Shown: positions 1-64,000 of the stretch, piece by piece | Position numbering within the stretch: the stretch's first letter is position 1 | Layout: each line of letters opens with the position of its first letter | Source: Kappaphycus alvarezii | Lineage: Eukaryota; Rhodophyta; Florideophyceae; Gigartinales; Solieriaceae | DNA length: 64,000 bases | Reading direction: 5' to 3' | Assembly: GCA_002205965.3 (NCBI GenBank) | Contig: NADL03000863.1 | Span: 124,001-188,000 of the forward strand | Translations under genes and position numbers: made by a program | The notes under the pieces: generated by a model | What the model was told of the DNA's origin: nothing | Seen by the model: the letters and a program-made list of their open reading frames with translations, nothing else | Database searches by the model: none

Positions 1-1228
1 GCGTTCAGAATGTCAATCAAGGCCTGGTTGTCTCCGTGCAGTGACAGTTGTCGGACTTCTAGCCGAAAGAAGTAGTCAGCTAAGTGCCCTTGTAGTAATA
101 GTTGCACTTCTCTCAGCTTTCTCAAAGTAATTCAGTGCGCTCGGTCTTCCGCTCCCCAAAAACCTTGACCCTTCTGCAAACCTGGCAATCTCTTCTCATC
201 CCTGAACCCTAAATTTTCCCGTAGCCCACGTTCGCAGCATCTCTGTGCATTACCAGATCAGTGTACCTCTTTTCAGCTCCTGCCCGTCCCCTCGCGCCAA
301 CAAACCCCAGTAACGGAGATCCCTGAAAGACTGCCGACTTAAAATCACCCAATCCACCGTCCATTTCAACGACATACCATTCCCCTTCGTCGACTTAATC
401 TTACAAAACGCATCAATATTTTTCGATGGGGGAGGAGCCCAGGATCCATATCTGCTCGGCGGTCGTCGCTGCGTAATTTGCACTGAGCACCGCTGCTCCG
501 ATGTGTACATGTCGGAGTAGATCGAGCACGTAAAAGAGGGAGCCATCGAGACGGCCAGGGTGAGGGCACCCAAATTTCACATAAACGGCATTAAAATCTT
601 CAGTATCAACCACCAGCTCCTGTGCGCCACTCCCACCACGTTCTTTCCCAAGTTTCTCACCTGTTCAATTTTCGGATAGGTCATACGTACCCTTTTATTT
701 TCAATATCCACTAAAACTCCCATATTTTCTATCCGCTCCCCCATTTCCCAGTTCATTTCCTCAAGATGCCTTACCATGCCCACCCTCGCGAAGAGCCAGT
801 CCAATAACCTCCTTTCCTCACTGCATTCCCCATCCCGCGCCACCGTGCTCGTTGGACTCGGCGCAACCAAGAAGTTGTCTATCTAGGGCAACACGCGGTA
901 GCACAAAAATTCCCTCATGTATCTCACCAGCGGCGGAATAATCTCGCAATACCAATACCCGGATTTTCCTCACACGAACTACAGTGCGTTGCAACGATAG
1001 TGCAGCTCTGCATACCGGAATAAATATTGTTCCTGGAATTCCGTATGGAAATGGAAGTGCCGATATTCACTCTTGAAATACCATGACATTAAAATGTCTC
1101 CGTTCCCAGCGGCGAGCCCCTGCAAGGTTTCCGTCCTCACCGTTCCTCTCGCCTAGCGCTTATTCTGAAGGCTAAAGTTGATCGAAAACCTCCTCTTCTT
1201 TTCGGCACCCTCCCCTTGCAAGCTACGA
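1..1228 (-). mobile_element. DIRS-like retrotransposon fragment, broken
   Basis: Minus-strand reading of about 250-1130 resembles the reverse transcriptase and RNase H region of DIRS/PAT-type tyrosine-recombinase retrotransposons. I see a palm-like stretch followed by DNFLVAPSP, then a segment with GVLVDIENKRVRM, and downstream LSRQSFRDLRYW, which matches the LSRQ-x-RDLRWW block usual after the DIRS RT. The fragment runs off the left edge of the window and stops where the copia LTR begins. It carries several breaks and is a fossil. No recombinase part or terminal repeats are visible. Family assignment rests on motif order only. Confidence 0.6.
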
Positions 1229-1236
1229 ATGAAAAT

Positions 1237-1578
1237 TGTTCAACGAGACGAGACAAACGGACGCAAATCGACACAGTTGATCAAATGTTTAATGCATCTT
1301 CCAAATTCAACCTGCGAACCGCTTATTGAATGCGTTATGAAATGTCTTTGATTGTTAATGTTTATTCATGACTTTACTACATGTAATGCATCTACTCGGA
1401 CTGTGAAGACAGACAGTTAATGTTCACCTGGACTAGTACTTATAGCTATCTATGAGGTCTAAAGTATCAACTCATCCAAACACAATAAAAACAAAACAGT
1501 ACAGTCGTCTTTAGTAAATCTATCATTGTCAACCTTGCATCAAGTCTCACTTCCGTATCAATCGTTGACATACCAACC
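1237..1578 (+). repeat. Left LTR of the copia element
   Basis: Begins TGTTCAACGAGA and aligns along its length with the right LTR, including the block ACTAGTACTTATAGCTAT. The inner end is uncertain: similarity continues to about GACATACCAACC near 1580 and then stops. Confidence 0.85.
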
Positions 1579-1930
1579 CCGTATCATTCGTAGCATCGCT
1601 ACTGCTTGGTCTAAATCTAACAAGGGAATATTCGAAAGAAAACAAACTTGTAATACCAAAATTCAATGCTCACCCTACAGAAAGCTTTCGACTGTGGAAG
1701 CTTGGCATGGAGGCTGTTCTCGAGACAAAATAATGTCTGAGTATCGTTATTGGTGAAGAGGAGCGACCACAGGGCGATGATGATGATTCTCAGGTTATCA
1801 AGAAACAGCAGAACTTCGATAAGAGGAAGAGGAAGGCCTCAGCCATGCTCATTACCTCCCTGGGCGACAAGTCCCTAAATTCGTAGTAAAATACTCTAAA
1901 TCACCCAATGAACTTTGGACTACACTTTGC

Positions 1931-2722
1931 ATGAGGTACGCTAGTAAGAAAACTAGCAACAAACTCAGTTTACGCACTGAAGCATTTAGCAAGACAAATG
2001 GTCCGGAGCCTATGTCAGATCACATTGCAAATCTTGAAACTATCTTCGCACAACTCGGTGACGCAGGTCAACTTCTAAATGATTTGATGCAATTATCAAT
2101 ATTGATTTCGTCTATAAAAGGAGACAAAGACTATGAAGCAGTTATTGCGGCCATTACAACCATGGATGAAAACAAGACCACATGGGAGACTGTCATCGCT
2201 CGTTTAATGGAGGATTACAAAGAAGGGAAGAGCACTAATTACCCTCGTGATCTTATCGAAGCTGCTGTGAGATCCGCCGTGGCGAAAAAGAGGACTGCAA
2301 AGCAGGGAAAGCCAACGAAAACTGTTTGTGGATTTTGTAAAAAGCGTTGTCACTATACTGACCAGTGCTGGGACAACCCCGACGGGAGAAATTACAAACC
2401 AAATAATTGCAGAAAGTCTAAAGACAAGCATGCTGCAAATCCCCGTCTGGCAATGCCAGTCAAACAAAACAAACATGAATTGCAGACCGACGAAAACAGT
2501 GGTACAAATAAGAGTATTAAGTACGCAAACTGCGGAATGACTAAAGCTACTATCAATAGTCACCGAGGTGGAAGATCTGATCAAAGCGAGAGTTTCATAT
2601 TCGATAGTGGTGCTACTCACCACATGTGTTCCAACCTTGAACACTTTAGTCGAATCAAGTCTGTACCTGAGTTTAAAATCACTCTGGGAGATGATAGTGT
2701 TATCAAAGGAAACAAGATCTGA
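1931..2722 (+). pseudogene. Copia gag plus protease region (fossil)
   Basis: Open for 263 codons. The N-terminal two thirds resembles copia Gag (the UBN2-type region). A CCHC zinc knuckle follows near residues 133-146 (C-x2-C-x4-H-x4-C, starting CGFCKKRCHY). The C-terminal part starts an aspartic protease with the signature FIFDSGATHHMC, the usual copia form of D-S/T-G-A. It is part of the broken copia element and shows no sign of host use. Confidence 0.85.
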
Positions 2723-3008
2723 GAGGTCGATTTCTTCCTACATGACACTGACAACATGCATACGGAAGGCGTATGGCTAAGGTTGACGAATGTCCTTTAT
2801 ATGGAAGATATGGGTCTTAACCTACTGTCTATGAGTGCATTAGACGATCATAACAAACATGCAACATTCAAGAAAGGGTAATTTTTTTTTCTTTGACGGC
2901 AGTAATGACAAGCCTATAGGAAAAGGTCTTAAAAGGTACGACGGATTGTTCCAACTATTTGGGTCGATTGTGAAGCCAAATGATGCTAGCGCCCGAAACT
3001 GCTGAGCA

Positions 3009-3640
3009 GTGACGAAAACAAATGAGACTTGCTTGAGCCTATGGCATGAGAAATTTGGACACACCAGCTCTAGCATACTCGAGAGTATCGAAAATTCCGG
3101 AGACGTTACCGGAATATATTTTAAAGAAAATGCGTCTAAAACTGACTGCATCCCGTGTCTCAAGGGTAAGCAAACAAGAAACAAGTTCAATGGAAAGCTA
3201 GTCCCATCATCTATGGAAGTTGGAGATGTGATTTTCTCCGACGTGTGTGGGCCACTACACACACCTTCGTGGTCTAATACAATTTACTTCGTGACATTTA
3301 TTGACGGTGCCTCGGCTCATGTTTCTGTGTGTCCACACTTCAATCAAAAAAAGAGGCAACTAAAACCTTCATATGCTTCAAAGAATCGTTTGAATTGCAC
3401 TCTGGATACAAAATGAAGCGCTTACACACCGATAATGGTGGGTAGCTCGTCAATAATGAAATTAATTCGTTTTGCAACACGAATGGAATTGCTCATACTA
3501 CTGTTGCACCATACAATCCACAGTCAAATGGAATGGCTGAGAGAATGAACAGAACACTGCTTAACAAAGTACGCAGTATGCTATCGTATGCTTCACTTAG
3601 CAGCAAGTTTTGGGCAGAAGCTTTACATCATGCTGTCTAG
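3009..3640 (+). pseudogene. Copia integrase region (fossil)
   Basis: The start has the HHCC zinc-binding form of integrase (WHEKFGHTS then CIPCLKGKQ), followed by a DVCGPL block typical of the entry to the catalytic core. Downstream, reads near 3430-3640 give the THPYNPQSNG-like and AERMNRTLL-like blocks of the core. Broken, with no single intact frame. Confidence 0.8.
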
Positions 3641-4429
3641 ATACAGAATGTGCTTCCCGCTGGAGACCGTCGAGTAAGCCCCATGGAATTATTCTGCGGA
3701 AAAAGACCAGACCCTAGTCACCTGAGAAAATTTGGTTACTTAGTGCAAGAGCACGTGCCAGACGGGCGAAGAAAAAGCTTGAACCGAAATCTAGATCGCT
3801 CATTCACATTGGACACATTACTCCTACTGTTTCACGTGGATTTAGCCTGAGATCAGGAAGGGTTCATATCGTTCGCCATGGACGGTTTGATAAAACGATA
3901 TTTCCTGGCACTAGTAACTTTGAGAAAAATCCTCTGGTTTGACTGATAATAAGGGCTTGAACAGCTCAGAATCAATCCCTAATGGGGAAATCGAAGTAGA
4001 CGTCTCGAAGAGTGATGAAGAAAACTTGCCCGTGTCTGAACAACAGCCTGTACTTGAGCGTATACCTCTACTAGAAGAAGTCCTTGCAATGTCGCAACGT
4101 TCATGACGAAACCGCAGAGCCCGAAAAGTTTTGGACTTGTCGCAAATTCTACAAGCCCGAAAGTCGGCAGTGATGACATGCCATCTGTATCGCAGGCACT
4201 TGGTTCAAAAAAATCTGATGCGTGAACATCGGCTATCCATACTGAGCTTGAAACAATGAAGGCTAAAAATACATGGGAGCTTGTTTCGAGGCAAGAAGGG
4301 GTTAACATTGTACCATGCAAGTTTATCCTCAAAGTTACGAAAAACAGTGATGGAACTGTGAACAAATATAATGCTCGTTTCGTGGCATAAGGTTGTTGTC
4401 AAGGTGCATTCGATGTTGTAGAGACATTC

Positions 4430-5640
4430 TCTCCCGTCGTCGATTTTACTTCAGTGCGAGTTGCCCTAACTATAGCAGTCTTGAACAAATATGAAGTACA
4501 TCAGTTCGATGTAACTGGTGCCTTTCTCCACGGAGAAATTAACAGGCCCGTTTATATGATGCAACCTGAAGGTTTCGAGGAACCGGGACAGGAACATTTT
4601 ATCTGTAATCTGCGGAAAAGCATCTATGGTTTGAAACAAGCACCTAGAATCTGGTATAGACATTTCAAAACCTGTCTGGAGAGGCTTGTTTTTAATGCTC
4701 TCGTCCATTTCGACTGCATATATGCCAAGTCTGAGAAGGGAAGCGAATATATCTCGTCGTTTATGTGGACTACATGCTCATTATGAGCAATTGCCTTCGC
4801 CTGATCAGTAACCTTAAAAAATGTTGGTCGAGAACGTTAAAATCCAAGCCCTTGGTCCGGTCAAAGAATTCTTGGGGGTGAAAATAACGAAGCAGACAGG
4901 CACTTTCACTCTGTCTCAAAGTCACTACATTGAAAACATTCGGGCTAAGCATGGCATGCAAGACTACCATTCTATTTCTACTCCCATGGATCCACCTAAC
5001 TATATGGTTGTCCCTAGGAATGTCGAGCCCAGTCCTGAGTAGATTAGAAAAATGAAGGGCATACCATACCGTGAGGCAATTGGACAGTTATTGTATCTGT
5101 CATATCACACCAGGCCCGACATTGCTGTTGCTTTTGGTACGCTCAGTCGCTATGTCTCTAAACCAAGACCTATACATTGCGTTGGAGTCAAACGAATACA
5201 CCGCTACTTACGTGGTACAACAGACCATTGTTTGATACGTCTTCCGTCAAGCAACCAACTGACTGCATATGCCGACTCTGACTGGGCAAGGAGCTCAGAT
5301 CGAGCATCTATCACTGGTAATTTTTTGCAGATTGGTGGTTTTACAGTGTTTTGGAAAAGCGCCAACCAGCGCTGTACAGCGCTGTCTTCTATTGAGGCTG
5401 AGTATGCTAGCTTGTCAGATTTGGGCAGAGAGGTCTCATGGTTACGAAAGCTGCTTGGAGAACTCGGAGTGGTGCAAAAATCACCAACTACCATCTACCA
5501 GGGCAACATTGGTTCAATAGATTGGGCATCGGAAATTGGCCAGTTCTGTAAGAACAAGCATACAAACACCAAAATTCATCATGTCCGTGATCTAGTCAAG
5601 CAAGACACGGTTCGCATTGACTTTATTGAAACCAAGTAAA
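4430..5640 (+). pseudogene. Copia reverse transcriptase and RNase H region (fossil)
   Basis: 4454-4786 reads VHQFDVTGAFLHGEI and SIYGLKQAPRIWYRHF, both diagnostic copia RT blocks. 4821-5042 has the FLGVKITKQ block. 5052-5639 contains AYADSDWARSS and SSIEAEYASLSD, the copia RNase H signatures, followed by a tail near HHVRDLVKQ. Broken into several pieces. Confidence 0.88.
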
Positions 5641-5816
5641 TGCTTGCGGATATGCTAATAAAACCCCTCTACGGACCCAGACTTAAGCTTGATACACAAC
5701 GTTGGCATAACCAGTCATTGCTCGAGAAAGGGAACAATGATGGAGTCGCAACTTCAAGAAAACAATCAAAATCAATTGTTGCGATATAATTTTTATCGCT
5801 CAAACCGTTTTCGCAT

Positions 5817-5824
5817 AGAAGGGG
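5817..5824 (+). other. Polypurine tract of the copia element
   Basis: AGAAGGGG lies directly against the TGTTCGAC start of the right LTR, the position where plus-strand priming occurs in LTR elements. Confidence 0.75.
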
Positions 5825-6187
5825 TGTTCGACGAGATGCGACAAACGGACGCAATGAAATCATCACAATTGATCAAATGTTTAATACATCTTCCAAATTC
5901 AACCTGCTAACCGCTTTACTGAATGCGTCATGAACTGTGTTTGATTGTTAATGTTTAGTCATGACTTGGGGTTTTAGGGTTTTACATGTAATGCATCTAC
6001 TCGGACTGGGAAGAAAGAACGTGAATGTTCCCCTGGACTAGTACTTATAGCTATGTATGAGGTATGAAGTATCAAACTCATCCAGACACAAAAAATCAAA
6101 ACAGTACAGTCGTCTTTAGTAAACCTACCATTGTCAACCTTGCAAGAAGTCTTACTTCCGTATCAATCGCTGACATAGCAACCTTGT
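5825..6187 (+). repeat. Right LTR of the copia element
   Basis: Starts TGTTCGACGAGA and aligns with 1237-1578, with an extra short run around 5970. Its end is set by the shared ATGAAAAT that follows. Confidence 0.85.
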
Positions 6188-6481
6188 ATGAAAATGAGGC
6201 TATCTCTGCTTCCCCCGTCATCCTAATCATCTACCCCTTCCCGACCTCCTCGAAGATTACAATCTCCACGTCCTTCCCCAACTCTTCCCAGTCAACGCCT
6301 GATCCTCTTCCGTATGAGGTATATCCCTCATCACCAAACCTTCTGTAAACGACACTGTCGGCATTTCTCTCACCCCATACTTCACCACCCTTACTTTATA
6401 CCCGCACGCCCCCAGCACTGAACCCTATACGTTGGTCTTGGGCGCCATCCTACGCTACGGCCACCTCCCCTCCTTTGCCAC

Positions 6482-7207
6482 TGTCAGAGATAAATAAGCA
6501 GGGGAATAGATCTTCAGAGCTAATTACCCCAAGAAGGAGGTGTTGCAAGCGACAAAAGTGCTACCATGGTATAGTTGAACGAACAAAAAGGAGTGGAGAG
6601 GGAAGACAGTTAAATGGGCTACAAGCAAGTATGGAATGGACAGGGTCTACCACCTATGCTTAGTGACTAGCGTAAAATAAATTGTTCTTGGGTCGGAAGT
6701 TGACTCTCAACTTCCTAGCTATTTGAGACTGGGCTTGAATTTGTCTGCCAACTTGCTTGACCTCTCCATGAGGAAGCAGTTTACTCAGCTTATATAGACT
6801 TTTGGCTACCCGTAAAGTCCGAACAAAACTACAGAAGGTACCAGGAAATGCACAGAAACAATTTGTGTGGATGACATACTCTAAATCGAAAGATACTTAA
6901 GAAACTAACAATCTATGAGGTTCTCTTATTTCCCATTCCCTAAATCAGATCCAAACAACTCCTCTAAATATCCATGCTGCCCAAGAAGTCCCCCAAAATA
7001 TCTGGGAATGGCTCTCAGCTCTCTATTCCCTCCTGGGAGATATCTAGACTACTAAAGATATCTCCATCCGGTTCCATCGTAAGCACCACCTGTTCCATAC
7101 TCTCCGGTCCAGGCCCCACCAGTCCATCAGTTTCCGTGCCCCCTGTTCCCTCATCCACCACAACCACCACCACCACCACCACCTCCTCCTCCTCCTCCTC
7201 CTCCTCC

Positions 7208-7242
<35 letters not shown>

Positions 7243-8037
7243 CTCCTCTTCCTCCTCCTCCTCCTCTTCATCCTCCCATCCTCCTCCTCCTCTTCATCCT
7301 CCCCATCCTCCTCCTCCTCTTCATCCTCCCATCCTCCTGAGTCTCGAGCACTAGCTCAGGGCTAACCATTCCTCGAAGGACTCCACTTCCTCCTCCTCGA
7401 CTTTCTCAGTCTCATCCTCACTTACCTCCCTCGTCTCTTCTTCTATGAAGAGGCGGCAAATGAACTCGATGATTTGCTTCTTTGTTTGCCGCCGGATGTA
7501 GTCGTCGGCATCGGTTGGCCCGTAGGCGGCGAGACGAAGGCCATTGATGGGACGGGAAGGGCGGTTTTGGAGATAGGGACAGAGGGCGATTTGATGTCAT
7601 ATTTCTGGAAAAGGGATGAGCGGGTGTGTAGGGGGAGAGGATTGCTGAGCAAAATGATCGGAACGTTTAAAACTCGGAATAAAGGGGTTTCAATAAGCTC
7701 CCGGGGCAGGTTCTATATATTAGAAATAGGTAAATTAAATCTACAAGGGATTTTTTGTGGTAGTGCATTTGCCCCCTTTTTCTGAAAAAAGCGAATTTGG
7801 AGGAGGAAGTAAGCAAAAAGGGGAAAAAACTTGATTCGGGATCGATTTAGAGGTGTAGAATCTGTATAAAAATATCTAGATAAAATGGAAGTAAATTTGG
7901 AGAGAACTACGGTAATGATAAGCGAGATTCAGGAGGACGAGGAAGGACCGGAACTATAAGCAAATTTGGACAAGGAGAGGTAGTACAGTAAACTATAGGC
8001 TGTAAAGGACGGCGGCAAAAAAAATCTGCGCCTAACA
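6482..8037 (-). mobile_element. Solo LTR, long U3 type carrying an ORF (copy A)
   Basis: A 1556-bp unit bounded by TGT...ACA ends and flanked by the perfect 5-bp direct repeat GCCAC (6477-6481 and 8038-8042), so it is one LTR-like insertion with no internal region. Read on the minus strand, it begins TGTTAGGCGC, carries an ORF region in the middle, then a TATATAA box and an R-U5 half that aligns with the LTRs of the gypsy elements at 10 and 52 kb. It is diverged from the young copies, so older than element 1. Confidence 0.85.
6974..7640 (-). pseudogene. LTR-embedded acidic protein ORF region, copy A (fossil)
   Basis: Lies inside the long U3. The N-terminal part reads RPINGLRLAAYGPTDADDYI followed by RRQTKKQIIEF; then comes a Glu-rich tract encoded by a GAG/GGA trinucleotide expansion (plus-strand CCT/TCC run about 7147-7340), and last a C-terminal motif GDIFSSLDISQE. 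The same order is found in copies at 25.4, 45, 59.3 and 62.2 kb. The function is unknown: there are no catalytic motifs, and the high charge would suit a nuclear or nucleic-acid-associated role, but that is only inference. Broken. Confidence 0.6.
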
Positions 8038-8042
8038 GCCAC

Positions 8043-8977
8043 CACGAAATTTCCCCCTCGCCTCTTTTTAAGGACATTACTCATCATTTGCGGCCGACGC
8101 CGGGCCGCCCCTCACGTTTTCCTCTTGCTTTCTCGATCCTTGCCTTGGCCACCTGATTGGATGCACCCTGTTCTAACCTATCATCATTAGCGCAGCCCTG
8201 GCCATCCGGCACGACTCCAAAAAAACAGCATCAAGCCACTGCTCAACCAAAAAGTACATCTGACTTGCAGCCTCCATGTACAGCTCGGTGATGCCCTCGA
8301 AGTACTAGCCTCTCATCGAGAGAACCTCAACAATAGCCATCACCGCTGTTTCCGCTATCTTCAGCTTCTTCCCCATCTCCTCTATGTCTCCTCACCCGTC
8401 CTTGACATCTTCAACGCAATCAATCCTGGCTCAACCCATACCCCTGCAGTATTCACATACTCCTATTTTTTTCGCGGATTATCGATTCTTGTTCCTCAGC
8501 TTTGAAAGGAACGCGTCCGCCGGATGCTAAAAGTAGCTCATATGATTAGTGAGCACATGAGCCCCCCGCATAAAACAATCCCTCTCTGATCAGTTTGGAA
8601 GCGTTCAGTTCCGCGACGACGTAACCAAAGTCTTGATGACCAGGTTTGTGCGCTGCCCACGACGCGCGCAAGGGTTCCGCCGCTTTGCCACCCCAACTCC
8701 CCAGCCTCCACCAGCCTGCACCTGGTCTTCCGGATCTTGTGATCTGTTCTTCATTGGCTTTTAGAGTTGCTTTTGGTCACACCTGCTCGGAGGATTCCGC
8801 CACCCGGCTTCCGCAAGGGGACTGTCCGGTATGTCTATTCCCTGTTACAGAGAAATAGACGAACCAAATATGTCTGGTCAAGGGCCGTAGGTGGTATTCA
8901 TACCGCCGAGGCTCCCTGAAATCAAGGACGCTCAGTTACGGTTCCCTACTTCCAGTCATATCTTCACACATGTACAC
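8043..8977. other. No recognised gene, 8.0-9.0 kb
   Basis: The minus strand of about 8150-8420 reads as protein-like (for example KLKIAETAVMAIVEVL), but I find no match to a family I know and no clear start. It could be a relic of a host gene or element. The rest shows nothing. Confidence 0.3.
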
Positions 8978-9095
8978 ACGTGTATACAGCGCAAAATGCT
9001 TCCTCTAGGAGGGAGCAAGCAAGTTGGGAAACAACTTGAAATGCAGACCTAACACGTCCTGAGATTGAAAGTCAACTTCTGTCCTAGGAAATCTT
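8978..9095 (+). repeat. Diverged R-region fragment of the LTR superfamily
   Basis: Contains GCTTCCTCTAGGAGG, GCAAGCAAGTTGGGA and GAAAGTCAACTTC, in the same order and spacing as the R region of the gypsy LTRs, but with many differences. Only the R part is recognisable. Confidence 0.6.
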
Positions 9096-9511
9096 TTTTA
9101 TCGCTATGTATGGTTATCCATATATAATTTGGTACGGTATTACATTCATATATATATATATATATGTGATAACGAACCGTGAGAATACCATCTTCCGCCG
9201 ATTTTTTCTTAACACTATTTCCATTGCTCCTCCGTTCTGGCCGTGGTGGAAATTTCAGTTGATTGAACATCTGGACTCTGAAATGGAAGGGGGCGAGGGG
9301 ATTAAAGAATTTTATGGTCAGATTGTCATTGACACCTCCGGTTCCAATAGCTCAGATGTCCGGTATTGATGATGCGTATTGTTACACTATTGTGCACCAA
9401 AAAATTGCGATCGCGATATATCGCAGGATTCAACATCGGCATGATCTCTGATATCTCTCTTTTGTACTGAAACAGAATCTCCCTTCTCTCTTGATTGTAG
9501 CAAGTGGTTCG

Positions 9512-9790
9512 ATGAAAAGGATTGAGCTGTTCGTGCGAGATCCTTGCCCAGCAAAGCGATCTGACTGTTGTGATGACTGCAGCGCTGGGATCCATAATTA
9601 CAGTGCAGCAAATGATCTCAATGGATATCCAGCATCTCAATGTACTCTGATTTCAGACAAAAAATGTCAAGGGCGAAAAAGGAGTTTGGCAAGAGTATTG
9701 CAGCAATATAGAGGAATCCTTGCTCCTAATGTGTGTCTCTTCTGCACAACGTGGACAACAGAACTCTCCCTAATAACTAATAACAGGTAA
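9512..9790 (+). CDS. Possible cysteine-rich protein or exon
   Basis: From the ATG at 9512 the frame is open for 92 codons with ten cysteines, mostly in the first half (CPAKRSDCCDDCSAGIHNY, later CTLISDKKCQG). No signal peptide is present at this ATG. The frame is also open a little upstream, where a pyrimidine-rich stretch ends in TTGATTGTAG at about 9499, and an ACAG-GTAATG sits at the end of the ORF (about 9785-9791). These could be acceptor and donor sites, making this an internal exon of a larger secreted cysteine-rich gene. Alternatively it is a chance ORF. I do not recognise a family. It lies just 5' of gypsy element 1. Confidence 0.3.
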   Translation: MKRIELFVRDPCPAKRSDCCDDCSAGIHNYSAANDLNGYPASQCTLISDKKCQGRKRSLARVLQQYRGILAPNVCLFCTTWTTELSLITNNR

Positions 9791-9982
9791 TGCGAGGTGA
9801 AGGCGCAGAAAGCGCGGGTACGATAATTCTCAGAAGGCAACACTTATTGAATAGCTGCATGGACGGCATCCATCTATAAGCTTTTTTTGAGATGGCGGTA
9901 TGCTTGAGTAGTAGTTGTCTGACGAGATTCTGTCCGAAGTGATGAAAGAGGCGTTCCGTATATCGAAATTTTCTATGGCGTC

Positions 9983-10699
9983 TGATGTGCGCAAATTAGC
10001 ACACGAAAAAATCTAGATGAGGACCATGATTGTATACAGTATCGGAATTGGGAAGATATTTTTACAGTTTTTGAATTTGCAAGATACTTTTTAATTTGGG
10101 TGAGTGTGGCAAATTCATCGGTTGATTTTTTCATTTTAGGACACGCTGTCATAGTAGATGTCAGTACAGTTCCAGGTTGTGGGTGATACTACGAGTGACT
10201 CTGAAAGGTCTATATAATGGCCGCATCAATTCCCACCCCTGGCCGATGGGTGGCTGGCATGGGTATGGCACCTAGATATTTACCTTGAGAAATATCTCTA
10301 ATAGTCTCTCTGGTTCACACGATTACCGTGAATGCATTTTGTGGTTATTAGTATGCTTGTTCGGACTTTAGGGGTAGCCAAAAGTCTATATAAGCTGAGT
10401 AAACTGCTTCCTCATGGAGAGGTCAAGCAAGTTGGCAGACAACTTCAAGCCAAGTCCCGAGTAGTAGGAAGTTGAGAGTCAACTTCAGACCCAAGAAAAC
10501 GTTTTCTTACGCTGGTCGCAGAGCGTCAGTGGTAGACCCTGCCCCTTTTATACTTGCTTGTAGCTTTCTCAACTCTCTTCTATATACACTCCCTTTTGTT
10601 CGTTCAACAATACCACGGCAGCACTTTTGTCGCTCGCAACACCTCCTTCTCAGGGTAATTGGTTCTGAGGATCTCCTCCCCGCCGATTTACCCCTATCA
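9983..10699 (+). repeat. 5' LTR of gypsy element 1 (U3 type I)
   Basis: Begins TGATGTGCGC and ends CCCCTATCA, with terminal inverted TGAT/ATCA. The U3-specific part runs to about 10350. From the GGACTTTAGGGGTAGCC block onward it matches the inner half of the long-U3 LTRs, and from GCAAGTTGGCAGAC onward it also matches element 2. Confidence 0.95.
10388..10394 (+). promoter_or_regulatory. TATA box of the LTR promoter
   Basis: TATATAA within GTCTATATAAGCTGAG. The same box is kept in most copies of this LTR superfamily (for example 17174-17180), just upstream of the shared R-U5 half, where a U3 promoter belongs. A second TATATAA lies upstream near 10210. Confidence 0.6.
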
Positions 10700-10701
10700 T
10701 T

Positions 10702-10715
10702 TGGTACTCTTGTGG
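10702..10715 (+). other. Primer-binding site of gypsy element 1
   Basis: TGGTACTCTTGTGG starts two bases after the LTR end, the usual place and form (TGG start, complementary to a tRNA 3' CCA). The priming tRNA should end in GTACCA; I did not assign it. The identical site follows the 5' LTR of element 2 at 52265. Confidence 0.6.
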
Positions 10716-11018
10716 AGGGGGTTGCACCCGAGGTATTCGAGTTGAGCAGTAGTAAGGAACACTTCGGGGGATTTCTTTTCTGTAATCATGGATCTCAACG
10801 CTGCTCGTATAACGTTCACAGGGGCAAGACTGAAGACGTTGAGGAGTTTCTTTACACATATGTCAACGTTGTGATGCGAGAAGGGCGATGAAGAGAAGGC
10901 CGCAAGTATCTTCGCCTATCTTCATGGTGACGCAAAGCACAAATATAAGTCCAAGTTTATCGACGGGTGGTCTCTTAACGGGAATGGGCGTAACTTCGGT
11001 GAGGTATGTGAGTGGCTT

Positions 11019-12518
11019 GTGAAAGAGTATGCTAAGGAGGTAGAACCAGATGAGATGATTCGTACCGCCATAGAGGCCCGGCTGAACTTCGACGATTTGT
11101 TAAGCTCATTGGTGTACTTGTGTGATCTTTATGAAAAGGCTGGGTTCAACGCCCAAGCCAAGTACGGAATGCTGCGTAAGGCGGCTATGGGGGATAAGCG
11201 GCTCTCCGATTTCCTCCTCATCAAGGGCCCTCACACTTTTGATGAACTGAAGGGTACCATAGTAGAATTTGTCAAAAATTCGGAGACGTTTCAGTCACTG
11301 AGTGAGGTACCGAGGGAAACCCGCACATCGATGTCTATCGTACATCCTGAAAAGAATTATCAAAGGCCGGCTACTAGTGCAGCGGCATTAGAATCTGTCA
11401 GGAGCGATGTCAAAAACTTGGAAGAAAGGTTGGAAACCCGATTCGATAATCGACTTGACATGATAACCTCGCAGTTGGAAAGCCTTACTCTTACCATTAA
11501 GAAGAACCAGTCTGGGGCCCCTAAGGCCGCAGAAGTCTGTTCTTACTGTCACAAGCCTGGACACTTTGCAAACAGGTGTCCTGATAATCCACATAGAAAC
11601 ACTCGTTGTGCAAAGTGCGGTCGATATGGGCATCATGAAAGTAACTGCTGGTCTAAAGACAACAGAAGAGCAAATTTATCGGAAGCAAGGAGTGAGTCAG
11701 GACCAGAGGTGAAAATCTTACAAAATAGAAGGGATCAAAGGTTGACGGATGCCGGTAACGTATCCATCGCTGAAGAGATTAGTCAAGTCAATGTGACAAA
11801 AAGGGATGGGGAAGGGAACATTTTATCGAAGAAACCTAGGCTAGAGTATGGAATGCTGGAGCATATCCCAGCACCTGTACCTCCTCGAACCAAGAGGTCT
11901 GATCAAGTTGTTCCAGGAGTGGGAGTCACTCCGGCCAAGAAGACGAAAAAGAGTAAGAAAGTTAAGAGTATCTCTAAGGACGTACTAGAGTATGTGAAGA
12001 GGTACAATTTGGTGGCTGAGCTTGCATCGGCCCCAACTGGGATAACGTTTGGTCAACTTTTGAGGGGCGACGCAGAGGATGCGAGAAAAGAACTCAAAAA
12101 AATTATCAGGTCTAATAAGTCCGCTAAGGGTAAGAAACTGTTTCTTCAATCGGCCTCGACAGCACCAAGACGTCTTAAGCTGGTACCAGTCAAAGTATTG
12201 GGTATGAAAACCCAAGCTCTCTTCGATTCGGGTGCTGTTCCAAACCTCATTTCAGAAACTTTGGTGACAGATCTAGGTCTCGAAATTACTCCAACGACTC
12301 GAAAAATAACTGTAGCGGATGGAACCGTCTCAAAATGCATGGGCACTGTTGACAAGGTTTCCGTGTTCTTTGGGGACTCTAAAGTTGATGTAGACTTTCT
12401 TGTCATGCCGGATCTCCCTTTCGATGCAATCATTGGCTGCCCTACCATGGAAAGACTAGGACATGCATTGACTTGGGCAACCAAATGGTTTCAGTTAATA
12501 TTGACGGCAGAACCGTGA
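11019..12518 (+). pseudogene. Gypsy element 1 gag and protease ORF
   Basis: Open for 499 codons. The first 150 residues are Gag-like. Residues about 150-165 look coiled-coil (VRSDVKNLEERLETRFDNR). Two CCHC knuckles follow: CSYCHKPGHFANRC and CAKCGRYGHHESNC. A lysine-rich basic stretch comes next (about residues 305-325, KKTKKSKKVKS), then a retropepsin-like protease with ALFDSGAVPNLIS and the matching AIIGCPTM. Gag therefore continues into the protease in the same frame. The real start is probably somewhat upstream of the first ATG of this ORF. Confidence 0.85.
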
Positions 12519-13003
12519 AGATGCCCCTGGATTTCGACAAAAGCACGCATCCTGAAGATTTAAAAGAAACGGACAGTGAAGATTTCACTTCTAGCTATGA
12601 CAGCGAAGATTCGGAACCAACTAACACTTTCGGAAGTGGAAAAGGGTACCCTCGGGGGTTAATGAACATGGCATGGGACGATTATGATTCCGGGTTTGAA
12701 ACAGATGACGACTGGATTCTAGGATAAGTTTGAAACCCGAATGTGTTTCTTTTTGCGATGATATCGAATCAAAGGACAGAATTCGGAGCATGAAAGAAGA
12801 TTACCTTTGCAAAGAAAATAAGAATACGGCGAATCCATATATGAAGATGTGAGCACGACGGAAGAGGTCCTTCAAAATATTGAGGTTGAGGATCAAGAAG
12901 AAAAAGGGCGCCAAATGGCAGAAATCCAAGGAAAAGTGCAGCACCTTCCCGCCCCCGCCTCACTGAAAATATCCGACATGTTAACATCTTCCGAAGTAAT
13001 TGC

Positions 13004-14318
13004 ATGGAGCGTTTCAGATTTAGACAAGCAAGTGTACCGGTTACTCACTCGTTCGAACTTACCGACACTCAACCGATTTACCACAAGCCTAGACGTCAAC
13101 CGCCAAAATATGACCAATTTATCTCAGAAAATGTTACAAGTATGCTGAAAAATGATATTATTCGACCAGTTTCATCCCCATGGTCGTTTCCAGTTGTGGT
13201 CGCACCAAAGAAGGATGGAAAGCTGCGTTTTTGCGTCGATTACCGACAACTGAACCAGAGAATGATACCCGATCGATTTCCGATTCCGAACATGGAGGAG
13301 ATCCTCGAGGACCTGAAGGACGGGAGATATTTCACCTCAATTGACCTTTACACTGGCTATTGGCAGATTCCATTGGATGAAAAATGTAAGGAAAAAACAA
13401 CCTTTACCAGCAAAGCCGGTACGTTCAGGTTCGAAGTGATGCCTTTTGGTCTCATGAATGCACCAGCTACATTCCAAAGAATGATGAACGAGGTTTTGAA
13501 AGGACTTCCATTCGCAAGAGTCTATATCGATGATGTCGTCATATTCTCAGAAACATTGGATCAGCACATCTCGCACGTCAAGACAGTTGTGGAGAGGATA
13601 TCGGAGTATAGCTTGAAAATTAAGTTGAGCAAATGCTTCTTTGCGAAAACTTCTATCCAATTACTCGGTCATATCGTCGACCAAGAGGGAATTAGAGTGG
13701 ATCCAGAGAAAACGAAAAAAATAGTTGGCACCAAGGCCCGCTTCAAAGACGGAGGTCCGAAGCTTCTTAGGACTGGCCTCATATTACAGAAGATTTATCA
13801 AAGATTTCGCCAAGACTGCAGCACCGTTACATGCCAGCACTACGAAGAACGGAAAATTTTACTGGAACAAGGAAATGGAAACTGCATTTCAGGAGCTTAA
13901 AGATAAGCTATGTGTCCCCCCAGTTCTCATGTACCCAGATTTCAAGAGACCATTCGTTGTGGAGACAGATGCCTCAGAACGGTCTTTGGGTGCCGTTTTG
14001 TCCCAAAAAGATGAAAACGGAAGACTACACCCTGTTCAATTCGCAAGCCGAACTCTGAATGACGCGGAAAAGAGATACTCAGTCTGCGAGAAAGAAGCGC
14101 TAGCTGTCGTCTTCGCGCTGAAAAAGTTTCGCGTATACCTTTTATCACTCGAGAAATTTGTCTTGATAACTGATCACCAGGCACTTAAAACAGCATTCCA
14201 AAAGAAGGATGTACATCACCGCTTGGCCCGATGGCTCGACATTTTCGCAGAATATCGGTTTGAAATTGTGTATAGACCCGGACGCAATAATCAGCCTGCG
14301 ATTACCTATCCCGCTTGA
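13004..14318 (+). pseudogene. Gypsy element 1 reverse transcriptase and RNase H region
   Basis: The RT has the classic gypsy blocks KLRFCVDYRQLN, FTSIDLYTGYWQI, FEVMPFGLMNAPATFQ and the catalytic YIDDVV, then LLGHIV. The RNase H part (13725-14318) shows VETDASERSLGAVLSQ, SRTLNDAEKRYSVCEKEALA and ITDHQALK. All catalytic motifs are visible. Part of a broken element. Confidence 0.92.
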
Positions 14319-14613
14319 GGGACGCACTGATTCCAAATGAAAAAGCTTCGGAGGACATCGTCGGAGTCGCCGAGTTGCAGTTGCCGAACGATAACGAGTA
14401 CGAAGCTAATATTCACGGACTGATCAAATTCCTCGATGGACTAGAAATGAGAAAGGTTGATCTTGAACACCGAAATTGGGTACGCAGGAATCAAAAGGCT
14501 TTTACATTGTGGAATGGGAAACTTTTCCGGCACACTAAAGCCGGTCCCCGACTAGTGGCCCCTTTGAAAGAAAGAATGAAGATCTTGAGGACTTTCCATG
14601 ATGAGCTAGGGCA

Positions 14614-15600
14614 TTGGGATCTCGAAACAACCAAAAATTCGTAACTGAGAGATTCTGGTGGCCCGGTATCCATAAGGACGTCTATAACTTCGTGAAAAGC
14701 TGCGACAACTGCCAAAAATTCACTCCAATACGGAAGTATAAGACAACTCTAAGTTTTCCAGTTTCCGGTCTCTTTGAAACCTTCTCAATTGACTTCGCGG
14801 CCCGTTCAAGGAAACTTCTTCCGGAAACAAATATCTCCTTATAGGGGTGGAACATCTTACTGGATGGCCAATAGCAGTTGCATCGAGGAGGCAAATGCTG
14901 AGGTGGTACTGAGATTCATCGAAAAAGAAATAATTGAACCGTTTGGTCTTCCAAAAAGGATCATCTCGGATAACGCCCTTTGTTTTACTGCAACTTCACT
15001 GCTTCGTTTTGGAAGAGAAAGGGATTCAGCTGAAGACCGTTCTCGCATACGCTCCTATGTCCAACGGGAAAGCGGAGAGGATGGTTGGAACCATCAAACG
15101 AGCAATATCGAAAACTATGTTGGAGAATGAAATCCAGTGGGAAGATGCCTTACCAAAAGTGTTATACGGCTACCGTCGAAGAAGAGGAAGAAATGGACGC
15201 TCACCATTCGAGCTAATGTACGGAAGGGCTCCTAGAATGTTACAGAGAGACATGGAAACAAATATTATCGATGAAGAGAGTAGGGAAGTTGAACTACTGG
15301 CCACCGAAGGCTGGAGATCACACCGCGCGCTAACACAGACAAGAAATAAGGATGCAGAACCTGCAGTCAGAACCTTTTCAGTTGGCTCTAAAGTACTTGT
15401 AGTACATGGAAAAGCAATGCAGCAGGCTGTGAAGTGGCCGGCCTTCCAAACCAAGTACTCGAACCCTTGCATCGTCACGGAGGAAAGACACCCGCACTAT
15501 CAGCTCTGTTCAAGCTCAGGGAAGAGATCAAGGAGGGCCATCCATGCACGTCGTCTGGTCCCTTACCATCAGAGGCCTGAAGAATTCCTTCTCACACAGG
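14614..15600 (+). pseudogene. Gypsy element 1 integrase region
   Basis: A zinc-binding end (FWWPGIHKDV with CDNCQKFTP) is followed by a catalytic-core entry (FETFSIDFA) and, downstream, APMSNGKAERMVGTIKRAI and the SPFELMYGRAPRML block that closes the core. After it comes a basic region ending near RRLVPYHQRP. There is no chromodomain. Confidence 0.88.
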
Positions 15601-15719
15601 ACTATGCGCAACCACGGGGCATACTCATCTTTAACTATAGAATGATTCCTATGGGAGGAAAAAGGGCCTGGGAATGGATCATCTCGGTTACGCGGGACTA
15701 CTACGAACTCCACGTAATC

Positions 15720-16740
15720 ATCCATTTCTACATTAATATATGCCTATGTTTTCGTACGTTGAACGGACCATTGCTACCTCAAGAAGATTTCCGACTATTA
15801 ATAAGAGTTCTATTTTCATTCCAAAACGGAAGGTTCACGGAAGCAGGTCCAGAGTTTGTGGAGGTAATATATCATTACTCTATAGGAAGATATGGAATGG
15901 TAGCTGCTGGAGACTTGTCGCAAACGTATCTGAATATTATCCGTCCAATTTACGTATTTCTCAAGAACAACCAAGACGTGCGACTGAGAGGTTACGCCTT
16001 ACCCCCGGATATGGAATACAGGCTGGTCCCGTATCCTCTATGGGAACCTTACGTTTCTCCGCCACAAATTGGGAACGTTGGAGGCGGCGAGGATCCTCCT
16101 GAAGCAGTGATGATGACCAGAGGAGGACCTTCAGGAGACAACAACCCGCCCAGAAGAGGTTCCGGTCGTCCCCGAGAGGACCTCGTGCAGGTCCCAGTAC
16201 GTCAGGAGCTGGTCGCGGCCATTCATCGGGACCGTCCACCACAACTTCATCTCTAGCTCTGCTTCACAACCATGCACAGCATACAGTCGGAAGAAGAAGA
16301 TTATCTTTTTGGCTGCGCAATATCTCCGAGGATGCGAACGATGCGCAGGTCATTTCTTATTTCATGATAAGCATCTGTTTATGTTTTAGGGCGCTACATG
16401 GACCGCACTTATCTTACGAAGATTCGTTCTTGATGATGCGCGTCTTCTTTTCTTATCGACATCCATTCCTCCGGCATCTTCCAGAAGAGTTTGCATATCA
16501 CATATATTTTTTCACTCTTGGAAGATTCGGAAGAGTCACGGAAGAAGAATGTATTCAACCCCACCTCGATGTGATCAAACCAATATATGAGGCTATGCTA
16601 CAAAGTGAGGTACCAGTAATGCGAACCTAATTTTTAGAGCATCATATTGGTAATCGGTTGCATCCGTACCCGTTTGAGAGACCATACATTTTATCAATAA
16701 GACAGCGAACACTAACGGAAGCAGAAGAAGAGCAGTGACG
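15720..16740 (+). pseudogene. Gypsy element 1 post-integrase module with duplicated unknown domain
   Basis: Two similar blocks of about 110 residues lie between integrase and the 3' LTR. Block 1 (about 15730-16070) reads ICLCFRTLNGPLLPQEDF, later YSIGRYGMV, IIRPIYVFL and RLVPYPLWEPYV. Block 2 (about 16365-16735) reads ICLCFRALHGPHLSYEDSF, FTLGRFGRV, VIKPIYEAM and RLHPYPFERPYI. They are separated by a Gly/Arg/Pro-rich stretch (GGGEDPPEA, RRGSGRPRED). I do not recognise the domain. Only the last few residues of block 2 have a counterpart in element 2, just before its 3' LTR. It could be an accessory or envelope-position protein, but no signal peptide or clear membrane anchor is seen. Confidence 0.6.
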
Positions 16741-16770
16741 AGTCGGGACGTTCGTCTTGAGCGAAGGGCG

Positions 16771-17488
16771 TGATGTGCGCAAATTAGCACACGAAAAAAA
16801 TCTAGATGAGGACCATGATTGTATACAGTATCGGAATTGGGAAGATATTTTTACAGTTTTTGAATTTGCAAGATATTTTAATTTGGGTGAGTGTGGCAAA
16901 TTCATCGGTTGATTTTTTCATTTTAGGACACGCTGTCATAGTAGATGTCAGTACAGTTCCAGGTTGTGGGTGATACTACGAGTGACTCTGAAAGGTCTAT
17001 ATAATGGCCGCATCAATTCCCACCCCTGGCCGATGGGTGGCTGGCATGGGTATGGCACCTAGATATTTACCTTGAGAAATATCTCTAATAGTCTCTCTGG
17101 TTCACACGATTACCGTGAATGCATTTTGTGGTTATTAGTATGCTTGTTCGGACTTTAGGGGTAGCCAAAAGTCTATATAAGCTGAGTAAACTGCTTCCTC
17201 ATGGAGAGGTCAAGCAAGTTGGCAGACAACTTCAAGCCAAGTCCCGAGTAGTAGGAAGTTGAGAGTCAACTTCAGACCCAAGAAAACGTTTTTCTTACGC
17301 TGGTCGCAGAGCGTCAGTGGTAGACCCTGCCCCTTTTATACTTGCTTGTAGCTTTCTCAACTCTCTTCTATATACACTCCCTTTTGTTCGTTCAACAATA
17401 CCACGGCAGCACTTTTGTCGCTCGCAACACCTCCTTCTCAGGGTAATTGGTTCTGAGGATCTCCTCCCCCGCCGATTTACCCCTATCA
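16771..17488 (+). repeat. 3' LTR of gypsy element 1
   Basis: Starts TGATGTGCGC directly after a purine-rich tract (GAGCGAAGGGCG) and ends CCCCTATCA. Near-identical to 9983-10699. Confidence 0.95.
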
Positions 17489-17534
17489 GCGTCATCGCTC
17501 TGAGTCAGGTTTTCGGTGGAAGCCGGTAAGAATT

Positions 17535-17750
17535 TTGCGCACTAAAATACTGGTAATGAAGATGCTTATTCCTGTCGCCTTGTACTCTGCCTTTTTATTG
17601 GAAGGAATATCAGCTTATCTAGCACTTGGTAATCTGGAACTTCCAATTCCCAGTCTCCCACATACTACTGCAGTGGAAACCAGATCGCATGATGGAATGG
17701 CGCAATCGAATTGCAACGCTGGGAATAAATCAAAACGGTTTCTCGATTAA
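17535..17750 (+). pseudogene. Secreted-protein N-terminus, fragment of unknown gene
   Basis: An ORF starting 46 bases after the 3' LTR. From the second methionine at 17556 it reads MKMLIPVALYSAFLLEGISA, a good signal peptide (short basic start, hydrophobic core, small residues before a likely cut after GISA). The frame ends after 60-70 residues. Another frame nearby (17626-17910) continues protein-like with LYSHNLSFKAGKHLYSCS. This may be a decayed gene or the first exon of one with introns. It belongs with the relics at 18.0-19.5 kb. Confidence 0.4.
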
Positions 17751-17989
17751 ATATCTATATTCTCATAATTTGAGCTTTAAAGCAGGGAAGCATTTATATT
17801 CATGCAGTACCGAAACGTATTTGATCGGGGAGCCTGCGCATTTTTTTTATAAGTCAAGGATCAACAGTACAGTGGGCAGGATTGGTGGGCTAAATGCGTT
17901 TTCATTATAAAGAATCATTGATATAGAAGGTGTAAATGGGGGTTAATTTACTGTGGTAGATATGTGGGATGGTATCCAGTAAATTTGTA

Positions 17990-18640
17990 CCGGAGCGTAG
18001 ATATCGTATCATTGTCAAGCCAATTGCGAAACCGTACGATGGAGAAGGTGGTGTTCAGCTAGAGTTGATTAACTACGAATTGTGCCTAGATTGGGGGTCC
18101 TATGAACTCATGGAGGTAAACTTATCTCAGTTCAAACCATGATTCAGGATCTACAGGACGAATAACGGAGGATTTCCACCGAATAGAAAGCAGCTGGTAG
18201 CCAAGTCAATATGTAAGCGGTGTGAGGTGACCACGAACGCAGCTTGTCATTGAAGAGGAATGGACCTCACTGTATGGTATTTGTCCAGTGTTTGTCGGGT
18301 GACCGTTCCCGCCACCTCCCTGATGTCGGGGAACGTATCGGGGTGCGATTCTCCAAACGGGAAAGTTTTCGGCGTTTAACTGTTGCAAGATATAAGTTTT
18401 TCAGACGACCACGAACGTGGAGATAGCAACTGGGAAGAGCAAAACGCAAGTGCCAGGAGGAGCAAAGTCCAAGAATGTTGACGCAATATTGAGATCGGCC
18501 AGATCGAAAGTACGCCGCGTGGCAGAAGGGGGAAGAATTTTGGCACAATTTTTGGGTTATTTTAATGCGTGGAAGATTTGGTCGGTTGTATCCACGCCGC
18601 TGACAGTGCGTTGCGCAGGAATAGTCGTCACTGGGTAACA
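17990..18640 (+). repeat. Relic of unknown dispersed protein family X (18 kb copy)
   Basis: Plus-strand reads give RYRIIVKPIAKPYDGEGG, CKRCEVTTNAACH and, near 18540, FLGYFNAWKIWSVVST. The EVTTNAxC block recurs at 29.0 kb and 42.3 kb, and the GYFNAWK block at 41.6 and 42.8 kb. The region has stops and frame changes, so it is not an intact gene as it stands. Function unknown. Confidence 0.45.
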
Positions 18641-19212
18641 CTAAATAATATTCCTCACAGCGTCGGATCCATGCCAGCGAGCAGGCATGCCGTGTTATAC
18701 ATGGAAGGTTTTTGGGAGTTTTAATATTTGAAGCAAATGGTCAGCGTGGCAGAAGTGATGCAAGTGATGCACCCTTAACCGTTTCCGCTTCTGTATTCCA
18801 ACCCGCAAGGTTTCCAAATCGCATTTTTCATATGTATCTCAAGTTTTGCTTAACAGACATGCGTAAACATACTTTCGTCAATAAATGAACTGCAAAATTT
18901 CCCTCCATTTCGATGCAATGCCAAGTTGACAGGAGTTGCACGTAACATGAAAGATATGATATTTACTGATTACATATCTCGGGTGTGCATCGACTGATCG
19001 ACTATTCAGTTACGAGCTCACTAGATGGACTAAATCGGCGTACGTGCCGTGGTAAGATAGGACGGATGGCCTCGATGCGGTCCAGAGACATATGCTTTTG
19101 CTGTTTTGACCCATTAATGAAGAAAGGAGGAAGTAGGTAGAAGTAGGGGGTTCATTTACCGTGAGAGATATGCTGGCTGATATCCAGTCAACTTCTGCCG
19201 AAGTGTGCATAT
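18641..19212. other. No recognised gene, 18.6-19.2 kb
   Basis: Near 18640-18700 it continues the repeat found at 41.75 kb (GGGTAACACTAAATAATATTC, then a stretch ending ATGCCGTGTTATACATGG). Nothing else recognised. Confidence 0.3.
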
Positions 19213-19479
19213 ATGTTAAAAGTCACGGGACCCGCCGTAATCTACCAGAAAATAGAAGGAACAAGTACCTGTCAGAAAATGACAGCTAGTGTCAACGGGA
19301 CCCTTAATTCTATCTGCGCCCGCAAGGCTCTGACGGCGCTAAAATCTTTTGCAAAACATACATATAAAGCCCTCATTCCAACCCTTACAACTGTTCCAGC
19401 GTCTACGATCTCACCGCTCTTTTTCCCCAAGCTGGGGCTGTCAAACACGGCCGCCACCTTGCTCATTGCAGTGAAATAA
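19213..19479 (+). pseudogene. Family X relative, short ORF
   Basis: Open for 88 codons. The start VTGPAVIYQKIEGTSTCQK resembles PETVYQKVDGSPVSRQ at 42.2 kb and PTTVYQKVDGRPASRK on the minus strand at 38.25 kb. The DNA just upstream (19139-19200) resembles 17937-17995, so the two loci are related copies. The rest is Ser/Thr/Ala-rich with no domain I know. Probably a decayed family copy. Confidence 0.35.
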
Positions 19480-19679
19480 ATGTAGATATCCATCCGATGT
19501 CTTACAATATCTACGGTTCTGTTGTTCAGGTACCGCGGACGGCTGCATCTAATTTAAGGATATTTTGTTTCACAAAAAGGTACTAGTATGATTGCTGAAG
19601 GTTGGTCCTAGTTCGCAGCTTATTGGTTCAGCAACGACCCGCGATTGCTATCAATCTTCGAAAGTTGCATAGGTTTTTC

Positions 19680-19870
19680 TTACTACAGCCGTCACCTCAA
19701 ATGCGGCCTGCTTGATGGCTGGCCTAAAGGTCGCCTTTTAGGGAGCGTAGTCCCTCCCTCATTACTGTGTGGCATGCACTTTTGAGCCGATTGTGGTGGT
19801 CTGGAAAACTTTACGGTAGATCGAATATAACCACCAAGGGTGAAAACTCCCAAACCGTTCCCCTAACAAT
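19680..19870 (-). repeat. Family X/Y repeat copy, 19.7 kb
   Basis: The minus strand reads KATFRPAIKQAAFEVTAVV, matching the minus-strand copy at 50.95 kb (RPAIKQAALDMTAAAA). The DNA GCGGCCTGCTTGATGGCTGG is identical in both. The outer part (GGTAGATCGAATATAACC) matches the IRSI block of the 51 kb copies. Confidence 0.5.
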
Positions 19871-20855
19871 GCACGCTTGGCATGTCCAAAAATGTTCCAA
19901 TGTCTCTGTCTCCGTCAACTGTTGGCGAGGAGGTGCCGTTAAACATTTGAGCACGTGCTTTCTGATATATTCAGATCACCTTTGTCTTAGGGCCTTTAAC
20001 CTCCTCTGCCATCGCAATAAAACCAGCCCCACATGCCCCACTTTTGACCTAATTAAAATTTCAGTTGCTCCTTATTTTGCTGCGCTCCAGTGCACCGTGT
20101 ATGATCAAAAATTGTTCTGTAGCATTTATTCAGCTCTTACCTGTCCAACGATGGCATCCCCTGCTCCTCACCACTAATCGTCCCCTATTTGGTGATCTCT
20201 GAACCGTAATACTGTATAATGCTCCACTCGCAATTTAAGTATACCTAAAATGAGTGTTGAGTATAATTAGTTCATTGTTTATGATGGCCATGTGCTGGCG
20301 ACCTCACACTGTAGCTCTGAGAACATATGCAGGAGCACCCAGTTGATCAACTACACACACAGGTTCTATACTTGGCATCTAGAAGTACAGATCGAATGAT
20401 TCTCTTCCAGATATTTTTTCTTCATCCCTATACTCAAGCCCTAATTCATGCATGATTAAAGCCCTCCCTTTAACCCACAGGAATTTCCAGTATGACTCTT
20501 CCGCAAAGTTGGGCACAGCGAAACGTTTTACTCAATCTTGTTACCCTCCTTGTCATTGCGTGAGCTCGATTCGTCCCATACTCATTCCCTACCTTGTACA
20601 GAGGTTATAATATCTGGCTTTCACGCAAACACAAATCATCTACCCTAAAGTCCCCTGTCGATCTTATGAGTTCCAAAGGTACCACGAGAGCATCTCGACT
20701 GATTACCTGCTAAGAAAAGTAGAATATATACCCTACCACCGCATCCGCCGGCAATGAAATGGCGACTACAGCCGCCTCAAGAAATCCCGCACGCAATCTG
20801 ACCTCTTCAACACAGTCGCTTCGAAATCCTCAGGAAACCCTATTTACTCTCCATA
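19871..20855. other. No recognised gene, 19.9-20.85 kb
   Basis: An ORF of 136 codons (plus strand, to 20177) is Ser/Cys/Leu-rich with no family match and starts inside the repeat. A TATA-like GAATATATACCC at about 20725 lies some 130 bases upstream of the peptide gene that follows. Confidence 0.3.
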
Positions 20856-21086
20856 ATGATCCGGACTATCCTACTTGCCCTCCTTTTTCTGTGTGTTGCC
20901 TTTCTCCCCTCCTCCGCAATTTCCGACAAGGAGCATCGTCGCATTCTCAATCGTCTCCGACGCAAAGGTGTTGCAATAGGTGCTCTTCGTGTTGTGGACA
21001 ACTGCGGAGAGAGTTGCGGTCATTGGGAAGATTGCTGGTGGTCTGGAGGTCGCTGTGAGAGCTGCCGCGACAACAGGTGCGTCTAA
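20856..21086 (+). CDS. Small secreted cysteine-rich peptide precursor
   Basis: A 76-residue ORF laid out like a peptide precursor. Residues 1-23 (MIRTILLALLFLCVAFLPSS...) form a signal peptide with a likely cut near SSA-IS. Residues 24-38 are a basic propeptide-like stretch ending in LRRK, a possible processing site. The C-terminal domain from residue 50 holds six cysteines at 50, 54, 60, 67, 70 and 75, spacing C-x3-C-x5-C-x6-C-x2-C-x4-C, starting CGESCGHWEDCWW. Six closely spaced cysteines suggest three disulfides. I cannot match the spacing to a named family. The start is the first ATG (CATAATGATC). It may be a secreted defence, signalling or adhesion peptide; the role is inference. Only one copy was seen in the window. 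Confidence 0.6.
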   Translation: MIRTILLALLFLCVAFLPSSAISDKEHRRILNRLRRKGVAIGALRVVDNCGESCGHWEDCWWSGGRCESCRDNRCV

Positions 21087-22558
21087 AACAATCGCCGCCG
21101 CCTTAATTGACGGGTTGCATCTGCTTGGGATTCTTAGAGACGGCTTGCTATCGATAGACAATTGAGAGAAAGAAGAAAGGCAGGAACTGGGTGATTGGTG
21201 ATAGGAAGCTCGGCGAGGACATAGAGGGCTATAATTCTTTCCTGTCCTAGAATTGCGACAAAGTAAAGTCTTCCAGCGTGTCTACATGTCCCTCGAGGCC
21301 ATGGTTCCTGAGCACTTAGGCGGTGAGCCTGGAAGGACATCTTGCTTCGAATAGAATTTTGTTTCCATCGCGTACTAGGGCACGGATTGCCGATCTGTTA
21401 CACTCAGAAATGACGTACTGCAGCATTTGAGAAGAAACAAGTATCTGACAACATACGGGACAAAATTCTTTGTGCCACGATTGTTACAGATACTGTTGAT
21501 ACATGGCTACAATCTGTATTGCTTATTTGTGAAGCATCTAGCCACTACTGGCATGGATTTCAAGGACAATCTCAGGTTTGCTGGCAACGGGATTCAGCCC
21601 GTGCAATGCAGAAAAGATTTGGGCTGAACGGGCAAAAGGGGCCTGGATGCTCCTTAAATGTGTGAAGGGGCCCCTTGAAGGACACATCGAAGTGAAACAT
21701 GAAGGTGTTGGAATGAATGAATGGTTTGATGTAACGGAGTGATAAACAACGTTTCATTAACAGATCGATTGGTTCTTTAATTTTTGAAAAGTGCGGGTCG
21801 GCTATCCCACGGTGTATGTTAGACGTGTTCAGGATAATGGATAATGCCACTCATGTGCCTGAATGGCTGGCTCGAAGCCTGTCACCAAGCATGATGCAAT
21901 GGACATCACTGCTGCTGCTATTAACAGATTAATGCCCGGGAATAATATTCAGGAAATAACGGGATAATGTAAGTTGCGGAAATCATTATCAAATATCGTG
22001 GTCTTTCCAACTAAATGTTAAAATCCTTGGAATTATTCATGGACTTCAATACCAAGTCAACCCAATAGTTCTCCTTGACTGCTCAGCTCCACATCGGAAT
22101 GTCTTCCTTCTGATGAAGGCCGAAATCAAATGTTCCACTCACCATAAGGTATGCATCAACAGCTGCATTCGCGGATTTACACAGGCAAAAGTCCCACATA
22201 TTCTAACATTTTAGTTTAACTTTGAACGGGTTCTCGTTGTCGCTGTCGTTAGTCCTTTAAATTTCATTGTACGTGGCGTAAAGGTACACATGCTATACTG
22301 TATAATCTGCTGTGCGAAACTCTGATTTTCGGTTTACAAGCTGGGCATTCGTATTTGTGGATTGACATATTTGGCACGATGTAAACAATAACTTCATGTA
22401 TTACTCGTCAGTAAATTACTACGCTAATTACAATATCGAAACTGCGAAGAGAAGACCATCATACTCAAATTGCTTCCCAAGCATCACAATCTGACACACT
22501 TAAACAGTGTGTTATGAGGAGCTAATAACATCAGCTGACAGCCGCTAACGGAGACGAG
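21087..22558. other. No recognised gene upstream of glutaminase
   Basis: No ORF with family support. It contains a short repeat at about 21768-21820 that matches the 3' end of the glutaminase gene (separate entry). The 60 bases before the glutaminase ATG carry no obvious TATA box. Confidence 0.3.
21768..21820 (+). repeat. About 50-bp repeat shared with the glutaminase 3' end
   Basis: GGTTCTTTAATTTTTGAAAA here aligns with GGTTCTTTAATATTTGAAAG at 24062, and the similarity runs on through CGGGTCGGCTATCCCACGGT. Both copies read GSLIFE-(K/R)-x-G-x3-P in the frame that is not the glutaminase frame. Confidence 0.55.
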
Positions 22559-24079
22559 ATGAATTTCATAGCTAGATGTTTCAAACAACATTTGAAATCT
22601 TTTGAAAAGGGGGAACATTCTAACTATCGTCATGAAAATATTGAGGATAGTACCGAAACCATAATTGGGTTGGACCAGGAGTTCGTAGACGGCTTCAGCA
22701 ATTCCGATGGGCAAATAACAATCGACTCGATCAAAACCGCTATAAATGCCTCTGGTATCATATACTCAAAGGACCCACGTCTCTCTAGTTTGTCTGTCAG
22801 TTTGGAACAATGCGATCCTTACCGGCCATTAACAAAGGAAAAGTTTTTCCAAATATCTGAGGATAATTTTGCTTTTCTTCATAAAATAGCAACAGACGAG
22901 CTCGTTGTTACTAATTTTCCAGATTTTCGCAAACATATTATTCGCATTTACAACGAGATCGAGCCTGAGAGACAGGGTGCTACTGCAGACTACATACCAA
23001 TCCTTCGTGATGCAGACCCTGAAAAGTTCGCTGTCGCATTCTGCTCTGTTGACGGTCAGTATTTTGAATATGGTGATTTTCAAGAGGAATACAGTATTCA
23101 GAGTGCAAGCAAACCAATAACATTCGCTCAAACCATCGAAGAACAAGGGGTTAAAACCCTCCTTGATTGGTGTAGCGTGGAACCCTCGGGAAGGCCGTTT
23201 GATGATGGCACTCTTCTGCCAGACAATAGACCTTTTAATCCTATGGTCAACTCAGGTGCTCTCATGACAGCTGCTGTGCTCGCCGCTGGGCGTCCAGAGC
23301 TTTCACTTAGGGATGAACCCGTTGGGGCCGATCGGTTATACGGGCGAGAACTGTTTGAAAGTATCCTGCTTCCGCTTTGGAAGAGATTATCAGGAAACGG
23401 TATTGTCGGTACCATAAAGTTCTCTGAAGAAACTTTCTTCTCAGAGAGGCGGACAGCGGATAATAATATTTCGATATCGTATGGTATAAAAGCAAGGAAA
23501 GGTCTCCCTCCAAATGTGAAAATTGGTACAATGATTGACTTATACCTGCGGGCGTGCTCTATCACAGCGAACACGGGATGTATAGCAGTCACTGCAGCAA
23601 CTCTTGCAAATGGGGGAAGGAATCCTATCACGGGTGATCGAGTTTTCTCAGTTGACACGGTAAAAAATACGCTTTCGGTCCTTAGTTTTTGCGGGTTCTA
23701 TGATAACGCAGGGGAATTTTTCTTTTCAACAGGTATGCCCAGCAAATCTGGAGTAAGCGGTGTGACCTTTTTAGTGCTGCCAAATATAGGTGGATTCGCC
23801 TTCTTCTCACCAAGACTGAATGAGTACGGCAATTCGGTGCGCGGTTCTTTATTTGCAAGGAAACTGGCCGAGATGTTTACATACCACACTTTCGGAAATT
23901 TAACGTCCCACTGGTCAGGACACACTCTGGATCCAAACTTATGTTGTGAATGTTCTCGAAAGAGAGGTATCTCGCGGGACGGTGGGCAGTTCGGCGGCAA
24001 AATAGATCGAAATTTTGTTCATAAGTCGGTATTCGATAATATCCACAAGGGGGAACTGTTTAGGTTCTTTAATATTTGA
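22559..24079 (+). CDS. Glutaminase, animal-type (L-glutamine to glutamate and ammonia)
   Basis: 506 codons in one exon. It hydrolyses glutamine to glutamate plus ammonia (beta-lactamase-like serine fold). Residues about 38-140 match the N-terminal helical domain of animal glutaminases (DGQITIDSIKTAINASG, KDPRL), a domain not found in the short bacterial enzymes. The catalytic domain spans about 143-450. Visible active-site residues by analogy to human GLS: Tyr145, Ser182-x2-Lys185 (QSASK), Asn231 (NPMVNSGAL), Glu296, Asn303, Tyr329, Tyr381 and the Val399 gate (KSGVSG); GNSVRG follows. All key residues are present, so it looks functional. There are no C-terminal ankyrin repeats; instead a Cys/basic tail of about 55 residues follows. 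The first 20 residues are basic and amphipathic, possibly a mitochondrial presequence. The ATG is the first in frame. Confidence 0.93.
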   Translation: MNFIARCFKQHLKSFEKGEHSNYRHENIEDSTETIIGLDQEFVDGFSNSDGQITIDSIKTAINASGIIYSKDPRLSSLSVSLEQCDPYRPLTKEKFFQISEDNFAFLHKIATDELVVTNFPDFRKHIIRIYNEIEPERQGATADYIPILRDADPEKFAVAFCSVDGQYFEYGDFQEEYSIQSASKPITFAQTIEEQGVKTLLDWCSVEPSGRPFDDGTLLPDNRPFNPMVNSGALMTAAVLAAGRPELSLRDEPVGADRLYGRELFESILLPLWKRLSGNGIVGTIKFSEETFFSERRTADNNISISYGIKARKGLPPNVKIGTMIDLYLRACSITANTGCIAVTAATLANGGRNPITGDRVFSVDTVKNTLSVLSFCGFYDNAGEFFFSTGMPSKSGVSGVTFLVLPNIGGFAFFSPRLNEYGNSVRGSLFARKLAEMFTYHTFGNLTSHWSGHTLDPNLCCECSRKRGISRDGGQFGGKIDRNFVHKSVFDNIHKGELFRFFNI

Positions 24080-24761
24080 AAGGTCGGGTTGGCTACTCCC
24101 CGGTATGATTACAACGGACACCACAGAGAATCTGAAATCGAAACTGAAATATATCCGCAGGCCGTCAGCGCTCTCTCACGCCGCCGAGATATCCTGCAAT
24201 GTTACCAGGTACTTTGAAAAGACGATTTGAAGACACCTTACCGCAAATATAACAATACAACAGCCGTTATGTTCTCGCCAAATTTGAAAAGAACAATGTG
24301 TTCGAAGCATATCTTTGGGTTCTGACAGGGGATAGCAACCTTATCTGGAAGTTTATTGATTACTCTACTGTAGATTTACTAACGCTCCTAAGGCTCGTCA
24401 AATATTGGTGACTTTTTGCATGAGAGCTTAGTGGGTGTGATGCTCATATTTGCCCTCAACCATCTAGGGATCAATGGCTATGGCTAGGAACACGCCTAAA
24501 ATAGCTGTCAGTTCAAATAGACACGTCTCTCAATTTTCTTCCAGGAGCTTTAACTTTTGTCCACCTCGCAGGCGTCACGGATCTAGATGCCAGGGAGGGC
24601 AAATAGATAAGAAATATGCAAGTGTGTCTTGCTGTCTCCAGACTCGGGAAATATTTCCCTCATCGACTCTACTTCAAAGTGAGCTCACATGTTCCGTCCC
24701 GTACGTTGTGACTAAATTTGCATCAACGTATATGATACACGTCTGGGCTCTGTGAAGGTTA
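24080..24761. other. No recognised gene downstream of glutaminase
   Basis: Starts with the 50-bp repeat that overlaps the glutaminase stop. An overlapping frame is open to 24230 (SLIFERSGWLLPGMITTD) but has no family match. No clear polyadenylation signal was found. Confidence 0.3.
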
Positions 24762-26306
24762 TGTTAACGCAGGCCTCAGTCATGGCTAGCAAGACTCGAT
24801 TACAGTAGCAGAACTAACGAGAAGACCTCAAAGAATATCACTCACTCCAAAAATAGTGACTGGTGCGCCGTATCACCCTTGAATCAACAGATTTAACCTG
24901 CATCGACAACAAACCGCATCAATTTGACGATGCTGATACTTGAAACAGGTACAAACCCATGCTTTTCGCTGAAGCGAAATATTTAACATCAAAAACGAGT
25001 CAGACAATGATAAAGTATCTTTCGTTTACACAAATCGCATACAACACCTCTGCTATGAATCCAAATTTACGGTATGGCTCCATTTTATTTTGTTTTTTAA
25101 GAATTCGTCCTCATTTTCAAAAAGAAATCTTTCGACTCGTGGTCCATTTCGTCCTTCAAATTCAGTTCCCATATTTCATCAAGCATATTTTTTATGGTTG
25201 CTCTGAATGCATGAGATTCAAAGCTGCAATCTCGTCTAGCATTTTTTACTACGCGGAACACCGTAGACGTTTTCGAAGAAATTACTCTATGCAAAGTTCG
25301 AGATCAACATCTTCGAAGCAAGACGTATCTCATCAACCATTCAATCCCCCACTCCAATTTTTCCCACAATATGACCAACCTCCGCCCGTCGCTCACCATC
25401 GCGAAGGCATACAAAACCCGCAGTCCCATCAACGATCTGATGTGTATGGCCAATAGGCCAACTGACAACGACGACGACAGAAGAATTAACCGGGAACGAA
25501 TTCCGGAGTGTTTCTATCGTCACTGCTTTGGGGAGGCAGAAAAGGCAAAGGAGCAGGCTGAGGTGTATGTGGAGGGATCGGAAAGTAAGGAACCTTGAGA
25601 GGAACCTGGGAAGTCAGTTGTTTACAACCGTGAAGAAGCCGGTGTAGAGGACCAAGACTGAATGAGAGAATATTCTTTGCTCCGGAATCCTTTGTTGGGG
25701 ATAGAGTCGACATTTAGGGTCTTTGGGAAGGATTAGAAGAGCTTGATATGTCTGGAGAAGCTATCTATCACTCTGGACCATCAGAATGAATTTTTTCGAA
25801 CTGTATTTGGGGTCTGGATACTTTGGAGAAACAATTTGGTTCTAGGCCCCAGGACTAAGATTGTGAAAAAAAATCTAGATATTCAATCTAATGTCATCTT
25901 TTATAATTATTTCTCGGCGGCATTATTACATCTTACGAATTCTATGGCACTTAGTACGTTTATTTCAAATTTTAGAATTAGCATAAACGTCTATGTGAGT
26001 CGAGTAAAATACTTACTCTACAAAGTAGAAGCATATTGGGAGACAGCTACTAATCCAAATACAACTAGTATAGAAGTTGAAAGTCAACTCCCGCCATAAG
26101 AAACATTTCTCTTTATCGCAAGTCCCTGAGCGTAGGTGGTACACTCTTCCCCTTTTTTACTTACATGTAGCCCCCTGCTCCATCGTCCTTAATCATTCCT
26201 TCTCATTCCTACAACCATAGTTCAGTAGCACTCTTGTCTCGTGCAATACCTCGGCCTTGGATAATTTCGCCCAAGAATATCATCTCTTGAAGACATATCC
26301 CTAGCA
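24762..26306 (+). mobile_element. Diverged long-U3 LTR with ORF (copy F)
   Basis: The R-U5 half at about 25990-26306 aligns with the LTR superfamily (GTCTATGTGAGTCGAGTAAA, GAAGTTGAAAGTCAACTC, GGTGGTACACTCTTCCCC, CAGTAGCACTCTTGTC). Upstream lies the related ORF (25371-25598), and near 25060 a CCAAATTTAC...TCCATTTTAT block like that of copy A. A TGTTAACGCAGGC at 24762 may be the start, giving 1545 bp, close to copy A. No target duplication was found, so the limits are tentative. The oldest copy here. Confidence 0.55.
25371..25598 (+). pseudogene. LTR-embedded ORF, copy F (fossil)
   Basis: 75 codons. SPINDLMCMANRPTDNDDD aligns with RPINGLRLAACGPTDADDY of the 62 kb copy, and the helix-like RRINRERIPECFYRHCFGE matches RRQTKKQIIEFVRRYFIEE in position and charge. 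DNA similarity is low while the protein pattern persists. Family of unknown function. Confidence 0.5.
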
Positions 26307-26599
26307 GTGTGTCAAAGCCATGATATCCTTCCCACCTCCGTCTCCATTGACGTCTACGGGGCGTTAAGGATCAATAGATCTTGGTTTTCCCCCGTCTCGC
26401 CGCGCACAACGCATTACATCGCAATATTTCCCTTCAAAAGGAGTTTCACAGCTTCACTACGCGATTAGCTTTTTGATAGCGAAGAAGGAAAGCCCTTAGT
26501 TCTTTACAAGCCGTCTTTCAGAATAGTTTTGTTTAAATCGTAGCAGCCTTCTGCGCTAATAATTGCATCCTTAATATTTAAAGTCCCCCAAACTATTTA

Positions 26600-27000
26600 A
26601 TGGTCTTCTACAAAAGTCGGATATTGCAGAGGCAGCTTGTGCGAATCGATCTGTAATCGATTCCTCCTGTCTTATGTACAACCTTCTGACCCTTTCTAAG
26701 GACCGCTGTTTGAAGGAGATCCCTCTGTCCGCAATCTGGCTTTTCAATCTGGCTCTTATCATCCCGTCTTCCGCAGCCGTCTTACTTGCTAAGAGCTACT
26801 GCCATTTTCAAGCGCTGTACTTGGCCTGTCCCAGATGAAAGACTCCAATTTGTGGTCATAACTGAACTCATACTTTCGAAGCCTAACAGGCTGTTCTTGT
26901 AGGCAGCAGCATCCGACTGAGCACGGTCCCTCTCCGCTTAGTCCGCTCACCTCGCTCATCGGTGCGATTCCCGCGAAGCAAGCATAATGTCAGCTCTTTA
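26600..27000 (+). mobile_element. LINE fragment (RT thumb-like region)
   Basis: The plus strand reads GLLQKSDIAEAACAN, LLTLSKDRCLKEIPLSAIW and onward. It aligns with GLLQTSDITEAAHTV and LLTLSQDRHLKEIPRSAIS of the better preserved LINE at 47.2 kb, including CATAACTGAACTCATACTTTC against CACAACTGAACTCATGCTAT. Stops are present at about 26835 (after the CPR read), and the copy ends before the zinc-finger part. Old 5'- and 3'-truncated copy. Confidence 0.55.
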
Positions 27001-27109
27001 CTGTGACCACGACCAGGGGCTGGATCTTGCCAGTTTACACCCTTGGAGACTAATATCCGAATGCAAATTAAGTGCTAATCGACATTTATGGGAGTGTTGC
27101 TGTAAGGGC

Positions 27110-27240
27110 GATGGAGACCTGTGGAAAGGCCTTGTTAGTGCTCTTCAAAATTCACGCCCCAACGGCCGTAATTTTCAACCCAGCCTATTGATGGCTGGTC
27201 TTGAGCCGGCAATTTAGAGGATGTTACGGTGTAGATATAA
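27110..27240 (-). repeat. Family X/Y repeat fragment, 27.2 kb
   Basis: CAGCCTATTGATGGCTGGTC and the following GCAATTTAGAGG align with the GCCTGCTTGATGGCTGGCC...TTTTAGGGA blocks at 19.7 and 51.0 kb. Confidence 0.4.
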
Positions 27241-28879
27241 ATTCTAACATCAGCTACCGAACTAAAACCCCTGGTTCAAAGCATCACTCACCTTTCAAAT
27301 ATTAAAATACTCAACCGTTTCTCCCGTTTCAATATTACCTTACTGATAAAAGTGGTAGCTCTCGTCATAAACATCTCATAATTTCTTTGACAGAATCTTT
27401 TTCAGAAAATTTTCCATAGCTCATTTAGCTTTTCGGGGACTATCAGCGAAAGCTTCATGATAAGATCAGCCTTAATTTTCCTGTTCTTCACTGTTTAGAT
27501 AAATATCCATTGCAACCCGTTTATGGTCATATTTCGTATCTTATTTAATGGCGATTTTTTTAGAACGACTTGCCCAAATTTTGACAGATACTGGTTGAGA
27601 ATAATGCTTAAATTCAAAGTTACTTAGATTACAATTTTATTCCAGAAGAGATGAAAGCCATGACTGAAAAAGGGAATAATCACAGACCAAATGTTTTGTT
27701 TCGTACAATATATATCTTATACTTTGCTGAGAGGAATTAATCTATATATCTCTTAATTTTTAGAAATCTTTTAACAAGATTATTTCATTCATAGAAGTCA
27801 GCTGCAGACAACCCTATTTCAATCTTACAATTTATGAAATGTGAACTCGACTGAATACAATGGTAAAATGTCCGAGATTTGAGAAAACTTTCGCTCTAGA
27901 AGAGTTACCAATTCTGATATAGGATGAATTTATTGATTGTTGATTAACTCAGAATGCATAGTAGGAGCTGACTGAAGCTAGTTTTCGCTGTAAAATACAG
28001 ATTTGCGCCATATGTAATATACCGCACCCTAAAAATGCATAATTCAACCATCTTGTTCAAATAAAAGTTATTACCAACAATACAAGAAATGAAAAGGACG
28101 GAGGATCAAAAAAATTTTAATTTAGAAAGAAAATTATTGCATCGTATTGCACGAAGATATCATGGAACTGTAATGAAGGAATGGATTGGTTGGTAAAGTT
28201 TCGAACAATCTTATAAATTGCATCCTTAGATTGAACATATTCATAAGAAAAAGAAGTAATTAGAATAAAGTTAAAATACTGGTTGACTGAGAACCATGAA
28301 ATTTTGCATATGCTTATTTTCGTATCCATTTCGTCTTGGAGAGGAGAAGAAAAAAATAGCTGAGAAAATTAAGATTTCAATCGTTTAACTACTTGCATAT
28401 ACGAGCAAATTCAAAATAATTTTCACTTTTTTCAGTACACGTTTTGCAATTTAAAGTTCGCAAACCTTTATTATATATATTTGAAGTTAAAATTAATGGA
28501 CATGAATAAAATTAGATTCTATGCTTCACTTTTCCATAATAATTGTTTGTTTGTTGAGAATTTTTGTGATAGAAATAAAACGTATTCAAAAATTAAACAC
28601 TAATTTGGACAACAGATTTATTCAACAATTCATAGATATGTTTGGAATAATGAATACATGCTGCTGCTTCAAAGTAAACAATTCAACAAAAAATAATCTC
28701 TCTAAGTTACTTTTAATCTCAATGATTTACATTTAGAATTCCAAACAAAATATTCAGTGGAATATGAGATATAAATGATTTTTTGATTTTTTAAACAACT
28801 CGTATTAATTTTACTACTAGTCACAACTGTCCAATTTAACATTAAATATTAAATTAAACCTCATAAGGTTAAAAAATGT

Positions 28880-29115
28880 GGTTGGTTAATGCGTGCGGTG
28901 TAATGGTTGTTAGCCCTGCTAAAACGTTGCTACTACTAGGTGGTCACTTAGAGTACGGTTCAGTGAGCTTTCCAGCCGATTCAGACGTGTCTTAGAGCCC
29001 GCTCAGAAAGCACGAATCGTTGGAGGTGACCATTAACGCGGCATGTCGCAGAAGGAGAATGACCTTCCACTATGAACTATTACGTGAAAAACGGTGCTTA
29101 ATAGATCGCATTTGT
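28880..29115 (+). repeat. Family X copy inside the AT-rich block
   Basis: Reads HESLEVTINAACRRRRMTF, aligning with ALEVTTNAECRCRRMPRTF at 42.3 kb. Upstream it reads GVMVVSPAKTLLLLGG. This GC-richer patch lies in AT-rich surroundings. Confidence 0.5.
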
Positions 29116-32100
29116 TGACATTGCAAATTTAAAAGGTACAAGAATATTTCTAATAAATTGATTTGTGCTGAACAAAAATTTGATCGGCGTAGTACGCAGG
29201 AATTCTCCTATTTCTCGGGAAAGCTTACATTCAAAAACAAATTTTTAATCAAATCGAGAAATAAACTAATTGAAACTAATTTCATGGGAATACTTACAGT
29301 CAATATGAAAATGAAAAATTCTGATCTTTAATCACTGCTGTTCTCTTATGGACTGAAATTCTTCGTCAGGTTCCATCTAAGGTTTAAAATCTATTAGAAA
29401 TTTATGATTTGATTCACGACTATATCTGATCATTTTGATGTCTGTATTATATTTCAAGAACTCTCAACTGCAAAAAAGCATTTTTGATTTATTTGAAATA
29501 CCCACTTCTGGTTCAATGATCGTTATTTTTGTGAATGGCTTATATTATACTTATATTCTAAAGATTTCACATATAAATAGGATCAATTTAGATTTTTGAA
29601 AGTATTTTTGGGAGAAAAAATGGACAAGAAGTATTATATAGAACGTTATCAGGTTAAAACTTCTGTGATGTAAAACATTTCACCAATTTTTATAAGCTCA
29701 TATCTTTTTTATCTATAAATATTACCACTATATTATTGCTATCAAATCAGACCAGATATCAGTTCTTTCGATTTCAGTGAATAAAGTAATTCTGTCACCA
29801 TTGACTCAAGGTAAAACTAAGATTTACAATTTACACGAATGTCGAAATGTTTTGTTTACGATCGAAGTGTAGATGAGTCATTTTGTCATGATTTAGGTAA
29901 CTTTTTACGTGCCATTTATGTAACGATTGAAACTAACCTAATAAATGAAAATAATGGTACTGCAAATTCAATCCTATTTTCCATTTAGAACGAAAAGCTC
30001 ACCAAGAGCTGATAAAATTTTCTTTGAGCTTGAACCAATCAAATAGCTCTGAATACGTTCTTACCAATTTTCGTATCAAAAAGCCCCCAGATCGATAAAA
30101 CTATATTTTATCTGAAAATATGGATATTTAAAAACACCTCTGGATGGATCTAGGTACATAATAATAATATTTGAAGGCACTCATACCCTTACCAAATGAT
30201 AAAAAGCTTTCAAAATAAGGAAATTAACGTGTTTTGCTCCAATTAATATTTGTTCATGTTAAGTGAGCATATAGTATACAAAAAAGATTGTTCAAACACA
30301 ACTGTATAGATAGTTTTATAATTGTTACAATAAAACACAGTGAAGAAGAATATTTCCTGGCCAACAAATATTTAATGAAAAAGATACAGATTAAGGTGTT
30401 TATTAGGATTTGAAACTTCTTTCTGGTAATCAAGTGCGGAAAAAGCTTACAAAAAAGAAATCAGGTTTTACTAGATCCTCTAAAATATCAATAAATAGTA
30501 TATTATTATATATAAAAAACAACTACAAAATTGAACAAAGAAGCAGCCAACGCGCAAAATTATTCAAAATAGGAGGATATTTTGCCCTAAACATATCTCA
30601 TGGTATACTTAATATAATTAAATGACCAGCATTATAGCACAATTTCGCATTAATCCAGTGTGCGGTGATACCAGGTCATAGTACAGTTGTATAGATTTTT
30701 AAAACTTCTAATTGCGACCAAAGTGTTCCCTTTGAGCGTTTGGAGATATTTTTGTTCATAAGTTCAAAAAAGTGTCAAACAGACTCTTTATTCACAAATT
30801 ACTGTTATTTTATTACATTAAAAAACCTACTCTAAAAGGAGTTATAATGATGCCTTCTATTCACATTAAATGTATTTGGAAAGTACTCAAAATGCTTTTT
30901 CCGATAATCTTTTAATTCATCAAGCAAAAAAATCTAGGGAAATGTAGGCACATTTTTAAGAAAATTACAGGACGTTCGTGGCTTTTTACTCTGGAGATGA
31001 GATACTCGGATGTTTCTGGTATCTTTCTTGTTCTAAATGAATATCTTTATACCTCTCGATTCAGTAGATATAATTACGCATCGCTTTATATTTTTTATAA
31101 ACTTACGAATGAAATGTTGCAATACTTCAACGGATTTAAACTGTCTGCATATTTACACAAAGCTGATGTATTCATAAAATTAAATTACACTGTTCTTAAA
31201 AAATATTTGCTCTCCAATTTTTTTTGTCTCGGTAATGAACTAGAAACAAAGTGGGGGATTTTACATTATTTTAGAATTTTGATAATAATATTATTACTTA
31301 CTACAGTGAGGTCGCTTCTTACAGTAATGAGCAAGGAGAGTTGCTGTAGGATTACACAGTAAGAGGGTGTGGTCGTGCCTTTGTCACCCTGGAGAATGGG
31401 CTGGAGTCCCGCAATGAGACAAGCAGCATTTTAGTGTATGTTGTGGTGAGTTCATTTGAGTGAGGAGTTCTTCAGCATTTCCCTATGTCTCCATTGTCCA
31501 TTCTGCCATATTCGTAGCAAATTTGATGAGAAGGAAATTTATCCGTACTACTTGGTAATTTTCCCTTGCAATCCAAACTCACGGGCATTTTTTGACCTAC
31601 AGTTTGGTAATTCTAAACTAAACATAATTTATTAGAATCTCTTTTTCAATCTTAAGAAATTGTCTACAATTTTACGAAAAATATTTATCTTATTAACATA
31701 ATAAAGAAATGATTAAAGTTCTTTTTTGTTTCTTAGTACTCATGATCGCAGAAGCTTTATTTAAATAAATCAAACAAATCGGAAAAACAGAAAGACAAAG
31801 TTGAAGTTGAACTAGGAAATATTTTTAGACAGTAGTTCAAAAGTATGAATTATTTATTTTTACGAGTTATCAAAGTCCCGTAACCATTATCTGAATTTTT
31901 AAGTGAAATATTTTGTTCGGTCTTTATTCTAACCCATGTCACATTCCGTACGATTCGTGCAGTTGAAAAGTTTCCCCGAATTTTAGTAAAACTTTATAGC
32001 TGAAAATTTTGAATGGACAACTCTACAAACTTCTAATTACTTCATAGTTACCGACAAATACGTTTCCAATTCCACAGAAATCTGATCTAATGCACCTATT

Positions 32101-35100
32101 ATGTGTGTATAGATGAATACATTGTGCATTCGACTACCATTGCGCATCTGAATACTATTGCTGAGCCCTCTTCTATGAATCTGAAAGTTCTGGTACAATA
32201 ATTACAGAGTTATTACACAGCTTTGAAGTTGAAGATTTTTTACCTTCATTTGCGTAAATTTTTTTTTGTACAGCTATCCTTTTTCATCAGAAAAACATTG
32301 TTTAGTACTTAAACCGACAGTTTGAAGGTAAAAAGTTTAATCTTGGATATGATATTTTTGCTGGATTTTTTTGCTTGCTCAACTTGCTGAAATGTTTTGT
32401 ATTTCAAAACTTTCAGGTACTCAAAAAAATGAGAAAACATATGACTAAATAAATGTTTTCGGAGAAAGATATTGGGAAAGTATCTAAATATTTCAAAAAA
32501 AACTTTTGGCAGCAATTTAATTAAAAATAATTTAATCCAGCGTATTCAAACGACTAAATAAACGTATTGTGGTAACTAGGAACATTGGTCGTGTCATGGC
32601 GCAGCATAAAATCCGAAGCAGATGACATTGGTTATTCACTTACAGATACGAGGATTTCTATTCACATGGGTTATAAAATATAAAAGAGTTTCGAGAATTT
32701 TCAAAACTTTTTTTGGTAAGAACATCAACGGGTAATTCAAATTGAGGTATATGAAATTAAATGAGCAAAATTGATTGAAGCTGTATGCCTGGAAAATACA
32801 TAATTAAGTTATTTGTACCAAAAATTGTTTCCACTGTGTCAACTCTTTCACAAGATTTTAATTTGTTAGAGTTAATTCAGTGGTATATTTTCATACTTTA
32901 AAAGATTTACACTCTCATCAATTTTGATCAAGAATGTAATATAGAGAAGCGCTTTCTGGATATTGGATATTCACTGTCAAATTTCTAATTATGCAATAAA
33001 CTGTCCATACTTCTTCATTTCATTTGTAGGAACCAAAACTACATAGTTCTGCGTAGTCGGAAACCATAGTTGCAGCATCATAGAGATTTCATATAGAAGA
33101 TATTTAATACCGTGTGACTCTCACCATTTGAATTTCTGTGATTGTCTATTCCTACATTAATCTCGGCTTTCTACACATTTTGAATGCGGCTTTTGATTTC
33201 CATTCTCCGCCTTCGGTAATAATGGAAGAATTCATTTCCTTTCTTTTCGCACAAAACTGCTATTACTATTACAGAATTGCATTTATTATACTATTTCAGA
33301 TAGAAAAGATTACAGACAATTAATTTTAGATAATTGAAATATTTCTTAAGTAATTTTTCTTAGTTCTTGCAGTCTTGAATTCAATGTTTCATATTTGAAC
33401 AAGTTCTTTTGATAGTAATCGTAAAAGGTTATTGGAAAACTGTATCTCTATTTTTCTCACCAAGATATACTTCTAAAGCAGCATACAGGTATCTTCGATT
33501 AAAATCACACATGTTTACATAAGTGGCATGTAAAGGAATTTTCAGGATCTTGTCACTTTTCAATTAATTGGCATTTAATTTACTACTTTTTTGAGCCCTC
33601 AAATTTTCTTCTAGGGTACGATTCCCATTTTATTGATCCTAACATTTTACCCACCTAAAAGTTTTCTTAAACCTTGTACTAGAAACGCCTATACAGTACA
33701 CGTATTGTTATAGTGTTTTTCTGAAACTTTAAATCAATTTTTTGTACAGTTTTAATGTTCTCAGTCAAATTATAAGGAACTATTGATAGAAATGCTTAAA
33801 ATTAAAGTTCGAGAAACTAATTTCCGAAATTACAGACAAATGAGCTTAGAAAAGTGCATTATTTGGTCATTACACTCAGGAGTACCCGCTTGATTTCGTT
33901 TATTTATAAAATAAATCGAGCGAAAGTGTGGGACATTCCAAAGTTGTGCAAAAATATTTTCCTTAATTCTCTTGATTTCAAATATACTAAAAGTATCTGC
34001 GTTACAAACCCCCTTTGACTCAGTATATAAGTTACTATTTTTATTTCATAATTACCAGAAGCAGTCAAGAGATATTACTTCTTATGTAATCAAAATTATA
34101 CAGTTGAGAAATTAGGACTGCTTTTCTATTTACTAAACTGTAGGAATCAAAGCAAAATTACGTTTTGATTTTTGATCAAAAGTTTTATGGCGGAATTTGC
34201 ATTAAGGAGGACAACATAGTTTTTAATGATCGCATGCTATGAAATTTCAATTTAGCATTTGATGCTCGATGTTCAAATTTCGAACAGTCCAAGTTCTCCG
34301 ATTTACACAGAAACACGCCAGTGAAGTCTGTTAATGCAATGTGTTTTGGTTTTGTACCAGGACCAATACATCAGTTCAAATACTTGAAACTGTTTAGGCG
34401 CTACGTGACCAAGTACTGGTCTCAGAAATGAGTTTTCTTGCTATTTAAATTTAATATTTTGCCTTTTACATTATACTTTAATCCATATTAAGCATTTATT
34501 TATTCGAACGTAAATATTCTATACCATATACTACTAGCTGAGCAGCCTTATTATTACTCTCATCTCTAAATAAGGATAATAATATGTTTAAATTGGATAG
34601 TTCATTTCTTCTCAAGAGTTTCTATCTTTTACTGCTCTAATCAAGGTAAATTCGCTTTAATAATAGTGAAATCTTAAACATTAAACTATAAAATAATTGG
34701 ATTTCCCGTTGCCTTATACGGGAGTAGTAACTTGCCAGTAAATTCGAAGTGGTATTTAATAAACGTATTGTTTACGGAGGGGCAAAAATGTCTAGAACTC
34801 GAAGTTACTCGACATCAGAAGAAAAAATAAGGACTTTTATAATTTTTGGATGCTTTTCTAGCAAAAAGTCGAAATAGTGATTCTTTCCTTGCTTTTTGTT
34901 TCCCCATCGTTTCAATATTAAAATTTAGTGAGAATAGCAGTTTTGTAATATCAAGTCACCTGAGACCCCTAGCTGTTGAAAGAAACCAGATTGTACACAT
35001 TTTTAAATTAAGATAACTGTTTTCGGACCCAAAACTTAAACAAAAAATTATTCATGGAACGAAAAAGTTTCTAGTGCTTTGCAGCTATCTATAGCGCAGA

Positions 35101-35954
35101 CGTTTCTTACATTTTATTAAGAGGTATAGTTTTATAACAATTTGCAAAAAAACCGGGTGGCCTATTGACGTGAGTACAACGTAATGATAGAGTAAGAAAT
35201 AATTAGTACCACCCTTCTTTTAACAAAGCACTGAAACAGTACAGAAGAATATTAAATTATAAATTATCGCACAGAACGACGTTTTCAAAAAGAAACATTG
35301 AAAAAATACTCGAGGATCAAAATGGCTTAGCTATTTACTGAAAGACATCATACTGCATACAATGTAAAGCTTCCAACATGTGAAACTGAAATTTTAATGT
35401 TAAACAAATTGAAAAGCTCTGAATGTACGCAGATTATTTGGAATATTTAAATCTTAATCCGATAGTAGTTATATTCCTATCATCTTCTGTTGTTTGACAT
35501 AAATAATTCATTCTCGATAATTTTCAAAAAATTACTGACTGCAATTAGTTTCTCGATAAATTATTTTGCATCACGAGTTTTGATGATGGTTCAGTAGTTC
35601 TTCGTTATCTGGGAGATACTATAACTGTCAACAAATAATAAATGCATTCTCTTGGTCTTCCTGTAATCAATCTGCACTTAATACAACGGCAAACGGTTTA
35701 ATATCTTATGTAATTTCTTAACGCTTCTGCCTCCAGTACTAAAGCTTTTTTATCGCAGTACCATTAACTAGCCAGAAAAGCGAGTTTTGGACCTGACTTG
35801 TGTAAATTACTTTTTTTCCTTACATGAGGACAAATTGTATGATTCATTTTTTAAAGTAAAATAAACATTTTCTGTAATGTTTAGAGCTAGCATAAACTAT
35901 CCACAACATCTAATCTACATATTACTTCCTCTTTCAACATTTACGAGTGATTTA

Positions 35955-36145
35955 TTTCAATTGCACCGCACCCAGGCAATTCCGAGCTCAGGCTCCGAGG
36001 AACCAAGGCCAAATGGGTCTTTCGGATCTCCTCTCGTCGCTTCGGAGCCATCATGGTGTCGATTTTGTTTTTTGCCGCTCTGGAGTAATTACCATCCCTC
36101 GGCCCCAATGCACGTTGGGTCTATCTGTAACATAGACCTTTGATC
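35955..36145 (+). other. GC-richer coding-like island in the AT-rich block
   Basis: Two overlapping frames are open for 62-88 codons. One reads VDFVFCRSGVITIPRPQC, the other SSGSEEPRPNGSFGSP. The base composition contrasts sharply with both sides. I recognise neither frame; probably a transposed or residual fragment. Confidence 0.3.
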
Positions 36146-38184
36146 TCTGAAAATTTTTTTGGTATTCAAAACCTTCCTGAGAGCCCAAATAAAGACTTGT
36201 CCGCAAAAGGAGCTAAATTTTAAAAAAAGAATAACACATAGGACTTTTTTGATAAAAGGGACAAACAATGTCATGATTTCAAAAAATAAATAAAAAGTAA
36301 TTTACTCCAAGCCAAAAGTACAGAAGAAAATTATATTATTCGCTGCTTATACAGGTGAATTTATTTCGTTATGTTTTCGTAGGTTTACAGCATGAATTAA
36401 TTGTGGAGCTATTCATTTTATCCAAGAAAAAATAATCAGTTAGTACAACATACAGAGACAGTGACTTAATACTGAAACATGATTATATTAATTTTAAATT
36501 TTAAGTGGCAAGCCTAAAAGATGATAATCTCAGGTATTGTAGAGAGTTTATTTTTCGACATTTTATATTAAACCCGTTTATGACTTTTTTCAATATATAT
36601 ATATAATGTAAAGCCGCTACTTAGAGATATACCTATGTTTTCCAGCGAACTTCACCTATCTGCAGTCGATAATGAGTAAGGCTTGGTATTTTCTACAGGT
36701 TTCATTCTATCGTAGTATTATGTTTTTTATTACATTTATCTTTTCTTTTCTACTCACTTTCATTCCCAAATGCCCCCCACATATTTCTTTTTGATAGCTG
36801 TAAACTACAGATTCCTTGCCAGAATTGAGTTGATGGGTGCAATAATGTACGTCATTCTGATTGTTGGTCAATAAAAAGCTAAAGTACAAAAAAAGTCCAT
36901 TTTTTATCCCTATATCTCGTATTGAAGCTATAAACTCATTTTTGGTGACTTTTTGGTTCCTCTCCTTTTTCCATAAAGACCCAAAGTAGGAAAATGAAAT
37001 AAATATAATTTTACGTTCGACAAAGACAGAAAATAAAGAAAAGTTATTTAGTAGTACTGCTCTTCATGACACATGCACGATATAAGCCTTGAGAGTTCAC
37101 GTCAAAAATCTACAACAATTACTCCTTGGGATTTTTCGAAACTCTTTTAGAATTGCTTCACAGTCAGCCAAGAGTTTGTGCATAGTTTTATGAAATATTC
37201 AGAAAACTTGTGTGTAGGTTCATAATGGACTGTACTGTAGAATTATGATTTTATTCATGCTCCCTTTCAGAAACCCTTCCCTATGATTCAATATATACAA
37301 TTCTACACTGAAACAATTATAATATATTCGACGACAAATATTTTGCAAGAGAATCGGCAATAAATGTAAAATTTGGAACATGGAGCTCAAAACTCTACAA
37401 AATAGGAATTCATGTATATATATATATATATGAGTGTAGAGATGTTGAAAATCCCAGAATGCTATTAAAGAAAAGCACTTACTATTTGAAAGTCCATTAT
37501 TATTTAGGTGAATTTTAGAATCTCGTTTCGTTAGATCAAGATTAACTTTAGCCATAACAGGATGTATCGCGAGGATGTTATTCAAATAATTAACCAAAAA
37601 AACTTTCTCCTCGAAAATATTGGCCAACAGATTGTGGAAGCGTTAACGTAATAAAGGTAACATTTCTGTTCCAACCTTCTGCCAAAAACTACACATCCTC
37701 TAAAATATCTTTTTATTTGCTAAAGCCAATTACAGTAGCCGGATCGGAGGTCTTCGGTAAAGCACAGAGCCTTAGTCTAACGCATGCTAAGAATCTAAGG
37801 GAATATCTCTTCCCTTTAATAAAGGACTGCGGTTAGTTTCTTGGACATGAAGGCCTCACCGCAAAAGAATGCTTGGAAAGATTGGGCAATGGTATATGGC
37901 TCGTTACGCCCTTACAGTAACAGGAACTTCCCAAGTTGGGCGCCGTCGCTGCTGCTATTCGGTTCAACGCGCTCACTGAATAACGTTTTCGCCAGAAACA
38001 TTATTCATCGCCTTCTTGGGCCAGGTTTCTTGCAATATATCCTTCTTCTCTAACACTACTCTAAAGTTGACTACTTGAACAAAACACCGATTTTAAAAGA
38101 ACAGCAACAATGGTTTAATCCAACTTTACTTCTCTCTGAAGCCGCGAGGCATTCAAAGGACCCAGAGCTCCAACTCTGGGCATG

Positions 38185-38395
38185 GACCCGGAAGATCCGG
38201 GTTCTAACGCTGCTTTTCTGCTGGCTGGCCTCCCATCGACTTTCTGGTAGACAGTTGTTGGTGCCAGCATTCGACAGCAGTGATTTCTACATGCCTCGAC
38301 CATCGGCACATGTATTTAACATGACATGCAGATTTGCAACTCCAAATGGGCTCCAGCTAATCCATGCATCTCAATAAAGACACCCCCTTTTTTCC
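38185..38395 (-). repeat. Family X copy, minus strand, 38.3 kb
   Basis: The reverse strand aligns over about 200 bp with 42075-42275: GTGTCTTTATTGAGATG, GGAGTTGCAAATCTGCATG and TCTACCAGAAAGTCGATGGG are shared. It reads CRNHCCRMLAPTTVYQKVDG and GRPASRKAALE. Confidence 0.65.
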
Positions 38396-38475
38396 AGTAC
38401 AGTAGCTGATCAGAAAGTATTCGCTGCAGAATATATTTCATCTCTATATTATACGAATCTGCTTTAGTGGTGCGG

Positions 38476-38520
38476 TACCACTAGTATTTTCTCCTTTACA
38501 AGGAGAAAATACTAGTGGTA
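38476..38520. repeat. Perfect 21-bp inverted repeat with 3-base loop
   Basis: The arms 38476-38496 and 38500-38520 are exact reverse complements around TAC. As DNA it could extrude a cruciform; as RNA it would be a very stable hairpin. No flanking gene explains it. Confidence 0.85.
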
Positions 38521-38799
38521 GCGTTATCCTTACCGACATACAGATGGTTACAACGGTAACACTGATAGCCAGAAAGGATTAAACTGATTCGGAAAATAGA
38601 AGATAATTTATCGTTCAATTTAAATTTATCTCAAAAAATGTATAGTATAACCAAGATTGACTTAGTAAAGAGATTTTTAACGTTTTCGTTGTCTTCAGAA
38701 TTTCCGACAGGTGGGTGAAGGTCTAGAACTCCGTCCACATATTGTACAGAAAAGATATTTTTGAACGTTCCTTGCTCGACAAAAGGACATTCACTAGCT

Positions 38800-39110
38800 T
38801 TAGCTTACTCCAATCTTATCTCTAATACTGTTTCGGCGAAATGCTGACTCCAGAACCTCTGAGTTTGTTGGAGACCACGCAATGATTTGAAGGACCTCAC
38901 CACCTTTCTTGATATGTTTCCGAATCCTGGCAACCTAGAATGGCTCATCCAGACACCCTTTAAATACGATGGCGTGGCCCGACTTGACCGTTCGAAAAGT
39001 ACTTGATAGATTTCATATCCAACTTTGATAAACGCAGCGACAACTAGACGGATATTCCCTATGCAGGCTAATACTGTACGAAGGTACACCGTAATGTCTA
39101 AAACCGACTG
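38800..39110 (-). mobile_element. Ty1/copia RT relic
   Basis: A minus-strand ORF (38805-39089) reads VGYEIYQV then, about 50 residues on, SLRGLQQTQRFWSQHF, which line up with the copia RT blocks HGYEIHQMD and SLYGLKQAPRQW. Surrounding parts are not recognisable. Old fossil. Confidence 0.5.
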
Positions 39111-41520
39111 AAATCTATTACGAGTCTAAAGAAAGGCCTTAAACCGAGAGCTATCACTACTTTCATATATCTTAACATTGAGCCCCAGTGTGGATGGTAC
39201 ACATTTTTTATTCTCAGATTGGTGGTCACTGACCTCTACAATGCCATTTCGCTCTCTGATATCAATTTGTTCCCAAAATTCCATGCAATTGACCTCAAAG
39301 TCACAAATAAGTAAGACACCTAGGGCAAAGTCATCTGGATAAACCGTTCTAGAAGCTTCAATTCATGCCTTAGGTACTTCTCCAAACAAACAATCTATTC
39401 AATTGGTTTCGTCTGCACCACTACAAAAGTCATCAGGTAATCAGGCCTATCATTGTTCTTTGGTTTGCAATAAGAGTATCAATAATGTGGGTTTCATCAT
39501 GAATAGGAACTGTAGTTATCATAATCCTTGCTTTCACCTTGCCAATTGTCATTATCAACGACATGAATATCAGTCAGGTTGAAACCCCCACTACAGTTCT
39601 CCAGTACAGCGGGGTGGCGCTATATAGTGCATAGTTGAATAGTTTCAAATACCGTATAGTGATACGCAGAATCGCTTGGAACAAAATTGGCCCGATTTGC
39701 AATGTACCCCTGTACCCAAACACACCACCACACGAAGTCCACTTTCAGTGAAAGCTTTCAACATTTATGTTAAACTCTTTAGTGCTCACTTGCGTATAGA
39801 GCCATATAAAGGTAGTTACTCGGGGTAGTACTTGGTAACCACTGTATGCAAAAAAGAGAGTTGGTATATTTATCATTAATCCATATTACGCAATGTTTAT
39901 TATACGATTTGGAAATGCTTCCAGCCTCACGACCAAACCAATAGTCAGCATGAGAGTCAGTGCTTATACTAGACTCGCCAAACTCGTTCCAAGATATTTC
40001 TCTAACAAACTTGACACCATCAGTCCTAAATTACTTACCGTAATCTCTGACTCGACTATCGATTAGGTTCAAACCTCAGAAATTATGCAGACAGAGAAGA
40101 TAATCCATAGTGCTCTTCAAAAGGTCTAAGTTTTGCTGTGCGTCTTTGGTGGAAATTGGATTAGAACTGCCCCAAAAGGTGTAGAAAAATCCCCTTACTA
40201 TATATCACTTCTGGGTAGATCCCTTCAGGATATAAGGGGAAATAAGGAAACTCTTTGGGAACTTTACTTTTGGAGGATATATTTGACCTATCCTCAAGTT
40301 CTCCAAAACTACTTAATCGAATCAAATTTGTGTAAAGAATAGTGATGGGACGAACTGACCTCCCTAAAAGGACAATTGAGGACCAGAAACCGCTTAGACC
40401 GCATGTGAAAAGAAGGATCCCACAGTATGCCCTGAGTCAAAAACCATAGGTAACACCTGTTTTTAGTAAAGTAAGAAAAATTTACAGTGGCTGAAACTAA
40501 GTAGCTTTATAGTATTTTATGCCAATAAATATATCTGTGGGTACCCAGTAAATAAAAAAAATTCTTTAGCGTGTATAATACTTTTGCTTTCTTATTTGGC
40601 ACACACTCTCCTCTTGGATGGAATTATTTGTGATTGTCAGAGAGACTTGCGGCTAAAATAAAGGAAAACAGATATGGGGCCATCTAAGGCTTCATTATTT
40701 ACTTGTGTACTTACGGACACATTTTGGTGATAAATTTCTTCCATTACTGAAAGAATTTATTTGTAACCCTCTAGAGACTCAGCTTCACCCTGAAACTTCT
40801 CGTCCAAGTGAAATTGACTGAAGCTTTTTTTTCGTGGCAATATTACCAAAGCGACGAGGTAGCTTCTTTTACTCTAAACTCTACACCTAGATGAATAGAT
40901 GACTGGAGAAGAAAATACTGACTGCTTGGGCTGAAGGAAGGAATTTATCTACACAGAAAGCATGACCGAAAAGGACGTGAAGGACCAAACCTATACTTTT
41001 ACACAAATTATTGTAACTACCGATTTCATTAACTATCTTTTACTAGGTCCCAATGTAAATCATACATTTAGTCCCTTTTTTCCATTTTCGGGGAACCACA
41101 TTCGAAACTTTAAGTACCACTGTATTAATCTAAATTATTGTAATTCTGATTTTATATATGCATCCTTGATCACCTGTTGTAGTTTATTTAATCTTCGAAA
41201 CCTATTTTTAAAAGATACGCAGAGGTTGGAATATAATCAATGTATTTGGCACACTTAGCGTCTCTATATTATGTTCAATAGGTTGATGGGTATAATGAAT
41301 TGAATTTCTTCAAAATAGCTTTAGTTTAGTGGGCTTTCCTGCTTCTTAAATAATTTCACCTAAAGTTCTCGTTATATATGCAGATAATTTCGTTGGAATC
41401 ATTATCTATGCAGCGCAAACCCATAGATTTCTGCTAGAGAGAACAGAAGGGTTCCTGGCTGACTTTTTGGCTGAACTTCATAAGAGCACAACAATTATCA
41501 ATTTGGTTGAAGACGAAGAG
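39111..41520. other. No recognised gene, 39.1-41.5 kb
   Basis: Mixed composition with short ORFs only. About 40185-40340 resembles repeat family Y (ELYFWRIYLTYPQVLQNYL against FYFWKIYPIYARAFQKTTI at 58.5 kb). Nothing else recognised. Confidence 0.35.
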
Positions 41521-41810
41521 GGACAATTTTGGGTTACTTTAATGGATGGAAGATTTGATTGGTTTTAATCATGTAGCTAGGGTTATTTTAATGCATGGAA
41601 GATGTGGTCGGTTATATCCACGAGGCTAATACGTTATGCGGGATAAGTCCTCGCTGGTGGGTAACACTACAGTAAATGACCTTGCTTACAGCGCCGGTAC
41701 AGGGCCGTGTAGCTAGGGTCGCGGTGAGCTGGAAAAGTCGTCACTGGGCAATACTAAATAAAATTCTTTACAGAACCAACTCAACATCACTGAACAGGTA
41801 TGCTGCATTA
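41520..41810 (+). repeat. GYFNAWK repeat, two partial copies
   Basis: TTTTAATGCATGGAAGATG with GGTCGGTTATATCCACGAGG at 41582-41640, and a shorter version at 41525-41570. Followed by GGGTAACACTA, also found at 18635. Related to copies at 18.54 and 42.78 kb. Confidence 0.6.
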
Positions 41811-42059
41811 GATATGGCGGCGTGGCAGTGTTCCTTTCTGTTGGCATTGCATTAACTTTACAATAGTTTTTCATCGTCAAAAAGGACCCATTCTGTTCGA
41901 GATTGGCTAGCACGGCCTACCTACATGGATTTCATCATCTTTAGATGAATATGGGGAGATTTTAAGCTATTTTGGAACGGCACAAAATGATTCACTTGGA
42001 TTAAATTTAAGGAATATTTTATGTCGAAAGATAAGAAGTTGTTTAATTTAATGGATTGT

Positions 42060-42470
42060 TGGATAAGTGATTGCAGATCCTGGAAAAAGGGGTGTCTTTA
42101 TTGAGATGTATGGATTGGCTGGAACGCATTTGGAGTTGCAAATCTGCATGTCATGTTAAATACATGTAGCGATTGTCGAGGCAATGTAGGAATCATTGCT
42201 GTCAAATATTAGCACCAGAAACAGTCTACCAGAAAGTCGATGGGAGTCCAGTCAGCAGACAAGCAGCGTTAGAAGTTACTACCAACGCCGAGTGTCGTTG
42301 TAGAAGAATGCCTCGAACCTTTGCAAATCGTTCCATTGCGCGGCTGGCGACGGTTCTTGCAATCTCCGTGACCACTGAAAACGCCTTCGGATGCCATCCG
42401 CCAAGAGTAGAGATTGCATATCCTTCCTCAATGATATCCTCAAACAACATATAGCTCTATACACTACGTA
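42060..42470 (+). pseudogene. Family X, best preserved copy
   Basis: The open part 42173-42454 reads CRNHCCQILAPETVYQKVDG, then SPVSRQAALEVTTNAECR and CRRMPRTFANRSIARLA, ending HPPRVEIAYPSSMISS. The upstream frame reads GKRGVFIEMYGLAGTHLELQ. It has five cysteines in a short stretch. I do not recognise the family. The reading frame is kept among diverged copies, which suggests a protein that was once selected. It could be a host multigene family or the protein of an unclassified transposon. Confidence 0.45.
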
Positions 42471-42499
42471 GCACTTTTGGAATACACGCGTTTTGACAA

Positions 42500-42605
42500 C
42501 TTCCCGCCAACCCCTTACATTGTAAGCCTTTACCATCACGACATCCCGCAGGGAACAGCTGACCATATTTTTCATGCATTAATAACATCCCAAATTTCCC
42601 CCCTT
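42500..42605. repeat. About 105-bp repeat, nearly identical to 50528-50635
   Basis: Both contain TTACATTGTAAGCCTTTACC and CAGGGAACAGCTGACCATAT and end in CCCAAATTTCCCC, with only a few differences. In both places it adjoins family X sequence. Confidence 0.8.
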
Positions 42606-42775
42606 TTGGAATAAGGATCACAAATACACTAAAAGGTGGCAGTATTTCTATTGAAATGATTTCAAAAAAAATTTTTCATCCTCCACCAATCAAATTTGTG
42701 TGCTGTAGCTTTAAAGTTATGACTGCAATGGCTTCATTTCTTCTGTCCTGTAAGAGGGCCCCAATGGGAGTGGAA

Positions 42776-42845
42776 TTTTTGGGTTATTTTAATGCATGGA
42801 AGATGTGGTCGGTTATACCCACGAGGCTAATACGTTATGCGGGTG
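42776..42845 (+). repeat. GYFNAWK repeat, 42.8 kb copy
   Basis: Reads EFLGYFNAWKMWSVIPTRLI, nearly the same as the 41.6 kb copy and similar to FLGYFNAWKIWSVVST at 18.5 kb. Confidence 0.65.
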
Positions 42846-43276
42846 ATTTGAAGCCTACCAGAGAAAATTCTAGCACCTCATGTGCAAGTTATTTTTCCAC
42901 TTTGACTTCATGCACAGCGCTTTATCGCTTTGTCATAATGCAATCATGAAAAAACTCATTTTCTTCACGCTACATACCATTGTTGCACAACTCTGTCGCC
43001 CCTACCCCCTTCCCTCTTGTCGTCTCCGCCGCACTGACCGCGACCACGTGCGTCTCGCACCAGCGCTCACGGGTTACTTCTCCCGACACGCGTTCATCCT
43101 TCCTGTTTTTGTTGCTTTCTCTTTTTGTTTTTCAAGTATTTCCTCCCCTGGGTAACACTATTTCGTTTCTGTGATCTCGCTACTACCCGAGTGATCTCGC
43201 GCCTTCACGTGAATTCCCGCCCTTTCGATCCCTCTCTCCGTCGGTCCTGGGGCCAGCCCTCGTCACACCACAATAT

Positions 43277-44396
43277 ATGGAGCCGAAAACAAACCGTCCC
43301 GCTGCCACCCTCAGCAACCCCATCGTTGCTCTTTCACATGCCATGCTGGATCTCTTGGTCAAATCCACTTCACTGCTTGACGGAGCTGTGAACCTTGCTG
43401 ACCCCTCATCAACCGATCATTTCCTTGCATCCACCCTGCAAACCTCTACGTTCAACGCGCTTAAGTCGTCTTTACAGAACAACCCGCAGTTAAGGTCTGT
43501 CCTTAACATTCTGAACGCTCTTGTCGGTGTTGACGTTTCCGCACCCCATTCTCCTTCCGCTTCCGACGCCAACTCGTGTGATGTGGATCCTGCGGCCACA
43601 GCACTGACCCCGTATCTGCGAGCGGCTAAAGCTCCAGCGGCCCAAGCACTGGTGCGGACCCACTCTTTTCGCCGCCTTCCCCCCTCGGTTGTTACGGCTT
43701 GACTGAGCATCGCGATCTCGACGACGCCCGCCTAGCCAGTAAGTTTGCAGGCACTGTTCGTAATGCTACCCGCAGCTTTTTCGGGGTAATCAGAAGCGTT
43801 TCGTTCGCGTGTCTATTCCGTCGATCTTCCAGATCCACAACCCATCCCAGTTTCGCGCCGCCATCTCTGCCGGTGGGTTCCCTGGTTCCTGCTCCATCAC
43901 CCAATCCGCTGATCCGAGCCACTTCTTCATCTGTTCGGCGGAGGGCGACCTAACGACAGTCAACGCTGCATACGACTCTTATCGCACCTAAGCGCAGCAT
44001 TCTGACAATTTTGACGCACCAAATCATACCTTCTCCGGCATAATGGATCTAGAGAATGATCGCTCGGCTGATTACCTCATTGCAGTATGGCAAGGTCTGC
44101 GTTCAGAAATCTCTCGCTTGGAAGAAGACGAATGCAAATGGTCTCCTGCTCGATCCTTCGCCACCGCTCTTCGGGACATCGATACGAAAATACTTGCCAA
44201 ACTGTCCGGCCTCCCTGGTTTCCTTGACGCAGTCTCTCTGCCTCCCCACCAGCAGCGGAAGGTGGATTCAAACGCCACTGTACCCAGATTTCCCCTATTA
44301 CACCTCAAACGGATGGCTGGGTTACGTTCGGTGCAACCAATGCCCAATCTCCCATCCTTGCACTCCCTAATACACCAGAAGACACCAACCCCTATG
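43277..44396 (+). pseudogene. Disrupted coding region of unknown function
   Basis: 43277-43702 is open for 141 codons (MEPKTNRPAATLSNPIVALS...), rich in Ala/Leu/Ser, with a long helical stretch (TFNALKSSLQNNPQLRSVLN). Protein-like reading continues in other frames: IPSIFQIHNPSQFRAA and FFICSAEGDLTTVNAAY near 43810-43990, then SEISRLEEDECKWSPARS to about 44270. GC-rich compared with its left flank. The frame changes mean decay or sequence error. It could be a host gene or the first ORF of a LINE; I cannot decide. It ends where the long-U3 LTR begins. Confidence 0.4.
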
Positions 44397-44401
44397 GTCT
44401 C

Positions 44402-45812
44402 TGTTAGGCGCGTGCCAATAGGAACGGATTTTTCGTCGTCGTCATCTACAGACTTTTAGTTTACTGTAATACCTCCCCTTGTCCAAAATTGCTTATAGTT
44501 CCGGTCCTTCGTCGTCCTCCCTGAGCCTTGCTTATCATTACCGCGGTCCTCTCCTAATATACTTGCGTTTTATCTAGGTATTTTTATACTGTATCTTTCT
44601 CTCTGAATCGATCCAGAATCAAGGTCTTTTCCCCTTTTTGCTTACTTCCTCCTCCAAATTCGCATTTTTGAGAAAAAGGGCGCAAATGTACTACTACAAA
44701 ATTCCTTGCAGATTTATTTTACCTATTTCTAATCTAAAGAACCTGCTGTGGCAGCCCATTTAAACCCCTTCATTCCAAGTTTCAAACGTCCGAGATAATT
44801 TTACTCAACACCCCTCTCCCACTGCAGACCCAAAATACCTTCCATTGCCTCCCATTCCTCAAAGCCCACCAAAATGAACAATCTAGGCCCCTCGAATGTC
44901 ATTTCCAAAAATAGCCATCCCGCCCCCTAAACTCTATTCCCTTACTCCTTTTCGGACCTACTGACCGTAATGAATACCTGCACCGGCAAACCAAAAAGAA
45001 TGTGATCGAATTCGTGCGTTGCATTTTTGTTGAGGATGAGGCGGCGAGGGTAGGTAAGGGGCGGAAGTGGATATCGAGGAGGGAGCTGGGGAGATCTTTG
45101 AGGAGTGAGTAGCCCCTGAATTGGTCTACGAGGTTAAAAACGGGGAGGAGGAAGAGGAGGAAGAGGACAATCATGAGGAAGAGGACGAGGTGGATGAGGG
45201 AAAAGGGGGCATGGAAAGTGTTGGAGTGTTGGGGACTGGACTAGAGAGTATTGAACAAGTGGTGCCGACGCTGGAATCAGATGGGGATATCTTTAGTAGT
45301 TTAGATATCTCCCAGGAGGAAATAGATAGTTATGAACCGTTCGCAGATATTTGTGGGGACTGCTTGGACAGCATGGATATTTTTGAGTAGTTGTTTGGAT
45401 TTGATTTAGAGAATAGGAAATAAGAGGACCTCATCGATTGTTAGTTTCTTAACTATCTTTTGTTTAGAATATATTGTCCACAAAAATTGTTTTTATGCAT
45501 TTCCTGGTACCTTCTGTAGTTTTATTTAGGCTTTAGGGTAGCCAAAAGTTTATATAAGCTGAGTAAACTGCTTCCTTATGGAGAGGTCAAGCAAGTTGGC
45601 AGACAAATTCAAGTCAAGCCCTGAGTAGTAGGAAATAAGAGTCAACTTCAGATCCAAGAAACACTTTTCCTAAGCTGGTCCCAGAGCAGCAGTGGTAGAC
45701 CCTGCCCCTTCCATACTTGCTTGTAGCCCTCTCAACTCTCTTCCATTTACCCTCCTTTTTGTTCGGTCAACTATACCACGGTAGCACTTTTGTCGCTTGC
45801 ATCACCTCCTTT
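44402..45812 (+). mobile_element. Long-U3 LTR with ORF (copy B), 3' truncated
   Basis: Starts TGTTAGGCGC, as copy A does. It shares TAGTTTACTGTA, TATAGTTCCGGTCCTTC and CCTCCTCCAAATTCGC with it in the U3, then the ORF region, a TATATAA box near 45555 and R-U5 up to about 45812. Similarity stops before the usual LTR end. No target duplication. Confidence 0.8.
44950..45390 (+). pseudogene. LTR-embedded acidic protein ORF region, copy B (fossil)
   Basis: The early part reads GPTDRNEYLHRQTKKNVIEF. The later open part (45121-45390) reads LVYEVKNGEEEEEEEDNHEE, then a Gly/Glu stretch, EQVVPTLESDGDIFSSLDIS and a C-terminus DSYEPFADICGDCLDSMDIF. This copy shows the full C-terminal end of the family. 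Broken. Confidence 0.6.
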
Positions 45813-45822
45813 GGACCTCTCT

Positions 45823-45960
45823 ATGTCCGTGATTGAGGAGCACTCAGCAATTTAATCTCTATAGTAATCTAGCCCCATCTTTTCATGCGTGTTTCTAAAA
45901 TCCTTACCATGAACCAAGGTTTTCTGGGGCAAATAAATGTAAGAATAGTCCGAAAGTGGT
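45823..45960 (+). repeat. About 140-bp dispersed repeat (pair with 58848-58990)
   Basis: Shares TCTATGTCCGTG, GAGCACTCAG, ATCTTTTCATG and TACCATGAACCA with 58848-58990 in the same order and strand. It starts where the copy B LTR is cut off. Confidence 0.6.
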
Positions 45961-46219
45961 AGATTGGGGTAAAGCAGTTATTTTATGTCCACTATCTAGA
46001 AATATAAGTGTTTTGAGCGACAAAAGATTTACTGTAAGATAGTTGCGGGAACGGAAGTGGCGTATATGGACGAGGGATTTAAGGTCTATGAGGTTATTCG
46101 GAGAGTGGTAGACAGTACCCTCTCGTTGCGAGTCACGCAATTGCCACCGTAGAAGAATCCGGACAAATGGAGTTGGTAGAATTGCAATAGGGCTCAGTGG
46201 ACCACTAAGCAATCCTAGC

Positions 46220-47170
46220 GGACTTCCACAAGCAGATGGTGCTTCCGAAATTATGAATAGTTTTGTCGAGAACTATATTTATATTTATTGCTCATATCAT
46301 CAGGGTGACTGGGATGAACTGCTACCCTCTGCAGAATTTGCGTACAAGTCGCCTGTCAGCGGTAATTTAGATATGTCGCCGTTTAAGATGGACCTTGGAG
46401 GTATACCTCAATTGCCGTTAGGCATTCTTGATAGAAGTCACATATCTCTTCAAAGGTTGGGCGACTTTCGTGTAAAGCTCGAAGTTTCTCTTTAGGATGA
46501 GAAATATGCCTACAAAGTGGCAAAAGCCCGGCAAGCTGCCTATGATTCGAGGAGAAAAAAGGTTGTAGATTAAAAAGTCGGCTCAAAGGTATGGATCAAT
46601 GGCTTATTGTTTATAGCTATGAAATATAGGTTGCAGGATCCGAAAAGTCTTAGTGTGCGAAAGTTCAGGACATTTTTAGTAACGGAGATTATTTTGTAGA
46701 AATTCTGGTTGATTGAGCCCCCCTGATCAGTTTAAGTTCTATCTATTAATTCATCTCATCCACATAACACAACACTTCGAGCAGCCGTTTGATATTGCTT
46801 TACATATTCCCCTGGTTCTGAACCGCTTCAATGGCCGAATGGAACAGAGCGGTAAATTGAGCTTGTTTTAATTCATAAGATAGTTAGTCGGTAATGCAAG
46901 TTCCTATGTCCAATTTGCGGTAACTTACGTCATGATGCAGAGTGGCAACCAATGAATGACTTGTTACATGTTATGGAAGATGTATCTGTCATGGTAACTG
47001 GGGCATTTCAGCAAAATGTTCGAAACAAAATATACTACCGCTGTACAATTGATGAGGACGTCAATAGTCCGGGGGAGGGAATAGTTTACCCAAAACCATG
47101 TTACACCGCTGTGAAATAGAGACTTGTTTGCTTTTGCTTTTTCAGTTCTCTATTACAAAGTGGTATACCA
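46220..47170 (+). mobile_element. Chromovirus-type gypsy 3' fragment (integrase end and LTR start)
   Basis: The integrase core end is visible: GLPQADGASEIMNSFVENY, HQGDWDELLPSAEFAY and SPFKMDLGG, then ARQAAYDSRRK and the GSKVWIN block. A HDAEWQP-like stretch near 46940 marks a chromodomain-type tail. The purine tract GGGGGAGGGAATAG at 47071-47084 and about 85 bases of LTR follow, matching the minus-strand element at 63.3 kb. The 5' part is absent. Broken and old. Confidence 0.75.
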
Positions 47171-47174
47171 CACT

Positions 47175-48285
47175 GGGGCCCGGCTTCAGGCCTCGTTCTC
47201 CTTCTTAATGCGGGTTCGAGGTCTCCTGCAAACTTCAGACATTACCGAGGCTGCTCACACAGTATCTGTAATTGATTTTTTTGGACTTATCTCCGACCTG
47301 CTGACTCTTTCCCAGGACCGCCATCTGAAAGAGATCCCTCGGTCCGCCATCTCGCTCTTATCCTCTCGCCACCAAAAGCTGTCTTCTTTGCATACTGCTA
47401 CCGCTCTTTTTGAGCGTTGTTCATATCTGGTCTCCGGCGAAAGGCTCCAGTCTGCGATCACAACTGAACTCATGCTATCAAAGTCCGATAGGCTGTTTTT
47501 GTCCGCGGCAGCACACGACCGAGCACGGCTACTCTCCGTGCGCACATCCTCCGCCTCATGTGTTTTCTCTTTGATTCCTTACTCCCACCGCGGTACGTGC
47601 TATGTGGAAAGTGGCTCTGGCTCTCCGTCTCTGCATCGCGCTATTCCCTGGATCTATCCGCTGTCCGGTCTGCTCCGGGCGCTCGGCTCACAACGCACTC
47701 GTCTTAGATCCAAGCGGTCAACACGCGTTGATCTTCAAGTAGGAAAACGTAGTGACTTGTCATCATCACGTCCTTCGCAACGTTCTTGCCCGCTCCTGCA
47801 AGTTGGGATCGTCGCCCTCGTCGAGCATCCGCTCCTCTACCAGGTTCACAACTCGTCTTGGCATTCGGAGTCCCACGCGCTGCGACTGGACATTTACATA
47901 CCCGGTGCATACAGGCTTCACAGTACCGATATCGCCATCGACATTACTGTTCCCCACCCCTCCGCACGCCGCCATATATCGCAAAGCACGGTTACTGCGG
48001 GCGCTGCCGCGACACTCGCAGAGCGCGAGAAACATCTTCATTACCGCACTTACTGCAACCAAAACGACATCCTCCTCTCCGCCGTCGGGATTGATATCTA
48101 TGGCGCCATGGGCGACTACGGCAAGGGTTTTTTTCCGTCGCCTTTCTTCCTTAGCTGCTTCCCGTCGTGTTTCCTCCCCTCATCAAGAGCTCCTCGACTT
48201 CGGAACCCATTTTGCATTTAGTCTCCAAGTGATGCAGGCGCGAACAGGTTTGCACCCGTCGCCCGCATCCGTAGTTAATTTATGA
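47175..48285 (+). mobile_element. LINE 3' portion (RT thumb, zinc finger, nuclease-like C-terminus)
   Basis: One frame is open for 365 codons (47124-48221), but the best protein pattern switches frames. 47200-47560 is RT-thumb-like (LLTLSQDRHLKEIPRSAISL). Near 47650 another frame reads RCPVCSGRSAHNALV with a later CHHHVLRNVLA, the CxxC...H...H finger before the nuclease-like end of some LINEs. The 365-codon frame then reads LRLDIYIPGAYRLHSTDIAI, DITVPHPSA, AAATLAEREKHLHY and SAVGIDIYGAMG. The D...D...E-x-K/H-Y pattern resembles a restriction-like endonuclease fold. Frame changes near 47730 and 47870; no poly-A tail is visible. Confidence 0.6.
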
Positions 48286-48319
48286 ATACACTTCGCACGT
48301 TTCTGTGCAACATTGGAAA

Positions 48320-48385
48320 ACGCAGGGATAGATCGGATATATCTTTCAAGAGTAAAAACCCCAAAGATATCCTATATTGTACAGC
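48320..48385 (-). repeat. Family Y repeat fragment, 48.3 kb
   Basis: GGATAGATCGGATATATC and AAGAGTAAAAACC match the 51.1 and 51.3 kb copies. The minus strand reads VFTLERYIRSIPAFS. Confidence 0.5.
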
Positions 48386-48754
48386 CATAAAGACTTAACA
48401 CCAGGAAGTACAGGGGAACCCACAGAAGGAGTGATCACTTTCGTTTAGTTTTGGATTTGTCGCGCTTCAGAGAAATAATTTAAGATACTTTAATTGCTCC
48501 AGTTCTCTCATATGAATGAATCATCCTTTACATGCGTAAAACCTAATGCATTTCAGCATCTTCACAGCTGTCTTTAGCATCAAACTAAAATCCGAACTGT
48601 GTGCTTCATTTTAGGCATCCAACTTATCGTTCTTCGAGACTACAGGTCTCATCGAAGAGCTGGAATATATGCATTCTTAAACAAACTGGGAACCATCAAA
48701 GATAGGACGATCTGCACCGGAACGCATAACCAAGATGGAAATATCCTCTCCTTC
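48386..48754. other. No recognised gene, 48.4-48.75 kb
   Basis: A frame opens near 48599 and runs into the solo LTR. No other signal. Confidence 0.3.
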
Positions 48755-48759
48755 ATATT

Positions 48760-49480
48760 TGATGTGCGCGAATTCGCACACGAAGAAAATCTAGATGAGG
48801 ACCATGATTGTATACAGTATCGGAATTGGGAAGATATTTTTACAGTTTTTGAATTTGCAAGATATTTTTAATTTGGGTGAGTGTGGCAAATTCATCGGTT
48901 GATTTTTTCATTTTATGACACGCTGTCATAGTAGATATCAGTACAGTTCCAGGTTGTGGGTGATACTACAAGTAGCTCTGAAAGGTCTATATAATGGCCA
49001 CATCAATTCCCACCCCTGGCCGATGGGTGGCTGGCATGGGTATGGCACCTAGATATTTACCTTGAGGAAATATCTTCTAATAGTCTCTCTGGTTCACACG
49101 AATACCGCGAATACATTTTATGGTTATTAGTATGTTTGTTTGAGACTTTTGGAGTAGCCAAAAGTCTATATAAGCCGAGAAAACTGCTTTCTTTAGTGTA
49201 GGTGAACGAAGTTGGCAGACAACTTCAAGCCAAGTCCCGAGTAGTAGAAAGTTGAGAGTCAACTTCAGACCCAAGAAAACTTTTTCTTACGCTGGTCGCA
49301 GAGCGTCGGTGGTAGATCCTGCCCCTTTTATACTTGCTTGTAGCTTTCTCAACTCTCTTCTATATACACTCCCTTTTGTTCGTTCAACAATACCACGGTA
49401 GCACTTTTGTCGCTCGCAACACCTCCTTCTCAGGGTAATTGGTTCTGAGGATCTCTTCCCCTTCCGATTTACCCCTATCA
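48760..49480 (+). mobile_element. Solo LTR, U3 type I
   Basis: Same 5' start (TGATGTGCGC) and end (CCCCTATCA) as element 1 LTRs, flanked by the perfect 5-bp duplication ATATT (48755-48759 and 49481-49485). It is the product of LTR-LTR recombination of a full element. It is more diverged than the LTRs of element 1, so older. An ORF that begins in the flank (48599) reads on into its U3 to 48871 (LDEDHDCIQYRNWEDIFTVF). Confidence 0.92.
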
Positions 49481-49485
49481 ATATT

Positions 49486-50440
49486 CATCAACTACATGAA
49501 CGTTAGATTCCCGATCAGGAGCCCAGCTCGTCACCACGTGGGACTTCTACATCTTCTTCATTCTCTAGTGACCTGTCGATTTCAAATACCCCGTACTTCT
49601 ATTGGAGGGACGCTCTCCTGAAGCAATACGACCAACCCTATATCCACTCTTATTGCATTAAATTCACGTGACGATCCAACAATGGCACTGACCTGGAATT
49701 GGTGCCCTAAACATCTGCAGTCATAGCAGAGATCCACAGAAAGTCGGTCGAGTGTCAAGAGTTCGTTACACGGTCCATATCTTCTGTTGCTTTCTGTTGA
49801 TAGATAGGCTGCATTTGGTTACAGATCGGTTCATAATTGATCAAACCCGGCCAAAGTCCTTCATTGTAGATCTACAACTGCAGTGAGTAGCATGTGAATC
49901 GGATCACGCATATTCATAACAGAAGGATTTGAAAGTTCGACAGAAACAGGGGACGTTGCAGAGCTTCACATACAAGTTGAGGCCAGAGAGACAGCGTGGG
50001 GGCTGGTACGCCGAGACAGAACAGCGAGCTCTGTTGATGACCCAGAGAGGGCTCCCAGAAGGGAGGGATTGTGCTGCCTGCAGAGAATGAAGGCCATTTG
50101 GATAGTGACTTAGCGGCATCCTAGGGAAATCGGCAATTCGATATACTTGGCCGGAGTTTAGGTGTGCGTAAACTAGTTGAAAGTGGGCGGAGCGATGAAA
50201 CAGGTGCAAGCTTCAGCTTTAGAAAGATTTTAAAATGAGTGTAGTTGAAATTCTAGGAAGAGTTGAGAATGTGTTTATGTTTATATGGAAAATTATGAGC
50301 TATCACGTACCGAGGCACGATTTAACGTGGCACTCTACAGCCCCAGAGTCAACTGTAAATCGAAAGTAATTTGAGCTTTGCACGCAACGTCGCTACGAGG
50401 ACAAGGGAGACATACGCAAAGGTCAAAGAAATCTTAACAC
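49486..50440. other. No recognised gene, 49.5-50.4 kb
   Basis: Short ORFs only, none with a motif I know. Confidence 0.3.
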
Positions 50441-50640
50441 AGCGTCATGCCGCAGCAGCAGTAATGTCCAATGCAGCGTGCCTGTTGGCCGGCCTCCGTC
50501 AGTTTTCTAGCTTTTTGACGTCTTCCTGCCATTTCTTTACATTGTAAGCCTTTACCATCACGACATCCCTCAGGGAACAGCTGACCATATTTTTCATGCA
50601 TTAAAAACACCCCAAATTTCCCCTTTGAGCTTTGTGCTTG
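50440..50640 (-). repeat. Family X fragment plus 105-bp repeat
   Basis: 50440-50520 on the minus strand reads KTDGGRPTG in one frame, like KVDGRPAS at 38.25 kb, and its DNA GCAGCGTGCCTGTTGGCCGG resembles the 51.0 kb copy. 50528-50635 is the near-identical partner of 42500-42605. Confidence 0.5.
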
Positions 50641-50929
50641 TTTATTAATAGAACAAACCGAATTGAAACTCTCGTCGGGGAATTTAAAGCCGACGGTATC
50701 TTTTTAACGGTCAACGGCCTCTTTTATCTTTTCCGTTCCGTTGCACTCTTAACAACGACCCAAATGTCGGAGGGAGGTCTTTTAATGTGTTCAAAAACTT
50801 AAACCGTATGGTAATGCAGGTAGTGGCTCACCCAAAATTCGAAGTCAACTCAGCCACCGCGAAGCCTCGTCAGGATTGCGCCACTTTTGGCGAATGACCC
50901 GTGCAACGTGTCGTCGGGTGTGAGCGCAG

Positions 50930-51151
50930 TCACGTCGGGGGGGTTTGATGCAAAGGCACGCTGCAGCAGCCGTCATGTCCAATGCGGCCTGCTTGATGGC
51001 TGGCCTGAAGGTAGCATTTTAGGGAACGTAGTTTCTTCCCCATTACGGTGTCGGTATACCCTTTTTGAGTCGATTGTGGTTGTCTGGAAAACAATGGGAT
51101 AGATCGGATATAACTTCCAAGAGTAAAACACCAACGTTCCCCCGCAGTCAC
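50930..51151 (-). pseudogene. Family X/Y ORF, 51.0 kb copy
   Basis: 73 codons: WCFTLGSYIRSIPLFSRQ, then DTVMGKKLRSLKCYLQA. An overlapping frame gives RPAIKQAALDMTAAAACLCI, the X motif, so the Y motif (IRSI...TVMGKxLRSL) lies directly before X in a single locus. Similar to the copies at 51.2-51.54 and 19.7 kb. Unknown family. Confidence 0.45.
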
Positions 51152-51199
51152 TTCTGACCGTCTAGCCCGTTTCGTCTGCAGATCGACATACCCCGACTG

Positions 51200-51541
51200 C
51201 TACGATATTGCTACACCGCTTTCGTCAATACGGTTGTTGATGGCTGCCTGAAGGTAGCTATTTAGGGAGCGCAATCCCTTCCCCATTACTGTTTTGGCAT
51301 ACTTTTTTGAGTCGATCGCGGTTTCTGGAAAACCATGGGATAGGTCAGATATATTATCCAAGAATAAACTACCCAAAACTTCCCCCGTTGTTGACAGTAC
51401 CGACACCCCTCGCCCCTGAATGGTGTAGAAAGATGGCGTTGTTTTTAAGATAGATCGAATATATCCTCCAGCAGTAAAAAAAACCAAAACTTTTCTCTGT
51501 TCGAACGGCGCTGTAAACCGATACCCTATGCTTTTCCGCAA
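51200..51541 (-). pseudogene. Family Y ORF, 51.4 kb copy
   Basis: 113 codons, the longest open copy. It reads VLVFFTAGGYIRSILKTT, a Gly/Ser stretch, FPETAIDSKKYAKTVMGKGL and RSLNSYLQAAINN. About 51440-51500 holds a second partial repeat of the IRSI block, so the ORF includes an internal duplication. No known domain. Confidence 0.45.
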
Positions 51542-51633
51542 AGTTGCCGATCCTGTGTGCTAATCGTCGTCGTAGAATCATTCTGTAGCTTCCGTGCTTA
51601 CTGGCGACGGGGCCTGTTTTTTAAACAGCAGAT

Positions 51634-52262
51634 TGATATAATGAAAATTGTAGATATTCCTTGGCATGCTGCGCTGGCTGAGTTGGCTGCGCTGGCCGAG
51701 TTGGCATGCTGTGCTGGCTGAGTTGGCATGCTGTGCTGGCTGAGTTGGCATGCTGCGCTGACTGAGCTGTCACTGTACTTACAATTATATTTTTAATTAT
51801 TTTTAGAGGGATGCTTTGCACTGTACTGTGGCGGTGCAGATTTGGCACATAGGTACTGTATAGGTGCTACAGAATGTGAGGGTTGAAAACTCTATATAAG
51901 GGGCTGTTTGCATGAAATGGTAGGACTACTTGGGAGCGAGCATACCCGAGCGGGGTGCTCAACAAGTTAAGTCAAACACAAAGCATAAAGCAAGTTGGGA
52001 GACAACTTGAATCCAAGTCCCGAGTAGTAGAAAGTTGAGAGTCAACTTCAGACCCAAGAAAACTTTTTCTTACGCTGGTCGCAGAGCGTCAGTGGTAGAC
52101 CCTGCCCTTTTATACTTGCTTGTAGCTTCCTCAACTCTCTTCTATATATAATCCCTTTTGTTCGTTCAACAATACCACGGTAGCACTTTTGTCGCTCGCA
52201 ACACCTCCTTCTCAGGGTAATTGGTTCTGAGGATCTCTTCCCCCGCCGATTTACCCCTATCA
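51634..52262 (+). repeat. 5' LTR of gypsy element 2 (U3 type II)
   Basis: Starts TGATATAATG and ends TATCA, a perfect 5-bp terminal inverted repeat. The U3 holds a 22-bp tandem repeat and a CTATATAAGG box. From about GCAAGTTGGGAGACAACTT on it is the common R-U5. Confidence 0.93.
51663..51768 (+). repeat. Tandem 22-bp repeat in U3 type II
   Basis: Four units like GGCATGCTGTGCTGGCTGAG plus two bases, and one 18-base unit, total 106 bp. Same array in the 3' LTR at 56837-56942. U3 tandem repeats often hold transcription-factor sites; none was assigned. Confidence 0.85.
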
Positions 52263-52349
52263 TTTGGTACTCTTGTGGAGGGGGTTGCACCCGAGGTATT
52301 CGAGTTGAGCAGTAGTACGAACACTTCGGGGGATTTCTTTTCTGTAAAC

Positions 52350-54130
52350 ATGGATCTCAACGCTGCTCGTATAACGTTCACAGGGGGAAGACTGAAGACG
52401 TTGAGGGTTTCTTTACACATATGTTAACCTTGTGATGCGTGAGAAGGGCGATGAAGAAAAGGCCGCAAGTATCTTCGCCTATCTTCATGGTGACGCAAAG
52501 CACAAATATGTAAGTCCAAGTTTATCGACGGGTGGTCTCTTAACGGGAATGGGCGTAACTTCGGTGAGGTATGTGAGTGGCTTGTGAAAGAGTATTCTAA
52601 GGAGGTAGAACCAGATGAGATATTCGTACCGCCATAGAGGCCCGGCTCAACTTCGACGATTTGTTAAGCTCATTGGTGTACTTGTGTGATCTTTATGAAA
52701 AGGCTGGGTTCAACGCCCAAGCAAGTACGGAATGCTGCGTAAGGCGGCTATGGGGGATAAGCGGCTCTCCGATTTCCTCCTCATCAAGGGCCCTCACACT
52801 TTTGATGAACTGAAGGGTACCATAGTAGAATTTGTCAAAAATTCGGAGACGTTTCAGTCACTGAGTGAGGTACCGAGGGAAACCCGCACATCGATGTCTA
52901 TCGTACATCCTGAAAAGAATTATCAAAGGCCGGCTACTAGTGCAGCGGCATTAGAATCTGTCAGGAGCGATGTCAAAAACTTGGAAGAAAGGTTGGAAAC
53001 CCGATTCGATAATCGACTTGACATGATAACCTCGCAGTTGGAAAGCCTTACTCTTACCATTAAGAAGAACCAGTCTGGGGCCCCTAAGCCGCAGAAGTCT
53101 GTTCTTACTGTCACAAGCCTGGACACTTTGCAAACAGTGTCCTGATAATCCACATAGAAACACTCGTTGTGCAAAGTGCGGTCGATATGGGCATCATGAA
53201 AGTAACTGCTGGTCTAAAGACAACAGAAGAGCAAATTTATCGGAAGCAAGGAGTGAGTCAGGACCAGAGGTGAAAATCTTACAAAATAGAAGGGATCAAA
53301 GGTTGAAGGATGCGGTAACGTATCCATCGCTGAAGAGATTAGTCAAGTCAATGTGACAAAAAGGGATGGGGAAGGGAACATTTTATCGAAGAAACCTAGG
53401 CTAGAGTATGGAATGCTGGAGCATATCCCAGCACCTGTACCTCCTCGAACCAAGAGGTCTGATCAAGTTGTTCCAGGAGTGGGAGTCACTCCGGCCAAGA
53501 AGACGAAAAAGAGTAAGAAAGTTAAGAGTATCTCTAAGGACGTACTAGAGTATGTGAAGAGGTACAATTTGGTGGCTGAGCTTGCATCGGCCCCAACTGG
53601 GATAACGTTTGGTCAACTTTTGAGGGGCGACGCAGAGGATGCGAGAAAAGAACTCAAAAAAATTATCAGGTCTAATAAGTCCGCTAAGGGTAAGAAACTG
53701 TTTCTTCAATCGGCCTCGACAGCACCAAGACGTCTTAAGCTGGTACCAGTCAAAGTATTGGGTATGAAAACCCAAGCTCTTTTCGATTCGGGTGCTGTTC
53801 CAAACCTCATTTCAGAAACTTTGGTGACAGATCTAGGTCTCGACATTACTCAACGACTCGAAAAATAACTGTAGCGGATGGAACCGTCTCAAAATGTGGC
53901 ACTGTTGACAAGGTTTCCGTGTTCTTTGGGACTCTAAAGTTGATGTAGACTTTCTTGTCATGCCGGATCTCCCTTTCGATGCAATCATTGGCTGCCCCAC
54001 AATGGAAAGACTAGGAACATGCATTGACTTGGGCAACCAAGTGGTTTCAGTTAATATTGACGGCAGAACCGTGAAGATGCCCCTTGATTTCGACAAAAGC
54101 ACGCATCCTGAAGATTTAAAAGAAACGGAC
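52350..54130 (+). pseudogene. Gypsy element 2 gag and protease region (fossil)
   Basis: Nearly the same sequence as element 1: FLLIKGPHTFDELKGTIVEF, the coiled-coil NLEERLETRFDNRLD, the zinc-knuckle region near 53100-53220 and the protease ALFDSGAVPNLIS. Broken. Confidence 0.85.
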
Positions 54131-54589
54131 AGTGAAGATTTCACTTCTAGCTATGACAGCGAAGATTCGGAACCAACTAACACTTTCGGAAGTGGAAAAG
54201 GGTACCCTCGGGGGTAATGAACATGGCATGGGACGATTATGATTCCGGGTTTGAAACAGATGACGACTGGAATTCTAGGATAAGTTTGAAACCCGAATGT
54301 GTTTCTTTTTGCGATGATATCGAATCAAAGGACAGAATTCGGAGCATGAAAGAAGATTACCTTTGCAAAGAAAATAAGAATACGTCGAATTCCATATATG
54401 AAGATGTGAGCACGACGGAAGAGGTCCTTCAAAATATTGAGGTTGAGGATCAAGAAGAAAAAGGGCGCCAAATGGCAGAAATCCAAGGAAAAGTGCAGCA
54501 CCTTCCCGCCCCCGCCTCACTGAAAATATCCGACATGTTAACATCTTCCGAAGTAATTGCATGGAGCGTTTCAGATTTAAGACAAGCAA

Positions 54590-55860
54590 GTGTACCGGTT
54601 ACTCACTCGTTCGAACTTACCGACACTCAACCGATTTACCACAAGCCTAGACGTCAACCGCCAAAATATGACCAATTTATCTCAGAAAATGTTACAAGTA
54701 TGCTGAAAAATGATATTATTCGACCAGTTTCATCCCCATGGTCGTTTCCAGTTGTGGTCGCACCAAAAAGGATGGAAAGCTGCGTTTTTGCGTCGATTAC
54801 CGACAACTGAACCAGAGAATGATACCCGATCGATTTCCGATTCCGAACATGGAGGAGATCCTCGAGGACCTGAAGGACGGGAGATATTTCACCTCAATTG
54901 ACCTTTACACTGGCTATTGGCAGATTCCATTGGATGAAAAATGTAAGGAAAAAACAACCTTTACCAGCAAAGCCGGTACGTTCAGGTTCGAAGTGATGCC
55001 TTTTGGTCTCATGAATGCACCAGCTACATTCCAAAGAATGATGAACGAGGTTTTGAAAGGACTTCCATTCGCAAGAGTCTATATCGATGATGTCGTCATA
55101 TTCTCAGAAACATTGGATCAGCACATCTCGCACGTCAAGATAGTTGTGGAGAGGATATCGGAGTATAGCTTGAAAATTAAGTTGAGCAAATGCTTCTTTG
55201 CGAAAACTTCTATCCAATTACTCGTCATATCGTCGACCAAGAGGGAATTAGAGTGGATCCAGAGAAAACGAAAAAAATAAAGTTGGCACCAAGGCCCGCT
55301 TCAAAGACGGAGGTCCGAAGCTTCTTAGGACTGGCCTCATATTACAAAGATTTATCAAAGATTCGCCAAGACTGCAGCACCGTTACATGCCAGCACTACG
55401 AAGAACGGAAAATTTCACTGGAACAAGGAAATGGAAACTGCATTTAAGGAGCTTAAAGATAAGCTATGTGTCCCCCAGTTCTCATGTACCCAGATTTCAA
55501 GAGACCATTCGTTGTGGAGACAGATGCCTCAGAACGGTCTTTGGGTGCCGTTTTGTCCCAAAAAGATGAAAACGGAAGACTACACCCTGTTCAATTCGCA
55601 AGCCGAACTCTGAATGATGCGAAAAGAGATACTCAGTCTGCGAGAAAGAAGCGCTAGCTGTCGTCTTCGCGCTGAAAAAGTTTCGCGTATACCTTTTATC
55701 ACTCGAGAAATTTGTCTTGATAACTGATCACCAGGCACTTAAAACAGCATTCCAAAAGAAGGATGTACATCACCGCTTGGCCCGATGGCTCGACATTTTC
55801 GCAGAATATCGGTTTGAAATTGTGTATAGACCCGACGCAATAATCAACCTGCCGATTACC
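54590..55860 (+). pseudogene. Gypsy element 2 RT and RNase H region (fossil)
   Basis: 54738-55280 reads KLRFCVDYRQLNQRMIPD, SIDLYTGYWQI and YIDDVVIFSETLDQ. 55466-55657 reads VVETDASERSLGAVLSQ. Near-identical to element 1. Broken. Confidence 0.88.
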
Positions 55861-56167
55861 TATCCCGCTTGAGGGACGCACTGATTCCAAATGAAAAAGC
55901 TTCGGAGGACATCGTCGGAGTCACCGAGTTGCAGTTGCCGAACGATAACGAGTACGAAGCTAATATTCACGGACTGATCAAATTCCGCGATGGACTAGAA
56001 ATGAGAAAGGGTGATCTTGAACACAGAAATTGGGTACGCAGGAATCAAAAGGCTTTTACATTGTGGAATGGGAAAATCTTCCGGCACACTAAAGCCAGTC
56101 CCCGACTAGTGGCCCCTTTGAAAGAAAGAATGAAGATCTTGAGGACTTTCCATGATGAGTTAGGGCA

Positions 56168-56608
56168 TTGGGATCTCGAAACAACCAAAAAATTCGAACT
56201 GAGAGATTCTGGTGGACCGATATCCATAAGGACGTCTATAATTTCGTGAAAAGCTGCGACAACTGCCAAAAATTCACTCCAATACGGAAGTATAAGACAA
56301 CTCTAAGTTTTCCAGTTTCCGGTCTCTTTGAAACCTTCTCAATTGACTTTGCCGGGCCCATTCAAGGAAACATTTCTGGAAACAAATATCTCCTTATAGG
56401 GGTGGAATATCTTACTGGATGGTCAATAGCAGTTGCAGTCGAGGAGACCAATGCTGAAGTGGTCCTGAGATTCATCGAAAAAGATATAATTGAACCGTTT
56501 GGTCTTCCAAAAAGGATAATATCGGATAACGCCCTTTGTTTTACTGCAACTTCACTGCTTCGAGTTTTGAAGGAGAAAGAGATTCAGCTGAAGACAGTTC
56601 TCGAATAA
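56168..56608 (+). pseudogene. Gypsy element 2 integrase region (fossil)
   Basis: CDNCQKFTPIRKYKTTLSF, FETFSIDFAGPIQGNISG and PFGLPKRIISDNALCF are the zinc-binding end and the first half of the core. The rest of the core and the duplicated post-integrase module of element 1 are absent; only a tail like block 2 (PYSFERPHVLTIRQ) precedes the 3' LTR. Confidence 0.85.
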
Positions 56609-56807
56609 GCTCTTATGTCAAGCGGGAATGCCAAAAAGATGATTGGAACTATGAAACGCGCACCTACTTGTTGGAGTATTTTATAGGTAATCAAATGCCT
56701 CCCTATTCGTTTGAAAGGCCTCATGTTTTAACGATAAGGCAACTTACATTAAAGAAACAGAAGAAGAATGATGACGAGTCGGGACGTTCGTCTTGAGCAA
56801 GGGGGCC

Positions 56808-57434
56808 TGATATAATGAAAATTGTAGATATTCCTTGGCATGCTGCGCTGGCTGAGTTGGCTGCGCTGGCCGAGTTGGCATGCTGTGCTGGCTGAGTTGG
56901 CATGCTGTGCTGGCTGAGTTGGCATGCTGCGCTGACTGAGCTGTCACTGTACTTACAATTATATTTTTAATTATTTTTAGAGGGATGCTTTGCACTGTAC
57001 TGTGGCGGTGCAGATTTGGCACATAGGTACTGTATAGGTGCTACAGAATGTGAGGGTTGAAAACTCTATATAAGGGCTGTTTGCATGAAATGGTAGGACT
57101 ACTTGGGAGCGAGCATACCCGAGCGGGGTGCTCAACAAATGAAGTTGCATACAAAGCATAAAGCAAGTTGGAGACAACTTGAATCCAAGTCCCGAGTAGT
57201 AGAAAGTTGAGAGTCAACTTCAGACCCAAGAAAACTTTTTCTTACGCTGGTCGCAGAGCGTCAGTGGTAGACCCTGCCCCTTTTATACTTGCTTGTAGCT
57301 TCCTCAACTCTCTTCTATATATAATCCCTTTTGTTCGTTCAACAATACCACGGTAGCACTTTTGTCGCTCGCAACACCTCCTTCTCAGGGTAATTGGTTC
57401 TGAGGATCTCTTCCCCGCCGATTTACCCCTATCA
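56808..57434 (+). repeat. 3' LTR of gypsy element 2
   Basis: Starts TGATATAATG directly after the purine-rich AAGGGGGCC and ends TATCA before CAGAT. Confidence 0.93.
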
Positions 57435-57439
57435 CAGAT

Positions 57440-58455
57440 GTCATTCTCCCTCGTACTCCGTTAGGTAACCAGAACCAGAAGGCTAATTTCTAGGGCTGCA
57501 GGTTCCGACACATTAGTACACATGAGGTTCTCGATGATATCATGGGCTTCAAACAGAGATTCTCTCCCGGAGGCCCCGGTCCAAAGTCATGCCTGATAGT
57601 TGCTACGAGTTCCATCCTCATAAGGGAATTCCGGTTTCCTGGCAGCTTGTCCGCGACTTGTTAATTTTTAGGCACCAGGGAAAACACCCGCCTGTTCTCG
57701 CCCCTTAGATCGTTGGTACATTTCTAACCATGTTGGCAAGGAAGGAAATGTCACCTCGACCGATAGCTTTAGGTACTTGCCGCGTAGATTGATCGATAGC
57801 TGCTTATTGAGGTAAGTGCCCCAGAAGGCGCGAGATTACGTCCCAGTTCTTCATGCAGGTGTTACCACCTGTTCAGGTTCCGCAACTGTACATGGGATAA
57901 AAGGAATCGCCCAGGGGTATGGCAGGAGTCCAGAGAATGAGTTGTTGAAGGACAAGAACGCTTTTTGTATGGGGAAGGTTTGAGGGTTTCACTCTTGGAA
58001 GAGAAGTAAAGGCAGATAGATTTGGACGTAGGGAAGTGGATGATACTGAATAGGTGTTCGATGCATCTTCTTCATATCTAGCTGCTTGGTCGCAAAGATC
58101 ATTTCTTATAGTACTTGTGTTTGCTATAGATTCTCTGATTTTCGTTTGGGACTACAAGGAATGGCCATGTGCATAGTCATCGTAACTCATCCGGGTAATC
58201 AGGTTACTGACGAGTTCTTGATCAACTGGATCACTTGGAGTACACTGCCATACAATAAGGCGCTTGATCCTGCATTGCTTCCAGTGAGTGGCTCATCACA
58301 GTTGATCAAAATACATTCAGTAAACTCATCTCATGAAAATTGCCATCGACATCTTGAGCCCAATCATAGTCATGAGTAGGAAAGCAGTTACAGTAACTCA
58401 TTTGAGCAATACGGCTAGATCATTGTGTTTTTCCAATAGATAGGTATTCATAGCC
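57440..58455. other. No recognised gene, 57.4-58.5 kb
   Basis: An ORF of 97 codons (58086-58379) has no motif. Nothing else supported. Confidence 0.3.
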
Positions 58456-58701
58456 AGGGCACATTCTAAGGTTTGGGTGTTTTACTTTTGGAAGATATAT
58501 CCGATCTATGCCAGAGCGTTTCAGAAAACCACAATCGACCTGAACAATTTATGCACTTCTTTTAATATGTTTCAAGGCACACACATCCAGCCCATCCCTC
58601 CGCTCCTACCTTCCGCCCTTCAGGTCTGGTTAAGAGTCAGGAATGAAATTGATAAAATAATTTATTCCGTGGCTCTTTTTGTAGAGCCGAGAGTTCCATG
58701 A
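58456..58701 (+). pseudogene. Family Y ORF, 58.5 kb copy
   Basis: 74 codons, FYFWKIYPIYARAFQKTTID at its start. Its DNA is the reverse complement of the GATCGGATATA...AGTAAAA block of the 51 kb copies. The rest is unrecognised. Confidence 0.4.
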
Positions 58702-58847
58702 CTACGTGTTGGTCCAAATTGACCCTTGCAACGCTTTAAATTGAATTTTACGCCAGCGTATTCTGTAAATTATACAAACGCGTGCCCCAGGCTTCGTACG
58801 GTGCCTACACTAGTCTTACGATGCTCCTTCAGAGTTTCCTTTTTTAC

Positions 58848-58990
58848 TTTTCTATGTCCGTGGTTGAAAGAGCACTCAGAAAGATGATCTCTACAGTAAA
58901 CCAGCCCAATCTTTTCATGAGGGTTGAACAGCAGCTCTAAAATACCTACCATGAACCAGGGTTTTCTAAGACCATAAGTAATAAATGTCC
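58848..58990 (+). repeat. Partner of the 45.8 kb dispersed repeat
   Basis: Aligns with 45823-45960 over about 140 bp with gaps (GAGCACTCAG, ATCTTTTCATG, TACCATGAACCA). Confidence 0.6.
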
Positions 58991-59149
58991 TTCACAGCCT
59001 CATGGAAAATATCTAAACCACTAAATACGCCCCTTTTCGAAGCTAACGTTGGGACAACTTGAACTTTCTTATCCAGTCCGAGTCTTACCTTATCACCTCC
59101 ACCATCCCCTTTTCAGCCTTTTCCCTGACCTTATGTCCATATATTCTTC

Positions 59150-59942
59150 CTCTTCTTCGGATTTTTGGCCATTATCGGCCTCTTCTGAATATTCTACCAT
59201 ATCCTCCTAGTAAGAGTCTTCATTCTCATAAACTAACTCCGGTGTCACGGACTGTTCGAACTGGTCCCCAGTGTCTTCCTCCTCTTCAGTGGCCTCGTCC
59301 TCAAAGACAAATATTCGGGCTAGTTCTATGATTTTCTTCTCTGTTTGACGATGAAGCTAATCGTCCGCGTCGGTGGGACCAGGAGAGATCAAGAAAGTGG
59401 GGTTTAGAAAGCGAGAATGGCGCGCTTTTTGAATTGGACTAGGAAGGGCGTAAGTTTTTCATTGTGATTTTGGTCGGGGGAGTGGTGGAGGATTGGAGAT
59501 GCTGAAATGTTTCGTTGCTCTGGTTAAACGGAATTATATAGGCATTGAAGTCATTTTACATACAGATTTTAAATATATAACAAAATATGAAATGGAATTG
59601 TTTCCTGCGCATTTGCGCAAATTTGTGCACAGAAATAGAGAATTTTTGAAAAACGTGAGCTGAAAGAGGGAAACGCTCGACTTAGGATGGGCTACAAGGG
59701 GTGTATTTAGTATTAAAAATATCTATAAAAACTGGTAGTGAATCTGGAGAGGATCGCATAAAGGATAGCAAGAAGTAAATAAGGATGGATATTCGCCCTG
59801 AGAAGTGGCTGAGAGTGAGGGAGTGCGAGGAAGGACCGGAACAAAAAGCAAATTTGTACTCGAGGAGATACTGCAGTAAATTAAAGATCAGTAGATGACG
59901 ACGACGAAAAAAATTTTCATCCCGTCTCCTGCGAGCCTAACA
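59150..59942 (-). mobile_element. Long-U3 LTR with ORF (copy C), truncated
   Basis: The minus strand starts TGTTAGG at 59942 and shares TTCGTCGTCGTCATCTAC and TTCCGGTCCTTCCTCG with copies A and B. The ORF region (about 59190-59410) reads GPTDADD, HRQTEKKIIELARIFVFED and TPELVYENED, then an acidic stretch. No R-U5 half is found beyond it. Diverged and broken. Confidence 0.6.
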
Positions 59943-60249
59943 GGGTCAGAAATGATTCAGCCGTACTTGCTTCAGATGGATCAGCTCCAGCAGCACCAGA
60001 CCAGATGCCCAATACCTACTCAGAGACCTCCAGTGTCTGAGAACCGTCTCCGCTTACATCAACGAGACCTTTACATCCAACATTCTTGTCATGTCGCATA
60101 TGCTAACAAGGCTAAGCTGTATTTTAGGAGAAAGATATGCATTATCTATAAACTCTTCTTGTTTCTTATTTTCACCACTTCATCACAACAACAGCGGCAC
60201 GTTTTTATCCTCCCACGCTTGAGAAGTCGTCGTTCCTTTCACCATAGCA

Positions 60250-60850
60250 TCCCGCTGTTCTCTGGAGGGTGAGGTTGCCCCGTTTGCGCCCGCCGTTCCT
60301 CTGATGTTGCCCCTTTACTGGACCTTCTCGCCAAGCTCACTCTGACCTATAAATATGACGATGAACAAACACCAATGCATAATTTACTCCGGGATGCCAT
60401 CTACCGGTAGTGCAAGGAATGTTTTCTCTCCGCGCTCGCCAAATACACTCTTCCTCTAGTGATCCAAACTCGTCTCCGTCTCTAAGCATAGACCTCTACA
60501 TTCTGGGTGCCTATAGGCACGCCTCTCGTGATATTACCCTGAATGTCACTGCAGCCCATCCCTACTCCGGCAATTGCATCTCCTAAAGCGCATATTCTGC
60601 CGGCGTCGCTGCAAATCTTGCTGAGAAAGTGAAGTTCCGACGTTACGATCCATACAGCCGCGTTGGTGAGATTTTTCTCCTTCCGATAGGTGTTAATTCC
60701 AATGCGGCTTTAGGGGCCTGCGGAACAATTATTTTTGCCTTCTCCCTTCTTTCGCTTCAAGCTGCCGGAATTAAGTACCAGCAGCGGAGCTTCAGGACTG
60801 AAGTATCTGCTTTTCGTTCTGCCGTCATGGGACGCAGGCCATCCAGATGA
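60250..60850 (+). mobile_element. LINE C-terminal fragment
   Basis: Reads CPVCARRSSDVAPLLDLL and HNLLRDAIYR, then in another frame SIDLYILGAYRHASRDITLN, VTAAHPYSG, AGVAANLAEKVKFRRYDPYS and IFLLPIGVNSNAALG, followed by a C-terminal tail to 60850. It aligns with the LINE at 47.6-48.1 kb: same finger, same nuclease-like blocks. Frame changes near 60480 and an in-frame stop near 60585 show it is dead. Confidence 0.6.
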
Positions 60851-61438
60851 ACAGCCACCGCGTACCTGAGCAGTTATTGTTGATCTTCCTAGTAACCCTT
60901 GCCTATGGGCTTTCGTTTCTTGTAAAAGATTTCCACACACACTACGTTTATATGTAATTATGGAAATGTACTTCATTATTTCTCCTAGGTGAGTCAGTGA
61001 GAGTTCTTCAATACAAATATTTGGCAGCGGTCTACTCCTGAAAGAGTACGTAAACCTTGGAATATCTCCGGGAGTAAAATAAAAGAGGACAATAGTCATC
61101 CTCTTCGGTTCACAATGTGCAACAATTAGAATGTGAGAATGCTTTCCAGAGACCAGGGAGGCAAAAGTCTGCGTATTGAAAGCTCCAAATAGGAGACGGA
61201 GGCAAGTGGGACTATCTCAAAAGGCTATTGAAAGACCAGCCGTAAGGAATATCGCGCTGGGCGAAACTATCGCGGCATCTTGTTTTTGGAGGAGAGACCT
61301 CACCCTTGCAAAGATTTCAACAGCTCGCACGGCAGCGTGCTAGACCACGTCTGTCACCACCGCGAATGCGTCGGAGTTCCACCCTCCAACGGTAGATATT
61401 GGCAGTGAGATCAGTCAAGACCTGGCTTGTGTGGTGGT
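60851..61438. other. No recognised gene, 60.85-61.44 kb
   Basis: The minus-strand ORF reaching 61099 reads LFYFTPGDIPRFTYSF, faintly like family Y. Otherwise nothing. Confidence 0.3.
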
Positions 61439-61981
61439 TGATAAGGGTAAGTCGGCGGGCGAAGAGATCTCCAGAACCGATTACCCTGAGAAGGAGGTGT
61501 TGCAAGCGACAAAAGTGCTACCGTGGTATTTTTGAACGAACGAAAGGGAGTGTATATTGAGGAGAGTTGAGGGAGCTATAAGCAAGTATAAATGGGGCAG
61601 GGTCTACCACCGACGCTCTGCGATCAGCGTAAGAAAAAGTTTTCTTGGGTCTGAAGTTGACTCCCAACTTCCTACTACTCGGGACTTGGCTTGAAGTTGT
61701 CTGCCAACTTGCTTGACCTGTCAAGGAGGAAGCAGTTTACTCAGCTTATATAGACTTTTGGTTACCCCTGAAGTCCGAAAAAAAATACAGTAGGTACCAG
61801 GCAATGCACAGAAACAATTTGCGTGGATGATATACTCTAAAAAAAAGATACTTAAGAAACTAACAATCAATGAGGTCCTCTTACTTCCCATTCTTTAAAT
61901 CAGATCAAACGACTCCTCTAAAATATCCATGCTGTCCAAGCAGTCCCCACAAATATCTGCGAATGGCTCACATCTCTCTAT

Positions 61982-62449
61982 TCACTCCTGGGAGATATCT
62001 AGACTACTAAAGATATCTCCACCCGGTTCCATCGTCAGCACAACTTGATCCATACATTCCCCCATTCCAACCCTTCCCATACCTTCCTGTGACTCATCAT
62101 CGTCGTCCTCATCGTCGTCCTCATCGACATCCTCATCATCCCCATCCTGATCCTCCCCTTCCTCCTCTTTGTCCTTAACCTTGTAGACCAACTCCGGGGC
62201 TGCCCATTACTCGAAGGACTCCCCGCTCTCCTCCTCGACGTTCCTAGCCTCATCCTCACTTACCTCCCTCGCGTTTTCTTCTATGAAGTAGCGGCGAACG
62301 AACTCGATGATTTGCTTCTTTGTTTGCCGCCGGATGTAGTCGTCGGCATCGGTTGGCCCGCAGGCGGCGAGACGGAGGCCATTGATGGGGCGAAAGGGGC
62401 GATTTTTGGTGATGGGGCAGAGGAGTAATGAATAACATGATCGGGACAT
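61982..62449 (-). pseudogene. LTR-embedded acidic protein ORF region, copy D (fossil)
   Basis: 62207-62449 is open and reads NRPFRPINGLRLAACGPTDA, DDYIRRQTKKQIIEFVRRY and FIEENAREVSEDEARNVEEE. 61982-62191 is open and reads LVYKVKDKEEEGEDQDGDDE, an Asp-rich tract and GGDIFSSLDISQE. The best preserved N-terminal part in the window. No signal peptide or membrane segment. Function unknown. Broken. Confidence 0.65.
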
Positions 62450-62736
62450 TTGGAACTTGTAATAAAGGGGATTAAATAGGCTCCCGCGGCGGGTTCTATA
62501 GATTAGTAATAGGTAAAATAAATCTGCAAGGTATTTTGCAGTGGTGCATTTGCGCCTATTTCCTCAAAAAAGGCGAATTTGGAGGAGGAGGTAAGCTAAA
62601 GGGGAAAAAGAACTTGATTCAGGGTCGATCCAGAGGGTTAAATACAGTATAAAAATATCTAGATAAAATGGAAGTAAATTTGGAAACGACGGTCTGAGAG
62701 GTTAGGGCGGGATCGTTGTAGGTTGCTGGATTACAC

Positions 62737-62818
62737 AAAGGGAGGACCATTTCCTGTATTCATGAAGGAGGACCATTTCCTGTATTACATGAGGGGAGGG
62801 CCATTTTTTTGTATTACA
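62737..62818 (-). repeat. Tandem about 27-bp repeat at the copy D LTR start
   Basis: Three units containing GGAGGACCATTTCCTGTATT (plus strand), the last one modified (GGGAGGGCCATTTTTTTGTA). Confidence 0.8.
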
Positions 62819-62823
62819 GTGGT

Positions 62824-63320
62824 TAACACTTCAAACCTTCTGAACTTCAATGATCCCGAAGCATTCGGAGATGTCAAGGGGTGGGAAACATCGTGAAACA
62901 GAGAGGGACACAGCCGGGGAGCTGCTAAAGAAACTGCAGAGGCGATGGTAATGGGTTTCAGAAAGTTGGGGGCAAAGGGTGTATGGAGTGTACCTGGATT
63001 CCCACAAGAATCCAGATGAGCCCCTCCTTTTATAGACAGTACGGTAACTCTACTCTAGAAATTCTATACTCTGTTAGCTCAGTAGAACTTACTAGAAAGT
63101 AGAGGTGTAAATATAGAATTATACTATCTAGAATATAACTACGTAAAAAAAACGATGACGTGGGGCTCCACGTCAAATAACAACATTGAGGGAAAATCAA
63201 ATTTCTAAAATCATTCAAGACGATACAGTTTCCCTGTTACACCACTGTGTAATAGAGAACTGGAATAGCGACAGCGAACAAGTCTTTATTACACAGTGGT
63301 GTAACAGAGACATTGTTACA
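62824..63320 (-). repeat. LTR of the minus-strand chromovirus, inner limit uncertain
   Basis: The minus strand starts TGTAACAATG at 63320 directly after the purine tract. A TATA-like CTATAAAAGGAGGGG occurs near 63030. The U5 end was not found; copy D borders it. Confidence 0.6.
63234..63307. repeat. Perfect 21-bp inverted repeat inside the chromovirus LTR
   Basis: Arms 63234-63254 and 63287-63307 are exact reverse complements (core TGTTACACCACTGTGTAATA) with a 32-base loop. A degenerate version lies at 47101-47165 in the related fragment, so the feature belongs to the family. Confidence 0.85.
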
Positions 63321-64000
63321 CTATTCCCTCCCCCGGACTATTGACGTCCTCGTCAATGATACTGCGGGAGTATATTATGTTTCCGAATATACTCTTGTAA
63401 AGCTTCCGCTACTACAGCAGATACATCTTCCGTAACATCAACGAAGTCCTTTGTGGGTTGCCACTCCGCCTCATGACGTGGCCCACCACGCATCAGAACC
63501 AAGAACTTGAAACCGCGTCCAACCTTTTTGTGATCCAAGATAACCTGAACTTCCTGTTCTGGTCCATCAGGGAGCTTAAGCGGTGCAGGTGCAGGAGGAA
63601 TAGGTAAAGCAATATCATTGGGCTGCTCCAAATGTGGTGTGGTGTGAATGGTATGAATGACTGGATGGATTTTAAAATGATCAGGGAGATCCAGTCTTAA
63701 CCACGAATGGCCCATATCTACGCGCACCAAGCATTTTTAGAGGCCTGGGACCTAGAATAAACATCTGTAAACCACGAGCGATTGATCCAAAGCTTTGAAC
63801 CGACTTTGTAATCTGGAACCTTGTATCGCCTTGAAGCATATGCAGCTTGCCGAGCTTTTTCCTTTTTGTAGACAAATTGCGCATCCTCCAGAGAAACCTT
63901 GAGCTTGACACGAAAGTCGTCCAAACTTTGAAGAGGTATTCTGCTGCTAGCCAAGAAGTCCAATGGCGATTTAGGTGTCCATCCCAAGTCCAGCTCAAAT
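63321..64000 (-). mobile_element. Chromovirus (Ty3/gypsy) 3' end, minus strand
   Basis: 63718-63987 reads the integrase tail (FRVKLKVSLEDAQFVYKKEK, KVPDYKVGSKLWINRSW), and 63353-63730 a GPY/F-like end (LRLDLPDHFKIHPVIHT) plus a chromodomain (VQVILDHKK, FLVLMRGGPRHEAEWQPTKD). Chromodomains can steer integration to heterochromatin. The purine tract (63321-63334) abuts the LTR. It leaves the window at the right edge, so completeness is unknown; at least one break is seen. Confidence 0.8.

Follow-up and report, generated by a model that had tools for sequence, protein, structure and literature searches.

Long terminal repeats of a red-algal Gypsy family very probably carry a complete, selected protein gene in U3

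Can the long terminal repeat (LTR) of a retrotransposon hold a protein gene of its own? The question is raised by a 64,000-nucleotide stretch of the genome of the red alga Kappaphycus alvarezii (contig NADL03000863.1, positions 124,001 to 188,000; hereafter the window), in which LTRs contain the remains of an open reading frame (ORF) in U3. In mouse mammary tumour virus (MMTV), a vertebrate retrovirus, the gene of the membrane superantigen Sag lies within the U3 of the LTR and is hence present in both LTRs; to our knowledge, MMTV offers the only precedent for a protein gene contained entirely in an LTR.

Two window copies, A and D, consist on the minus strand of a long U3 followed by about 340 bp that are 81-92% alike to the ends of the window's short Gypsy LTRs. 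The original prediction took both for single LTRs, and this was borne out by their LTR ends, perfect 5-bp target duplications (for A, GCCAC at 6477-6481 and 8038-8042, GTGGC on the minus strand) and one R-U5-like region each; with such duplications, neither copy can be a fragment of a longer element. The ORF region it had placed in their U3 was also recovered by tblastn, as an N-terminal and a C-terminal block in both copies, though interrupted. Its claim that the same protein pattern recurs in copies B, C and F holds for B, which has both blocks, and only in part for the probable counterparts of C and F, where tblastn recovered the N block only (25371-25562 and 59219-59437); as it had stated, these two are diverged. 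The copies are as follows, types 1 and 2 being two subfamilies described below.

6482-8037, minus strand: copy A, a type-1 ORF-bearing solo LTR of 1556 bp with a perfect 5-bp target duplication
7360-7581, minus strand: remains of the N-terminal block of copy A (GPTDADDY, RQTKKQIIEF; tblastn, 86% to protein P0001)
about 7162-7340, minus strand: acidic tract of copy A between the N and C blocks, read from the sequence
6967-7146, minus strand: remains of the C-terminal block of copy A (GDIFSSLDISQE), with an in-frame stop (tblastn, 77% to P0001)
6789-6796, minus strand: TATATAAG box of copy A, 3' of the ORF, a candidate promoter box of the genomic RNA
6491-6826, minus strand: U3 end and assigned R-U5 of copy A, common to short-LTR Gypsy elements (85% to 10357-10690 and 17144-17479)
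61439-62818, minus strand: copy D, a solo LTR with U3 ORF remains, flanked by ACCAC/ACCAC (minus-strand reading)
61907-62419, minus strand: N block (62168-62419) and C block (61907-62071) of copy D, with an in-frame stop in each (tblastn)
44402-45811, plus strand: copy B, a type-1 LTR from its TGTTAGGCGC start, cut in U5 (sequence matches)
44921-45129 and 45205-45420, plus strand: N and C blocks of the U3 protein in copy B (tblastn)
25371-26306, plus strand: probable copy C, old, diverged, type-2-like LTR remains, with the N block, an R-U5-like match at 26029-26171 and an LTR end near 26306 by eye
59219-59437, minus strand: probable copy F, a diverged N block with an in-frame stop (tblastn); type-1 U3 start matches from about 59913 downwards

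Every one of these ORFs is broken by stops or frame changes, the N block of copy A lying out of frame with the usual start, so the window on its own shows decayed copies. A further candidate LTR copy on the plus strand (38418-40007) was dropped, as copy A has no match there.

Matches to the window copies were then sought across the 336-Mb assembly (884 contigs). Copy A gave at least 45 matching rows at 40 places among the best 40 of 5456 candidates, with A itself counted and some rows being halves of one copy. Terminal motifs delimited 39 LTRs, of which 20 have perfect 5-bp target duplications and 6 have duplications with one mismatch; 13 of the 39 abut a PBS or polypurine tract. The original prediction had called for full elements that begin and end with this LTR. 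A partner LTR was looked for at six places beyond contig C549, and five full-length Gypsy elements bounded by ORF-bearing LTRs were found (C549, C651, C876, C811 and C693), with the ORF blocks in the U3 of both LTRs in each. A relative with the ORF outside the LTR, which would have spoken against that prediction, did not occur among the loci fetched; ORF-less relatives exist, such as the short-LTR Gypsy element of the window. Differences within the LTR pairs amount to 3 of 1474 aligned sites in C549 (two copies 7.5 kb apart), 12 of 1512 in C651, 12 of 1523 in C876, 36 of 1478 in C811 and 35 of 1462 in C693. After the 5' LTR, all five elements carry a PBS, TTTGGTACTCTTGTGG (one change in C693), and before the 3' LTR a polypurine tract, TAAGTGCGGGGGG (a variant in C693). 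Perfect target duplications flank C651 (GAGAT) and C549 (GATTG); no clean duplication was found in C876, C811 or C693. The 5' LTR of C693 follows a polypurine tract and therefore seems to be shared with a neighbouring element. For C625, no partner LTR was present within the stretch fetched.

Several loci display unusual arrangements of these LTRs. On C736, the element formed by L036 and L017 has a short 5' LTR that lacks the ORF and a 3' LTR that carries it, and is a recombinant between two kinds of LTR. Five C blocks of the U3 gene follow one another on one strand in steps of 15.0, 7.5, 7.5 and 7.5 kb (G000:C810:14682-52489), suggesting a tandem array of elements that share LTRs. Two type-2 LTR copies, 99% alike, lie in opposite orientation about 500 bp apart (G000:C782:678002-680520). 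L041 and L043 have identical target duplications and flanks on two contigs and are one insertion present twice (allelic contigs or duplication); copy counts are thus not fully independent.

Outside the window, intact ORFs are present. The N block occurs in 50/50 genomic copies that have the C block (LTR pairs, three window copies and duplicated contigs each counted singly), and 11 of these 50 are open from the ATG to the usual C-terminus; the remaining 39 are not open end to end. L037, open without an ATG, and L044, which reads beyond the usual stop, are outside the 11. In-frame stops are absent within the N block in 42/46 copies and within the C block in 43/47. Eight of the 11 intact copies are solo LTRs with perfect duplications (L020, L021, L022, L023 at 4457, L026, L027, L039 and L052), that of L027 being CCCCC and hence saying little; the others are a 5' LTR (L010), a copy beside a polypurine tract (L024) and an undelimited copy (L023 at 8267). 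In the copies looked at, the ORF starts about 440-465 nt into the LTR. A complete protein gene is accordingly located inside U3, the position occupied by MMTV Sag.

A diverged query disclosed the type 2 subfamily, with 150/150 scored matches passing (best 150 of 5653 candidates). Ten of the scored matches, picked for long open frames, comprised seven ATG-to-stop proteins of 162-206 aa, two frames without the usual start and one mosaic ORF (L061). The latter joins a type-1 N-terminus to a type-2 C-terminus, so the two gene types, judging from this junction, recombine. Over 141 ungapped codons, the DNA of types 1 and 2 is 63.7% alike and their protein 56.0%.

An ORF in such a setting need not encode anything: U3 might be purine-rich regulatory DNA whose open frames arise from GAG/GAT repeats. 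The acidic tract is indeed a GAG/GAT trinucleotide repeat, in which in-phase length change needs no selection, and the linkers between the blocks are in phase in 30/50 copies and out of phase in 20/50; the interruption of every window copy is equally in line with this reading. We compared it with a coding reading by codon models on fixed trees, using copies that had not been chosen for intactness (gapped tblastn matches dropped, identical and short rows removed, leaving 34 of 46 N and 37 of 47 C blocks). The 34 distinct N blocks gave an omega of 0.419 (2dlnL 45.0), against 1.02 (2dlnL 0.03) and 1.39 (5.1) in the other frames. The 37 unselected C blocks gave 0.615 (2dlnL 8.5), with 0.81 and 0.91 in the other frames; a first subset of 16 copies per block had yielded 2dlnL values of 40.2 for N and 2.0 for C. 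The 19 intact copies of both subfamilies, whose choice for intactness excludes stops and frameshifts and leaves missense changes, gave 0.347 over 141 codons (2dlnL 110.9), with 0.313 for type 1 (11 copies; 2dlnL 49.2) and 0.438 for type 2 (7 copies; 25.0). Within this set, omega was 0.204 for the N-terminal 55 codons (2dlnL 100.4; other frames 1.49 and 2.18) and 0.412 for the 68 codons of the C part (2dlnL 22.5; other frames 0.71 and 1.23).

In the 11 intact type-1 LTRs, the parts outside the ORF gave omega values of 0.545-0.887 (2dlnL 0.17-5.42, six tests), which puts the method's neutral baseline under 1. Values for the N block and for the intact set fall far short of this baseline, and the C block of unselected copies falls within its range. 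A chance frame is ruled out by the codon models in this frame as compared with the other frames and the non-ORF parts of the LTR. The original prediction was at stake if the rate ratio came close to 1; it stays well away from 1 in the N block (0.42, 34 copies) and the intact set (0.35, 19 copies), and is less clear in the unselected C block (0.62). Pairwise dN/dS had a median of 0.285 for the N block (851 pairs) and 0.486 for the C block (638 pairs), the pairs not being independent of one another. Between types, codon positions differ by 0.305, 0.280 and 0.504, the third most. With constraint confined to one frame and lying outside the acidic tract, and with two subfamilies of such low DNA similarity keeping start, blocks and end while third positions differ most, we regard the absence of a protein as extremely improbable. 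The U3 frame is, as far as these substitution patterns tell, under purifying selection, and we have very little doubt that the U3 of this large family's LTR holds a complete, selected protein gene.

The depth of the constraint bears on whose gene it is. Pairs below 5% distance have pN/pS values of 0.55 (N) and 0.77 (C), as compared with 0.43 and 0.41 in deep pairs; mutual nearest pairs (8 N, 6 C) reach 0.79 and 0.78, on just 22 and 4 changes. Weaker constraint in close than in deep pairs fits a gene that is selected during element replication and decays afterwards. A host gene captured in the LTR, or an LTR gene kept for the benefit of the host, would account for a protein without a match to any retroelement family in the libraries searched. 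Against such an origin, all copies that could be delimited are LTRs, constraint weakens among close copies in the manner of an element gene, 39/50 copies are not open end to end, and no stand-alone copy outside an LTR occurred among the best 150 of 5653 candidates, a search that was not exhaustive. We therefore consider a host gene very unlikely and treat the U3 gene as one of the element.

The U3 protein is 162-233 aa long with a pI of 4.05-4.18, and runs from a basic N-terminus through an acidic tract to an acidic-hydrophobic C-terminus. This layout recurs in 19/19 intact copies: the first 53 residues have a net charge of +4 to +9 and the whole protein -30 to -81, and the last 45 residues carry a net -6 to -13 together with 13-17 of FILMVW. 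All type-2 copies except L054 carry VIVISDSSDEDE or variants of it, a stretch that we take to resemble a SUMO-interacting motif. Two structure models are of low confidence (mean pLDDT 48.7 and 48.8); both place a helix near residues 32-54 and a short one at the C-terminus. Searches of Pfam, NCBIfam and PDB disclosed no relative above cut-off, and the weak Pfam matches, several of them nucleolar families, all lie over the acidic tract. Protein databases yielded none among 7274 candidates and, in a second search, 2 of 7985 at E 0.01 that share only acidic low complexity; the library includes few red-algal proteomes with annotated retroelements, so absence of relatives there is weak evidence.

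TATA-like boxes lie both before and after the ORF. Downstream, TATATAAG starts 130-131 nt after the last codon in 11/11 intact type-1 copies and is also present in the short LTR and in 3/3 type-2 LTRs with fetched 3' parts; the position of the U3/R border is inferred. Upstream, the TATA-like TATTTAAA lies 84-118 nt before the ATG in 17/19 intact ORFs, with flanks that differ between the types. As a single short motif, an 8- or 9-mer common to the two types, TATTTAAA argues weakly for a promoter; it is not rare for two stretches of 260 bases to have an 8-mer in common. No clean target duplication was found in the three type-2 LTRs checked.

The window also holds three elements or LTRs of a short, ORF-less kind.

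9983-17488, plus strand: full-length short-LTR Gypsy element (g1) with LTRs of 717 and 718 bp, 99.3% alike, target duplication GCGTC and no ORF in U3
51634-57434, plus strand: second Gypsy element with another short U3, no match to the U3 ORF, target duplication CAGAT
48760-49480, plus strand: short solo LTR without the ORF, target duplication ATATT

The internal region and R-U5 of g1 are like those of the ORF-bearing elements, and it is through this relative that the Gypsy order of protease, RT, RNase H and integrase was found: Pfam matches identify aspartyl protease (3.4e-11), RVT_1 (6e-36) and RT_RNaseH (1e-39), and the integrase is represented by an rve_3 match below cut-off (E 0.002). The internal region of C549 is 90-92% identical to g1 up to about 16055-16068 in the window, and no DNA match between the two was found from there to the 3' LTR, which suggests that lineages have exchanged their 3' ends. 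The short U3 of g1 is not unrelated sequence, as type-2 LTRs match the g1 LTR both before and after the ORF (84% at positions 1-185 and 85-87% from 290-331 to the end), and the ORF itself is absent from between these matches. The g1 LTR thus looks like an ORF-deleted derivative; because the gene is common to both ORF-bearing types, with one of which g1 groups, a loss in g1 is the simpler explanation. The likeness of its LTRs marks g1 as recent, indicating that ORF-less elements have moved. In C549, the most alike LTR pair, the usual ATG is out of frame with the rest of the ORF in both LTRs. Together with the recent, ORF-less g1, this makes the gene dispensable in cis. Upstream of the 3' LTR, at window 14934-16256 and beside L009, L014, L016 and L030, a coding stretch of ~100 aa lies past the integrase, in two diverged copies by eye (..ICMCFQTIHGAHLTREDSVLMLRVFF.. 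and ..INICLCFRTLNGPLLPQEDFRLLIRVLF..), possibly a third ORF; its first copy had no Pfam match.

What might the protein do? We lean towards a selected U3 gene whose product is a nuclear regulator acting on the family's own LTRs, a reading that, the models being poor, draws on charge pattern and analogy. The ORF sits entirely within U3 and 5' of the TATATAAG box, the presumed promoter box of the genomic RNA. It would be expressed from a separate promoter early in U3 (TATTTAAA), and the genomic RNA would carry it as well, at its 3' end. The product would be a mainly disordered nuclear protein, most likely a transcriptional activator or a factor relieving silencing. A U3 accessory protein acting outside transcription, by binding RNA or histones, assembling particles or dampening the host response, and placed like MMTV Sag or lentiviral Nef, is a possibility to which we give distinctly less credence. 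The evidence for a selected U3 gene serves it equally, proteins that bind histones or nucleolar partners often have long acidic tracts, and several of the sub-threshold Pfam matches are nucleolar; the separate TATA-like box, the basic N-terminus and an end both acidic and hydrophobic are at least equally in keeping with a regulator.

Known systems offer partial parallels. Like Sag, the algal gene sits inside U3 and so in both LTRs; it differs in belonging to a red-algal Gypsy element and in encoding a strongly acidic, mainly disordered protein. Foamy virus, also a vertebrate retrovirus, has a Tas protein with an acidic activation domain, encoded by a gene not wholly inside U3. Pfam includes both a Sag and a Tas/Bel model. 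No Sag family appeared among the P0001 matches at E 1, nor a PDB match, and no Tas/Bel family among the Pfam matches of the U3 protein. In foamy viruses, the product of the extra gene, Tas or Bel1, activates an internal promoter and the LTR (PMC517496, PMC8670036). The likeness to Tas concerns the proposed working only, the algal protein being an activator by analogy; we infer a gene placed like Sag, working like Tas and belonging to neither family. Retrosat2, RIRE3 and RIRE8 of grasses have long LTRs and an extra, fast-evolving ORF0 of unknown function, which lies upstream of the gag-pol ORF and, in the portion of the article available, is not placed in the LTR (PMC3485330). In crapaud of Podospora, diverged family variants are confined to the 5' half of the LTR, recalling the exchangeable U3s of the red-algal family, and the accessible part of that account describes no LTR-encoded protein (PMC10787394). 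No LTR-encoded protein family of a retrotransposon was met among the listings and abstracts of the mostly non-subscription literature searched, red algae included.

If the regulator reading holds, supply in trans from solo LTRs, which keep the gene, could sustain ORF-broken and ORF-deleted elements and let them keep moving. More tentatively, and with considerable doubt on our part, each LTR could be a gene unit complete in itself, promoter and ORF included, for a trans-acting family regulator. Solo LTRs would then form a dispersed multigene family, possibly of thousands (the best 150 of 5653 candidates were scored), and ORF-deleted elements like g1 would live on solo-LTR protein, a matter of autonomy in regulation and not in enzymes. 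A selected LTR gene in a red-algal Gypsy element would mean that this arrangement also arises outside vertebrate retroviruses. Solo LTRs would turn from relics into possible protein genes, missed where annotation masks LTRs. ORF-bearing, ORF-broken and ORF-deleted LTRs with a common R-U5 and internal region offer a natural comparison for the effect of the protein.

Other features of the window were noted alongside. A glutaminase gene forms a single open frame of 506 aa at 22559-24079, with its best named matches in the red algae Gracilariopsis, Gracilaria, Agarophyton and Pyropia; a tRNA scan and a plasmid search with this glutaminase led nowhere. The region 28001-38000 is AT-rich (GC 0.30-0.34, against 0.38-0.49 in other 2-kb windows). 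Copia-type remains extend over 1237-6183, with a gag-like ORF at 1931-2722 (Pfam), an ORF at 5052-5639 that looks by eye like an RNase H end, and LTR-like repeats at 1237-1578 and 5825-6183 that are 86% alike.
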